Positions 1 to 64,000 of a stretch of DNA of 64,000 bases are shown piece by piece. Below the pieces are notes generated by a model, which saw only the letters and a list, made by a program, of their open reading frames with translations, was not told the DNA's origin and did no database searches. The stretch is from positions 126,501-190,500 of the forward strand of contig OZ020517.1 of the NCBI GenBank assembly GCA_963971425.1. Reading direction: 5' to 3'. Both the position numbers and the translations under genes were made by a program. This DNA comes from Bryoerythrophyllum caledonicum. Lineage: Eukaryota; Streptophyta; Bryopsida; Pottiales; Pottiaceae. How positions within the stretch are numbered: the stretch's first letter is position 1; every line of letters begins with the position of its first letter.

Positions 1-149
1 GACATCCCATGCGAAGGAGATCCTCTTTGAGCTCGGTGAGCTCAAGGATATCTTTGGGTATGACTGGGGTAATGTCCTTCTTCCTTGATGGCACCAAGTT
101 GGAGGCCATATGATTCGGGGGGCTTGATCCTCGTCTGATGTTCTCCTTT
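1..149. other. Unassigned left edge
   Basis: No supported gene. A short open stretch on the plus strand runs from base 1 to a TGA overlapping base 90 and could be the tail of something lying left of the window, but no family is recognisable. The minisatellite begins immediately after it. Confidence 0.3.
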
Positions 150-790
150 AAGCTGGCCCGGATGCTACCACGAATTGGAGTGCACAAAGCTGGCCCGAAA
201 CTCTCTTGAGCTGGAGTGCACAAGGCTGGCCCGGAACTCTCTTGAGCTGGAGTGCACAAAGCTGGCCCGGATCTACCAACACAAGTTGGAGTGCACAAGG
301 CTGGCCCGGAACTCTCTTGAGTTGGAGTGCACAAGGCTGGCTCGGAGCTATCACCATGAGCTAGAGCGCACAAGGCTGGCCCGGAGATACCACCACGAGC
401 TGGAGTGCACAAGGCTGGCCCGGAGATACCACCACGAGCTGGAGTGCACCAGGCTGGCCCGGAGATACCACTACGAGCTGGAGTGCACAAAGCTGGCGCG
501 AAGCTATCAACACGAGTTGGAGTGCACAAGGCTGGCTCGGAGCTATCACCACGAGCTGGAGTGCACAAGGCTGGCCCGGAACTCTCTTGAGTTGTAGTGC
601 ACAAGGCTGGCCCGGAACTCTCTTGAGCTGGAGTGCACAAAGCTGGCCCGGATCTACCAACACGAGCTGGAGTGCACAAGGCTGGCTCAGAGCTATCACC
701 ACGAGCTGGAGTGCACAAGGCTGGCCCGGAGCTATCACCACGAGCTGGGGTGCACAAGGCTGGCCCGGAGATACCACCACAAGTTGGGTC
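150..790 (+). repeat. 36/39-bp coding-length minisatellite
   Basis: About sixteen head-to-tail copies of a unit whose core is GTGCACAAGGCTGGCCCGGA. Units are 36 or 39 bp, always a multiple of three, so one plus frame stays open from about 175 to 597 and reads as repeats of LECTRLAR followed by NSLE, SYHHE, RYHHE or IYQHE. A single TAG at 595-597 interrupts it, after which the same repeat continues to about 786. Antisense frames are also open as a by-product. The length rule suggests past selection on reading frame, or expansion by whole units only. It may be the variable region of a retroelement or of a lost gene; no family was recognised. Confidence 0.8.
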
Positions 791-944
791 CAGCGGTTGA
801 GAGTTTCTTACCTTGGTTGTGTAGTGGTCATAAGCAAAGGTGCTATTCACGTCGCCTTCAAGCTGCGCCAACCTCGTCCGGTGATGATCCTCCTCGTGCT
901 TTTTGCGTCCGCTGGCTGCTCCTTTGCCCTGCTTCTGGCTTCGT

Positions 945-1200
945 CTTGCTCGTGTGTATGCTGGTTCGGAGCCCCTTGTGTATGCTGGCCCGGATCCCCT
1001 TGTGTATGCTGGCCCGGAGCCTCTTCCTTACTGGATCCTGGTGCTCACCCTCTCGCTGGTACTCACTCGCTAGCTGACTCGGAGCCTCGTGCTCACCCAC
1101 TCGCTAGCTGGCCCGGAGCCTCGTGCTCACCCACTCGCTGGATCTCACTCGCTAGCTGACCCGAAGCCTCGTGCTCACCCACTCGCTGGATCTCCCTTGC
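945..1200 (+). repeat. Two short tandem repeats (27 bp and about 48 bp)
   Basis: From about 953 a 27-bp unit (CCTTGTGTATGCTGGCCCGG core) occurs about three times. From about 1050 a longer unit containing CTCGTGCTCACCCACTCGCT recurs three to four times up to 1200. Both share the GCTGGCCCGGAGC word with the upstream 36/39-bp array, so they probably descend from the same sequence. Confidence 0.65.
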
Positions 1201-1299
1201 CGGCTGCTGTGATGATCCTCTTCGTCGAGCTGGCCTTTGTGCCCGGTGGTCCACACCGTGGGAACCTTCCTGGTCCCTTCCCGTCCCGCTTCTTCTCAC

Positions 1300-1445
1300 C
1301 TTCCGGGCCTGATTCGGGTGGTGTCCATCTTCCAAGCCAGATTCGGTCCCCTTCCTTCTTCCGGGCCAGATTCGGTCCCCTTCCTTCTTCCGGGCCAGAT
1401 TCGGTCTCCTTCCTTCTTCCGGGCCAGATTCGGGTTTGTGCGGGT
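1300..1445 (+). repeat. 29-bp tandem repeat
   Basis: Four to five copies of a 29-bp pyrimidine-rich unit (CCAGATTCGGTCCCCTTCCT followed by TCTTCCGGG). Unit length is not a multiple of three. No gene in 1200-1660. Confidence 0.75.
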
Positions 1446-1561
1446 TGGCCCGGGTGATGGCCTTCCTTGCCTTTTGGTCTTCTTGCGGGGTTGGGGCCCG
1501 AGGGACTGTTTTTAGACTAGAGTCTAAGTCATAGCTCTAGGTCCCTTCTTGCTACTATTGA

Positions 1562-1577
1562 GGCTTTTATAAAAGCC
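1562..1577. promoter_or_regulatory. TATA-like perfect palindrome
   Basis: GGCTTTTATAAAAGCC is a perfect 16-bp palindrome containing TATAAAAG, about 110 bases before the open frame of the DUF7869-type element. It could be a TATA box for that element or part of a retroelement terminus; the palindrome makes the TATA reading ambiguous. Confidence 0.25.
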
Positions 1578-1683
1578 CCGTATTCCTCCTATCCTAATCT
1601 TACTTAAAGATTAATCCCGGGTGGGAATAACCTTCTAGCCTAGCTACTTTACCTAATTTTAATACCTATATGTACCTAACTAA

Positions 1684-4213
1684 AAAAAACGAAAAATTTG
1701 GGGTACGACAACCACCGACGACGAAATTCGCAAAGTCAGCTCGGAAAGGTGCTGTCCCAAACGATGCTGCCAATATTTTCCAAAATCTCAGACTCTTTCT
1801 ATTAGACAGAAATTCTATGACAAATCCTTTGAAGACAGAAAGGAGTATGCGATCTCGGTAGGCGGGCAATTCCACTCCATTGATGGGGACCGGAAGGGAA
1901 AGTACGTCACGCTCTTGGGAACGGAGGTCTGCTCCGTTGCATGGTACACGATCCATGGAATTCGGAAGTCCACGTTTCACACGTACATCGGACATTTCAG
2001 TAGAGGAATCATCAATGCAACTCACGATAACAAGGGCATCAAGCGCCCACGGCTTGCCACTATACAGGCGATGGGTTCAATGACGTCCATTATTAATGAC
2101 AACGCGGATCAAATGCCTCACCAAATGCGGAGTGTCGGGAATGGTCGGATTGACACTCTCAAGTATCTTCCTGCGGGAAACAACTGGAAGCAAATTCGAG
2201 CGAGCATCAATGATGTACGTTATCAGTCCCCGCATATTGCTATGGATTTGTATTCTTATTTCTCCGTCGACCGACGTCCTAGAATCTGAACCGGAGATCT
2301 TCGGCTGGGTCATTGTTGACATGCATTGACCTTCAATTGATTAACTCTCTACTTCGCATTGTCTGTTGGATTGTACTTCTGAAATTTTCCTCTCACTAGG
2401 TTATTATCTCATTTTGCAGACAAACGACTCCTACGGTCTTCGTCCTGTAAGTCAGTCCACCATTAGTAGGGTAAGAAAGGAATTCTTCAGGAATGTTGCT
2501 ATTAAGCCATCTGGAAGCACCTTCGCAAAATGCAGTACTTGCGATGAGTTTAATCAATTTTTACTGACGACTCCAAAGAGAACACCCGCATACAAGCTAT
2601 TCTATAGCAACAGGCAGGCTCACTTGAATCACCAACAATCATGCCGGAAGCTTTACGCGACATGGAGAGAGGAGTCGAAGGCGAAGCCGCTGACTTTTCT
2701 TTGTGTCATTCACGACAAGATGGACACTGCGAAGACGGCCCATCCACGCATGTGGAGGACTACTAAGGCGACATATGGTCTCGGACAGCTTCCCATGAAT
2801 GTCACCGGAATGGTGGCACACGGTCATGTCGACGGAGCGTATGCTCACTATGCTCCTGCTCTATGGCCTAGAGATTCGAACGCCACCATATCCTCTCTGG
2901 CAAAACTTTTTAGGCGGCTTGAGGGAGCACCATTACATGAGACGCGCGCGGTCTTTGAGCACCCACCTCCAAACTCGATGTTCGCGGCGCTTATGAGGGG
3001 AAAGAGCAGGTGCGTCGACGCTTTAGAGCCCGTGGAGCCCAGTGCTTTTAAGGGACCGAAACCGTTGCCACCGAAATTGTTTCTACAGCTCGACAACTCA
3101 GCGAAGGACAACAAGAACCAATATTTGATGGCATTCATATCACTGCTAACTGCTCGAGGTATTTTCAAGGAGATACATGTTGGCTTCTTAGTGGTCGGAC
3201 ATACGCATGAAGATATTGATGCTTACTTTAGTCATCTATCGAAAGAACTGAAGAAAAACAGTACATATATTCTAGCGGATTTGATGAAGGCATTCATGAA
3301 GTCATAGAAACTAGCCTTCATGCCGGAAGTTTACCAAGAGGTGGCCGACTTTAAATCTTACGTCGATGGCTACTTATGCAGTGGGGCGGCACGTCTGGTG
3401 GGACTAAGTGATATGCATCTTTTCAAGTTCTACATTGACAATGACGGTGTTCCGGTCATGAAGTTCAAGAAATGTGCCGTTGATGCAAAGTGGTTATCCA
3501 TGAACAGAGAGTCGATAAAACTCTGGAAGGTAGATGACAGTGGACGTCCCATGCTTCCAATAGGATCTCCCAAGCCCGTCCCTTTCAAGCCCATGTAGGG
3601 TAATGAGGAGCACAACCCGGTCGGAAAGCAAGATGTTGCCAGAGACAAGGCCAGAAAAGCAACGGAGAACAAAAACTTCATAAAGACGAGGCTTCAGAAG
3701 TACGTGGACTACTGGGCGTCCGGAATGTCTAAGTGCGCAGGGTATGCAGACTCCATCCGCCCATACCTGCAATACTGGAAGGACGTCATCGACGAGCTTG
3801 ACAAGCCACTTCCTCAATCGCCCTCTGAACTTGAAGAGGGATTCTGGCCTGCCCATGATTGGAGAGGCCCTCATGAGGGAGGTGAAAATCCGCTAGGATC
3901 GCTTCCACAACCATTGGATGTCACTCCAGAAGATGAGGTTCTCGAGCCTTACTGTGGACCCGCCAATGAAGCCCCAAAGTCCACATTTAATCCTTGGCGT
4001 GATATTTGTCTCGGGTCTTGGATTTTAGTTAGACCTAGTGATCCAGACATCTATCATGTCTAGCAGGGTAGAGCAGTTTTGGATGTCGTCAGGGATGAGG
4101 GTAATGTCAACCACGGAAAATTCCTCGTTAAGTATTGGGAGCCTGATAACAAGCAGAAGAATCTGAAGCGGAAGTACCAAGAGTGTTGGGAAGCCACTTG
4201 GGTTCCGGACCAA
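1684..4213 (+). pseudogene. DUF7869-type DDE transposase-like gene, decayed
   Basis: Exon 1 (from 1684, ending near 2265) reads a Cys-rich knuckle (RCCPKRCCQYF) and a helix-rich segment with SVAWYTIHGIRKSTFH. An intron of about 150 bp ends at TTTTGCAG (2412-2419). Exon 2 runs in one frame from 2420 to 4213 and carries a second Cys pair (KCSTCDEF) and three acidic blocks in DDE-like spacing: CVIHDKMDTAKT, FLQLDNSAKDNKNQY and VGHTHEDIDAYFSHL. The last two are hallmarks of DUF7869 proteins, which I take to be transposase-derived. Three in-frame TAG codons (3305-3307, 3596-3598, 4061-4063) break exon 2 without any frameshift; each fits CAG to TAG. The start codon is not identifiable, and the first donor (GTCGAC at 2266) is weak. 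Function is by family resemblance from memory. Confidence 0.72.
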
Positions 4214-4879
4214 TAGAAGCCTGTATGGTTTAGGGTTTAGGGTTATGGAAGACAAATTTCGTGGTTGGACGTATGTTCATGTATTGTCATATTCGAGTCG
4301 GTGAGATCTAGCCGGAAATTTCCAGATACGAGATTCAATCCATCATTCTTAACAATAGGGTCCACATTTCCCAATTTTGAGCTCACCTAGGTGTTCTGAA
4401 GAATATTGTATTATATCCGGAGATCTTCACTGACTACGATACTGCAATTTCTCTGACGATGAAACTTGTTTCAAAATATCAGAGATCTTTTGCGCATTCT
4501 CCTAGCTGGATCCTTCTTAGAATTATGACATGCCACTGCTAAAATGAAAATGGGCGGTCAATTACACAGTTCATATAAGTCATCCGAGTTCCTTCTTATG
4601 ATTGAATTAATGTTGATGGTTGGCGGCGGAGATTGTACTTCTTACAACTCATTACGACAGGACGCTTGATGCGTGGCCTACCATGTTGTTCATTCATGAC
4701 TTTGGCATCTACCATTAAGTCCAGCAGTCTCGGTGTTATGGCGACTCAAATCAAGGTACCTACGCTCAGGAAGTGTAAATAGTGGGTGGATAGGGAGGAT
4801 AGTATAAGAGAGGGTTCAAGACTGCAGCAATCCATATGTTTTGTCTTTCAACCATAAGTCTTATTAGTCCATAGCCACG
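4214..4879. other. Gene-free stretch
   Basis: No supported coding sequence, RNA gene or repeat. It may be the 3' flank of the DUF7869-type element. Confidence 0.4.
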
Positions 4880-5331
4880 GTGGAGAGAGAGGAGATGGCT
4901 TTCGCAAGTAGGAAGTGGGAGAGGGAAGTCTTTGATTTGGTAGACAGGAGAGTTTCTCGAAGGATGGTGAGCACGCTCAGGGTTCGGAGAAGGGAAGAGT
5001 GTTTTTCTTACAAGTCGGGTACAAAAGGGCGATCTATTCCGATCGGCGTGTTTTGGACGAATTGGAGGATGACGCTGAGAGCAAGTATGTTCAAGAGGAG
5101 GACGACGGCATCGACTATGATGCGGAGGATGAGAAGGAGATCGACTCCGATGTGGAAGAGACCTTCAATGGAGGTGCTTCGGTTGAAGAAGAAGAGGAGG
5201 ACGACCCGTGGTATGAAGACGAGGAGGAATCTTCTTCGGAGGGCGGCTGCAGCCCATTTCAAATTGGGTGTGACATAGGGTCTGATGTCGATTCGGACAT
5301 GTACGCACCGGCACACTGGAAGGATCGTTAG
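4880..5331 (+). CDS. Hypothetical basic-then-acidic ORF pair
   Basis: Two overlapping plus-strand frames look complementary. The first (4880 to about 5000) reads a basic, Arg-rich stretch (REVFDLVDRRVSRRM); the second (4999-5331) reads a strongly acidic tail rich in Asp, Glu and Ser ending at AHWKDR. A frameshift or a small intron would be needed to join them. Downstream position suggests an accessory or terminal exon of the DUF7869-type element, but no motif supports that. It could be chance. Confidence 0.25.
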
Positions 5332-5854
5332 AGCTCTTTAGAGAGGTAGTGCAAGGATAGAATTTGTTGTTAGATCCAGGAATTTTGCTGAGACCAGTCA
5401 CTGCTTTTTCCTACATTTGGTCTTGTATCAGACGCTTTTGTAAAGAGACTTCCTTCCAAAGTAAAATTGTCGTTTTTGAACAGCGGAGCAATTATTTTTT
5501 TAGTACTTTGCTTTCGACCGGATATCTCTGGATGGTTGAACGGCATTCCTTACATGTCAATGCTTCAAGCTCTAAAATGCACTGTACTCATCTTCTACAC
5601 AATATTACCACAGAAATATACAATACACCATATTACATGGTATGTTTTATAAACGTGTTATCTTGAAAGTTGTTATGATTTTGTTGATCACAACGAACAA
5701 AATCTCACGCTTGTTCTATCACTATATTCGATTTGTATTGTATCACTGAAACCATCCGGAGATATGCGGCTGAATGATTAAAATAAATTAAGTGGGTATC
5801 CCTTTTAAATTCTTTGGTACGACTATTTTACTAGACTAAAATCCTTCTTCCTTA

Positions 5855-5881
5855 TTTCTGGACTTTACAAAGTCCAGAAAT
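5855..5881. repeat. Short perfect inverted repeat
   Basis: TTTCTGGACTT and AAGTCCAGAAA face each other across a three-to-four-base centre. It may be a stem-loop or an element edge. Nothing else supported in 5335-6350. Confidence 0.5.
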
Positions 5882-6349
5882 AGTTAAATACAACATTAAG
5901 TCTAGACTACAACGACATTCTGGCAAGTGTTGTCGTGATTCTACCAAGTGAGTATTACGGTTTGCAACAAGGACTCCTAGACATACACATCAGGTTTTTT
6001 CCTATTGTGGGGGTAAACTCCAACCTCAACCGGAAATCGGGTTCTCAAGGATCTTCCGTGGCCTAGAGACTACCAGGAACACCTCTGCAATACGTTTCCA
6101 GCTCTCCCGGGCACTCTCCTAATGCAAATCCCAACCGGTTACCTCAAGTTACAAACACAATAACGCTCACTACGACAGAACCTATCCACAACAACACAAA
6201 CCGCAATGGATCCGTTCCTCACAAAAACGCTCAACACTAGGATATAGAGAAATATATTCAAAGGCTAAGATGTTTTCAGCTAGAGGAAACAAGATGATGA
6301 GCCTCCCAAGACTCATACTATAAGAACTAACTAAGTTCCTAACCTCAGC

Positions 6350-7110
6350 TCCATCTTATCCGCGAGGAATCCGAGAAATCTTATCCAAAAAGATCTTATC
6401 CCTGAAAATCCGGATTTCAAATCTCAGATCCAAAATTTACGGATCCGAGATCCGGATTCCGGCTTCTAGCCTCCGGATTCTAGAAATCCAAAAATCCCTG
6501 AAATCCGGAAATTCCCTGGAATCCGGAAATTCTTTCCGGACTCATAGTTTTCTAGACTTAGGCATTCCGAATGCAAACTTCCCTTAGTCTCCTTTGTTAG
6601 TAGCCGGGTGCAATCCTGAGCTCCATCATTAATCGCTACTAATTCAAAAGGGACTAGGGATTTTCTAATACTACTCCTAACTATGGTGTCTTCTTATTCC
6701 TACGCCTAGGTGATTCCTCTATCTTCTTTCCGGCGTCTGTCTTCTTCAGAGTCTCCTTCGGTTGCTGAGTTCCGGATCCGAAAATCGCTGCTGGAGATTC
6801 TTCTGCTGGTGGTGTTGCTGCCGACCTCCATGCCAACCAGATCTACTTTCCCATGAGGTCCCGGAAGCTCCCTGTCGGACTGACAGCTTCCTCGATACAC
6901 CGTCTCGAGGTCGGGGAAGTCGACCTCCGGAGGATAGTTGATGGCGGTGTAGATGAGCGCCGAAACACCAAAGGGGTTTCCTACATGAGGATCTTGTATT
7001 AGAGTTATTGTGAGGAACAAACGGTCGCCGGATGAGGTCTATTTCATGATGACAGTTCCGGATTCCGGATCATCCCTGAAATAGTCCGGATTTCTCCGGA
7101 TGTTCGCACT
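6350..7110. repeat. TCCGGA/ATCCGGAT word cluster
   Basis: Between 6350 and 6545 the words TCCGGA, ATCCGGAT, GGATCC and CCGGAAAT recur many times in both senses, and again near 7060-7105. The arrangement resembles the low-complexity terminal part of an LTR or a foldback element. A minus-strand open frame at 6706-7020 has no recognisable domain and is not called as a gene. Confidence 0.4.
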
Positions 7111-7287
7111 AATATTAGGTACTCTAATAGCACTGTTTAAGGATTCTGGTTGGACTTAGATTCCTTATTTCCTATTTCTACCTATTTGCGTCCTACTATA
7201 ATATTCTATTTACTAATCTTTTATTAATTTTTATATCTAGCCGGATTTTAAGGCTATATCCGGAACCATGTGGGAACGGATTCCCAC

Positions 7288-10200
7288 ATGTCTTCTCGCC
7301 AATTTCAGGAAACGTGGGCCACGCAAATGCCATGGGCAGAGCTGCACAAGGGCAAGGATGGATTGTATGAAAGTGTGAAGTGTGTCGTATGTACTACCAT
7401 CTATGGCATTGAGAAAACCATGGCTGCAAAGTAGGACACCCTGCAAAAGCATGCCAGGAAACGTGAAGCAGATAAGGACATGAATCACATTGGTGTTAAG
7501 AAGGGCGAGTGGTTCACGGATCTTAATTGTAAACACCTTCGTGGTGAAAGAACATATGCTTCAAGACGTCGGGCTACTATCATTGAACAAATTTGCTCTG
7601 TGACAGTGTGACGGGTGAGAGGGCACGAAAGTGCGTGTAGTTTGCCACGATCCTAAACATATTACACGAAGGACGACCCATGGCGGAGTATACTGCCCTG
7701 CAGTAGCTCTTCACATTTCTGGAGGTGCCTAAGCTGCCCAGACGGCATTGGATGGGAGGAGCAGGGTGGGAGCTTGCGGAGTGTTTACATGCTCAAGTGC
7801 AGAAGCGGACCTGTGAAGTGATTGCACAAGCGCGTGTTTTCTCCATTAGTTGCGATGAGATGACTACTTTGGATAACCAAAGTTGGATCTCAATCCATGC
7901 TTACATTTGCACTGATTGGAAGAGGCAGCCCGTGCTGTTGTCGCTAGAGAGAGTGCTGGAGAAAGTGTGGGTCGAGCCACCTGACGATGGTGCTACTGGA
8001 CGCCATCAAGACGCGTGCCGACATCGAAAGCAAAGACTTGTCCACAAAATTGGTCTCCTTTGGCGCCAATAAGCATGTATTTATAGTTTTGTAACTTTCC
8101 AATGCCTTATGGCTATTGATAATTCACTGTATGCTCACTGTTGTACATTGTTCTATCTTTGGAGATGGTGCGAGCACATTCCAGGGAAAATAAACTGGAG
8201 TTACAAAGCAACTACGTCAACAAGCGGCGCCTCGCCTCATCGGCGTCCATTGCATGGTGAGTTTGAACTCCTACTTAAGTCTTGTGGAAGTTATGGTGAG
8301 TCTGTCCAAACTGTTAAGGTGAGTGTAGATCAAGCCATGGTTTCTGTAGTGCTCTTCTGGACAAGTGATGGAATTTTATATTATATATTTTTTGGTCTGC
8401 ATGTGGGATTTATTTTGTGTGCAGTTTCATGTGAGAATTTTCTGAATTTTATGGGCTCCCTGGGATGTTTTGGGTAAACTTCTTGAGGCCAAACTTTCTT
8501 TCTTTGTTGAGGCTACACTTCGGCTCCAATTCTCTCTCGTCTCATCTCTTTCTGTTTCTTCATTCATTCTCATGTGTTCTTAAGATGATCTGTTTCTTTT
8601 TTCTTTTGATTCCTTCTAATTTACTCACCTCTAGTACTCCACATTAGACTATCTGATGTTTCCTGGTCGAAATTAATCTGGTTCACAGAATGACATGCTA
8701 ATGGTATGATTCATCGTTTATTTTTTAAGAGAAACAGTTATTTCAAATGAAGTTATTCTTTGAAACGAAGCATTGTTTATGCTGGTGTTTGCACATTCAA
8801 TAATACTACCACTGTTACTGCACTATAATAAGCTTGTACATATCTCTCTCTACTTTTTAAATGTCTAAATGAATTGCATCACTGAGTATGCAACTTCAAA
8901 TGCATGTAGTGGGGTTTATTTTGTGTACAGTTTCATGTGAGAATTTTCTGAATTTTATGGACTCCCTAGGATGTTCTGGGTAAACTTCTTGAGGCCAAAC
9001 TTTCTTTCTTTTCTGAGGCTACACTTTGGCAGAAACACTGGCTTGGTCGAAGTATGTATTGAGTATGTTTTTCTGATGGCCTGAAGTTGATGTTGTGCAC
9101 TACTGAATCTGATGCAGGCACATCGTACAAACCTGGCCGTTGAGGCACTGAGTAAACTCCATGATGTCAAGCGTATTGAAGCAATGTTGACCTCTCTACA
9201 CAAGTTTTTTGCACACTCCCCGAAGCGCCATCTCGAATTCCAGAAGTTGGCCACAGTGATGCACTCAAAAGGATTGAAGATCCTCAGAAATGTGAAGACT
9301 TGATGGATTAGCATGCTTGCTCCAGCCATTCGAGTCATGAACGAATGCAACGTCTTACTAGTGAAGATGCATGGCGACTCGAGGCTGGTGGCGCGCTCAA
9401 TAGAGGTCCAGGCAAATGGAGAGAAGGATTACAACATACGGGCAGTGATCGAGGGCCCTGTGGTGGACGGCGAGGCGATTGCGGCCAAGGACAAGAACTT
9501 GTAGCCGCTGGCCCAGGGAAACCTTGCGTACCTCACGGATGTGAAGATATTGTTGGGTCTAGCTGGCCTGCTCCCCCTTCTCTGCTGCATTCAGTCATTG
9601 ATGAAATTTGCTCAAGAAAGTGAGTTGTTTGTTTGTGATTATGTTGTTGCCATTCAGTGTTGTATTGTAGAGGTGCACGGAATCTACATCGAGGGAGGGA
9701 AAGCCTTTACTCAGGACGTGTTTTGGGACTTCAAGGCCCTCGTCAACGCACAACATGACCACATTCCTATGACATGGACGGCATCAACTTTGGACCTGAA
9801 TTCGGATGGGGGGAGACATTGCACTTCACCCCTCATGGACATAGCATTGCTGCCATTTCACTGAAAGAAAAGGATGAGAATGCCATCCATGTTACGCGGT
9901 CTGTGTTTGCTTCAATCTGCGAAGACGTGAAGAAGGAATGCACAGGTGAGATACAAATACTAGCTTCATAGTTCCATGTTTTCACATTCTCTAGGCTTTT
10001 TATCAACGTGCAGGTCAATTGCTTGCATCTGGGGGTGATGGTAAGTACATCTAGTTCCATTGTTTTTTCTGTATGGTTCCGATAGCTAGAAGACACCATA
10101 GTTTACAGTTGCTTCTCTAGCAGGGAGCCTTCCTATCGTACTTTTGTTGAATACTAGGTGTTGATCTCAATGCAGTAATGCAGTAATCTGGCAGTGTCCA

Positions 10201-11158
10201 TAAGCAGGTCTTCATGTATCACCATAAGGCAACCGAATTCTAATATGACATTGTTTTGAGCGAAAATTAGACTCTGTCTACCTAATTTACATCTTAATCT
10301 GGTGAGTTACCCACTATAGATTCCAGTTAAATAAGAAGCATCTTATGACCGCGCAGGTGGCGAGATCCTCATATGGAAACGAGTTGAAAGCGTTGATAAA
10401 AAGCCCAGTTGAAAGGTTCATAGTTTCATGTTCTTGGGACTATGCAAATTTCATAGTTCCATGTTTTAATGCTTTCACATTCTCTGTATTGTGCATGAGC
10501 TGCACAGAGGCTTATTGAACAGCTGGAGGTGCGCTTCCCAGCTTTGTCATTGATGGACACGTTTGGATTTGTATACCCGCAGTATTGGCGAGAGCCAGAT
10601 GCGGAGAAGTGTTTTGAGAAACACCTGGCGCTTATAAAGGAACACTATTGCTACGAGAAGAAGTTTGAGCAACCTAAGAATGGGAGAGCAAAGGACAGTG
10701 TTGGTGTGGAGATGGGTACCATCTCAGCACGGGTTGCTTCTCCGATGTTGTCTACCGTCTTGCTGGACGAACAAAAGGTTATGTTTAAGATGACAATGAA
10801 GGCAAACTTCGAGGTTGCAATGACAGGGGACGTGCCCTTGAACCCGTTTACAAGGGTGTGGCGGCGACTGGACGCAAGCGCCCTTCTTTGACACAAGCTA
10901 TCAGAGTCCTTCAAGGTAGCTGAGCTCGCACTAGTCACTGTCTTAGGCAGCGTCAAAGATGAGCGAACTTTCAGCACCTTATCCTTCATGAAGAGTAAGC
11001 TAAGAAACCGGCTCTCGACTCACCTACCATTGGTGGTTGCCATGCACGCTCAGGAATTTTACGACTTGGTGAACTTCTCGTATGATGTTGCTTATGAGCA
11101 ATGGAGGAGCACAAAGCAAGACAACGGCCCCATGATCATTCAACAACAAGAATCCTAG
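7288..11158 (+). pseudogene. hAT-type transposase gene, decayed
   Basis: The likely start ATG at 7288 opens a BED-like Cys segment (VKCVVCTTIYG with a downstream KHARKR). Then come hAT core blocks: SISCDEMTTLDNQSW (about 7840), FGDGASTFQGK (about 8160) and, across an intron of 8257-9117, GVHCM joined to AHRTNLAVEALSKLHDVKR. The dimerisation-like tail (VKDERTFSTLSFMKSKLRNR) ends at 11158. In-frame stops: TAG 7432, TAG 7638, TAG 7704, TAA 8191, TGA 9301, TAG 9502, TGA 10889; nearly all fit C-to-T in Gln or Arg codons, though the one at 7432 may replace Trp. Frameshifts occur near 7610 and 9770. A duplicated block sits inside the intron. Non-functional as it stands. Confidence 0.8.
8390..9030 (+). 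repeat. Direct duplication of about 130 bp inside the hAT intron
   Basis: Bases 8398-8525 and 8903-9030 are near-identical (shared words TTTCATGTGAGAATTTTCTG and CTTCTTGAGGCCAAACTTTC), separated by about 375 bp of unrelated sequence. Both copies lie in the 8257-9117 intron. A further small pair (CATAGTTCCATGTTTT) is at 9967 and 10450. Confidence 0.8.
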
Positions 11159-13334
11159 TCCCCTAAATCTACTCCCTTCTAAGCCTTTGTTGTCTTTTGT
11201 GTTGTTTAGATTCTAACTCCTTTGTGTAGTTTCCTTTTGCAAGCTCACCTCACTTGTCAATGATGATCCAGATTGGCTCTAGTGTCTGCTAGAGCCAGTC
11301 CACATGCCGTCTTCCCCTGGCCCCGGGCTCCTCACCTTTCTTTCCCGCAAAATTAGTGTTTTTTTCTTTTTTTACATTGTCACTTCAATGTATGTTAGAT
11401 GAGTTGTGAATCGCTTGTGTTGTCTTCATTTGTCTAGCTTTGTTTTAGCCTCCTAGAGTGGAGTTTCATAGTATATTGATAATTGTAGGTTTGCTATAAT
11501 GCTGCTTCTTTGGAAACTGGAGCTCTAACCAGCCTGGGGAGGAGAAATGGCACTGAGACACACTCCATTTTGGTCCCCCCCCTTTTCTTTTCTTCTTTAA
11601 TTGTCATGTTTTTAATTGTCCAACTCTTCAATTACTCGTTGATGATTGCCTTCATTCTTTTTTTCTTCTTCCAATTGAGTTATGTTTTGATGCTTTAAAC
11701 TCCAGTCTCTTGTTGTTTGATGGTTACAACTTACAACTTTCACGTGAGCCCTGCACGAAGCTTTTTGTAATGTTTCAGAAAATCTCACTCATGCTCGACG
11801 TTTGTGACGTTTGTGGTCTCTATTGTCCAATGTCGCTAGCGCAGGTGCAAGCGAGTGAGCGCCAACTTCGAGTGAGCCACCTTACTACTTCCAGGTGAGC
11901 CTTTGCAAGGAATTTTTTGTGTTTTGAACCATTTCTCACTCATGCTAGACATTTTTGATGTAAACGGTCATAGGCTCATAGCAACTACACAAGCTAGCTT
12001 TATAAGGAAGGATATGTTGCACATTAGGATATTTTCAGCTCAGGTTTGCGTTTGTATAAAGGTGATTTTGTTTCGGCCTAAGCTGACTGCAGCATTGTTT
12101 TTATCTGAACTGGCTGCAACACTGGAAGAATCTGCAACGGTGATGGGGGCTATAAACGATGAAATCTGCTTCCAACTAGGGAACAAAAGATCGCCAGATA
12201 CTCACCGAAACGTTTACCTTAGTCGCCAACTGGGAACTTCTTATTTTAGCATGATCGCCAGCCTTGAACTCATATTTCCAATTTTGTCGCCACAAATAGT
12301 TTGCGGAAAAATAGTTATTTTGCCAAATGTGTCAAAAAGAAATCCTAGGATGTAACCTGAAATCTCTTCAAAAAAGAACAAAGACGCCAGGGAACTCCAA
12401 CCAATTTTTATTCAAGGAGCCAGATGTGTTGTCTTTAAAATCTTTGAATCACCAGCCTGGCACCAAAACTAAAAATGCGTTTTTTTCGCTGCTCCTGGCC
12501 CCTCGGGTAGGTACCAACGAGGGGGTCAATTCGCCCTGGGCCACAGAAAGCGACTAGAAGTCGGTGGTATTGGGTGGTCCTACCTTTGTTACCACCACGG
12601 GATTCACCACAACTCCCATCATGCGTGTAATCTTGTGTAATTCAATGGTGCTCGCATCTATTACCGTCTCACCAATCACCGCTCAGCCGGCGGCGTCTTT
12701 CAGAGAGTGTGCACAACTTCACAGACCAAAGAATCATATTTGCGCTTCCGCGATAGGTACTGCTCCGGCTTCGATGCAGCGACATCGACAAGTACTTGTC
12801 GTTGTTGGGCATGGCTTTGATCAAATAGAGAACTAGAGACCGTACGTAGCTTTACCGAAGAATCATCTCTGTAGAGCATAAGCCATGGCTGCACTTCCGG
12901 GATAGGCACAACAGAGGCTACTACTCCGGCTTCGATGCAGCGACTTCTACAAGAGATTGTCGTTATCGGGCATGGCGTTGACACTAGTTTGAGATCCAGC
13001 GAACTTGAGGGTACACATCTTTGGGCTTCAGTTGTAAGAACTCCACCAAGTTGATCGAGTTCGGTGGTACTTGTACATGAAAGGTGGCAATCAGGTGTAG
13101 TACTGGCAGGTACTCTTCGCTTTAGTGCAGCCAAGGCTTATTTTTTGACACTCTTAATTTCTGGTTGAATCGGTGCATGGTTTGGAGCCTTGTTCGGTTT
13201 TGGTCCTAATTGGAAATTGAGGATAGAGTACCCAGATCGTGGTTTGAGAGTAGATAAAAGCGGCACCTGATCAATGGACTCTCCTGAATCAGTTCTGAGG
13301 TGGTGACGCGGTGATTGATTGAGTGGAGTGTATT
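11159..13334. other. Gene-free spacer with a local direct repeat
   Basis: No supported gene. Bases 12744-12835 and 12895-12985 are diverged direct copies sharing GGCTTCGATGCAGCGAC and a following GGGCATGGC. The remainder up to the TRM gene's first exon holds no recognisable coding sequence; it should contain that gene's promoter, but no clear TATA box was seen. Confidence 0.5.
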
Positions 13335-16300
13335 ATGGTGAGGATGGGCATGGCGTCGCCGAACAGGTACAGTGCTGGATGCGTAAGCGCCTTTCTCAGC
13401 TTCTTCGATTGGACGCTGGGCAAGCGCTTCACCTACTCCACCAAGCGCCTCACCTCAGAAAAGCGTAAGCCCTCTCTCATGAAATAGGTTTACAGAGATT
13501 GAGGAAGGGGTTGCATCTGCAATGGTCATGCCGAAAGACTAGCAATAATGTAGAATTTCAATATCAGAAGCTTAGTTACAAGTGGATCATCGGAGAGGAA
13601 GCTATGCTCATGGTTATGATTTGTAATCGTAGAAGATCGTAGCGAGTTGTGAGATGCATTGACCCTGGAAGTATGATCATATTGGATTTTTCGGGTGTTT
13701 TTCCTGCAGAGAAGGAGAAGGTGTCGAGGAGATCGAGGAGCGACCACAACGCGCGCAGAAAGCCGTCACGAATGGTGACCATAACCTGCCTAAAACTCTT
13801 GCTTCCATGGAAATTTGAAGGAACAGCAGTGAGTTTTGTGTCAGTAGCTGCAAGGTGAGAGAACAATGACAGCATAACCTGTCTAGATCATCAACTCTCA
13901 ACAATTGCAGCGCTTAGAGTTTTGTGTCAGCTGCTGCAAAGTGAGGGAATGAATAATGGTCGCATTAAACCTTTCTAGACTTCTAAATTCGTGCCAGCTG
14001 CTGCAAGGTGAGAGAACAATGGTACTACAGCCTGTCTTGATCAACTCCCACTTCCACGGACCAATCTCACATAATACTAGTTTTGCGAAGAAGAATCCTG
14101 ATGCACTTTCCCTTTCTCAGATGTGTCAAAGTGGAGCGAATGTCGCGGTGCTGGATCACGCTACGCGCGCTCCAGGCGTGGTAGCGCGCCTCATGGGCCT
14201 AGAGTCTCTCCCTCAGCCCTACCACCGCCGTGCCCAGAGCGACACGCCGATCCTTCTCCAGGACCTCCTCAAGCGAGACCACAAATCTTGTCGGAGGGAG
14301 GAATCCAGACTCCGGAAGAAGAGCGCCTCCCTCCTGACGGCCTTCCGGTGCCGCCCGGAGGTGTTGTGTGTCTCCCCCGCTTGCATCGACAGCCGCTTCC
14401 TGTGCACCGTCGACCGAAGCCCCGCCCGCACCTCGCCGTTCCTGTCACGCCTGCCGCGAACGCCTCGTGACAAGAGCCCAACTGCACGATTTGAACTTCT
14501 GGAGGAGACTATCCCTGAGCTCAGCTTGCGTGCCACCACCGCAGGTTCCACTGTGTTGTTGCAGGGATGGCCGCTGGAGTCGCAGCGGATTGTTCCTCCG
14601 ATTATCTTTGATGGGGGTGAGGACGAGGAGCTGGATGTCACGTCCACCGCCGACTCTGCACCGGCGATGGGGAGCTACACAGTGGCGCTGGGGAGACGAA
14701 GAGGGTCAGGGATTAAACAAGAAGATCTGAGGAAGCCAGGGCGGGTGAAGAGAAGAGCGTCACGCGCACACGAGTTTGTGCCACCTCCGGGTCGTCACCA
14801 AAGTGGCAGCAGTAGCGAGCTTGTGTTCAAAACTACTCGGAGGCCTGCAGGATCAGGTGGGAAATTGCGTGACTCCAGCTCTAGAAGCGCTACATCTCAG
14901 GAGTCTGCAGGCTCTCACGTCTCTTTCAAAACTCCAACTAGTTTGTCCAAGACAGGGCGTGTGACGAGCCACCCAGAAGTAGAAGATGAGTCGAAACGAG
15001 TCGTTTCGTCACGTTCCAGGTCAAAAAAAACGAAGCCACCGTTGCCGAAGGTGAGGAATCAGAGAGTAGACGAGAAACATTCAGCAAAAGGAGCAGATTT
15101 TGCATCAAAAAGAGCAGCAGATTGTGCATCAGAAGCGGTATCATCTCAAAGTGGTGATATGTCTAGTAGCTATGGTGTCAAGTTATACAGTGACAGAGCT
15201 CCCATTCACGTGAAGAAGAGATCAGGTGAACTTGACCCATCTCCTGACGAGGTGCAAGATTTCGGCGCGAGGTTGACGCAAGGAAACTCCGCAGACGCGG
15301 CCACCCAGAGCAGCGTCGCTAAAATAGAGGATTCCGCCATGTTGTGGTTTAAAAAGAAAAACAAGAAGCATCACGCAAGAGCACGCAGCGCGGACGACGT
15401 GTTTCCCGAGCTTCCCTTGGAAAATCCAAAGTTCATGAGCAGCCCAGACATGGATTTCTCCACCGATTGCAAGCAGATATCCAGCAGTCCGTTGGTGGAT
15501 TTCGCCACCGGCGCGTGCTTTGTCGGCCGACTGAGCGTCTCCTTCAAGGACGTGGATTACGAGGAGGATTATGAGAAGGTGGATAATAAGAAGGGGGAGT
15601 ATGAGAAGGAGGGTTATAAGAAAGGGGATTATGAGGAGCATGAGGAGTATGAGGAGGATTATGAGAAGGGGAATTATGAGGAGCTCAGTGGTGTGTTCAT
15701 TTCTAAAAGTCCTTTGGTTGACTGCACTGAGAAGGTGAGGAGTTTTGAAGAGTCAGGTCCACTAGATAATTCTTCTGGTGGAGGTGATGAGTGTCGGAGT
15801 TGGGAGGATGAGGCGGCTGAATTGAGTGTGTGCTGCTCCGGGCCCTCTGTTTCATCTGGGAGCTTGCCATCTGATGTGGAGGATACTTGGAGCTCGTGTA
15901 CTGAGTCACATCCGAACCGTGGCTCCGACTGCCGTTCACCTGGACCGCTTGAGGTGAAACATACCGTGAGTTTTGGCCTCTTCTTTTCATTTGAAGTCTA
16001 TAATCTATAATAAGTTCAAAGAGGAAAGAGGCTAAACTTCATGGTACAACATCACCTCTCCTTTATTGTCAAAAGTGGCTTAAACTAGTTCTTACTTGAG
16101 TTGAGATACCACCAAGCTCTTTGATCTGATATCTAGTAAGAGTGAAAAAAGAGTAGTGTTATAAATAAAAAGAGGGGTGTCTTATTGATACCTTGGGTGG
16201 CTTCACAAATAACTCAAATATCCTCTCTGCATTCTAGCTACAGTTTTTCCAGACATATCATTTTGGTTTACTTATGTTGGTTGTTCATGTTGTTTTTCTC

Positions 16301-17554
16301 AGATTGCTAAGTCTACAGAAATGGAACTAGAGGAGGTGCATCAAAACTCGCCACCGACACAGTTTGTGAAGAAGATGGTGGATGCAATGGTGGATGAAGA
16401 ATTGGCTCCGCAACCAAGCCCTGTGTCCATCTTCGACTCGCCCTTCCAGGATGAGCCTTGCACTCCTCCGGAGCCCATCCTTACAGGTACATCATTACAA
16501 CATGAAGGTGGTGTTTGCCAGATGCAAATTCTAAGTGCAAGTCAATTTTATTGTCATTGTTCTTGCATTCTAATTTGTGTGGTGCGAAAGGGTATGTTGT
16601 GTTTGAGTCTGGTCAAATTTTTTATGAATCTGATCAAAGAGAGATAGCATAACCAACAAATATGGCCTTCTTTTCACAAAACACTTGAACTTTTCCTTTG
16701 TTCGGTAATACTTCAATGCCTACGCCTACGAGGCCCTGGGAGGTCTCTAGAATACACCACTTCAGGAGTAACTCGCCGGTCCAGTTAGGCGTTAAAGGAT
16801 TAAGTGAGCATCTATCGAGAGTTTTTTTGGCCTAATATTGTAGCGTGTCAAGATTGTATTGTAAGATTAATCATTGATAATGTTTCTAGGCTCTATACAC
16901 CAAAAGTTGAACTCTGAAGACGAGGAGCTGGGTACCTCAGTGAGCACCAGTGACAAGCTCCGGCAAGCGCTTCTTGACATCTCCATGTTCCAGGCCCGCG
17001 AAGACTCATGCACTACAATATTGGCAGCACCCTCTTGTGAGCCCAAGGACGAACGGAAGTTCATCCGCGGCATGCTCGCAGCTGCGAGCTTCCTAGGCCC
17101 TTCGTCGCCCGAGTGGCATGACCGCGACGTTGCGATTGACCCGTCGCTGTTCGACAAGCTCGAGAGCGGCGACACCGAGTTGACGTGCCCGCAAGTCTCC
17201 GGCGGGCTGTGGCGGTGCGACCGGAGACTCCTGTTCGACTGCGTGAACGAGGCGTTGCATCATGAAAAGGTGGAGGAAGGGGTGGTGGTTTGTAGGCCGC
17301 GGAGGGAGCGCCTCGTGGCAGAGGTGGGGAAATGGATCGATGGGCGGCGGGCGCTCGCGTCGCGTGCGGTCGACTCATTGATCGAGTGGGACATGGGGAG
17401 CCAGGTCAGGAGCTGGAAGAGGTTTGGGTGTGAAGTTGAGGAAGTGGGCGTGGAGGTGGAGAGGTCCGTTTGGGGAGACCTTCTTGGCGAGGTTGTCAGT
17501 GACATGGTTCGTGTGTGGAGGGGACACACTCTACTAAAAAGCGTGGTGGATTAA
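13335..17554 (+). CDS. TON1-recruiting-motif (TRM/LONGIFOLIA-like) protein
   Basis: Five exons fit by frame and splice sites: 13335-13464, 13710-13774, 14121-15965, 16303-16486 and 16890-17554, giving 962 residues with no internal stop. TRM proteins are known to bind TON1 and microtubules and to influence division-plane placement and organ elongation. Visible motifs: an N-terminal GCVSAFLSFFDWTLGKR block; VARLMGLESLP (DUF3741 motif) near residue 85; an acidic YEEDYEK-type repeat tract encoded at 15550-15690; PSPVSIFDSPF in exon 4, the conserved short TRM motif; and a C-terminal DUF4378 region with FIRGMLAAASFLG, RRLLFDCVNEAL and VWGDLLGEVVSDMV. Start chosen as the ATG upstream of the conserved N-terminal block. 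An alternative upstream edge for exon 3 would add sequence from about 13956. Probably the one functional host gene here. Confidence 0.87.
13837..14047 (+). repeat. Three diverged copies of a short block in TRM intron 2
   Basis: Copies start near 13837, 13916 and 13988 and share TGTCAGCTGCTGCAAGGTGA-like words followed by AGAACAATG and CCTGTCT(T/A)GATCA. They lie between exons 2 and 3, and each carries a potential AAGGTGAG donor, so they could shift splicing. Confidence 0.65.
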
Positions 17555-17575
17555 GACATTTTTAAAGACATCAAT

Positions 17576-17770
17576 GTGTGTGTTCGACTCCATGAGTTGA
17601 CATGTGAGATTGGTTCGGGAGCTAGAAGGGGTTTGGGTTGTGAAGTTGATGAAGCGGGCGCAAAGGTTTGGGGCGACCTCCTTGATGAGGTGGTGGTTGA
17701 CATCGTTCATGTGTCGAGAAGACATACGCTACTAAGAGTGGAGAGGATCAAGACACTACAGCCGACCTCT
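17576..17770 (+). pseudogene. Tandem duplicate of the TRM 3' coding end
   Basis: Just beyond the stop, bases 17616-17745 copy the last part of the gene (about 17425-17560): both read GCEV(D/E)E, VWGDLL and a (R/H)VxRxHTLL ending. The copy keeps an open frame but has no start or acceptor and shows many substitutions, so it is an old partial duplication. Confidence 0.75.
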
Positions 17771-17989
17771 TTAAATGATACCTCTTTATATGTTATAATT
17801 TTATAAATGTTATTATGTAATTTCTTGCTCCCTAAAAATTAATACAGCTAAGTGTTGTAACATTTTTCGCTCCCTTCTTTGTAAATTTCACCTCTATAAG
17901 TGTAAAAGTTGAAATAACAACATTATACATGTACATTGTAGCCAAAAGTTTTGATGCTCATTTATCTAGTAAACCATATCTTTTGCACT

Positions 17990-18470
17990 TAACTTATTTG
18001 CATTTCCAATTAAAATGAAGTGGGAGAGGGAATTGGAACTCTACTATGTAACTTAGTTGGAGAGTGAGTTGGCCTAGGCGAATTGAGGAGAAAGGGAATT
18101 GGAATTGAGAGGAGGCAGTTGAGGGAGAGGATAGGGTTTAAGGTCGGAGAAGGGGGCAGTTAAGAGAGGGAGGGGAAGAGTCGGGCTAGGAGAGTTGGGA
18201 GAGGGAGGGAGGGGAAGAGTCGGGTATGAGAGTTGAGGAGTAGGGGAGTTGGAATTGAGAGGAGGCAATTGAGGGAGAGGGTAGGATTTAAGGTTAAATC
18301 GGGGAAGGGGGCAATCAAGACAGGGACAAATTGGAGAGGGAGGGGAGGAGTCAGGATAGGATCAGGTCGGAGAGGAAGAGGGTTGGGTCAAAAAGGGGGA
18401 GTCTTGGGAAAAGATTAGGGGTAGTTGAGGGAGTCGGGATGTGCGTTCAGGGGGAGTGTTTGAGAGGATT
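17990..18470. repeat. Purine-rich strand-asymmetric tract
   Basis: The plus strand is overwhelmingly G and A, built from loose repeats of GAGGGAG, GGGGAAGAGTCGGG and TTGGAATTGAGAGGAGGCA (copies near 18088 and 18248). No gene in it. Open frames on the minus strand (Pro/Ser-rich) are composition artefacts. Confidence 0.65.
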
Positions 18471-18829
18471 TAAATATTTTTTTATTCATTTTGAATTGAG
18501 TAATTCTTTGTTTTTGTTTCTTTGAGGGGATCTTGACGTCATAGAGTGAGAAAAGATCTACCTCAAAATTGAATATGAATTTCCATATTTCAGTTGTTGA
18601 ACCTTGATCAAGGGTTGCAATTGGCAAGGGTCGTGAATTTACATTGTGGGAGCAAGAAAAATATATTTCTAGTGACGAGGGGGTACTGGCTAAAGGCCAT
18701 AAGATTACTGCTTTTGGTGAGTGGGCATATGCTAATTTCAATGCTTCAGATTTTCATATGACTATTGATAGACTATTACAACAAAAATAATTGAATACTA
18801 CGTTAATTAGTGTGGGCAATCTAGGTGAT

Positions 18830-20492
18830 TTGAAGTGCATGAGAAAGGACCAATATCAAGAAATGGTGGCAGCTACTTTCATTTAGTTCACTAGAATATA
18901 GGAGAATGGGGTTGGTTTATCTCATGATCTTCTAATAGCTGCGACAAAGAGATTATATGCGTTGTTACAAAGAGTTGCAAGTGAGAAGGGGCTTCAATTT
19001 TCAAATGGGTGGGTAGAAAAGTTCAAGAAGAGATTTATGAGTAAGGGTTATCTTTGCCACGGAGTAGAAGCATCAATGAACAGTTCAAAAGCAATTTTGA
19101 AGCAAATGGAGGATATTAAGGCCATAGTATTTCGATACCACATTGGTGATATTTTTTACATAGACGTTGCTGGTTTTTTTAAAGATAGAACCAAATCGTA
19201 CTTTAGCTATGTAGCGAGTATCTTGGAAGAAGAAGCAGAAGGAGCGTATTACGGTCGCACTGATTGCAAATGGTGATGGAAGCATTTCCCTTCTTCCATT
19301 GATTATATATCAATATCTAAAGCCTTGAGCTTGCACTTTTAGGCACATTTAGAATCCAGAGAACTTGGATATTATGTGGACCGCTAAAAAGAAAGCATGG
19401 ATGACTACAAGGATTTTTGAACGGTTCATATTAGATTTCAAAAGGAGGATGGTGATGGTAGGGAAAGAGAAAATACTCTTACTTGTTGATAATTTTTCTG
19501 GACATCAAGTGCCAAATGTAGGTTTATGGATGAAGGCATTATTGCATCATTCTACACCCATTACCGGAAGTTGGTGATTCAACATTAAATATGGTAAACC
19601 CTCCAATAACCAACCAAAATCCATAACTAATGCAGATAAAATTAGGATATATCTAACCCTCTTCCATTCCATTACAACCAATTCAGCCTCAAATGGAGGT
19701 TTGCTATTAATCAAGACCCTTACTTTTGGTCGTTGATTATGGGAGGTACCTATTGCTGGCCACCCACTAAACATGGCTGCACAGTTTGAAAATTCATAAC
19801 TAATTCAATTTTAATTGGAAAAAGATTAAATCACTTGGCTTGGAATTGTAATTCTACTGGTTATCAACAAAAATAATAGTATAATTATCTCTTCTCTCCA
19901 TATATGCACATTCCTTAATTTTTTGGTTAAAGGAGGGCTTAGTTTAGATTGTATCATGGCAGAGAAAGATTTTGCAATTGACGTGTATCAAGCTATGATT
20001 ATGGCTGAGAGCATGGAGTAGTAGAGTTACTCTATCAATAATTTAGAATTGTTGGAGGCATACATGTATTCTTTCATGTCTTGTTGAAAATGAGAGGGAT
20101 GAAATTAGGCATTTAAAAGAAGGTGATGACGTTGTGGCTTTACTGGATAAGCTTTCATTGCTATCATCTTACGCTGAGGAAAGTGGCACTATGGTATTAT
20201 CAATTACAAGCTGGAGTTTGATCTAAATCAACTTTATAAACCTAGTGATAAAGATATTATAGATTCCCTACCCTCTAAATATCACGAATGTGATATAGAT
20301 GAGGTTTTGATAGATGATGATGATATGGTAAATGAAGTTGTAGGATTTAATAATGGAGAGTGTGCACTTGAGATGTTGAAGAAATTTTTGAACAAAGACA
20401 AGAACATTCAAGCACTTCAAAATAGAGTTTATTGTTAGCGTGTGAAGGAATCTCATCACACCACGATAGATTCTTTCTTTGAATTAGCTTAG
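18830..20492 (+). pseudogene. Tigger/pogo-type transposase pseudogene
   Basis: A CENPB-type helix-turn-helix remnant (GLSHDLL to GWVEKFKKRF) is followed by a DDE_1 region: FYIDVAGFF in the place of the first catalytic block, then KERITVALIANGDGS, and LLLVDNFSGHQ near 19480 as the second block. The tail near 20430-20490 ends with TTIDSFF, typical of Tigger-type C-termini. Two TAGs just before the N-terminal part (FIxFTRIxENG) both fit CAG to TAG. There are several frameshifts (about 19235 and in 19560-20100) and further stops, including TAG TAG near 20021. Part of the middle has been lost or replaced. Non-functional. Confidence 0.68.
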
Positions 20493-20604
20493 TTGAATTA
20501 CTATTCATATTTTATTGTACTTAAAAGTGTGGTTTTCAATATGTGTTATGAATTTATTTTTAAGGGTCTTATAAATGTTATAAACTTAAATTTGAAGTCT
20601 AATA

Positions 20605-22139
20605 CAGTCTAACCTTGATAATATCAAACTTGTTAATAGAACACCTTGATATTGTCACCCAAAACCTTGAAACGGATTTTCGTAGTGTAAAACTCCCTTG
20701 TTAATATCACTATCACCCTTGATAATATCACATTTTTTTTTCAAAATCTGTAGTGTAAGTGTGACAATATCAAAAATGGATGGATGAATAAGCATAGATG
20801 ATGTCCTATCTCGTCGGAATGTTGTACTGTGTGTACAAGTGAGGGTGATTTGTGGATGAAAAATGTGGGCAAATCATAGATATTGGTGAGGATGAGAGTT
20901 CTGGGAAGTGCGAGGGTTTCGAGCTCAAACCAGCATGACTTTGGAGAATATGAGGGTTTCCTTGCGGCGGCCGTTTTCCTGAGAGTTTCCTTGCGGTGGC
21001 ATTGTCCCGAGGGTATCTGCAAGCTGTGCCGGATTGTAAAGGTGGGGTCGTGATAAGTCCGCAGGTTGGGTCGCAAGTCGTTGGAGTGTGGAGGATGCGA
21101 TCAAGTCGTTGGGTCGCAGGTCTCAGTCGTTGGGTTGAATCATCATCTCAATCATGGCTTCTGGCAACGCGTAGCAATCAGAGTAAATCTCAATGTCGTT
21201 CTGGGACCTGCAGATGTCTTTCTTCAGAGAATCCAGAACCTTCTGTCGTCTCGTTTCCGAGGTGCCTTTGTTGTAATGCCCCTGGATCACTGCGAACCGA
21301 TTGTTGGTTTTCCGAAACAAAGCAACGACCCATTTGCTGCAGCAACCTGCTGCACACCCCCAACGACTTGAGTTACAATTCAACTCATGTGGGAGTAGCG
21401 ATTTTTTCCTAGTACTACAACGGCCCTTGAATTTGTAAATTGCTAGCAAATTGTTACTAGGTGTAGGAATCATGTGTGATCTTTAGGGTGGTACAGTACT
21501 GCAGTGGTGGATTGATTAGCTCGGGTTGTGATTGTGGATTGCTATGAAGGCCTTTGAGGTAGAAATGGGCCTGAGCGGTGGGTCACCATGAAGAATTATA
21601 TGCGTTGTTGGCTTAGGCTGTGATCCGGAATTTCCTACAGAGTTTTAACAAACAAAAATTCAGATGAAGAAGAAGCCGCTCCTTCCAGAGTGTACCATAT
21701 TTTTATAATTGAGACTTGCTGGAGGAGCGAGTGCTAAACCTGAGACCTTACATAATTTATATACGTTACACCTTGTCACCTGCTATGTCTCAATGATTAT
21801 TTCACATGAGGTCAGATAAGTAATTTATGTTAGGTCTCAATGAATTTACTAGCTTGTTATGTCCTAATATGGATGTCACTAACTAAAAGTGATTCATTTC
21901 TTTGGTTTTTGTGAGTTATGGCATCTATTGGTGATTTATTCAAGTTGGAAAACCAAGTGTATGAAAGTTTGTTGTTTTATTTAATTTTCGAACTTTTTTT
22001 TGGATTTTTTTGGGATTTTTTTTTATAATATCACATTTTGCCTAAAATTGCCAAATGTGATATTATCAAAATTGTCACACCTTGGTAATATCACACTTTT
22101 GGGTGAAACGGAGGGTGTGATATTAACAAGGTTAGACTG
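20605..22139. mobile_element. Pogo-type non-autonomous element, 1535 bp
   Basis: Terminal inverted repeats start CAGTCTAACCTTG and end CAAGGTTAGACTG, each next to TA (20603-20604 and 22140-22141), the target-site duplication of the Tc1/mariner/pogo superfamily. CAG termini are usual for pogo/Tigger. Inside both ends lie 100-180 bp of subterminal repeats rich in GTGATATTA/TAATATCAC in both senses, likely transposase-binding sites. The centre (about 20780-21420) is GC-richer and has no supported gene. The element starts about 110 bp after the adjacent Tigger pseudogene, so a related transposase may have mobilised it. Confidence 0.82.
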
Positions 22140-22141
22140 TA

Positions 22142-23594
22142 AATGTTATTTTTGATATATTTTATAAATTTATTTTTGAGATCTTATAAATGTTATTTTT
22201 GAGATCTTCTAAATGTTATTTTTCATATGTGTTATTTACAATAAGTGTTATGATTTTTTTTTGCACATGACCATTAACATTTAAAGGAGGTCGATTGTAT
22301 TAAGACATCAAAGTAGGGGTACTTAAAGAATAGGAGCCCGCTACAAAGAGGTTGTTGGAGAAAAGAATCTACACTATTCATTGGAGAAATACCATGAAAA
22401 CAGGTCCGGGATACCTTGATGATAACCAATGGTTGGAGGGGGGAATGCTATCTTGCGAGCAGTGAGCGGTGAGCGGTGAGCGGTAAGGGGTAAAAACTTT
22501 GAAGTGCATTTACTTCAAAAATGTAACTGAAAGTAAAATAAAAGGGCCCTCAAATCCTATAATATAGGGATTGATTTGTTATCCTGAAGAGAAATATTAT
22601 AATTTATTTGAAATGACTAAAAAAAAAACGGTCAGAGAGAACCCTATATCCGTAGACATTGTCCGTTGTGGGAAGCCCCAAAAATGTAATCGGAATTTAA
22701 GTATTAGATGACACCCGGCAAAACTGCTATGATATCCGTTAACAAAAACGGTTATTGGAGGGTTATCAAAGATATAGGCTGCCAACTCCATCAAGCTGAA
22801 TCAGAATGCGACAGCACAAATTAACATGGAAGGTAACTCCCTCTCCGGCTCCCATGTTGAGAAGAACTATGCTACCCACTTAAACACGATGCCTTTTCAA
22901 TCATAAGAAGACCAAGCCACTTTGCTTCACTATTCAGCAATTTCACTAACCGAAGTTGCGTCGACACACAACAGCAAGTGGACTACATTGACGACAATAA
23001 AACGAATTCAGACCATTACCACATCAAAGAATGTCCGCCACACTCGACATACGTCAAACCTAACATTATTTACAGGCAGATGAAAATTTGTCTTCAAGAG
23101 AGGTAAAGATCCTGCGAGCCTCTCCACTCGATGCAACCGCCTGCATTGACTCTGCTTCTACACAACACAAACTTCGGCAAAACAACAAAAATTTAAGCGC
23201 AAAACCCAGATTATAAACCATTTCATCACACCAAACCCACAACTGGAAAGTGGACCGTAGTCAAGTGCAATGCAAAATTTATTACGCCCGATTCGAATGC
23301 CAAACTTCAAGACTACGGTACCATACATGATTACTAGCATGTAACCTCACCACCCGCACAAAAATAAGCTTCCTCCAGCCCAACAGTTCCAGAATCACAC
23401 CGTAACAAGTATATACTCCCAGTAACTCCTCTCATACTAATTCAGCACGACCCACCTCATCTATCATAAGTCACATTCAAGGCCAATCAGCTGAAGATGC
23501 CATTCAGAGTCATGCATGTGTGATTTGGTGTAGTGACAAACTATTCACAACAACAAAAATTGATGCCAAGATACAGGTTGCACATCAAAATTAC
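22142..23594. other. Gene-free stretch with duplicated splice-junction fragment
   Basis: No independent gene. Bases about 22780-22835 repeat the intron/last-exon junction of the minus-strand gene at 23792-23845 (shared CTGCCAACTCCATCAA and CAGAATGCGACA). A short GTGAGCG run lies at 22455-22485. Otherwise nothing recognised; part may be the 3' untranslated region of the minus-strand gene. Confidence 0.5.
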
Positions 23595-26500
23595 CTAGGA
23601 AGAGGAGTTACAATAACTATCCGACGATGAAAGGAAATAGTCGGACTCCTCTAGTGCCTCGAGATCAAGAAAATCGATAAAACTAAAACCTGAACTAGAG
23701 AACGTGGATGGAGACGATGGGGAAACTACGTTTGACATCTGGTTTGCAGCTTGGCTAGCATACGAAAGAAGCAAGAAATCCCTTTCCGGTGAAGCTGCCA
23801 ACTCCATCAAACTGAAACAGAATGCGACACCAAAAATTAATATGAGGGAATATGGAAAGAACTGAAGTAAAATTTAATGTTGTGACTTACTTACTCAAGC
23901 GGTTTCTCTTGGTGATCTTGCGGATTGAGGGCTCTTCATCAATGGTAAGGTCCACGGTGGTGGGCTGAACGGGAGTGGATCTCGGAGGCTTCGGCATAAA
24001 AAGTGGCTTCAACACCGCCTCAAATACAACCTTATCAGATTCGAAGCCCACGAAATGCCGACCAACAGCGCGACACGCGCAAAGAGAGTTTTCTAGAGGA
24101 TCAGAAAGGATGAGAATTGTTCATACATAGAATAAAAGAGAAGCCTAAGAATAAAATCAGAGGCTAATAGATGGTAAAGCAATACATGTAGATGCAAATG
24201 CATCAAAGATCACAGCGCTTAGTTTCGTAAGGGACTCGAATAGCATTTGGAAAAAAATGACGCCCTTCTCCCGTCTAGCCCTCCAAGGAACATTACCGCG
24301 TATAGACTGGGAAGCGAAGTCATTGTGATTGAGAAGTGTAGAATGTGTAATTAGTTTTTGTGTTCACATGCGGATTAGAATTGGTTAGTTTCGGGAGTTA
24401 GCCAATTAGTTTCGTAGTTCAGTAGTAAGCTTGGGAAGTTACGTGAAAAGTTGGTTAAGAAGCGAAAAATCATGTGACGTTTGGAATCTGGAAGTTAGGT
24501 TCAGTTTTTGGATAAAGACTTTGTGGAAGATGGATTCGAGGCCAGACTGTGATAGTCGTAAGCCGGGGCAAGCTTGGTGCTACCTCTTTATTTTTCTTTG
24601 GATTTTTCTATTTCTTTGTGTAGGATTGTAATTAGATGAAGTATGAATGGAATTGGAGTTAAGAAAGTGTGACTGTGTGATTGGAAGCGAAGTTATGAGT
24701 ACTATATAAGAATTGTGAAGATAGAAAAGTTAGAGAATGGAATTGTGAATGTGAAGAGATTGTAATCTCTGTGAAAGAATTGGTTATTGAAAGTGATTAC
24801 GGGATATAATCACGTATTATTGAGTATACTATACTGTGATTACAGTGAAGAAAATAGAAATTGGCATGATTATGAGATCATGAAGGAAAGAGAATCGGAG
24901 AATAATTAGGTTTAGAGTGATGCAAGAGAGTAATTGAATGATAGTAATGGTTAAGAGAAGTTAGGAAGCAAGTGTGTAATCAATCGTGACAATAACATAG
25001 TGGCATTCATAGAAACATTCTTTCTCCGCGAACGAATCCACCTATACTGATTTGGTGCTTTGGGTTTATTTCCAATCCGACCAAAAACGATAACTACAAG
25101 AAGGAAGTTGGTCTCTTCAACTCCCCAACCAGTCTTTGGCAGCTGAGCATTCACAATGTATGTGAAGGACACCATTGGTAACACGTTCCTCACGTAGAGG
25201 AGGATACGGAATCGGTGGGATTGAAATAGAAAAGACATGGCAAATTATCAGAATTAGGTGGACTGTAAATAAAATATGGAGCACTGTCATTGATAAATAA
25301 TCACTTACCTTCATTGATGGATCAGTTGGCAATGCCAACGGTAATTCGGTAACATCCTACCAATCGCGAAGTAGCTTAAAATTGTATGTTGCAGCGTATG
25401 ACCGGACGTCGGTGCCGATTTGCACAGACTCAGGAATGATAACCATAATGCATCCTTGTTCATGAAGGAACGAATCAGCAAATTCAAAGAGGGCCTCAAC
25501 AATCGGTTCAGCATAGACATTCCAAGATGGAATGTCTTTTGCATCCCATGAAATAGATGGAACCCAGAGGCCTTCCGGGATGTCTCCAAGAATGAGATTA
25601 AAACCACGGTGGGGACATATTGTGCTGCGGGCCGTGTTCGAAATGGGAGGACACACCTGCAAGAACAAGAACTGATGAAAACTAGACTGAGAGTAGAGGA
25701 AGAGAATAATTGCATGTCGCAAATAAGGCAGTACATGATTTGAAGCAAATCATATGGTAGGAGAAAACAAGGCAAGGCTTCACCTTCAACATGAACTCAT
25801 TGAGTCGAACCATGTAGGGGTGGTCTTTTCGACCATTCATCATATCCTAGAAAAATGAGAGCTCAACTCTGATACCCATCTTTGGAGCAGACGTTCTCGG
25901 TGGAGAGAAGGCATTATGAAAAGCCTTCCTTTTCACCACATGGGATGGCTGATGCGGAGGGGACCCCGAAATCTCCGGAGCGGTTGAACATCTGGAAAGC
26001 TCTCGGCGACCACTGGAGCAGAGTCGGTCGCGGCGACTGCTGAGGGAATGACGACCTCAACTTCAGAGTCGCGAGATGAAGATCCTTGAGCCTTCTTTGT
26101 GGCAGTTTTGCCCTTACCCTATGATCTAGTTGGCACAGCAGCTGCTTGTGCATTTGTCTCCACCCCAATGAGCTCTGGTTGAATGTCATCTCGCAATGAA
26201 ATGTCAAAATGAGGCGGTTTCTGGACAGGGCAGTCCAGATACCATCCGCAGCGCTCCTAGTGCTGAGGACCCCAATCAACCTTGATACCCTCAGATATCA
26301 TCGTGGAAGGGCTCTTCGGATCCAGGTAGGATGCATAGAATGGGGGGTTGCGGATCACGGCCCTTGCCGGAATCAGGATGAACTTGAAGTAGCGGTATAA
26401 GGTACGCCGCAAAGCCAATGGAAACCCGCATTGATCCGTTGGTTCATAGTTCTTGTGAACGCCCTTGTCCACGTTGAACTCTCGATAAAATGTTGTATCC

Positions 26501-27219
26501 CACAGCTGAATCCACATTTCCTCAATGTAGTCCAAAATTCGCATGATTGGATCGCCAATATCTAGGTCGTAATTCACTTCAATACCAATATCCAGCAACA
26601 AGCCTTCCAACAGCCGCTCAGCTTCAATAGACAGCTGCGATAATGATTCAACGCTTTAGAAAGACAAGGTACTTATAAACTAAAAAAGAGAAAACAAAGT
26701 GAATGTAGAGTAGGTACCTGAGCCTACCACGTAGCTCGGTGAAGCCAATCAGGGAACTCACTGTCTGGAAACTTCGCCTTCGGAAATCTGAGAGATTCTC
26801 AAAGATTTCCATCTTTGTTCCAACTCTGTAGCCATGTAACTTTCATCACAAGATCCATGGCAGATGTCGCGAGCATAGAAAGCTTCTCCTGGGTCATCTC
26901 TGCATCGTCATCATCAGCCTCGTAATGAAGCTTGACTTGAGTAAGGAATGTTGGAGTGTACTTGGGATCTGCAACTGGAAGTTGCTTCCGTAGCTCCGAA
27001 AGGGTAGAGCCCTTCATCTTCTCAACGACTTTTCTAACGAAGTCGTGAGCATTTGTTGAAGTCCATTCGTTGGGATCCGGAAATCTCCCAGCAAACTTCC
27101 TCTGCGCCACCCCAGCTGCTTCTCCAATCTCTTGCTGCAAAAATTCGAAAAAATTGTCAAACACAACTCAAGACAGTTAGAGAAAACTGACGAGAAGCAC
27201 GAAGCCCCACTGAACAAAA

Positions 27220-27430
27220 AGGATTCGGCAGAGTGGGTGTGCCGCAGCCGGCACAGTCCATAAGGTTCATTAGTGTCCCAATTCTATGCCCCAAATCCAG
27301 GGAATCACGGATGGTTACCACAATATGAGCATTGGGAGGTGTGCCGCTGGCGGCACACCTACCAACGCACACACCGTGGACACAAAAGGTGACCACGGTG
27401 TGTGCTCTAGGAGGTGTGCCGCTGGCGATC
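27220..27430. repeat. Palindromic hairpin units inside an intron of the ParB/methyltransferase gene
   Basis: GTGTGCCGCTGGCGGCACAC at 27340-27359 is a near-perfect palindrome. It is followed by a second stem (CACACACCGTGG ... CCACGGTGTGTG) and another partial GTGTGCCGCTGG, and preceded near 27237 by GTGTGCCGCAGCCGGCACA. All lie in the intron 27135-27498. Related units occur at 29150-29316 and 33140-33590. Confidence 0.7.
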
Positions 27431-29111
27431 TATTTGACCTAATACAATTTAATGTGATACAAGACATTTGGAGTGAGCAAATGGATCCGAGGACATACCT
27501 GATAGAGGACGGAGTTGAAGGACTTCAACGTCAGCGTGTACCACGTCCTCTTCACAGAGTTTTGTTTTGCTTCAGCTGCATCGATTTCCGCCTTTGAGAC
27601 AAGTTTCTCAAAATAATTCAAAGGTTGCCCTGCCATACCTTGAATGCGGTAGAGCTTGTGAACAAGATTTGTTGACACAAAAGACTTTTGGTTTCGCCTG
27701 CAAATGTAGATCAATAAGCGATTAAGACAAATACTTTATTTGATGCAGAAGATTAAGACGTTCCGACACCATGAATTCTTACCAGTTTACTTGATGCAGC
27801 GCGGAAAGAAGGACTGGAACATATCCATTAACATTCAGTAGAATGGACTCCACCGCAAAATGCCAATTGGGATCATCACCATGGTCCCGGTTTATTACTG
27901 GCAGCCATGCCTGGAGCCGATGGTTGCCATCCCAGACATGAAACATCTTCCTTGAAAACACTCGCAGGTCTGGATCCGCATTCAACCTCTGCTCGAACGC
28001 CTGGTTTGCAGCAATCCAGGCCGGACTCCAACTCTTCAAGACATCCTCTGAGACATATACAGCCTTCCCCTCGTGATTCTCAGTCGCAATGTAGAAAACA
28101 CCTCAGCCTTCCATGTATCCATTCTTTAGAAAGTGGGAACCAAACCCCATGACATCGTTCTTCAAGTAAGGTCGAACGATGGGCAGCCCAATCATCCGGC
28201 ACAAAAGGATGTCAAGCTTTGATTTCTCTTTCGGCTGAAATCGAAGTCCATCCAGCAGCGTTGTCGTATTCACTGTTTCTTTTTGAACCAGATCATCCAT
28301 CTGCTTCTCCAAATCCGCAGCCAAAAGTGGTTTTGAAGATTTTCATTCTGATCTTGAAACTTCATCAACATCCTCACTTTCCCCCCATCTTCATTCAATT
28401 CCTCTGCGGGAGAACTCCCTGCCAAAACAAAGTTATTAGTGGGTGAAATCACAGGTCAATGCATAATTTGCTACACTTTAACTGATTACCTAATGGATGC
28501 AAAGCTGAGTTCAAGGAGTTGTGTGTCTCCATTTTGGTATCTGCTTCTTCACCTCGAACCGACGCACCAGACTGGCTTTGCTTATCTACAATGCAATGAA
28601 AGATAACATTAGATGACATAGAGGAGAATGACAGAATGAAGGAAGGGGAAGTGGAATGATGGAAAATGTACTTCATTATCCTAGCAAACAGTATTGAAAG
28701 CCACACGGCGAACGATAATACCAGACAATTTTTATTTTCTGGAATTCAAAGAAAAGGTAACATTCCAAAATTTAGGTCAAGAGCAGAAAGAACAGTTTCA
28801 TTGACTCTAACAGCAACGAAGGGAGCATAAAACCAAAGCAAGGACTCGGATTCACGAAAACCGAGACATAGCCCAAGAAACTAGTCACATCCAATGCTAG
28901 TTCATCAACATTTGCGGGACTTAAGTATTGTGTAATCACACAGCGGTGTGTGGAATGCCTAAACAACAATTGCAAAGATTAACTGGCAGATCAAGAGCTC
29001 TACCATCCACAATATCCAGAATTGGTTGGATAATTCCTGCCGCCAGATTGTCCGTTTGAGCGACTACCATAAACCCTAATTTCGACGTAGTTTGCGAGGG
29101 TTTGCAATTGC

Positions 29112-29320
29112 AGGCACTAAATCCGCAAAGTCGCTGTCAACATTAACAGAGACTTCGCAGATGCGGTGCTGGCGTGGACACACCGTCTGCCGTGAGCTAT
29201 CTAAATGAACCCAAAAAGCTTACATGGAAGGTGTGCCGCCGCCAGCACTCCATCCGCCAAGTCCCTGTCAATGTGGACATGGACTTGGCGAATGGAGTGT
29301 CTACGGCAGCACATTTTCCG
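29112..29320. repeat. Pair of related hairpins near the gene's 5' end
   Basis: The larger stem pairs CACTCCATCCGCCAAGTCC (about 29247) with GGACTTGGCGAATGGAGTG (about 29283-29301), flanked by GTGCCGCC/GGCAGCAC. A smaller relative at about 29119-29175 pairs CCGCAAAGTC with GACTTCGCAGATGCGG. They lie in the first intron of the candidate gene model and share the GTGCCGCC-type outer word with the 27.3 kb units. Confidence 0.65.
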
Positions 29321-29459
29321 CGCAACCTTTTCTTCATACAATACGGGGTTCCCCTCTCCGCCAATTCCCTACACCCTAACGCAGTCAAATCTCAAACAAA
29401 AAGCATATGAAAATCACACCTGAGGATCTCGGTGCCTGGTTTGCTTTGCCGCCGTCCAT

Positions 29460-30839
29460 CTTCGACGATCTGCCAACCCCTCCTGCACGCTCTTCGCTCT
29501 CTCCTACAATCCCTACTTCCAGAAGGTCAGAAAACAACAACTCACTGCGCGTTCATTCGTAGCATGACGTCCATAAAACCTACTTCAGGAATTAGGTTAG
29601 ACGCCGAAAAAGCAATACTAGTTCACGTAGAAAACTTGTACCGATCCTTGGACGTCTGGCACAGGGAATGACAAAGTACGAACTACGAACCGAGATAATC
29701 TACTTCAAACAAATAAACCCTAAACCACAATTGCACTCTATTCGCAAACTCGCTCTCAAAACCAAGATAATCTACTTCAAATGAATAAACCCTAAACCAC
29801 AATCGCACTCTATTCGCAAAATCGCTCTCAAAGAAGTTCACCTTCATACATAAACTCAATTCACTCACATAACCAATCTCTAAGCACATGTCCATCACAA
29901 AGTTTGCTCACATAAATCATTATGGTCAATCCTCTCAAGTACCTAAGTAAGTTGTCATTTCTCTCACGTCCAGTTCAAATTGGGTCCCCTCACTCAATTC
30001 TGCATCAGCAAGTTCATTTGCTTTCTCCGGGAAATGACGGCTTCCAGCAAAACATTCTGGAATTATAGTTAGCCCAGTACTTCTCTCCCTATCATCACCA
30101 CTCTGAACTCCATCAAACTCTAATTTCTTGGAAGTTTCAAAGAAAGAATCCTTAGACTTTCCCATCGCAATTCCTCTCACTCTTCTACTTCTCATCAATG
30201 TTTAACGATCACTAAAATAGAGCTTCTGCTTTTGTCTTTTCATAATAGCAAGAGACTCATCGGCAAAGATTAGCCTCGTTAGTCCATGTGTAATGGATTC
30301 ATATATTGTGCCTCGCTTGAATAGACGTAAGCTGTGTCATTTTAGGGTGACTCTCTTTACACCTTGAATTAATAGTGTTGCTCATTATTTTGTGCCACAC
30401 CGTGGTGGCGCCCGCTCTTGCCAGCATAAATGCATCGAACCACCATAGCCATTTTGAATTTTATTCAGTTAGCCATAATGTGGCCTAACCGTCAGTTACA
30501 CTCCTTTGTAGTGCTCCCATATTTTAGATGACATCGTCATATCCATTTTAAATTCCAATATCATAAATATAGTGTACCAAATCACAACTTTAATTCAATT
30601 CATTTCTGTTGAGCGTACTTCTCATATCCTGTGATTTGGAATGACCTTAAATCATATTTTCAAATTTAACTCGACTCCATTTTTATCATTATGAAATCAA
30701 TTACTCTTAAATTTCCATCTCCGCCATCTAATTTGGTGCACAGGAATCCAATCTTGACGGCAAGAGATTTTTTTTGGCACAAACCCTCGTAAATCTAGCT
30801 AATGCATTAATTCTGAGCACATAAGGATATGAACGTGTC
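29460..30839. other. Gene-free stretch with a 72-bp tandem duplication
   Basis: No supported gene on either strand. Bases about 29694-29765 and 29766-29837 are near-identical tandem copies (shared CCCTAAACCACAAT and GCACTCTATTCGCAAA). A promoter for the minus-strand gene would be expected just above 29460, but no clear element is visible. Confidence 0.5.
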
Positions 30840-33800
30840 ATGCTTCACCTTCGAGCCAGTTCAAGGAGGACCCCTTGTTCCGTCTTGATTCTCATCATTT
30901 GCAGCTTTGTTTATTGCTTAGAATGGCTTCCTTGGCGGATCATGAGGCGGGATCCGTCGTTATTCGTGGAGATAGTGCATGCGTCCCGATCTGTTTCTCT
31001 ACTGATTGCGACTGTTAGTTCCCTTCAATTAAGTCAGCGTTTCCATATCATTGAGGGGTCCTTGAATGTTGAGAAAGAGGAATTTGATGAGTTTACGGAA
31101 GAGCTCACACACACTTTAGCTCAGTCATCTTGTAATCGAAACAACGCTGTAGTCTCGTCACTTCGGTGTGGAAAGTACAAAGTGTATGGAGCTAGGGAGG
31201 TTCCTGACGATTCTCCTTCACTTTCCTTAACACCCAAGTTGTCTACCACTGCAACTCAGGTGACGCCTTTGATGCAAAAAGTGAAATTAGAACCGGTAGA
31301 GAACTTGATTCACATCCTTAGCGATGACTCCGACAGTGACAGTCTAGGTTTTAGTCCCTCTGAATCCGAGAAGAAAACGTCACTTCCGGCCATGGCTCCG
31401 GCAACGGCTGCCAATTCCTCTCTACCTCCAAGATCCAAACCCACGGTGATTCCTTATCCTCTTCAATCTTCTAGTACTATCGATTGTCTACGTAATCTTT
31501 AGTCCCAATCCAAATCAAAATCTGTTTTGACAAAGGTAGATTTTGATTCCATTAGAGTTGAGAAGGTTGACTTCCTTCCAGCAGCTTTCAATGGAGATGT
31601 CCTCTTCGAGCTTCCGCCCCTTGAGAAAGGAATTGCTTTGTCACAGGCTAGGTCGCTCTTGGGTATGGATAAGAAACATGACAGACATAGTTGGACAAGA
31701 ACCATGACCACTCACATTGCGAATGATTCGAACCTCACCTTAAAGACATCTTCATGTTTGGAACATTTGCAATGTTTCAATCCTCAATGCAAATACTTGG
31801 AGCGGGAGCATAGAGCGTCAAACGTTAATGAGACCGAATGGGAGGGCATGTCGTCATTAGTTTTTGGGGTCAATGGGGCTTCTCCTGTTGGTTCAACAGT
31901 TGTCTGCAAACTTTGCCGAGTTCAGCCTACCTGCTTAGAAACCTGCCTTGCAAAAATTTACTATGTGCTGGGAAAGGACACCATGTCCCGTTTATGTGTC
32001 CATATTGGAACACATGAGCATCCTATTAAATTAGGCAACTGTCGAGATTCCTCCACAAAGTTGAAGACCCTGATTTCTGAGCAAATAGAGCGAACTCCAA
32101 CTGCCACAAACTCTGCCATTATTTAGGAAGCAAGTCAAGAGTTTCTTGGTGAGCTATTGTTGTATCCAGAGGGAGTATCACAAAAGCCACTAGTCTTAGA
32201 GAAACTAGTTCTAGTCTTGGAGAAATTTAAGCAAATGACATCTCCTAGTATTCGAAACGAGGTTACAACTTTTAGATACTTACGACGCTTTGGTGTAATG
32301 GATAGCATCACTAAACTTTGGGGATCAAGCAACTAGGCTTTCGTACAGGAGAATAGATTTCCTAGGCAAGGCGTTGATTTGGACAAAGTATTTGTGTTTA
32401 AGATGGCAGAAGTTGGTCCTGGCAGCGGCGTAGATCTTGTGAAGCGAATGCAACCTGGAGGAGACCTTGAAGATTTATGGATCGTGTTTGACCATGTCAA
32501 AGGAGAAAAGGGATGGACCACAATGGGTTGTCATGTGTAAAATTCAACCTACTACCGTGTGATGACGATTGCTATATGTGACATTCAATCCAAGGACGTC
32601 AAAGCTCAGCTAGTATTTTGGAAGAACTTGAATGCAGTTGCTACACGACATGATGTTTCATTCAAGGAATTCATGGCTGATAGCGCACAGGCCAACTGGA
32701 ATGCAGTCCGCATTTTTTATGGGAGCGGTGATGCATCAGTACGAATGGAAAATCAAGAGAGAATGTGCCTTTTTCACTGGACTCAATTCCTTGAAAAGCA
32801 CACGAAGGCTGACATTAGAACCGACCTTCAAGAGCAACATCGTCAGCTTTGCAAGTTGTACAAGGATGCAAAGACAATGGAGGAAGCCGAAGCAAAGTAC
32901 TTGGCAATCAAAGCGTAGTGGTTATCGTCAAGCGCAACATCTCATGCTGGTGCCGTACGTCTTGATTTATGGTTAGCCTTCTGGCATTTTTGATGTTGAC
33001 AATGGGGTGGGTTTATGGTATCCGTATGTTCTATTTTCATTCATGCCACATAGATTTTATAATTGCTGAATTTTTTTTGATTGAATATCCAATTATTGAC
33101 ATATTTGGGCACCATTGTAACGGCACTCTGGATCTTGTTGTCTGAGAAAGTGTGCCGTCACGGGCACACCCTTCCTGTGTAGACCTTGATAGTGAGTATT
33201 GTGCCACTTGTTAAGAATATGCAGTCAAGGGCATACCTACTTGTTGTGATACATACACCTTTGATAGGCTTCAAGCAGACTTATCTACCTGTAAAGGCAC
33301 ACGTATCTTGAGCGATTAAACCGCTTCATGTAAGCCCACCATTGTTCTCTGCCGCCAGCGGCACAATAGATTGGCCATGTGCACTGCGTCAATTTGGAGT
33401 CCTTCACAATAGATGCTCCGTATTCTGTCCCTTCTCTTGGCGATTATTTTCACTCATCGGAGCAGTTTTCAATTGACTTCCAATTTCCTCTAGACCTCCA
33501 GTTTTTAATTTTCCATTTTTTAAACCAGCCGGCCCGTGTCTTCTAGCTTGGAAAATGGATGTGCCGCTATCGACACAACTTCCGTTGGTTGGACCTCTTT
33601 CTTTGTAATGGCCTTACTACTTCTTCCTTTTCTTTAAGGCAGACCCTAAATTTTGGAAGAACTTCTTAGCACGTTGGCTAGCTTCGTCGTCTTGCTCTCG
33701 TGGATTGGTCGCAATCCCCATTTTATGATTCTTTTCTTACAAGTTCATTGATCAAAATTTCTTGATTGAGGTTTGCAGGAACTTACAGGTATTGAATTGG

Positions 33801-34819
33801 CTAAAATGCCATCTTGCAATTTAGCGAAGATTGTCCACAATAAGAAGTTGGAGCAATCGGAAAAACGTGGAAATGATTTATACGTTGCCACTATTGATGA
33901 TATGGTTCGAGCATTCATGCAAGTCGTGGCTTACTATCAATACTCAAAAGGAGAGCGAGGAGGACAAGGGCCTGGGAAGGAAGAGCTTCGACTTCGTGTT
34001 GCTCATTGCATTGCTCAACGTTCGGGGAACTCCAAAGCACTTCATGAGGCTTTCTGTAATATGCCTGGAGCTGCTGAGCTTTGCACTCGCCCTCCGCATT
34101 TGGAGGGAGAAGAAGTCTTCTTGTCCCTGAAACGGAAGCCTGACCTTCCTCCTGGATCTGAGTTTGATTCTCATCGTCCAGATAAAATCAGCGTTTCACG
34201 TCCCAGGGTCACGACTAGGGCGTCTTCACAAATTACCGTGGACCTTACTACAGACGAGTGTGTGTATTCAACAATAGCGGAAGCTCTAGCCAACCCCGCC
34301 AGTCTCCCTTGAACAAAAACTTCAGCAAGGGTAATCCATATTGTGGGTGTTTTAGAGACTGCCTATGACGAAAGCAAATGGCATATTGCAAGGCTGCCTG
34401 GGACATCAGCGAGAGCCTGTTTTGCCCAAACTGGCACAAAGAAGAAGTGTACTGCTCGAATTGTGCAGAACAACAAGAGTACCGCCGCACCGACCTATAG
34501 TGCAATGATGAAGAACTACAAGAAGACAAGGCTTGATAGGATGCAATTTTTCTTTTGTAACAATGACATCCATTGCTATGTGATGGGATCTAAGAGGAAT
34601 TAGGTTCTTTCTAAGCCAGCGGTCCCTGGCATTTGGTTGGTGAAAGCTGGCACGTCCCTTACGAAGGCCGAGATTCTACGTCTTGGAAATGCCGGTTTTC
34701 GACTCACCGAGCGCGTAATGCTCTCTCCCCGGAAGTTGATCTCTCAGGATGGTGCATTCATTGGCCCTCTTGTCCGTTCTATACTCCTTCCGAATCATCT
34801 TGTATTTCTTCTTGCATGA
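30840..34819 (+). pseudogene. MULE-like DDE transposase gene, decayed
   Basis: One frame runs from 30840 to about 33010 without any indel; an intron ends at TTTGCAG (33778) and a second exon runs in one frame from 33779 to 34819. Motifs in order: a Cys-rich segment (CFNPQCKYLE, VVCKLC near 31770-31915), HIGTHEHPIK, then a MULE-type catalytic region with IVFDHVKGEKGWTTMGCHV, FMADSAQANWNAVR (D at the second site) and CLFHWTQFLEKHTK, ending WLAFWHF. Nine in-frame stops, all fitting C-to-T in Gln or Arg codons: TAG 31500, 32124, 32334, 32916, 34601; TAA 32538; TGA 32991, 32997, 34310. The second exon holds LSLKRKPDLPPG and a C-terminal Lys-rich part. From memory, related genes occur in mosses; their role is not known to me. 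Confidence 0.75.
33010..33778. repeat. MULE-gene intron with scattered palindromic units
   Basis: The intron contains GTGTGCCGTCACGGGCACAC (about 33143-33162), GCCGCCAGCGGCAC (about 33351) and GTGCCGCTATCGACAC (about 33571), all versions of the GTGTGCCGC hairpin word also found in the ParB/methyltransferase gene. No coding sequence. Confidence 0.55.
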
Positions 34820-35940
34820 TACCCATGTACGGCTAAAACCTTTGATTGTAGTCACCATACGGATCTATAATTTGATCCATGTATTGACCCCTACAACAAG
34901 CATCCAAAAGGATGATCAAAACATTGAAAAAGATGCAATGACGCCTCAAAAATGGTGATTGTAAAACAGTTCCAACACATAGGAATTGATAGTTTCAAGC
35001 TCAAATAGGCAACGGGAAGAGATGTGTGTGAGCCGCAAAAACGGCTCACGGTGACGAATGGGTCACACAACATGCGCATTGTGGTTAGAAAGTAGTAGAA
35101 ATGGGTTATCCAATTGGATTAGTTCATAATTTTTTACTAAAATGGCCAATTGGCCTTTCCCATCCACTAATTCTTAGATTGGGAGCCACATTATGGCAAC
35201 TAAGATTTTTATGTGGTTAATCAAAAAATAAATAGAAAGAAAAAAATAATAAATAAAAGGTTGAAAAAATAAAAAACAATAGAAGAATTAGAAAGAGAAG
35301 GGATGGAGACAAATTTACCTCCTACCACCTTGGAAACCATGAAGAAACCACGGTAATTTAACCGCGATAAAAATTGGAGAAGATGGAGGAATGATGGTGA
35401 GGAGGAAGAAAAAAGAATGAGGCTTTAAAAGCCCATTAAAAAATAGTCAAAAAGGATCAAAATGACTTGGGTAAAACCCCCACCAATCACTAATTAAATT
35501 AGGCATAACCCCACGCAAGGGGAATTCAAGTTAGGTGGAGTAGGTTGATTTAGCATCCTTGAATTAGTTAGATGACTCACTTATTGTTGATCATGCGCAC
35601 ATCATGTGGCATGAGGTTACAAAAATTAGTAGAGTATTCCTAGGTTAGTAGAGACACCTCCATAGTTTTTGCAAGGGTGCCTCACAAGGATTTAGTGGGT
35701 AGGTTAATGGTTTTTTAAAAGGTGCCAATACTAGCGGCAGCCAAGATGGCGGCTGTATCATGCAAAGATTCAGGGGAACGACCTTGGGACACAAGAAAAA
35801 AAAGCAAGAGGCTCTGGGGGTTACCTTCCAAGAGAGAGCTCATTTTCGATGGGACTGAAGGACAGGGGGGAATGTGAGAGTGAGAGTGGACTAGAGAGAG
35901 CCGGAAGCCCCGGCCGTAGTACTGAATGTTTTTGTTGAAT
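34820..35940. other. Gene-free stretch
   Basis: AT-rich, no supported gene, RNA or repeat family. An A-rich run is at 35225-35290. Confidence 0.4.
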
Positions 35941-35949
35941 AATGAGTAG

Positions 35950-36980
35950 CGAATTTGGAGGAAAGGAAAATAATTGAGCGGGACAGAGACAAGGGAGAGA
36001 AGATTAGGTCACCAGAGAACATCACGAACACAAGCACGAGGAGCAGGAGCAGGAAGAACACCACGATTATGAACACGAGGAGCAGGAGCAGGAAGAACAC
36101 CGCGATCACGAACACAACCACGAGGAGCAGGAAGAACACCACGATCACGAACACGAGCACGAGGAGTACGAACACAAGCACAAGGAGCAGGAAGAACACC
36201 GCAGTTATGAACAGGAGCACGAGGAGCAGGAGCTGGAAGAACACCACAATCACGAACATGAGCACGAGGAGCAGGAACAGGGAGAACACCGCAATCACGA
36301 ATACGAGCACGAAGAGCATGAGCAGGAAGAACACCGCAATCACGAACACGAGCACAAGGAGCAGGAGCAAGAAGAACACCACAATCACGAGCACGAGGAG
36401 CAGGAGCAGGAAGAACATCGCAATCACGAATACGAGCACGAGGAGCTGGAAGAACACCGCGATTACGAGCACGAGGAGCAGAAGTAGGAAGAACACCGCG
36501 ATCACGAATACGAGCACAAGGAGCAGGAGCAGGGAGACCACAAGGAGCAGGAGCAGGGACACCACAATCATGAACAAGAGCACGAAGAGCAGGAGCTCGA
36601 AGAACACCGCAATCACGAACACGAGCACGAGGAGCAGGAGCAGGGAGACACCGCGATCACGAGCACGAGGAGTAGGAGTAGGAAGAGCACCGCAATCACG
36701 AACACGAGCACGAGGAGCAGGAAGAACACCGCAATCATGAACATGAGCACGAGGAGCAGGAGCTAGAAGAACACCGCAATCACGAACACGAGCACGAGGA
36801 GCAAGAGCATGGAGAACAGCGCGATCACGAACACGAGCACAAGGAGCAGGAACAGGAAGAACACCGCAATCACGAACACGAGGAGCAGGAGCATGAAGAA
36901 CACCACAATCACGAACACGAGCACGAGGAGCAGGAGCAGGAAGAACACCGCAATCACGAACACGAGCTGAGCTGAGGAAG
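35950..36980 (+). repeat. Degenerate minisatellite, units of 30-48 bp
   Basis: About 25 imperfect copies built from CACGAACACGAGCACGAGGA, GCAGGAGCAGGAAGAACACC and GCAAT. Most unit lengths are multiples of three, so three frames stay largely open: plus NTSTRSRSRKNTAIT (261 codons), plus HEHEHEEQEQEEHRN (interrupted by TAG near 36486 and 36671), and a hydrophobic antisense frame of 245 codons. No start context, domain or splice signal identifies a real protein. The His/Glu frame resembles low-complexity tails and may have been coding; the antisense frame is best read as an artefact. Confidence 0.75.
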
Positions 36981-38146
36981 ATAGAGCGAACATCAACATC
37001 AAGAGCAAGAAGGGCATAGGATGAATTGGCGTTGAAACAGGGAGCCTTCCCTTCCTTCTAAACTTGCTTGTCAGTGCCTTGCTGTATGATCATGTGATAC
37101 TTGCATCTACGGTAGGAAGAACCCTTAAATTTTTACTCGCAATGATAGTGCGGAAGCGCTGCCAATATTGAATTAAGATTCGGGTTTCAAACCTAATTCG
37201 ATTAAAGAAATATAAGGGTTTAAATTCAACTGACCAATATGCGTGCCCATATGCATGAGTGAGATCCTGGATGCGAATGTGCGTGATGTATGCATGAATC
37301 ATATGGTGCATCACTTAAGTAAATGGTTATATTGAGTATTGCACTGTTGGTCGCATGACTGTGAGTCCGGGTTTAATTTGGATGGATAATTGAACATTGC
37401 CATTGTGTTAAACACGAAAAACTAGTTAAGAAAGAAGAAGAAAACATAAAAAACGAAGTTGTAACCAAAAAGATAATGGGGACATAAATTCTAGGATCAA
37501 GAAAAAGGGTTTGTCTGCTGTCTATTGCTGTCAAGGTCGTACCTTGGTCTAAACTTGGTTCCGAAGGATCTAGTCAAGTTCAGAAGGACAAGTTGAACCC
37601 ATTTAAACCAAAAAACGTTGAAAACGGAGCCCTAAGGCATAACTTATACATGTTTGAAGTTGGGACATAAGTTAAGGCTGAATTCAGTCATAACAACACC
37701 AATTGTTCACTAAAATCTCAAGTAACCACAACCTAAGTCACTATGTCCCGTGCGTGGCATGTATGGCTGGTCTCAATGGTGGTTGTACAAGGGGTTGTAT
37801 CCCGGTTTTAGGGTCTTGTGTTCAAGATAAGCCATCCGCTAGGGGGCAGTTTATTTGGCTCACAATGTGCACAACAAAAGAGGTTGGGAGGATGGTAGAG
37901 GTGTTTGGAGGAATCTCTTTGTTTGGTGGGGACCGGAGTTCAAATTCCCTCGCGCGCGAGATCGTCCTAAAATAGCCAAAAACCGGAATGCCTCCGCGGC
38001 AGCGATCGGATACATTTTGGGGGAGGGGGCCCATGGACATGCGGCCAAGGCCTTCTACGGCCTCATCATACGGCCCACATTCGCTCGCATTGGCAAGCAT
38101 TCATCCCACTAATTGAATTGAAACAAAAAAAAATGGAAAAAAATAC
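36981..38146. other. Gene-free stretch with a tRNA-like SINE remnant
   Basis: Only weak signals. At about 37857-37945 there is a TGGCTCACAATG word (A-box-like) and GGAGTTCAAATTCC (B-box-like), as in tRNA-derived SINE heads. No cloverleaf can be drawn convincingly and no tail is clear. No gene otherwise. Confidence 0.25.
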
Positions 38147-38630
38147 CTTGCCTATTTGTTGTCCGCACAAATTCATCGTCCATCTCTCCTTGAATAGCAA
38201 TCAACTTGTGTACTTCAAAATCCCTCCATTTCACTGAAGGAACTCTCTCCTCATCTAACTCTCCAAGCTCAATTACGTCAATTTTGGTGGGTGTTTTCTT
38301 CGCTTCTCCTCTAGGTGCAGCCTTCTCTTTCAATGGATGCCCCCTCTTCTTCCCTACGCCCTTTGCAGCTGTAGCCACCTCTTCCTTCATTTGTAAGTTT
38401 TCAGCTCCAACAGTAGAAGAAGGCACAAGAGAAGGAGGTCGGAATGCACTAGAAGAAGAGCTAAAAAGATTCGGACCATGCTGCAATTGAAGATGTAGAA
38501 TCTAAGAAAGCAATGTAGGATTGGTCCTGAAAATTGGAGCTGCAATTTCTTGCATCCATTGTGAATTCTCGGACCATTCTTGTCCTTGCGACTCCTTAAA
38601 GGAGTCTTCATCCGGACTGTACCCTTCCAT
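38147..38630 (-). pseudogene. Trihelix/MADF-like DNA-binding protein, 5' exon
   Basis: ATG at 38630 opens a frame reading MEGYSPDEDSFKE, a Ser/Pro-rich and basic linker (KKRGHPLKEK), and then VKWRDFEVHKLIAIQGEMDD with the following EFVRTTNRQ, the first helices of a Myb/SANT trihelix or MADF-type DNA-binding domain. The exon ends at AAG followed by GTATTT (intron from 38146). One in-frame TAG at 38502-38504 fits CAG to TAG. The second half of the domain was not found downstream on the minus strand. Such proteins include host transcription factors and the second ORF of PIF/Harbinger elements; the choice between them is open. Confidence 0.5.
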
Positions 38631-38769
38631 GCTTCCAAAAAAAAGCGAAGAAAAAAAAACAAGCCAATACGACAAAATACAGCAAGAATCAAGGCACACA
38701 AGACAAATGAGGGAATGATACAAGGAAAGCGATGACCTTTTCTACTTCGAGTTCAAAGTGTAACGGTGT

Positions 38770-39481
38770 GAGGTAATAAAGGGTGGCCGCCATTGTATCT
38801 ACAGTAACGTTGGACCCCTCAAAAAATATATATACATTAAAAATAATAAAACGACATTTCAAGCCCATGGTCTCCTCGTTCAGCAATGAGAGAACCCTTT
38901 TTGCCTCTCTTGCCACAAAATCCGGGAGACCCTTCAACATTATCCACTAGGCCTATTTCTAGGACCTAAACTGCCCCTTAACATGTTTTGGAATGATAAT
39001 CCAAATAGTCAATAAGAAGGTTCTCACCACATAATGTAGTTGAAAAATCAATAAGTGAAAAATATGAAGATCTCTAGGTTATATGTAGAAAAGATGAAGT
39101 TTTTTTCCCTGCTTGCTCGAAAAGTGTAAAAATGTTTGACTTGAATTAAAATGTGTTTTTACACTAAAGACAACAAAAAAATTTACATCTTCAGAGTGGA
39201 AATATTCTCTATATGTATGAAAAATCTCAATGTCAATAGAAATTTCTAGCAACATTTTGGAGCTGCCTGAACTCCCCATTTCTAACTTTGAGTGGTACTA
39301 ACTTTCAAACGAGGAATAAAATAAAAAAACAAAAAATGCCTCTACAAAGCTCTTATTAGGGACAATTTACTGAAAATATATTTTATTTTATTTATTTATT
39401 TTTTTAATTTTTTCAAATTTTAGGAACTTGCCCAAAATCAAAATCGTCCCCCCAAGGGACACTTGGTTCTCTAGGGGTTAA
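38770..39481 (-). mobile_element. Inverted, truncated copy of two 45-kb repeats
   Basis: Bases 38770-38985 are an inverted copy of 45045-45290 (shared CATTGTATCTACAGTAACGT). Bases about 38990-39477 are an inverted copy of the inner part and left end of the TTAA element at 45423-46347. The latter ends GGTTCTCTAGGGG followed by TTAA (39478-39481). The outer end is missing, so the element is truncated. Confidence 0.65.
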
Positions 39482-42150
39482 TGTGTTAGCCCTCTTGATG
39501 TCTCCAAGGCAAGTAGGTATTGTAAACAATTGTCCCAAGAAAGTACTAGGAACTCCCTTTTTGGCCACCATTGTGCAATAATAATTTGTGAAAACATCAT
39601 TTATGACTCTTTTTTATGTGACTTTTAGAACTCTTGTTTTTCATTTTCTTAACTTCAAACACTAATGTTTTTCATTTTCTTGACTTCAAACACTAAAATC
39701 TTCCAATTCGTTCGGTTTAAAGCTAACAAATTGTTTTTTTATAGTTTAGATTAAGATCCTATGGTTGGACAAATACATATCATTTTTATGACTTAATAAG
39801 TATCTTTACATAAGAGTGGGCAATTTTGGAGTTGAATTGATGAAAACTAATCAAGGAGTTTTAGGGGTTAAAGCTGAAGATTTAATTTTTCCAAAAATAT
39901 TTTTATGTTAAAGATAAAAGTAATTCAAGTTGGTCTTTCAACTTTATAAAAAAGAATTTACAGCAGCAAAAGGAATGAGAAAAATCCATTCTAGAGACAC
40001 ATAAAAAATGCAGACAATTCTCCAGACTTCCAAGAGGAAAATTGAATGATTCTCGTGGCTGCAAACCTAAAAACAAACAGAAACAAAAGAAAGGACGGTG
40101 GGCCAGCGACGAAGGTCGACCACGTGATGCCAAAATGCGCGGAGAGGAGAGGGGGAAATAGACCACGAGGTCTATTTGGCTCTGGAAATAAATTGCTCGG
40201 CCCGAAGGTCTACAGCAGAGGATGTCCGATCACTGCACCAAGAGTTAAAATAGGTCGGTACTTTGAATTCTAATGAAGCTCGAGATTAGGCGGAGCTAGA
40301 TCGGAGCAGTAATAACTTCTCTGAAGGCCGTCCTGATCACCTGGAGCGGCAGGGGAAATTCGAATTTCGGCCTGTGAAGAAAGTCAAAACTTTCCGAGGG
40401 ACCTCGTGTGTTGAATTTAGATTCCGGAAATAGGCTTGCCATTGCTGACCACCATGCATGCCCCAAGGAGTCTGATTCTCCAAGTTGATAGCACCAATTT
40501 TCCAGACAGTTCCTTTCCGAACCAACCTAGCACCGCCACGGATGCACCGCGGGGAGATTCTCCCGAGAACCCCAATTCTGGAGATGAGTAGTTGATAAAA
40601 AAAGACAGTTGCCCGTATATCCTAAATCCACTGTGGGGCTGGCAACGCCTTGGAGTCATTCCGTCCTAATCATGTGCACAAATTTAAGGCATTTGAGCTG
40701 TTCTTGGTTCGAGGTCGGTTGGTTCCTGCCATACATAAATCTAATGAACCTGCAAAAGGTTTGCACTTGCTCCTCAGAGCCATCACATGATCTCACGCTT
40801 CATTGCGTGGTGTAGCTCAGAGTCTTGTGAAGTGCATTGTTATCTAGCTGCAGCATGTCTCAATAGCGTATGCATCAATATGTGACAATGAGTGAGTAGT
40901 TAAGTCTACCCACCAGGAGTATGCAGGTTGAATCTCTGTCGAAATAGTTTGACTAGCTGGTCCGAGTCTGAGTTGTTTGTAAGGAAGCTCCATCACATGT
41001 AGTCGGCTTTGTTTCCATCCAGGGACACGTACAATCGAACAGGGGGGACCGACGTAAACGGAGATCCGTGAGTCTTTGACCAACCCTGCAAGCGTTGATC
41101 AACCCTAGTTGAGAGTCACGCTCAAGGCTGTATCTCCACTTGTGAGCTGGCAGATCATTCTGAACTGCATTCTGGAAGACTCAACTCCCAGTATTATACC
41201 GAGAGCTGGTCCCGGGTTGGCGACGTATAATTCGCCCCGAACTTCCAATTCCAGCATATTCGACTGTCGACACTTTTCGTTGCTGCAGCGAAGGCTAGTT
41301 CTCTATTTAACAAAGGTACCCGACCTCTTCTTTTTCCTACACATCCAATAAGTCAGTGTCAATATCCAGACAGGTATACTGCATATTCATTTCTATATAA
41401 ACCACTTGGACCAGAAAACGAACAATGTTAGTTGAGGTTCTAGAGATAATTTCTCTACTGCTGGTGGTGTTGCAGAATCTACTGTATGCCATAATTTTTT
41501 CATCTGAGACATAAGTTGAATGGAACCACCACGTCTGACCGAATTGGACCGTATCGGATTGCGCTGCCCAGTCAATTCCAGAGCTGAGCACGACCTCATT
41601 TTTGTCCACTGTAGAATCACTCTAGCCATTGCAAACGCTAAGTAGTATGTACAAATCCCTCTATCATTACCTTCGCTGCAGTTTAACGTTACCATGCTAT
41701 GCACATGGTCACTCTTTGGTCTCGACGTTCTTTGGTTGCAATACTTGTCTATTATAGAGCCAACTGGTCTTCGAATGTCGTTGATACTGCAGTTGTAGCT
41801 CTATGATGTATCGTCAGCGTCTAAAAGTTGGATTGGTTATTTCACATATTTTTCACAATTCACTAATTCCTTTGGATGCATAATTATTTGGTAGAACCAG
41901 TGTCACCAGCTGGAGTTGTCTCTATAATAGACAAGTATTGCGAATTTAGCTCATCGATATCACAATACGTTCAGTTGAATGGTAAGGACATGTATCAAAC
42001 AGTTAAATGGAAGTTTTTCAATAAAACCTGGAGCCGCAGAAAGTTTCTTCTAAGCTTTCTCGGTTATGATGTCAAACTATGACAGGCATTGAATGATTCA
42101 ATGTGCAGGTATAAACAGCTTCGCAGTAACCGAGCTGGAGGAGAGACAGA
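39482..42150. other. Gene-free stretch
   Basis: Bases 39500-39871 contain a further decayed piece of the TTAA family ending TTTTAGGGG/TTAA at 39871. From 39900 to 42150 no gene, RNA or repeat could be supported; the last few hundred bases should carry the AAA gene's promoter. Confidence 0.4.
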
Positions 42151-43776
42151 ATGGAGCTCTCATACCTGTGGACAATCCTGGGATACTTAGCCTTCGTGCG
42201 CGGTTTCCTTCCAGCTGAAATCACCGAAGCACTTAACAGAGCGCTCCGACTGCTCAACTCATACTTCGTGCCTTACGTAGTATTCGAGATTCCCGAGTTC
42301 GAAGGCTCCAGCATCAATGAGCTCTACAAGAACGTGCAGTTGCACTTGACTGCCCGGGATCTGTGTCGGAGTGCTCGCAAAACTGTGCTCTGTAGGGTGA
42401 AGAACTCCACCAACACCACCGCTACACTCGCAGGTTGTGCACCTCACAAAACCCCATTCAAACCATACTTCATCACTTCTCAATGTTCCTAGACTTGGTG
42501 TATATATTTAACATCAAATTTAGCTGCTAGGAATGGTGCTGCAGGAGGAGAAGCAGTGGAAGAGACCTTCGGCGGCGCCAAAGTCTGGTGGACGCACAGA
42601 GTGCACGGACACAAACAAAGCGACGGCAACAGCCAAGATCAGCGATTGTATTCACTGCGACTGCACAAACGAGACCGCGACAAGATATTTCCCGCATACC
42701 TCGACGTGATCCGTGAAAACTCCGTCACCTTCCAAAACAAAAACAGGTAATTATTAATCAGTTCCAAATTCCCTCTGCATTCCAATCGCTGTGAAATGCT
42801 GATGGATTCAAGCACTTCAAATGCAGAGAAATGCTCCTCTACTCCAACAGCAGATCGGCGTCGTTCTCCTCGGGTCGACACCTGTGGCAAGCGGTGCACT
42901 TCAAGCACCCATCCACTTTCGACACCATAGCCATGGAGCCGTCGCAGCTGCAGTCCATAAAGGCGGACCTCGACGCCTTCGTCGCGGGGAAGGAGTACTT
43001 CCAGCGAGTAGGACGGCCGTGGAAGCGCGGCTACCTGTTGTACGGACCGGCGGGATCGGGAAAGTCCAGTATGATCGCCGCCATAGCAAACTATCTAAAG
43101 TGGGACGTATATGACTTGGAACTAACGCAGGTATGGCGCCGCATCCTAAACCCTACCGTTGCTTGCAGTTCTTCCAAATAAGAACACTGATCCGTGTCCT
43201 TGATCAACAAGCACGCAGCAACTCCGAGCTACAGCAGCTGCTCATCCAGACGACAAACAAGTCGATCATCGTCATCGAAGACATCGACTGCTCTGCGTCG
43301 CTCGCGAATCCGCGCTCGCAGCGCGGCACATGGGGCGAGACATCGCCTACTCCTCCGAAGAGAAAGAGGCCGCCGCCGAGCCGGGGAGGCGAGACTCCGG
43401 TCGCATCACGCTCTCCGGCCTGCTCAGCTTCACGGACAGGCTCTGGTCGTGCTGCAGCAACGAGCGCATCCTCATCTTCACCACGAACCACGTCGAGAAG
43501 CTGGCCGGCCGCATGGACGTCCACATCCACATGTCGTACTGCACCTTAGCCGCTTTCAAGACGCTCGTGCTCAACTACCTGCTGCTCAACTACCTGCTGC
43601 TCGACTACCATAGCCTGTTCCCGAAGGTGGAGACGCTGCTCCGCAGCGGCGCTAGGGTCACGCCGGCGCAGGTCATTCGAGATCTTGATCCAAAGCAGAC
43701 ATGACCTCGACGCCGCCATGCACAAGGTCGTCTACTTCATGGAACACCGCCATAATCTTTCCAGAAACTTCTCATG
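42151..43776 (+). pseudogene. BCS1-like (OM66-type) AAA-ATPase, frame-damaged
   Basis: Exons 42151-42433, 42545-42746, 42827-43130 and 43168 to 43776 fit GT-AG and frame. Plant members of this family are membrane-anchored AAA-ATPases of mitochondria or the endomembrane system. Order: an N-terminal membrane helix (YLWTILGYLAFVRGFLP), the plant family segment (YFVPYVVFEIPEFEGSS; AKVWWTHRV; DRDKIFPAYLD), Walker A GPAGSGKSS, Walker B IIVIEDIDCS, then LSGLLSFTDRLWSCC and FTTNHVEKL. A one-base frame change falls between Walker B and the sensor region (43300-43335), and another near 43695 before HDLDAAMHKVVYFMEHR; the stop is at 43774. The stretch that usually reads LDPALLRPGRMD is here LAGRMD, losing seven residues including one arginine-finger position. 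Sequencing error cannot be excluded for the frameshifts, but the deletion is in frame. Confidence 0.75.
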
Positions 43777-43946
43777 ATGTAGTAAATCCTGCCTACAACA
43801 TGCAAGAAGCCAACGCTCCTCTCTTATGCTGTTCTCAAGCCATCTCCCTGAGCTCCTCCGCCAAAATCTTTTCAGAAACTTCTCACGTACGAATACGCGC
43901 CTAAGAAATGCAAGAAGGCAATTCTCCCCTCTCATATTGCTGTTCG
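43747..43946 (+). repeat. Tandem duplication over the AAA gene's 3' end
   Basis: Bases 43747-43834 and 43858-43946 are diverged copies at an offset of 111 bp, sharing CCGCCA(T/A)AATCTTT(T/C)CAGAAA, CAAGAAG and CCTCT(C/T)TTAT-type words. The first copy includes the gene's last codons and stop. Confidence 0.75.
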
Positions 43947-44373
43947 AACTGGAGCACCATTAGCAATATTCCAGCTTCGTGTAGAGAAAACTTGTCATAT
44001 GCACATTTCATGCGTAGATCGATGTTGATACTGGCTTTGTAGTGAGCGCTAGCTTCAAATATGGTTCGGTCGCTTCAATGTTTTACTGGAAGTTGGGGAA
44101 ACTACAAGTCTAGAACCTAACTTTGACGTGATTGATGTGTTTGGTGGCTAAGTTTGTGCATATTTGTGGGGGCAGTTGGAGGTGGAAAAGATGGCAACGG
44201 TTAAAGACTTAAGACAATTTGTGGTTGAAGGTGCAGTTCTTGAAAATCGACTTTCTCATGCAGTTACACATATTAGATTCATGAATTTGGATCATTTTTC
44301 AAATGGTTCTAGTTGATTCTTGTGAAACTATAAGCACTTGCCAAAAGTTTGGGGTGCCCAACTCAGTACTTAA

Positions 44374-44588
44374 CCCCTAAAGGACCAGAGTCTCCTTCGG
44401 GGGGATTCCTTGATTTTTGGGCAGGTTCCTAAAATTCGAAAAAAAATCAATTTTCTCTGAAATTTTTATTCTAGATTGCCTTTGATAAGAGCTTCGTGGA
44501 CATATTTTTATTTTATTTTTTGGATTTGTGGTTTGAAAGTTAGTACCACTTATAGTTTTTGAGGGAAATTGTCAAGGAACTGTAGGGG
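44374..44588. mobile_element. TTAA-flanked MITE, 215 bp
   Basis: Starts CCCCTAAAGGACC after TTAA (44370-44373) and ends CTGTAGGGG before TTAA (44589-44592). TTAA duplication with CCC/GGG ends is the signature of the piggyBac superfamily. The left 180 bp matches the left end of the 925-bp element at 45423, so it looks like an internal-deletion form. No coding sequence. Confidence 0.68.
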
Positions 44589-44904
44589 TTAAGCTACTCG
44601 CTCTCTAAAAAGGTACTAGTTTTCCCACATATGGGGCTGGACAACCCCAATTTCAACCTAAAATATTGCAATCTCAAATCCAATTGTCCAAATCCGGGTA
44701 GATGTGGAAAGGAAAGAGGAAAGGTGAAGACCAATCGGAGGCTGATAAAGAACTCTGTGGCTATTTTGTAGAATACGGTCTTCATGGCCTATGAACACGA
44801 ATTGCCATAAGTTATTACATTCTTTTATTTTATTTTTTCCCCTATACTGGCAATTGCAAGGGTTACATGTGTGACCCTATTTATCTTTCCCACTTCTCTG
44901 TGAA

Positions 44905-45418
44905 ACTTAGGGGCGGTTTACACTACGGACCAAAAACTCGTCCCATGACCCTCTAAAATCTGTGATTGGCTCCATCAACTCGTCCCAGGATGACTTGGGT
45001 TTACACTACGAGGAAAAAAGAAAAGTGACCAAAGGAGTTGAGGTCCTCAAAAGGCCTAGAAATAGGCCTAATGAATAATGTAGGAGGGTCCCCCGGATTT
45101 TGTGGTGAGAGAGGCTAAAAGGGTTCTCTCATAGCTGAAACGAGGAGACCCTAGCCCTGAAATGCTATTGTATTATTTTTAAATTGAATTTATTTTATTA
45201 TTTTATTATTTTTCGGGTTGGGAGGGGGCCCAACGTTACTGTAGATACAATGGCAGCCACTCTTTTTGTCTTTTTGGCTTGTTTTAATTTCTTTGTTATT
45301 TTAGGCAATACTGCCCTTTTTAGGCATTCATTAAAAAATACAGCACGCCCACTTTTTAGTACATGGTCATTCCTCCCGGTCCAAGTTTGGTTTACACTTA
45401 GTGAGAGGCCCAAGGGCT
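44905..45418. repeat. Dispersed repeat with TTTACACTACGG left end
   Basis: Begins near 44910 with GGGGCGGTTTACACTACGG, a word shared with the MITE at 59888-60281. Bases 45045-45290 recur inverted at 38770-38985. A matching right terminus was not found, possibly because a TTAA element inserted at 45423. Confidence 0.5.
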
Positions 45419-45422
45419 TTAA

Positions 45423-46347
45423 CCCCTTAAGGACCAGAGTCTCCTTCGAGGGGATTTCTGATTTTGGGCAGGTTCCTAAAATTCAAAAAAAAACTTTTTT
45501 CTCTGAAATTTTTATTCTAGATTGCCTCTGAAAAGAGCTTCGTGGACATATTTTTATTTTATTTTTTGGATTTGTGGTTTGAAAGTTAGTACCACTTAAA
45601 GCCAAAAATGGGGACACCGGGCACCTCCAAAAAATTTGACAAAAGTTTCTATTGACATTGAGATTTTTCACACATACAAAGAATATTTCCTTTTCTAGAA
45701 ATTTTCAAAAAAAATTCTTGTCTTTAGTGTAAAAAGGCATTTTATTCCAAGTCAAACATTTTCACACGTTGTCAGGCTATGGGGAAAAAAACTTCTTTTT
45801 TTCTACATAAAACCTAGAGATCTTCATTATTTTTCACTTTTTATTTTTTCAACAACAATATGTGGTGAAAAAATTCTTATTGTCCGTTTGGATTATCATT
45901 TGAATACATACGTAGTTCACAAAAAAATAAAACGTGAAATGGCAATTTTTGAACTTCCGCTCCTTGCACACTTGTTTTGAATATGCTACACCCCTTTTTT
46001 ACCTTTAAAAATTGGTGTGTTGGGAGATAACATCATGCTTAAGACAATGGTAAAAGATTTAGACCTTGTACAATGCAAAAATTTGATACAAAGTGAAGTC
46101 AAAGTCTGCTGATCTACTCAACGCAGGGAAGAAAATGAACCATTGTTTTGACTTTAAACACTATAATCTATCAATCCGTGCGGTGGATTGCAACCAAAAT
46201 TTTGGGGAATGTTTATATAGAAGTATATTTTAAGATCTTACGGTTGAAAATCCGAAATTCACTTTAAAATGTGATTTTCATGTCTCTTTTTGGCAGTGGC
46301 AGTTTTGGATTGGTTTTAGAGCGAAAGTGGTTGTGGTCCTTTAGGGG
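45423..46347. mobile_element. TTAA-flanked element, 925 bp
   Basis: Left end CCCCTTAAGGACC after TTAA (45419-45422); right end GGTCCTTTAGGGG before TTGA (46348-46351, one base from TTAA). The interior matches, inverted, the element at 48879-49824 (shared CTGCTGATCTA and TTTGACTTC words) and, inverted, 38990-39477. No supported ORF; non-autonomous. Confidence 0.72.
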
Positions 46348-46351
46348 TTGA

Positions 46352-46888
46352 AAATGACATTTTTATGCAGTGTGACCATGGAAGTGTGACCATGGCAGAA
46401 ATAGGCTAAACATAAAAGCACACTTTAAAAATTTATAAGTCATTCAATTTTCATTGGAAAAATATGAAATCACTTGAGTTGAGGTTGTAATTCTATTGAC
46501 TATCACTGAAAAATAAATGTACTATTATTTTGGTTCTCCTTATATGCACATTGCTTATTCTGTCAGTCATGGGGGATATACGTTTAGGTGAGAACCGTAT
46601 GAAAAATTCATATAATGCCCATGAGCCGCATCAACATACATAAGAATATGATGACAAACATAAGAATATGTTGACAAAAAGGATATGTTGACAAGGAGGA
46701 TATGTTGACTTGGCCCATAAGCCACCCTGATGCCAGGCTAGATTTAGAAAATTTCTCAACCAGGCAACACCCACGCACACATACACACCTACTGCAGCTT
46801 GTCTTTCCGATTCCCTCTTTCCTTTGGATTCTGCATTCCATTTATGCCAATTTCAGGATCTCAATCCCCAGATCCTAATAGCTTTCCA
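46352..46888. other. Gene-free stretch with a short tandem repeat
   Basis: At 46640-46715 the word AGGATATGTTGACA and variants recur four times. Nothing else recognised. Confidence 0.4.
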
Positions 46889-46891
46889 GTA

Positions 46892-47777
46892 CACTAAAAG
46901 TTTCATTTAGTGTAGTGGACACTAAATATGAACCCGTACACTAATTGTCAACTATGCAATTAGTGTAGTGATAGAATAGTACACTAAATGTGAACTACTA
47001 CACTATTTGTGAACTTTTGTAAAGATTGGAATATTAACTTTTTTACTCCTGCACATTTAGTGTATCGAAAGTAGAAGAGAATTATGTGTACAAAAAGGTA
47101 AAGAAGAGAAAAAATAAAACTTACAAAGAAAAAATTGGAAAAATCAACAATTTGGGAAAACAACAAATAGGAAATAACAACATTTTTGCGAAAATAACAA
47201 TTAGGAAAAAACAATTAGGAAAAACAACAATTAGTAAAAAACAACATTTTTGAAAAAAACAAGAACTAGGGAAAATGACAATTTACCTTTTGAAAAGGTA
47301 AACTTTTGTAAAAATAAGCTTTTCCAAATGTAAAGATTTGAAAAAGTAAACTTTTGAAAAGTGAAATTGGAAAAAAGTAAATTTATGAAAAAGTAAAGTT
47401 TTGAAATAGTAAAGTTCTGAAAAAGTAAAGTTTTGAAAAAATAAAAATTTGAAAAAGTAAAATTTTGAAAAAGTAAGTTTTTGGAAAAATATTGTTTTGA
47501 AAAGTAAACATTTGAAAAAGTTAAATTTGAAAAAGTAAACTTTTTAAGAAGTAAAACTTGAAAAAGTAATCTCTTGAAATAGTAAGCTTTAAAAAAATTA
47601 AATTTCCACATAGTTTACTCCGATAAAGTAATCTTTGATAAAGTAAATTTTGATCAAATAATCTTTTGAGAAAGTACACTTGTTTGCAATTAGTACACTA
47701 TTTGTCAAGTTGTTTGCAATTAGTGTACTATGGTAAATACACTATTCATGTCACTACACTAAATGAACCTTTTAGTG
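46892..47777. mobile_element. TA-flanked CACTA...TAGTG element, 886 bp
   Basis: Ends are near-perfect inverted repeats of about 28 bp beginning CACTAAAAG and containing TTCATTTAGTGTAGTG, flanked by TA (46890-46891 and 47778-47779). TA duplication points to the Tc1/mariner superfamily rather than true CACTA/EnSpm, which makes 3-bp duplications. Further CACTA/TAGTG words occur inside both ends. The centre (about 47275-47670) is an array of roughly 17-bp TTTTGAAAAAGTAAA units. Confidence 0.72.
47275..47670. repeat. A-rich array of about 17-bp units
   Basis: Over twenty imperfect copies of TTTTGAAAAAGTAAA. The minus-strand 126-codon frame over it (FSNFYFFKTLLFQ-type repeats) is a composition artefact. 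It lies inside the TA-flanked element. Confidence 0.75.
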
Positions 47778-47986
47778 TACTCCACTTTCACTTCTGTGAT
47801 TCATTCCTAAGATTCTTCACCCTCTAGAAGCAGGGCCAAACGAAGAGTACACATTGAGTATTCATAGGTTTCATACTTGGACCTTGGAGCATCTCAATCC
47901 AGCCCTTCATTTGGGCCTCAACCTCACAGCTGAGGCCATGCAACCATCAAGCCGCCTCAATACTCCCTTTCTCTAGCCTCTATCAA

Positions 47987-48203
47987 CCCCTAAAGTTCAA
48001 GACTTGTACCTACGGGATACAAATAATTTCACTTTGGTTGTAATTATCTTTCAGTCCGTATGGTCAAAATTCACAAAATTTTAACCACATCATCTCATAC
48101 AAGTTTAGAAGTAGATCCTATGGTAATATTCTCAAAAAAATCATCTTGGCAAATTATAATCAATGGAGTAGAGATTCCTCTAAAACGCTTTGGGCCTTTA
48201 GGG
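47987..48203. mobile_element. TTAA-family MITE, 217 bp
   Basis: Left end CCCCTAAAGTTC after TCAA (47983-47986), right end GGCCTTTAGGG before TTAA (48204-48207). Size and ends match the 215-bp copy at 44374. No coding sequence. Confidence 0.58.
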
Positions 48204-48207
48204 TTAA

Positions 48208-48878
48208 TTGACGGCTCTTCAAATCATGCCTCCCACTCTTGAAATTTCTGGAGTACAGAGAGCCCCTCAAGTGGCCCTTGTGAGCATTAATTGATGCTCT
48301 TTTGGCTCAAAGTTCAATGACTCTTCTTGATCTTGGTGCCATGAATGAGGAGGTATTGCCACATGGCGCAGAAGAGGTTCAAAGTGTGAGGTTGAGGGCC
48401 TATTAGAGGCTAGGGGTTGAGGTGCAATGGCATGCAAGTGGCCACCAATTTTTCTAGAGTGTCCAATTGTCCCTTTGTGTTGAGGTTGAGGGCCTAATTT
48501 TCAATGTATGCATTGAGGATGCTCTTAGAGATACTTATGTAATAGGGGTGTTCAAAGCCACTTTCTAAATTAGCTGTTAGTCTAGCTTTCACTTTTTCAT
48601 CCAAGAGCTCCCAACTTCTCGTAATGGATCAGCAGTTCAAGCACCAATCAGAATCTCTACTTTTGCCATCTAGCAAATGTAGCTAACATTTATTGCATTC
48701 CTTTGAATACCTGTATTATCTTTCTTGTACTTGGATGAGACATGATATTACGTTGATGCCCTTTTTGTACTTATGGAATACCTTTTATGGTACTTAGAGA
48801 TGAGTTGTGAATTTCTAGTTTTTCAATATTTGTTCACTCCAATCTTAACATTTTATCAATTTCCACTTGGTGGTTTAA
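48208..48878. other. Gene-free stretch
   Basis: No gene, RNA or repeat supported. Confidence 0.4.
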
Positions 48879-49824
48879 CCCCTAAGGTACCGTGACAGTT
48901 TTACACCAAAAACACTTCAAAATTGTTGGATTCTAGTGCAATGAACAAAGAAGGAAACAAATATTTTGACTTCTAGTTTTGACTGTAGGATCTCAATTAA
49001 GACTTATTCAGTAACATACTCAAAAAAAATCATAAACTTTGACCGCACGGATTGAAAGATTATAGTGTTTGAAGTCAAGCACATGGTTCATTTTCTTTCC
49101 TGCGTTCACTAGATCAGCAGACTTTGACTTCACTTGGTGTCAAATTTCTGAACTACACAAGGTCTAAATCCATTACCATCTTGTTAAGCATGATGTAAGT
49201 TCCTCATACACCAATTTTTGGAGGTAGAGGACGGGTGTAGCATATTCAAAACAATTGTGCAAGGAGTGGAGGTTCAAAATTTTCCAGTTCACACTTTAAT
49301 TTTTTGTGAACTTGTTATGTTTTAGATTGGTAATCCGAATGGTCAATAAGAAGGTTTACACCACATATTGTTGTGGGAAAAATAAAAAGTGAAAAATATT
49401 AAGTTATCTTGGTTATATGTGGAAAAGAAGAAGTTTTTTTGGTACCTTGCCCGACAATGAGTGACAATGTGTGAAAATGTTTGACTTGGGTTGGTATGCT
49501 ATTTTTCACTAAAGACAAGAGAATTTTTTTTGACAAAATGAAGGGAAACAATATTACTTGCAAGTATTGAAAATCTCACATTCAATAGAGTGTCCTAGCA
49601 AAAGTTTTTGGAGGTGCCCGAGGTGCCCGCTCTCCCCATTTGAAATTCAAAACCCTATATCTTTTTCATCACATGCCCAGTTTAGGAAAAAATTGTTTTC
49701 CCACTAAGGTCTTGGTATTGCCTTTCTATAGTAAAAATTTCAAAGAGAAATGTTGGAAATTGACACCGTAGGAACTTGAACAAATTTTCAAATTGCCATT
49801 TCATGACACTTGGTCCTTTAGGGG
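48879..49824. mobile_element. TTAA-flanked element, 946 bp
   Basis: Left end CCCCTAAGGTACC after TTAA (48875-48878), right end GGTCCTTTAGGGG before TTAA (49825-49828). The interior is in the opposite orientation to the 45423 element, sharing TTGACCGCACGGATTGAAAG-like and AGCAGACTTTGACTTCACTT words. Intact target duplication makes this the best-preserved copy in the window. No transposase ORF. Confidence 0.75.
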
Positions 49825-50097
49825 TTAATTTTGAACCTCATCAGATTCTATATTCTTTGGAAGTAAAGCTGGAAACATGAAGATATTCCGATAATGTACA
49901 AAAAATATTCAAACATTGCAGGTTTGTAGAAGAAGAAGAACTCTAGTCCTTGGAAGGAACTGGCGTAAATATAGTGTTTTTTCATTCCCTTCGCTACGAC
50001 TCTGGCCACAAGAATATAGGTTTGTGTAATAAAACTACTTCTCCCTTTCGAGGGTAAACACTTTTCTAGGATTTGCCTAAATACCGCGGTCGAGCGT

Positions 50098-50328
50098 TGC
50101 ATGAAGCCTCAGGCTTGGAAGGGTGGGGGAGGGTAGGGACAAAACCGGCCCCTATTTTTATATTGGAGGGGGCCCTATTTGAACCAAGGAGGGGCCACCG
50201 AGGGTAATGTGGGGCCGCAAGCACCAATTTTGTCCAAAAAAAATCCAAAAAAGCCTCTAGAACCCTAAATCGGGCAGGGCCAGAAAAATGGTCCCACCCG
50301 AGCCTGTGGCTTGGTGCAACGCTCGACC
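50098..50328. mobile_element. MITE with GGTCGAGCGTTGC ends, 231 bp
   Basis: GGTCGAGCGTTGCATGAAGC at the left is mirrored at the right as GGTCGAGCGTTGCACCAAGC (reverse complement), about 30 bp in all. No clear target duplication. Superfamily not assigned. Confidence 0.62.
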
Positions 50329-50329
50329 A

Positions 50330-51100
50330 GAGTAAATAAAGTGATCCACTTTTCTACACTAAGTGCTTCCCTACATTTTTCTCAGTGCCTTAAAGATAAC
50401 CGACATGTCAAACACGCAATTAAGCAACTATGCACTTGGCCCTTTTAAATTGCACTTAGGAACCACAACGGCCACGGGGCACTAAAAATCCCACATTTGA
50501 AATTTTTTTGTCAATTTTGAAAAAAATTTAGAGTTCTTGGATCAATATTGTGTGCAATTAAAAATGTTAATTTAACAAGATGTTAAATTGCTTTTTCAAC
50601 AAATTTTTAGTGGAATGTTGTTGAACTTTGATAAATGTCTATTTAATATCATTGTACAAAATTTTGTGAATAGCTTATAAGAATTGTAATGTACAAAAGA
50701 TACAATCATCCAAACAAAATTGCCAATTGATATGAAGAAATTCCACATGGCATGATACATAAGAAGAAGACAAAAAATAAAGGCATTTATACGTGCACTT
50801 GGTGATGTAATTAATCAATAGTTAAAATTTATGGCATTTATTATTTACATTGTGTGCCTACACAATACATGATATTTAAAGTAGTACTAAAATTACACTC
50901 CTTGAATGTATAGCGGGAGGAGAGTAGGAAAGGAGAGGAGGGGTACGGGAGAGGAAAGAGGCCCTGGGTTTTGGTTTGGTGGTGTTAGGTTGAGGATGGC
51001 CGCGGGTTTAGGGTTCCGCGGGTTTGAGGCAACGACATTGAATTCAGGGCTCCAGATCAACGGCTCAGAATAGGTGCAGGAGATTGACGGCCAGATCTTC
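50330..51100. other. Gene-free AT-rich stretch
   Basis: Nothing supported. Confidence 0.4.
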
Positions 51101-51139
51101 TCTCAGCCAGTCCTTGATTTCAAGGCTGGCTGGTCGCAA

Positions 51140-51720
51140 GGTAGGGTGTACGCGCCCACACCCGTGTGGAGGTGAAAGGGTAGTGTGAGGGAGGGGGTGT
51201 GAGCAACAGCGGAGTAGGGTTCTCGCAGGGTTGGAGTAGCGGCGGAGGGTAGAGGCTGTAAGCGAAGAGAGAGGGTTTGAGTGGCGGCTGGGAGATGGTT
51301 TGAGCGGCGGGTGGGAGAGGGTTTGAGCGGCAGCAAGGAGAGAGGGTTTGAGCGGCGGCGGGGAGAGGTTGTCAACGCGGGGAGAGGGTGTAGGGAGAGG
51401 GTTTGAGCGGCGGCGGGTAGAGGCTGTTAACGTGGGGAGAGGGTGTAGAGAGAGGGTTTGAGCGGCGGTGGCGGGGAGAGGTTGTCAACGCGGGGAGAGG
51501 GTGTAGGGAGAGCGGCGGTTTAGGGGAGAGGCTGTCAACGCCAGGAGAGGGTGTCGGAGAGGGTTTGAGCGGCGGTGAGGCTGTCAAGGCGAGGAGAAGG
51601 TTTGAGCGACCGCGGGGAGGGGCTGAACTGTACGGGGAGGAGGGGCTGAACTGTACGGGGAGGAGGGGCTGAACTGTACGGGGAGGAGGGGCTGTGTGGA
51701 GAGGGATGGAGCGGCCGCGT
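51140..51720. repeat. G-rich minisatellites
   Basis: From 51280 to 51610 a loose unit built from GGGTTTGAGCGGCGG, GAGAGG and CTGTCAACGCGGGGAGAGGG recurs about eight times. From 51626 to 51690 a 23-bp unit (GGGGCTGAACTGTACGGGGA plus GGA) repeats three times. Minus-strand Pro/Ser-rich open frames here are artefacts. Confidence 0.72.
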
Positions 51721-51721
51721 G

Positions 51722-53292
51722 TAGAGTTTGTGAGTGGCGGAGGAGAGCTGCAACTCAAGCTTCAACTGAACGATGCCGTAAAGAAACCAAGGGTGTGCGC
51801 GCACACATCCCGCGCGCACATATCCGCATAAATTAATAAAAAAAAAACTTAATATAAAATTAATGCTCGTGGGCGAAAGGCTACACGAGTTCCCTGAGTT
51901 CCCCGTGGGCTCCGCGGGCTTCGCGAGGCGAAGCCAAGAAGAGCTAGGAAATTTCAACCTAGTTCCCTTGATCACCCATCCAAGTCCTATTCCTTCACCA
52001 TCTTGCTTAACTTCAACCACCTCCAACCAGCTTCTACTAGCCTTGGTGATGTTCAAGGCTTAAAAGTTAATATCTTTACACATAATGCTTCGTTTCACAA
52101 ATGGTTTGATGCACTCACATCAAGGTATGGTATTTCATTATATGATAGTACAAACACGTAAGAAAACAAATGAATTACTAAAATATTGGAAGTGATACAT
52201 GACTAATGTTGTCTTATGTTTCAAGATGTACGTATAGATTTTAAGTACATGATCAATGCCGTTTCCAAAAAAAAAAAAACCAATTTAATAACCATACATT
52301 CTACATAAATTTAAAACAATAGTTATCATATATTTTGCATATTATTGAAGTACGTACACATATTTAACCCAATATGTAAGGCAACATGTAACACAACATG
52401 TAACACAACAAACACAAAAATTTAATACCAAAGAGTTAGTAAGATTTTAGCATTTAAAAAGAAAAAAAAATTGGGGGCAAAATCTTCTCGTTTTTGAGTG
52501 CCGAGTAGTGCACTTGGCCAAGTGCATAATTGCGTATTGTCAATGTCCTCCCCAAGGGCCTTGTGTGTGCCCATACAACAAGGTCTTGAGACCTCCCACC
52601 ATAGTTGGGTGGACTACGGTGATAGGCACCGTGCCGGCATTGGAACTTGAGCTCACAACCACATCACGGGTGTGCTATGATCCAAACCACCACACCAAGG
52701 TCGTGGGGTTTATATAGGCTTGCATGTAAGTAAATTGATATAACATCCTTCTTATACTTAGGTAACACCCTTTGATATGATGTTAATACCCTCTTTACAC
52801 TCGTGTGATATCTAGATGATGCTTGGATAGAAATCAATCTCTAGTTTCGCAATCTATGCTTGCCTCAATACTTAAATCTCCCTAAAACTTTCAATTTATT
52901 GATTTAATCCTTCAAGGACAACGAGCGGCTATGGCTAGCCAAAAAACACCTGAATTGTACATGACCACATCTCAATTTAGCCAACGAAAACCAAATCGCA
53001 AAAGGCTAATGAAGACACACGAGGATTGCAAGGTTGATTTAGAGAGTCCTACGGCAAGGCATCTGTTGTTACTCTCTGAAATAGCTATGGCCATCCAAAT
53101 TGGGCATGCTTGTCTTTCAAAGGTTAACTCCGGACTTGGGAACCAACCACTTCTACATATAATTGCCTATGACCAAGTCATATAAGACCATTGTGGTACA
53201 AATAGGGGGTATTGCACTGGATAATGAACTCTCTACCATAGTTTCTAACTAGCTTCAAATTTGGGAAGTACTATTATGATTAATTTGAGAAG

Positions 53293-53343
<51 letters not shown>

Positions 53344-53580
53344 CTATTGTTTATTTTATTTATTTTTTATGAGAATTTTTTTGTAGAGTTTTGAATAGGG
53401 ACAAAAAAATTATATTTGAAATCAAGAAATCTAAAATACAGCTTGTCTTAGATGTTTTTAATTTTTCTTCGTTGAAAGTCCCAAAATACCCTAAAAATTT
53501 CAGCATAATGTAGCATAAACCTAATTAGATTGTTCATGTCCCATGGCATGGGATGGAGATAAAAATTTTCAACCTCTATG
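51722..53580. other. Gene-free stretch with palindrome and TA microsatellite
   Basis: TGCACTTGGCCAAGTGCA (52509-52526) is a perfect 18-bp palindrome. An uninterrupted TA run of about 45 bp lies at 53297-53341. A short open frame at 52931-53185 has no recognisable domain and is not called. Confidence 0.45.
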
Positions 53581-53586
53581 ATGCTA

Positions 53587-53668
53587 CACTAAAATTTATG
53601 TTTAGTGTAGTGGTACGAATAGTGTACTTACCCTAGTACACTATTTGTAAATGAGTTGACAAATAGTG
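53587..53668. mobile_element. TA-flanked CACTA...TAGTG mini-element, 82 bp
   Basis: Starts CACTAAAATTTATGTTTAGT and ends ACAAATAGTG, flanked by TA (53585-53586, 53669-53670). Same family as 46892-47777; a heavily deleted copy. Confidence 0.5.
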
Positions 53669-54225
53669 TAAGCCTCCAACATCATTAATGTACCCTCCAA
53701 TAAACCACCTAACCTCCAATCAAACCAATGTCATTTATGTAACCCCCAATCAACCGCCTAACCCATTAATAAATAATTTAAGCCACCAATGTTATGAATG
53801 TAACCTTCCAATCAACCATCTACCGGCTGCCATGTCTTTACTCACCCCGTTGACTTTGCCCTCCTTATTCCTATCTATATTCCAGTCTTCCATCATTGAT
53901 CCCCCACTTTTGCATTCCACAGTTGTTGGTGAGTTTATGCCGCACTTGGTTTTTTGGTGTTCAGTTCTGTTTTCTCAGATACTCCTTGCTTTTGGGCTGT
54001 CGCGCACAATGATATGTTAATTCGAGTTTCAGTATCTTCTCGCACTGATTCGGCCTAGCCTGCGTCAAGCCTAGACTCACCTTATACGGACCAATCTAGG
54101 GACCCAAAGGATGGACGTCTTTTAACCGATAAATTATCATCATCATGGATTCAACAATTCATGGATGTTAATAGCATTGTTTTACTTCTCAACGGGGCCG
54201 CTTGAGTTGTAGTTCAAAAAAAGAA

Positions 54226-55131
54226 ATGCAAATAGAAAAAAACACGGCATATCATTTGGGGACTTTACAACGGGGATTCCAATCCGGTGTTTTCGATGAA
54301 AATCTCATCGAAAACATGGATGAAACCCACTTTACCATTAATATGGACAACGGACGTGCTCTAGGGTTTCGAGGAGATGTTTCGGTTAAATACGCGGATG
54401 TGGTAGCCGGAGGAGAAGCCATAACTATGGTCGTATGTATTTCAGGGGGATGTAGAGCCATCATAGAACCTCCAATGTTTATTTTCAGTAATGAAAATCG
54501 GAATTATCCACTTCGAGGTTTGGATGACAACATCCCCGGAGTTAGTTACCGAACGGGACCGAAGGGGTGGATGGATCAAACTATATTCCCACAATACTTC
54601 GAAGAATCTAGGGCATATCAACCGGATCCACACAATCGTACAAAATTCATTAGGGTGGATAATTGTACGGCGCATAATTTAACTCCTACATTAGCGGCCG
54701 TTCTAACACAAAAGAGAACTATTTTGAAATACTTACCCCCATGCGCAACCCACTTATGTCAACCGGCGGACACTTTCAGAATTTCCAAGATCAAAGACGC
54801 TTGGACCAAACGATGGGAGCTCAAAAAAACCGAAGTAATCCAAAAAGGCGTTTGGCAAAATAATGCTCGCGGCGACGGTCAGTGGTCCGGTAAACTTTCC
54901 AATCCCGGTAAACGATTTTTTCTTCAACTTGTGGCGGACTCTGTTGAAGATGTCAACCGTGAATTGGATTGTGATCATATGTCCTATGCTAGGAAATCTA
55001 TGATTAGGTGCCGATTAGCATTAGGGCTAAACGGCACTTGGAGTACTAACCAATTGTTTCCTCACTTGCAAGAGATCATTGGAAAGTACCGTCCATACTT
55101 TGATGGAGTACAAGTACCAAATTTGCCATAG
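54226..55131 (+). CDS. Pogo-like DDE transposase, 5' damaged
   Basis: An uninterrupted frame runs from about 54181 to the TAG at 55129-55131; the first ATG is 54226 (301 codons). DDE_1-type catalytic blocks are all present: ENMDETHF, KFIRVDNCTAHN and THLCQPADTFRISKIKDAW, with RGFQSGVFDENL and GFRGDVSVKYADVVAGGE between. Upstream, another frame (to about 54185) reads LTDKLSSSWIQQFMDVNSIV, which looks like the lost N-terminal part; a frameshift near 54185-54195 separates them, so the DNA-binding part is broken. From memory the sequence type is best known from oomycete genomes and from some seed-free plants. Unlike other elements here it has no stop in its main frame, suggesting a younger insertion. 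Confidence 0.75.
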   Translation: MQIEKNTAYHLGTLQRGFQSGVFDENLIENMDETHFTINMDNGRALGFRGDVSVKYADVVAGGEAITMVVCISGGCRAIIEPPMFIFSNENRNYPLRGLDDNIPGVSYRTGPKGWMDQTIFPQYFEESRAYQPDPHNRTKFIRVDNCTAHNLTPTLAAVLTQKRTILKYLPPCATHLCQPADTFRISKIKDAWTKRWELKKTEVIQKGVWQNNARGDGQWSGKLSNPGKRFFLQLVADSVEDVNRELDCDHMSYARKSMIRCRLALGLNGTWSTNQLFPHLQEIIGKYRPYFDGVQVPNLP

Positions 55132-57885
55132 GCAAATTTATGTATGTTATGTTTTTAACTTTTTTTTGTTATAAAGTTGTGATTTTCTTTTATTTCCACT
55201 TACAACCAACTCCTTATGCTTTTCTAATGTATATCTTCCATTGATTAACTGTATCTTAACCCCTCAATCTCCTTGACAATCTCAAACCAAATGCACTTCA
55301 CAATATTGTTGCTATTACAATGATTACAAAAACAAAAACTTGATATTTCTAATTTTAACCATGTGATCTGAATTTAGATTTATAACTTCAGCTACTCAAA
55401 AAAATTCACCAACTTTGGCCGTACGGATTTAAAGATTATAGTATTTGAAGTAGTAATAACGTTTCTTTCTGATAGATTTAAAGAAATTGTGCTAGGAGTG
55501 GATGTTCAAGCATTGTCAAATCATGTTTTACTTATTTGTGAACTTTCTTTTTTTTATAATAAAAATCCAAATAGTTAATACATAGTCAATAGTAGTAAAA
55601 TACAAAGTGATATACCATTAAAATCTTAACATTTTATACAAAGAATAAGACATTTTTCTACAAGCTTTCCAAAAAATGTGTTAAAGTGTTTGACAAGGAT
55701 TCAAATTTTCATATTCACTAAAGACAAAAGATTCATTTTCACAATATGAAAGGAAATTATATTACTTGCTTGTATTCAAAATTTCGCATGAAAGCACTTT
55801 CCTACAAAAAGTTTTTGGAGTTGCGCGCACTCCAAAAACTTGCCCATACTTAATAAGTTTTCTTTGTAGGATGTCATAACTATTTTTCCGAAAGTCCACT
55901 GAAGATAAAATTATGTAAGCATGTACCGCATGTCTTCTTCCATCTTTGTATAAAATTTCAAGAATTCCCAAACAAATTTGCAACCATGGAAATATGCCGG
56001 ATATTTGCAAAAGCCCACCTCTAGACTTTTTGCATTGAAAGATTCATTTCTTTTTCCTCCCATTTGTATGTTTTTTAAACACATTCATTAAAAGTGCACA
56101 TTGAGAAAAAATTTGGGCTAATTAAATGGATTCATAATATAGGAATATTGTTGTATAAAAGTCAAAGTTTGACAATTCTACCTCATAATATTAAAATTAG
56201 AAGTAGGCAATTTGTTGAAGCCCAACATCTCTTTCAAATTTGCTCTTTTTGGTTAAAAAATTTAAAAAATTTAATAATCATTTGAAAATTTGAAATATAG
56301 AGTTATTAAGAGTTAGGCTTCAGCCCGATCCCCTCCCCTCTTTCAAAATTGCACTCTTTTAGGAATCGTAACAAAATGTTACAATTCAATAATAAATCAT
56401 GTAGTTATTATTTTGAAATATAGTGGTGGAGGTTAGGTTTGAGCCCGATCGCCTCCTACGTTCCAACATTGCACTCTTTCATTATGATTTACAAGTTGTT
56501 CTACAAGGGTTATATACCAAGTTAGAATGTATCACTTAAAACACATTATTTAAGAAACGTCACATAACATATGAAAATGACACAAATTCGAACAATCATC
56601 ATAGTATTTGTGAAATGTCACAAATGAGTACAATTAGGACCAACCAACAATAGACATACAAAAAAAGTTTCATGACGGATTTCTATAAAACAAAATATAC
56701 ATATTAACATCTCATGTTTTGCACATGAGGTCAAATATAGTTGGCTTGTACAAAAAAAATGTCACATGAGCATGTGACATTTTTACAAATATTTAAATAC
56801 TTATATTTATAACTTCAATGTCAATTTCTATGTAACAAAAGCCTAATGAACATAAATTGTCAAGATTCTAAACATGTGGACTTTATTGTAAAATCAATTA
56901 TAGTAAAATTTTGATGCTTTACATAGATAGTGCAACTTTATAGGAGGAGGGTCGGGCTTCAGCCTAACCCCTCACACCTTGACATTTAGTATTTTGAATA
57001 TGTTATGAAACTTAAGATTTGGAATTAAAGTATTAAAAAGTGAAATTTTGAAATAGAAATGGAAGGTTTGGGCTTGAACTAACCCGTCAACTTTCATATT
57101 TAAACTTTGAGTTATAGAATTTGTTATGAAATTATAGAAATGGTGTCAAAGAGTTAGATAGTGCAATTTTAACCTTTAAACTTTGATTTTAAGTATTTGT
57201 TATCAACCTGTAATCTTCCTCATTTCATATTAAGGTGTCATAAGTGCATTATGAACTTCTTATATAATATCAAAATTAGATAACATTAGATTACATATTT
57301 GAATTGTGCCTAAGTGCACATACAATGTCTATTACAATACATTTAGCAGCTTATATGGTGACGTTTACTGATTATTTGTGCATGTAGATTGATGAACCTC
57401 CAAAAGTGCACATGTCTATGTGCACTTTTTATGAATATGGTATTAATTTATTATGTTCCCCAACATTTTTCTTCCAATTTTTTCTTTTTTCTTAGGAGTG
57501 CACTCTGCCTTTCCTTCCATGCCTATATTCTCATTGTCACAAATATTTCTTTTTTTTGAAGTTGTAATATTTTTTAATTAAAATTTCTAAGTTCTTGTTT
57601 AACCAATATTTTTCTTCCAAATGTTTCTCTTTTTTCAAGTTGGAAGTTCACTTTTCCTCCATATGTACGATTTTTTTTCATTAAATTTGTTGCAAATTGT
57701 TGATTTCCAAAAGTACTCAAAACGTGCAATACTTTCAATGCACTAAATGTCCACAAGTAAATAAAAATGATAATGAAATTGTTAATAGAAATGTCACAAT
57801 ATAAGCTTCACCATATATTTGTGCAAGCACAATGCAATCTTCATCACAAATGTGCTTAAACCTTGATTTTCAGCCAAGATATCCA
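55132..57885. other. AT-rich gene-free stretch with decayed repeats
   Basis: Bases 55390-55830 are a decayed relative of the TTAA family (GCCGTACGGATTTAAAGATT; GTTTTTGGAGTTGCGCGCAC) without ends. At 56309, 56431, 56948 and 57065 a word like GGTTAGGCTTCAGCCCGATC followed by CTCC recurs at irregular spacing. No gene supported. Confidence 0.45.
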
Positions 57886-57887
57886 TG

Positions 57888-58075
57888 ATTCTCCTCAGTT
57901 GCAACTTTCAAATGGCCATAACTCATTCACCTTTTGGCCGAATCAGGCATATGAGGTGTTTTTTGGCATCTAAATTTTCTGTAGATGCCCAAAAACACCT
58001 CATATGCCAAATTCGGGTAAAAAATGAATGAGTTATGGCCATTTGAAAGTAGCTGAGAAGATTCTCTGGCAGCCC
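57888..58075. repeat. Long near-perfect hairpin, arms about 85 bp
   Basis: Left arm from about 57890 (CAACTTTCAAATGGCCATAA ... CATATGAGGTGTTTTTTGGCAT) pairs with the right arm (ATGCCCAAAAACACCTCATA ... TTATGGCCATTTGAAAGTAG) around a loop of about 15 bases near 57975. It is either a foldback element or a young inverted duplication, and would make a long double-stranded RNA if transcribed. Confidence 0.85.
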
Positions 58076-58139
58076 TCGCCTTCTGGACCCTTTTCAGCCC
58101 TCGACTGCTGGTCCTTTCTTTATACTTCTACTGTGGATA

Positions 58140-58313
58140 CACTAATTGTGCACAAGTGAATAAAGATGTGTTGAAATCTTTACTAGAATTGACAAATAGT
58201 GTACAAGTTGACATTTAGTGTATGGTTTTGTCACTACACCAAATGCCTTCACAGCAATTGGTGTATGAGTTCGCATTTAGTGTATACTACACTAAACATA
58301 AAATTTAGTGTAG
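58140..58313. mobile_element. TA-flanked CACTA...TAGTG element, 174 bp
   Basis: CACTAATTGTGCAC at the left and TTTAGTGTAGTG at the right, flanked by TA (58138-58139, 58314-58315). Several internal TTTAGTGTA words. Same family as 46892-47777. Confidence 0.58.
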
Positions 58314-58921
58314 TGTAGATCCTGCACCCACAAATGATATACTTGTGCACAATGTAATATATTCTACTCACAATATATTCCTATGGTTTTGACAAGGCGA
58401 GACCACTGAGAGCATTTGAAGTGTGATGTCTGCCATAGGAAGTTCTAACCTATCAGCTGAAATTGTTCAAAGACGATTGCAGGAGTTTGGGGTTTCAAAC
58501 CGCATTCATAATTCTGTTGGTCTTTTTCCTTCACCTTTGGAAGTGTGCAATGGTGCAATGGTGCAATGGTTGGACACTCTTTACAATCCAACCTCTTTTA
58601 TGTCACCTTCAACAGTATCACAAAATTCCAGATCCTAAGCATATCCTCATGATCATGATATTAGGTGGGTAACAAATAATATTATTTTAGTTCAAATTTT
58701 ATTTTATTTTATAATAAATTCTTAATAGGGACATGTAATATTGGAGTCCTTGGGTTTTCAACTTGTGATAATAAAAGGATTTCAGTGTAAAAGTTTTACA
58801 CCTTTGAAATGTGCTCAAGAAGTTGGTTCCACTTCCTTGTGGAAAAAGTTTGGATAAAAAGACACATTATTTTAAAGGAAACCTTAGCAATAAAGGACCC
58901 AAGAACCAAGCCCAAGAGTTA

Positions 58922-59693
58922 GGGGGTTTTCACACTTGGACCAAGCGTCAAGGTGCCAAGTGCTACTAGCAGTTTGATTGGTTTACAGAATTGAAATCAA
59001 CCTTGGTTGAGTGTTTTGGCTTTCACACTTGGACCAAGGGTTGAAAGGCCGATGGGGTCTAAATGCCTACATGGCAACACATTTTGAAGGTTTTGGCACC
59101 AAACGTTAAGCCTCTCAAGGGAAGTTTGGTCCAAACAAGAAAAGAAACTCAAACTCTTGCCAAGGTGCCAAACATATTTTCATTAAAATATTCAAAATCT
59201 GACAAGATCTCAGCCATTAGATTAAAATAGTAAATTATTTGCCCTGGTTTTTTTTACCTCAATTTTTTACCCAATACTATGTCCCAAAATTATCTACCTC
59301 AAATTTTTAATTCCAAATTTCACCTAAATTTTTTACCTGAATATTCTTTTGTGCGGTGCTTGTGCTTAAATTTCTTTTGTGTAATGAGCATTTTGACCAT
59401 TTTCTTCATTTATTTTTTTTACCAAAAATGTGTTTTCTTCTAGGCTCCATGACTATAGAAAGTGAGTGAGGATTTTTTTTTTAAACAAGGACATTCAAGA
59501 AGTAAAAATTGACTTGGGATTTGCCAAATAGTTTGGGTCATGGCCTCTCAACTTGGCCCCTTGAACTTTCACACCACAAGGACCCAAACTCCAATAACCC
59601 ATATTTTATTATTTTTTCGGACTCCAAAATCCGGCATCTCGACATAGTTTGGTCCATGATGGAGTTTGGTTCTTGGTCCAAGTGTGAAACCCC
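58922..59693. mobile_element. Harbinger-like MITE, 772 bp
   Basis: Left end GGGGGTTTTCACACTTGGAC, right end GTCCAAGTGTGAAACCCC, flanked by TTA (58919-58921, 59694-59696), the duplication of the PIF/Harbinger superfamily. An internal TTTCACACTTGGACCAAG copy at 59020 suggests nested or tandem ends. No transposase. Confidence 0.72.
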
Positions 59694-59887
59694 TTAGATC
59701 CCATTTTGATGTTGTAGAGGTTGGAGGAGGCCTTGTTGTCTTCAAAATGATCCCTGCCTTTCTGGTCCAATTGGACACCGCCGGAGAAAAACCTATGGGA
59801 AACTTTATTGTCCTCATGTGATAAGCCCAGCTCTGGGAAGCATCTTTATCTTGATAGTCCATTCTTTGATTTGCAAATGTATGCTCA

Positions 59888-60281
59888 GGGCCGCTTTACA
59901 CTATGGTGGAGAAGTTCACCGGTCAAGAATTCAAGGGAAATGGAGCAATATGATTGGAGAAAAAATTGTTCTTCACCGGATTGGGTTTACACTACGGCCA
60001 AGACTTGACCGGTGGAGAACTTCAAGCATGGATGATAAAATGACATGGCCGCCTATGTGGCAAAACTTTTTTGAAGAGTTCTTCTCCGGTGGGCTTGTTT
60101 CTTGTCCGGCCTCAAACCCCCGGACAAGAAACCAACCCACCGGAGAAGAGCAACTTCTTCATGCATTACTTTATTCTTTTTTTGTCTTGTCCAACATCCA
60201 CCGCTCGCCTCAAATAACCATGTCTTGGCCGAGACTTCTTGACCGGCCGGTGGAGTTCTCCACCATAGTGTAAAACCCCCC
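59888..60281. mobile_element. Harbinger-like MITE with TTTACACTATGG ends, 394 bp
   Basis: Left end GGGCCGCTTTACACTATGGT, right end CCACCATAGTGTAAAACCCC, flanked by TCA (or CTCA) on both sides. Subterminal CACCGG/CCGGTC words are mirrored as well. An internal TTTACACTACGG lies at 59986. Shares end words with the repeat at 44905. Confidence 0.66.
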
Positions 60282-61236
60282 TCAGTCAGGCACAAGACAT
60301 CTTGGCTCAGAGTCCCAAACCATGAATTCATTTACTGAGGTTTCATCCACTTGAAAAAGATAGTATCTTCATGGATCATAACAGCATAGTAACTTAGTAA
60401 GTGAAAACTACCCATGTCATTGCAGTCCACTGAGGTCACTTATTAATGATTCTGGTTAATTTCTGAAGGCACTTCAGTGGGACAATTGGACCTAAGGTCG
60501 AAGTACCTATTACCACCACCCACCCCTGGACCACTCGGTAGGATAGGCTTGAAACCGCGTCTACAGCCAAGAAATTCCGTTGATTCTGGATGTAAAGGAA
60601 AAAATAGGCTCTGACAGATCGGTTCAGGATCATGCCTTGTATGGTGATGCGTATCTGGAGAAAGCGGCGCTGGTGCCTCCTTGATATTGAACCAATGTTA
60701 TTATTGGTGGCCAAAATGAGGCTTTAAGTGGGTAGTTTACCAAATGTAGTTAGTGTATATTGAAGGCTGAGTATAGGCGATGGCGGCTCTTTAGATAGAG
60801 TAGATTTGGAAACTAAATACAGTGGTGTCTAGAGCCTTCATGGGCGATTTAGGGACGTCCTAAATGTTGAAAAATGAATGGCATTCTATTGCATTGCAAT
60901 TGTGTGAGACCTCATGGTATCAGCTTAGCTACTGCTTTCTGCTTTGGATGTTTTGCTGTTTCGGAGCTTGCGTACACTGTGTTGATTGAGTGGTGAAGAT
61001 TTGTGCACAATACGGTGAGTGAGTTGTGTCTTAGCTTCTTGAATTCAGTTGATTGATTTTAGCTGATTTTGTGAATGAAATGTGAATTCATGACATTGCT
61101 GCCGGCTACTCTCACCTCTCACAACTGCACATGACGTGTACAGAAACATTGCATGGATTTGCATTGCACAAGCTTGTTCAAGTGCCATTAACTCGCATTG
61201 CACATTTTCTGGAACTTACAGAGCAGAGGAACCACC
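60282..61236. other. Gene-free stretch; possible promoter of the Tigger gene
   Basis: No gene supported. The last few hundred bases may hold the 5' region of the downstream element. Confidence 0.35.
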
Positions 61237-64000
61237 ATGTCGGCGGTTGACTTGGACGTGGAAACTGGCGGATTCTTCTGCTCAGAGGATGACCTCAGTC
61301 ACGAAGATGATGGCCGTGAAGAATCAGAAAATAGCTTTGGCAGTAGTGAGGATGACGAGCACGGCCCTTCTCAGCAGCTAGATTACAGTGAGCTCGAACT
61401 GGCTCAGAGGCCGCGACGCCGACCGCCCAGTCCCGCACAACGTAGCTCTCGCACAGTCCAGGTGCAACTCCCGCGCAACGCAGCTCCCGCACGCGCAACG
61501 CAGCTCTCGGCTGCGCAACGCATTTCCCGCACAGTCCAGGTGCTGCCGATTGAGCGAGCCCTGTGGTCATGGGGTGGGCGTTCACGCACTGGGGGCCACG
61601 TCCACATGTTCACGAATCCTGAGGTACCGCGCCATGGAGGTCTGTCCTTGAGGGCGCCCGTGCTCCCAACTGCTGATCAACAGGTGCATCCTACAGCAGG
61701 TCCAAGGGGAGATGTCAGCCAATCATAACGGCCAAGACGAAGGCGGGCTCGCTGAACAGGGAATTGGACGGACCAGCAGCTTCAGAAAGCAATGGCCGCA
61801 GTTGAGGACGCACTGTCCATGAAAAAGGCCGCCAAGGAGAATGGCATACCATATTCCTCACTACGGGATTGGTGTTACGGAAGGACTAGGAGCAGAGACC
61901 GTGGAGCTAAGCCGATTCTTACGGCGGACGAAGAAGCGCAGCTTGTGGACTACTTGATCGCAATGTGTGATGCCGAGTACAGACTCTCTCCTACTGTATT
62001 AAAAATGAAAGTTTACGAAATCACGAAGACCAGATGGCCGCCCTTTCGTGAGGGCATACCCGGTGGCGGTTGGATGCGGTGGTTCCGCAACCGCCACCCG
62101 GAACTAACAGTTTGAGCTTCGCAAGCTTTGGAGAGTGCGAGAGCCCGTGCATTATGCCCAGAAAATGTGGCTACACTTTACGATAACCTACAGAAGCTCT
62201 ATGAAGAACATCAATACCCACCTGAGCGCATTTGGAACTGTGATGAGTCCGGCGCCCAAGCAGGTATTGCTCTAAACGAATTTCCACTAAAACATTGCAT
62301 GTTCTCTACCGCAACAATATTATTCTACTTGCATGGGAGGGGTGTAGAGGCTTACATGAAGTGCATTGTGCAGGAAGAAATGGCGGAGGCATGGTTATAG
62401 CCAAAACATGAACAAAACGGGTCCAATCGATTGTACTTAATCAGAGAGAATGGCTCAGCGTGTTAGTATGCGTAAATGCTGCCGGTAAGGCCATTCCATC
62501 ATTGTACATCTTTAAAGGAAAAAGATTCAGAGATAATTACATAGTGAATTGTGAACCAGGTTCCACCATGGCAATGCAGCCACGTGCGTGGATGACGACT
62601 TACTTGTTTTCAGCATGGATTTCCCATTTCGTGGCGTCAATTAGGAAATTTGATACTATTTCCCCGCAACGGAGACATCTCCTTGTCCTTGATGGGCACA
62701 ATTCTCATGTGACTTCAGAGGTCGCCTGTGCTGCCGGCGCAGTCGGGCTTGATTTGCTGAGCCTGCCATCACACACGTCACATAAGTTACAACCACTAGA
62801 CGTTGCGGTGTTCAAACCTTTTAAGGGTTTTTTCAGACAATATAGAGACTACTGGGTGTCAAGGTTTATAGATCAGCCCGCTTGCAAAGGTACCTTAGCG
62901 CAGTGGGTTTCTTTCTCTCTGCGGAAAGCCTTAACACCGGAGAACATCCGCAGCGGGTTTCTCGCTACAGGCATCTATCCACTAAACAGAACCGCGGTTG
63001 ATGCCGACATGGCTCCAGCAGTCATCTATGCTTGTGGTGAAGAGCGACTAGGTTCAGAGACCACGGGTGCTTGTGAAAGTGCAGGTGCCTCGCAGCAGCA
63101 TACTGGGGACCACATCGACGAGCATGCATGTGACCGCAGCGAGTCAAATACAGCGCACCACGAATCACACGAGGTGCAAGCAGAGGAGCAACAAGAGAAT
63201 TCGCAACAGCAGTCACTCAAAGGCAGTACGGGCTCACAAAACGTACCTGATGAGATGAACATGGAGGCCGAGTTTGGAGAGCAGCCGGACTCCAATACTG
63301 TGCACTTCTTTGTGGACACAGAGGAGCAGAATCCAGGCTCGGATCAGGACATTGCAGGGTTGGACGCAGACGCGGAGTCTCCAGACTCAATCACGCAATT
63401 CCTTCAACTCCCAACCGTGACTGAGAGGGCGTCCACGCGCCGCCGCGATTCCGTTGTCGACTTTGCACGCTCTGTCATATTGTCCTCAAGTGCATGTGAA
63501 GAGGCTGCAGTCAGTGTCAAGAACGCACGAGAGATAGCGGCGGCAGAGAAAGGCAACAAAAAGGAAAGAGGCTAGCGCTCGCAAAGCTGCCATGCGAGAA
63601 GACGTTCTTCGAGAGAGAGAAGCGGGAGCAGCACAAAGGTTGGCTACTCAGGAGGAGGCGTCCAAGCTTCGTGAAGCGCGCGCGGTGGAGAAAGCGGCTG
63701 CAGCCGCGAGGAAGGTGGCGGAGCGTGAGGCCGCGTCGCAGTTGAAGGCGGAGCGCGCTCACCATGCCGCCATTGCCCGAGCAGCTCGCTCCTGTGATCC
63801 TCGTCACAACAATTCTCGCGCAGCAAGGACCCCGGAGATCGGGGAGGGAAGCCAAACCAACACACAAATCGCGCCTCCATGCGACCCGCTCCATCACGCA
63901 AGATTTGGATCACGACCACCACCATACGGAGGCTATGTACCTCCAGTCGATGTCTCCATGCTTAGGCAACACCTCCATTCGCCCTTCTTCCTCCCGCCTC
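61237..64000 (+). pseudogene. Tigger/pogo-type transposase gene, decayed, runs off window
   Basis: ATG 61237 (ACCACCATG) opens an acidic N-terminal part (EDDLSHEDDGREESE) and an Arg/Gln-rich repeat. The same frame continues through a Psq-type helix-turn-helix (GNWTDQQLQKAMAAVE, KAAKENGIPYSSLRDW), a CENPB-type segment (GGWMRWFRNRHPEL) and DDE block 1 (WNCDESGAQ). A phase-1 intron, 62264-62373, has clean GT-AG ends and restores GAQAG joined to RNGGGMVIAKT. Then follow VLVCVNAAGKAIPSLYIFKG, block 2 LLVLDGHNSHVT and block 3 LQPLDVAVFKPFKG. A C-terminal part continues in another frame after a frameshift near 63562 as an Ala/Glu/Arg-rich coiled-coil-like region to the window end. In-frame stops TAA 61726, TGA 61753, 62113 and 62409; the TGAs all fit CGA to TGA. 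Confidence 0.82.

Follow-up and report, generated by a model that had tools for sequence, protein, structure and literature searches.

How a plant gene comes to join a ParB-like domain to an amino-methyltransferase-like domain, and what its product might do, is the question raised by a locus of Bryoerythrophyllum caledonicum. Bacterial and phage DNA methyltransferases with a ParB domain have the same two domains, but the gene considered here, unlike theirs, is split by introns and has about 400 residues between the domains. It lies in a stretch of 64,000 nucleotides (the window; assembly GCA_963971425.1, OZ020517.1:126,501-190,500, forward strand), of which Rfam and tRNA searches gave no match. 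A VARLMGL/DUF4378 gene lies near the ParB-methyltransferase gene and is consistent with a plant host.

The minus-strand exons of the initial annotation were found at the same positions on re-reading, with compatible splice phases from exon 0 to exon 7. Judging by these phases and by an order common to the copies of the gene, exons 0 to 9 would belong to one transcript, with the following parts (identities refer to copies c1 and b8 from the same genome):

29420..29459, minus strand: exon 0, with ATG start and MDGGKANQAPRSS; by reading, its phase-1 donor fits exon 1
28490..28585, minus strand: exon 1; splice phases fit
27783..28418, minus strand: exon 2, PIVRPYL...VWDGNHRLQAW, with the predicted ParB/sulfiredoxin-like domain (residues read from 28321-27782; relatives, model and fold matches); one TGA and a frameshift near 28335
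27499..27697, minus strand: exon 3; 76% (c1) and 65% (b8) identity
26718..27134, minus strand: exon 4; 60% (c1) and 67% (b8) identity; two stops
25784..26634, minus strand: exon 5; 49% (c1) and 53% (b8) identity; three stops and a frameshift near 25985
25309..25656, minus strand: exon 6, methyltransferase-fold part with LILGDIPEG at the motif-IV position; 52% (c1) and 59% (b8) identity; one stop
25098..25220, minus strand: exon 7, first part; 39% identity to c1 and b8 over 41 residues
24313..25097, minus strand: insert of roughly 770-790 bp splitting exon 7 in the window copy, largely G-poor, edges approximate
24186..24312, minus strand: exon 7, second part (E7b), with motif I VIFDAFAST (24213-24187, minus strand, by hhalign); 58-60% identity to c1 and b8
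23891..24092, minus strand: exon 8, with GRHFVGFESDKVVF and VDLTIDEE; from comparison with c1 and b8 and from hhalign
23595..23811, minus strand: exon 9, C terminus; 37% (c1) and 48% (b8) identity

In c1 and b8, tblastn found no counterpart of exons 0 and 1. Exon 2, at 28 kb of the window, is more than a chance reading frame, because it has 44 relatives in protein databases (sequence search, E 1e-72 to 5e-13). The end of the exon is readable in 37 of them: 18 stop exactly at its last residue (W or R), a further 15 run on with Tyr, as a shared GT donor would predict, and the remaining four show neither pattern. In two of these four (P0040 and P0041) the reason is that the sequence continues through the exon 2/3 junction into exon 3 without an intron. 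The full read-through found nothing at E 0.01 among 5.8 billion proteins, probably because the length limits of that search excluded the exon fragments which represent the family in the database. A search with exon 6 alone found nothing, the pieces of the gene gave no match in Pfam, PHROGs and NCBIfam, and PDB searched by sequence returned a single hit, at E 0.58. Viral contigs searched with the ParB exon, exon 6 and the ParB alignment, and also prokaryote contigs, yielded no confirmed relative at tblastn E 1e-3, and viral contigs searched with the transposase-like protein described below yielded nothing (short-pattern prefilter throughout).

The seven in-frame stops and two frameshifts previously reported for the window copy were counted again on re-reading, and further damage was seen in the acceptor ahead of exon 7, which is AA, and in the codon at the E7b/exon 8 junction, which is TAA. 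Exon 7 is unbroken in all six other copies read (c1, c2, b8, A9, A3 and B1), and the matches that flank the window's insert lie 18 bp apart in c1. The gene had been suspected to travel on a large mobile element, and living relatives elsewhere in the genome had been named as the real prize; the element is borne out and such relatives were found. The ParB exon gave 150 scored matches in the 437 Mb genome, among which the same place may count twice on small contigs (equal scores C10/C64 and C15/C35). Five fetched copies have about 12.2 kb in common, 98.9-99.8% identical to c1 and with sharp ends, and the exons tested of both genes of the element are free of stops in c1 and b8. Target duplications of 10 bp were present in seven of seven copies, five of five being exact by script (scored after two edges had been shifted by 1 and 4 bp on viewing the ends) and those of b8 and b10 being found by reading. 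By its ends, target duplications and near-identical copies, the window gene is part of a decayed copy of a plant-type DNA transposon that has two genes and is bounded by terminal inverted repeats and 10-bp target duplications; further copies with open exons, nearly identical to one another, are still in the genome. A host gene that decayed in place was rejected as an explanation because the element is multicopy and near-identical, with target duplications. Mutator-like (MULE) transposons have terminal inverted repeats with a duplication of 8-11 bp, a combination also found here (10 bp). The repeats were not detectable from the window sequence alone, and the second element end was not found within the 64-kb window. 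The remaining mapped parts of the element other than its palindromes are:

22440..22487, plus strand: terminal inverted repeat at the methyltransferase end of the element, GGGGAATGCTATCTTGCG...GAGCGGTGAGCGGT; matches the left end of c1 with 83% identity in 48 bp (E 1e-9)
31038..32949, plus strand: main exon of the transposase-like gene, divergent from the ParB-methyltransferase gene; 61% (c1) and 66% (b8) identity, about 630 aa
33774..34810, plus strand: later exon of the transposase-like gene; first part 76% (c1) and 72% (b8) identity

The divergent gene looks like a transposase, with DHVK, DSAQANW and CLFHW blocks recognised by reading. Its main exon has five in-frame stops in the window and is open in c1 and b8. 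It had no Pfam match above the cut-off, the b8 protein having none at E 10, and a sub-cut-off hit of the window protein (E 0.15) was taken as chance.

The earlier assignment of exon 2 to a ParB-like fold held up in a structure model (pLDDT 89.5), which matched ParB, Noc and sulfiredoxin folds in Foldseek at modest E-values, never as low as 0.001 (best 0.003 in the viral set and 0.016 in PDB). The first rank of the viral fold search was a ParB-like phage protein and the second a phage DNA methylase. Members of the ParB/sulfiredoxin superfamily carry a G-x-H-R or G-E-R-R box; VWDGNHR or MWDGNHR was present in 39 of the 44 exon 2 relatives (one regular expression), and GNHR in 42, being absent from the other two. 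Pfam ParB matched none of 45 rows at E 1, and Pfam DndB gave weak hits in four of the 45 (best E 0.0012). A ParB/sulfiredoxin-like domain predicted in the 28 kb exon is supported by the model and the fold matches.

A possible target of such a domain is found in the element itself, which contains clustered palindromes with the invariant core TGCCG-N4-CGGCA outside its mapped exons. In the window they are:

27238..27255, no strand: palindrome TGTGCCG-N4-CGGCACA in intron 3, exact match
27340..27357, no strand: palindrome in intron 3, exact match
29232..29249, no strand: palindrome with 2 mismatches in the intron that separates exons 0 and 1; a long imperfect inverted repeat encloses it
33151..33168, no strand: palindrome in an intron of the transposase-like gene, 1 mismatch
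33348..33365, no strand: palindrome in an intron of the transposase-like gene, 1 mismatch
33560..33577, no strand: palindrome in an intron of the transposase-like gene, 1 mismatch

The spacer of the core was exactly 4 in 218 of 220 sites. At least one site occurred in each of 33 sequences, which do not amount to 33 independent observations: they are related, some are near-duplicates, and the window copy counts twice, since L010 falls within the window. None of 192 sites (30 loci) fell in the ParB exon. Each of the 26 core sites in the window, c1 and b8 falls within the element and outside mapped exons. The region from 23.5 to 34.9 kb holds five sites, as against at most two in 60 shuffles, and the longer form of the palindrome occurs at 1,046 sites in the genome, as against none for a reversed control pattern. 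Chance was rejected on the strength of these shuffles, the exact matches in the window and the reversed control. By our own tally, 45 of the 50 first-listed genome sites are within 10 kb of a ParB-exon match. The flanks of the core vary by subfamily (mostly GGTG..CACC, GGGG..CCCC and GCAC..GTGC). Helical phasing of the sites was weak, with R 0.64 at 10.6-10.7 bp over 155 distances from related copies and, over the 46 distinct distances, R 0.30 at 10.6 and 0.34 at best.

The palindromes occur in introns of both genes, where they make long inverted repeats, and the transposase-like protein has, by reading, clusters of Cys and His, possibly for DNA binding; the palindromes could therefore serve the transposase or the introns (as hairpins, in splicing or as a transposition enhancer) and be unrelated to the ParB-like domain. 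We consider this improbable: a fixed spacer with varying flanks resembles the site of a dimeric protein, a hairpin role would not fix the core letters, and the terminal GAGCGGT repeats would be likelier transposase sites. We infer that the palindromes may be bound by the ParB-like domain rather than by the transposase, with the motif clusters of VANC proteins and the ParB-methyltransferase of Ectocarpus (see below) as precedents.

The 3' exons had been read as an amino-methyltransferase fold of the beta class, in which motif IV precedes motif I. Profile-profile comparison agrees with the fold and with this order, and places motif I itself, which had been missed, in exon 7 (VIFDAFAST). A family profile of five rows aligned with nine amino-methyltransferases at 97.3% (hhalign, P 2.1e-11, 203 columns, reached in none of 60 column shuffles), its motif-IV position falling on their DPPY. 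E7b and exon 8 of the window, joined, gave 93% (P 2.5e-7, none of 100 shuffles), and an hhalign run with E7b left out gave 44.6%. Exon 6 of the window alone was not significant against the amino-methyltransferases (24 of 100 shuffles), nor was the exon 7 piece alone (67 of 100), which held part of the interrupting stretch; as a family profile, exon 6 gave P 0.009 at a probability of 4% (none of 60 shuffles). These comparisons support the 3' exons as a fold relative of beta-class amino-methyltransferases, not a proven methylase. The beta-class consensus is (D/N/S)PP(Y/F/W) for motif IV and DPFxGSG for motif I. In all six copies read (window, c1, b8, A9, A3 and B1) motif IV reads D[IVF]P[DEK]G instead of DPP[YFW], with the aromatic residue and one proline missing; motif I, aligned to DPFaGS, is DAFAS[TI]G in c1, b8, A9 and A3 and DATAATG in B1.

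Catalysis is doubtful because motif IV departs from the consensus in every copy read, and methyl transfer by this domain may have been lost. The protein could then be a catalytically dead fold acting at the palindromes as a shield or anti-silencing factor like VANC, with SAM or DNA possibly as a ligand only. The same departure is seen in six copies, and since the ParB exons of those outside the window share 63-86% identity with the window's, it is not the decay of one copy; VANC proteins offer a precedent (PMC5735166). The motif-IV Asp is nevertheless kept in six of six copies, the motif-I Asp and last Gly in five of five copies other than the window's, and the Glu after GRH in all read (window, c1, b8, A9 and B1; exon 8 of A3 is not in the stretch), and a dead fold need not keep these residues; we regard the catalytically dead version as less likely than not. 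Far less probable is a protein that acts in transposition only (target or end synapsis, copy number) and has no epigenetic role: its gene is divergent to the transposase-like gene within one element, as such a role might suggest, but the palindromes are internal, not terminal, and the methyltransferase fold is conserved.

Transposon-borne ParB-methyltransferases have already been reported in algae, and next to them (PMC12477816) the present element is a variant and not a new kind. Sola1-1_Ec32 of Ectocarpus encodes a ParB-methyltransferase accessory protein opposite its transposase; transposon proteins of the same kind from green and red algae are cited there, and the algal proteins were suggested to bind and modify their own transposon. 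As in Sola1-1_Ec32, a DNA transposon encodes, opposite its transposase, a single protein of about 1,000 residues that joins a ParB-like to an N4/N6 methyltransferase domain. The present element differs in its plant-looking host, its 12.2-kb length and its 10-bp duplications, and it may also differ in its non-canonical motif IV and its clustered invariant palindromes as candidate sites. VANC proteins of Arabidopsis VANDAL elements bind short motifs clustered in non-coding parts of their own elements (PMC5735166). They likewise represent a second gene type in a DNA transposon, with a short motif clustered in introns and upstream and with targets that differ between related elements; VANC21 motifs, however, are arrayed in one orientation instead of being palindromes, and no sequence relation was seen, the window gene having no Pfam match. 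Amino-methyltransferases of the bacterial kind also occur in other eukaryotes, as bdelloid N4CMT, a host gene with a chromodomain, and as a Marchantia N4 enzyme described as free of extra domains (PMC8885841); unlike these, the protein of the element is transposon-borne and has a ParB-like domain. ParB and methyltransferase are absent from the Mutator-element paper PMC6446971.

The reading that we prefer, with a probability of about 50%, is a two-gene transposon whose ParB-methyltransferase-like protein binds the element's own palindromes and marks or shields its DNA. The ParB-like domain would recognise the candidate TGCCG-N4-CGGCA sites and load many copies of the protein onto the element, and the methyltransferase-fold domain would then mark the DNA with N4-methylcytosine or N6-methyladenine or, if catalytically dead, shield it; the outcome could be weaker host silencing or the recognition of new copies as self. 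More tentatively, and with the odds somewhat against it, the sequence patterns would fit a recently active plant transposon with parS-like self-recognition, in which the protein binds the invariant palindromes, spreads and marks or shields the element, the palindromes perhaps lie on one helix face, and the protein changes from subfamily to subfamily in step with the flanks of its sites.

Near-identical open copies, diverged subfamilies and more than 1,000 candidate sites with a fixed core and differing flanks provide the material for a test. With the aromatic residue of motif IV lost from all copies read, the element is also a case for how a methyltransferase fold may be retained for a different purpose. 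Should the protein act on these sites, a plant transposon would possess a site-directed epigenetic tool of bacterial type, used against or alongside host 5mC silencing.

A search of the genome (437 Mb, 894 contigs) with exon 2 of the decayed minus-strand gene, which encodes the ParB-like domain (27783-28418), recovered at least 150 scored matches from 1,735 candidates, a lower bound in which the same place was possibly counted twice in some cases. Nine matches had an identical score, and the five that were retrieved for comparison represented a single 12.2-kb sequence with sharp edges and 98.9–99.8% identity to the reference copy c1. The edges bear inverted repeats (GGGGATTGCTATTTTGCGTGCC and GGACGAAGCTATTTTGCGTGCC) followed by GAGCGGT repeats, and exact 10-bp duplications flank all five copies, two edges having been shifted by 1 and 4 bp after inspection of the ends. 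Copies b8 and b10, which belong to a different group, have ends of the same kind and, by reading, likewise 10-bp duplications. These near-identical copies, inverted-repeat ends and duplications bear out the proposal of the initial annotation that a large mobile element carries the gene; the element is a two-gene transposon that moved recently and carries ParB-like and methyltransferase-like domains together with an element-specific palindrome array. Counterparts of exons 2–9 and of the two large exons of the transposase-like gene, which runs divergently on the plus strand (31038-34810), are present in c1 and b8, in which exons 0 and 1 of the window gene had no match. The intact copies sought in the same genome were also found, as c1 and b8 are free of stops in the stretches tested (exons 2–8 and both transposase exons). 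The window copy retains one end-like sequence (22440-22487). Tandem repeats of about 1 kb (36016-36967), open in several frames, lie near its expected transposase-side end.

Sequence reading confirmed the minus-strand exon set of the window copy (29459-23595), including the motifs, stops and frameshifts previously described. The curated libraries tried (Pfam, PHROGs, NCBIfam) recognised none of its pieces, and the joined read-through had zero matches among 5.8 billion proteins. Exon 2 was searched alone because metagenome gene callers would meet such a gene exon by exon, and yielded 44 relatives (E 1e-72 to 5e-13). Among the 37 with a readable end, 18 stop exactly at the exon's final residue, 15 continue with Tyr and 4 do neither; the first two kinds of end are those expected when a TGG codon next to a GTAA or GTAT donor is read through, and from these protein ends the position of the exon 2/3 intron looks conserved among the relatives. 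Two relatives with 37–41% identity (P0040 and P0041, from contigs 727 and 539 kb long) lack this intron, exon 3 being directly continuous with exon 2, and might represent an older form. A 51-bp direct repeat (22778-22828 and 23794-23844; 90% identical) places a second instance of the exon-9 acceptor region just beyond the gene.

The plus-strand protein looks like a Mutator-like transposase, an identity with which the 10-bp duplication is compatible; Pfam did not recognise the window and b8 proteins. Both genes of the element encode VDLT-type stretches (23936-23958 and 34235-34257), detected as an inverted repeat, which we take to resemble SUMO-interaction motifs. The window also contains the following features.

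Other features of the window
139-1077: tandem repeats of roughly 39 bp per unit as judged by eye, several frames staying open
2345-3307: DUF7869 protein (E 5e-39), probably a further transposon protein
13953-17554: plant-type gene encoding VARLMGL and DUF4378 domains, the strongest pointer to a plant host
18600-20450: degenerate coding-like stretch adjoining the next feature; its sequence reads like a CENP-B/pogo-type transposase
20603-22141: probable small DNA transposon (1.5 kb) whose 27-bp termini, TACAGTCTAACCTTG, form an inverted repeat at 93% complementarity
54175-55131: DDE_1 transposase open frame (E 6e-11)
62412-63575: DDE_1 transposase open frame (E 7e-24)

An inverted-repeat scan suggested one palindrome common to the introns of both genes. 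With up to 3 mismatches, TGTGCCG-N4-CGGCACA occurs 7 times in the window (1.07 expected), always within 27.2–34.4 kb, and a motif-blind search returned the same palindrome as the strongest of the element (5 sites, at most 2 in 60 shuffles). All 26 sites of the core (TGCCG-N4-CGGCA) in the window, c1 and b8 lie inside the element and, by coordinate comparison, beyond the mapped exons. A set of 33 element sequences comprised c1, b8, the window and 30 loci surrounding group-A exons, of which one falls within the window and some are near-duplicates. Each sequence had at least one core site and, with any spacer of 0–12 permitted, 218 of the 220 occurrences had a spacer of 4. Across the 30 loci, none of 192 core sites fell inside the ParB-like exon, and the palindrome flanks mostly track subfamily. 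Genome-wide, the long form has 1,046 exact matches, as against 0 for the reversed control; by our own tally, 45 of the 50 first-listed sites have a ParB-exon match no more than 10 kb away, counting the 150 scored copies only. Distances between palindromes cluster at 64, 75, 106 and 139 bp; the evidence for helical phasing is no more than suggestive.

Exon 8 of the window copy (23891-24092) alone matched amino-methyltransferases weakly. The true motif I (VIFDAFAST, 24213-24187) lies in the second part of exon 7 (24186-24312), which was missing from the initial exon list. Joined across the 93-bp intron, this part and exon 8 align over 52 gapless columns with the DPFxGS...GRxFIGIE region in a set of nine enzymes that comprises YhdJ and eight from phages (hhalign, 93%, P 2.5e-7, shuffles 0/100). 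A family profile with five copies from other places in the genome matched the same enzymes over 203 columns (97.3%, P 2.1e-11, column shuffles 0/60), with the motif-IV position preceding motif I; as initially annotated, the motif order is that of beta-class amino-methyltransferases. The motif-IV position reads DIPEG in the window, DIPDG in c1, DFPDG in b8, DIPEG in A9, DIPKG in A3 and DVPEG in B1. The aromatic residue of motif IV, which in amino-methyltransferases stacks against the target base, is absent from all six copies. A methyltransferase fold without catalysis, the protein acting as a shield, is an alternative that we consider rather unlikely.

Transposon-borne ParB-methyltransferase proteins are on record from algae, among them one encoded opposite the transposase in an Ectocarpus element, with binding and modification of their own transposon as the suggested role (PMC12477816). 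A literature search covering few subscription papers found neither a ParB-methyltransferase transposon protein in a land plant nor the candidate palindrome sites and altered motif IV. In the preferred reading, the ParB-like domain would bind the palindromes, and the bound protein would bring the methyltransferase-fold domain onto the element's own DNA, where it may add N4mC or N6mA or else, given the state of motif IV, serve as a shield. A precedent for a transposon protein acting on clustered motifs of its own element is VANC of the Arabidopsis VANDAL elements, which binds such motifs in introns and upstream parts and causes loss of methylation (PMC5735166). We give a probability of about 0.5 to the preferred reading as a whole, from recognition of the palindromes by the ParB-like domain to marking or shielding of the element's DNA by the methyltransferase-fold domain.
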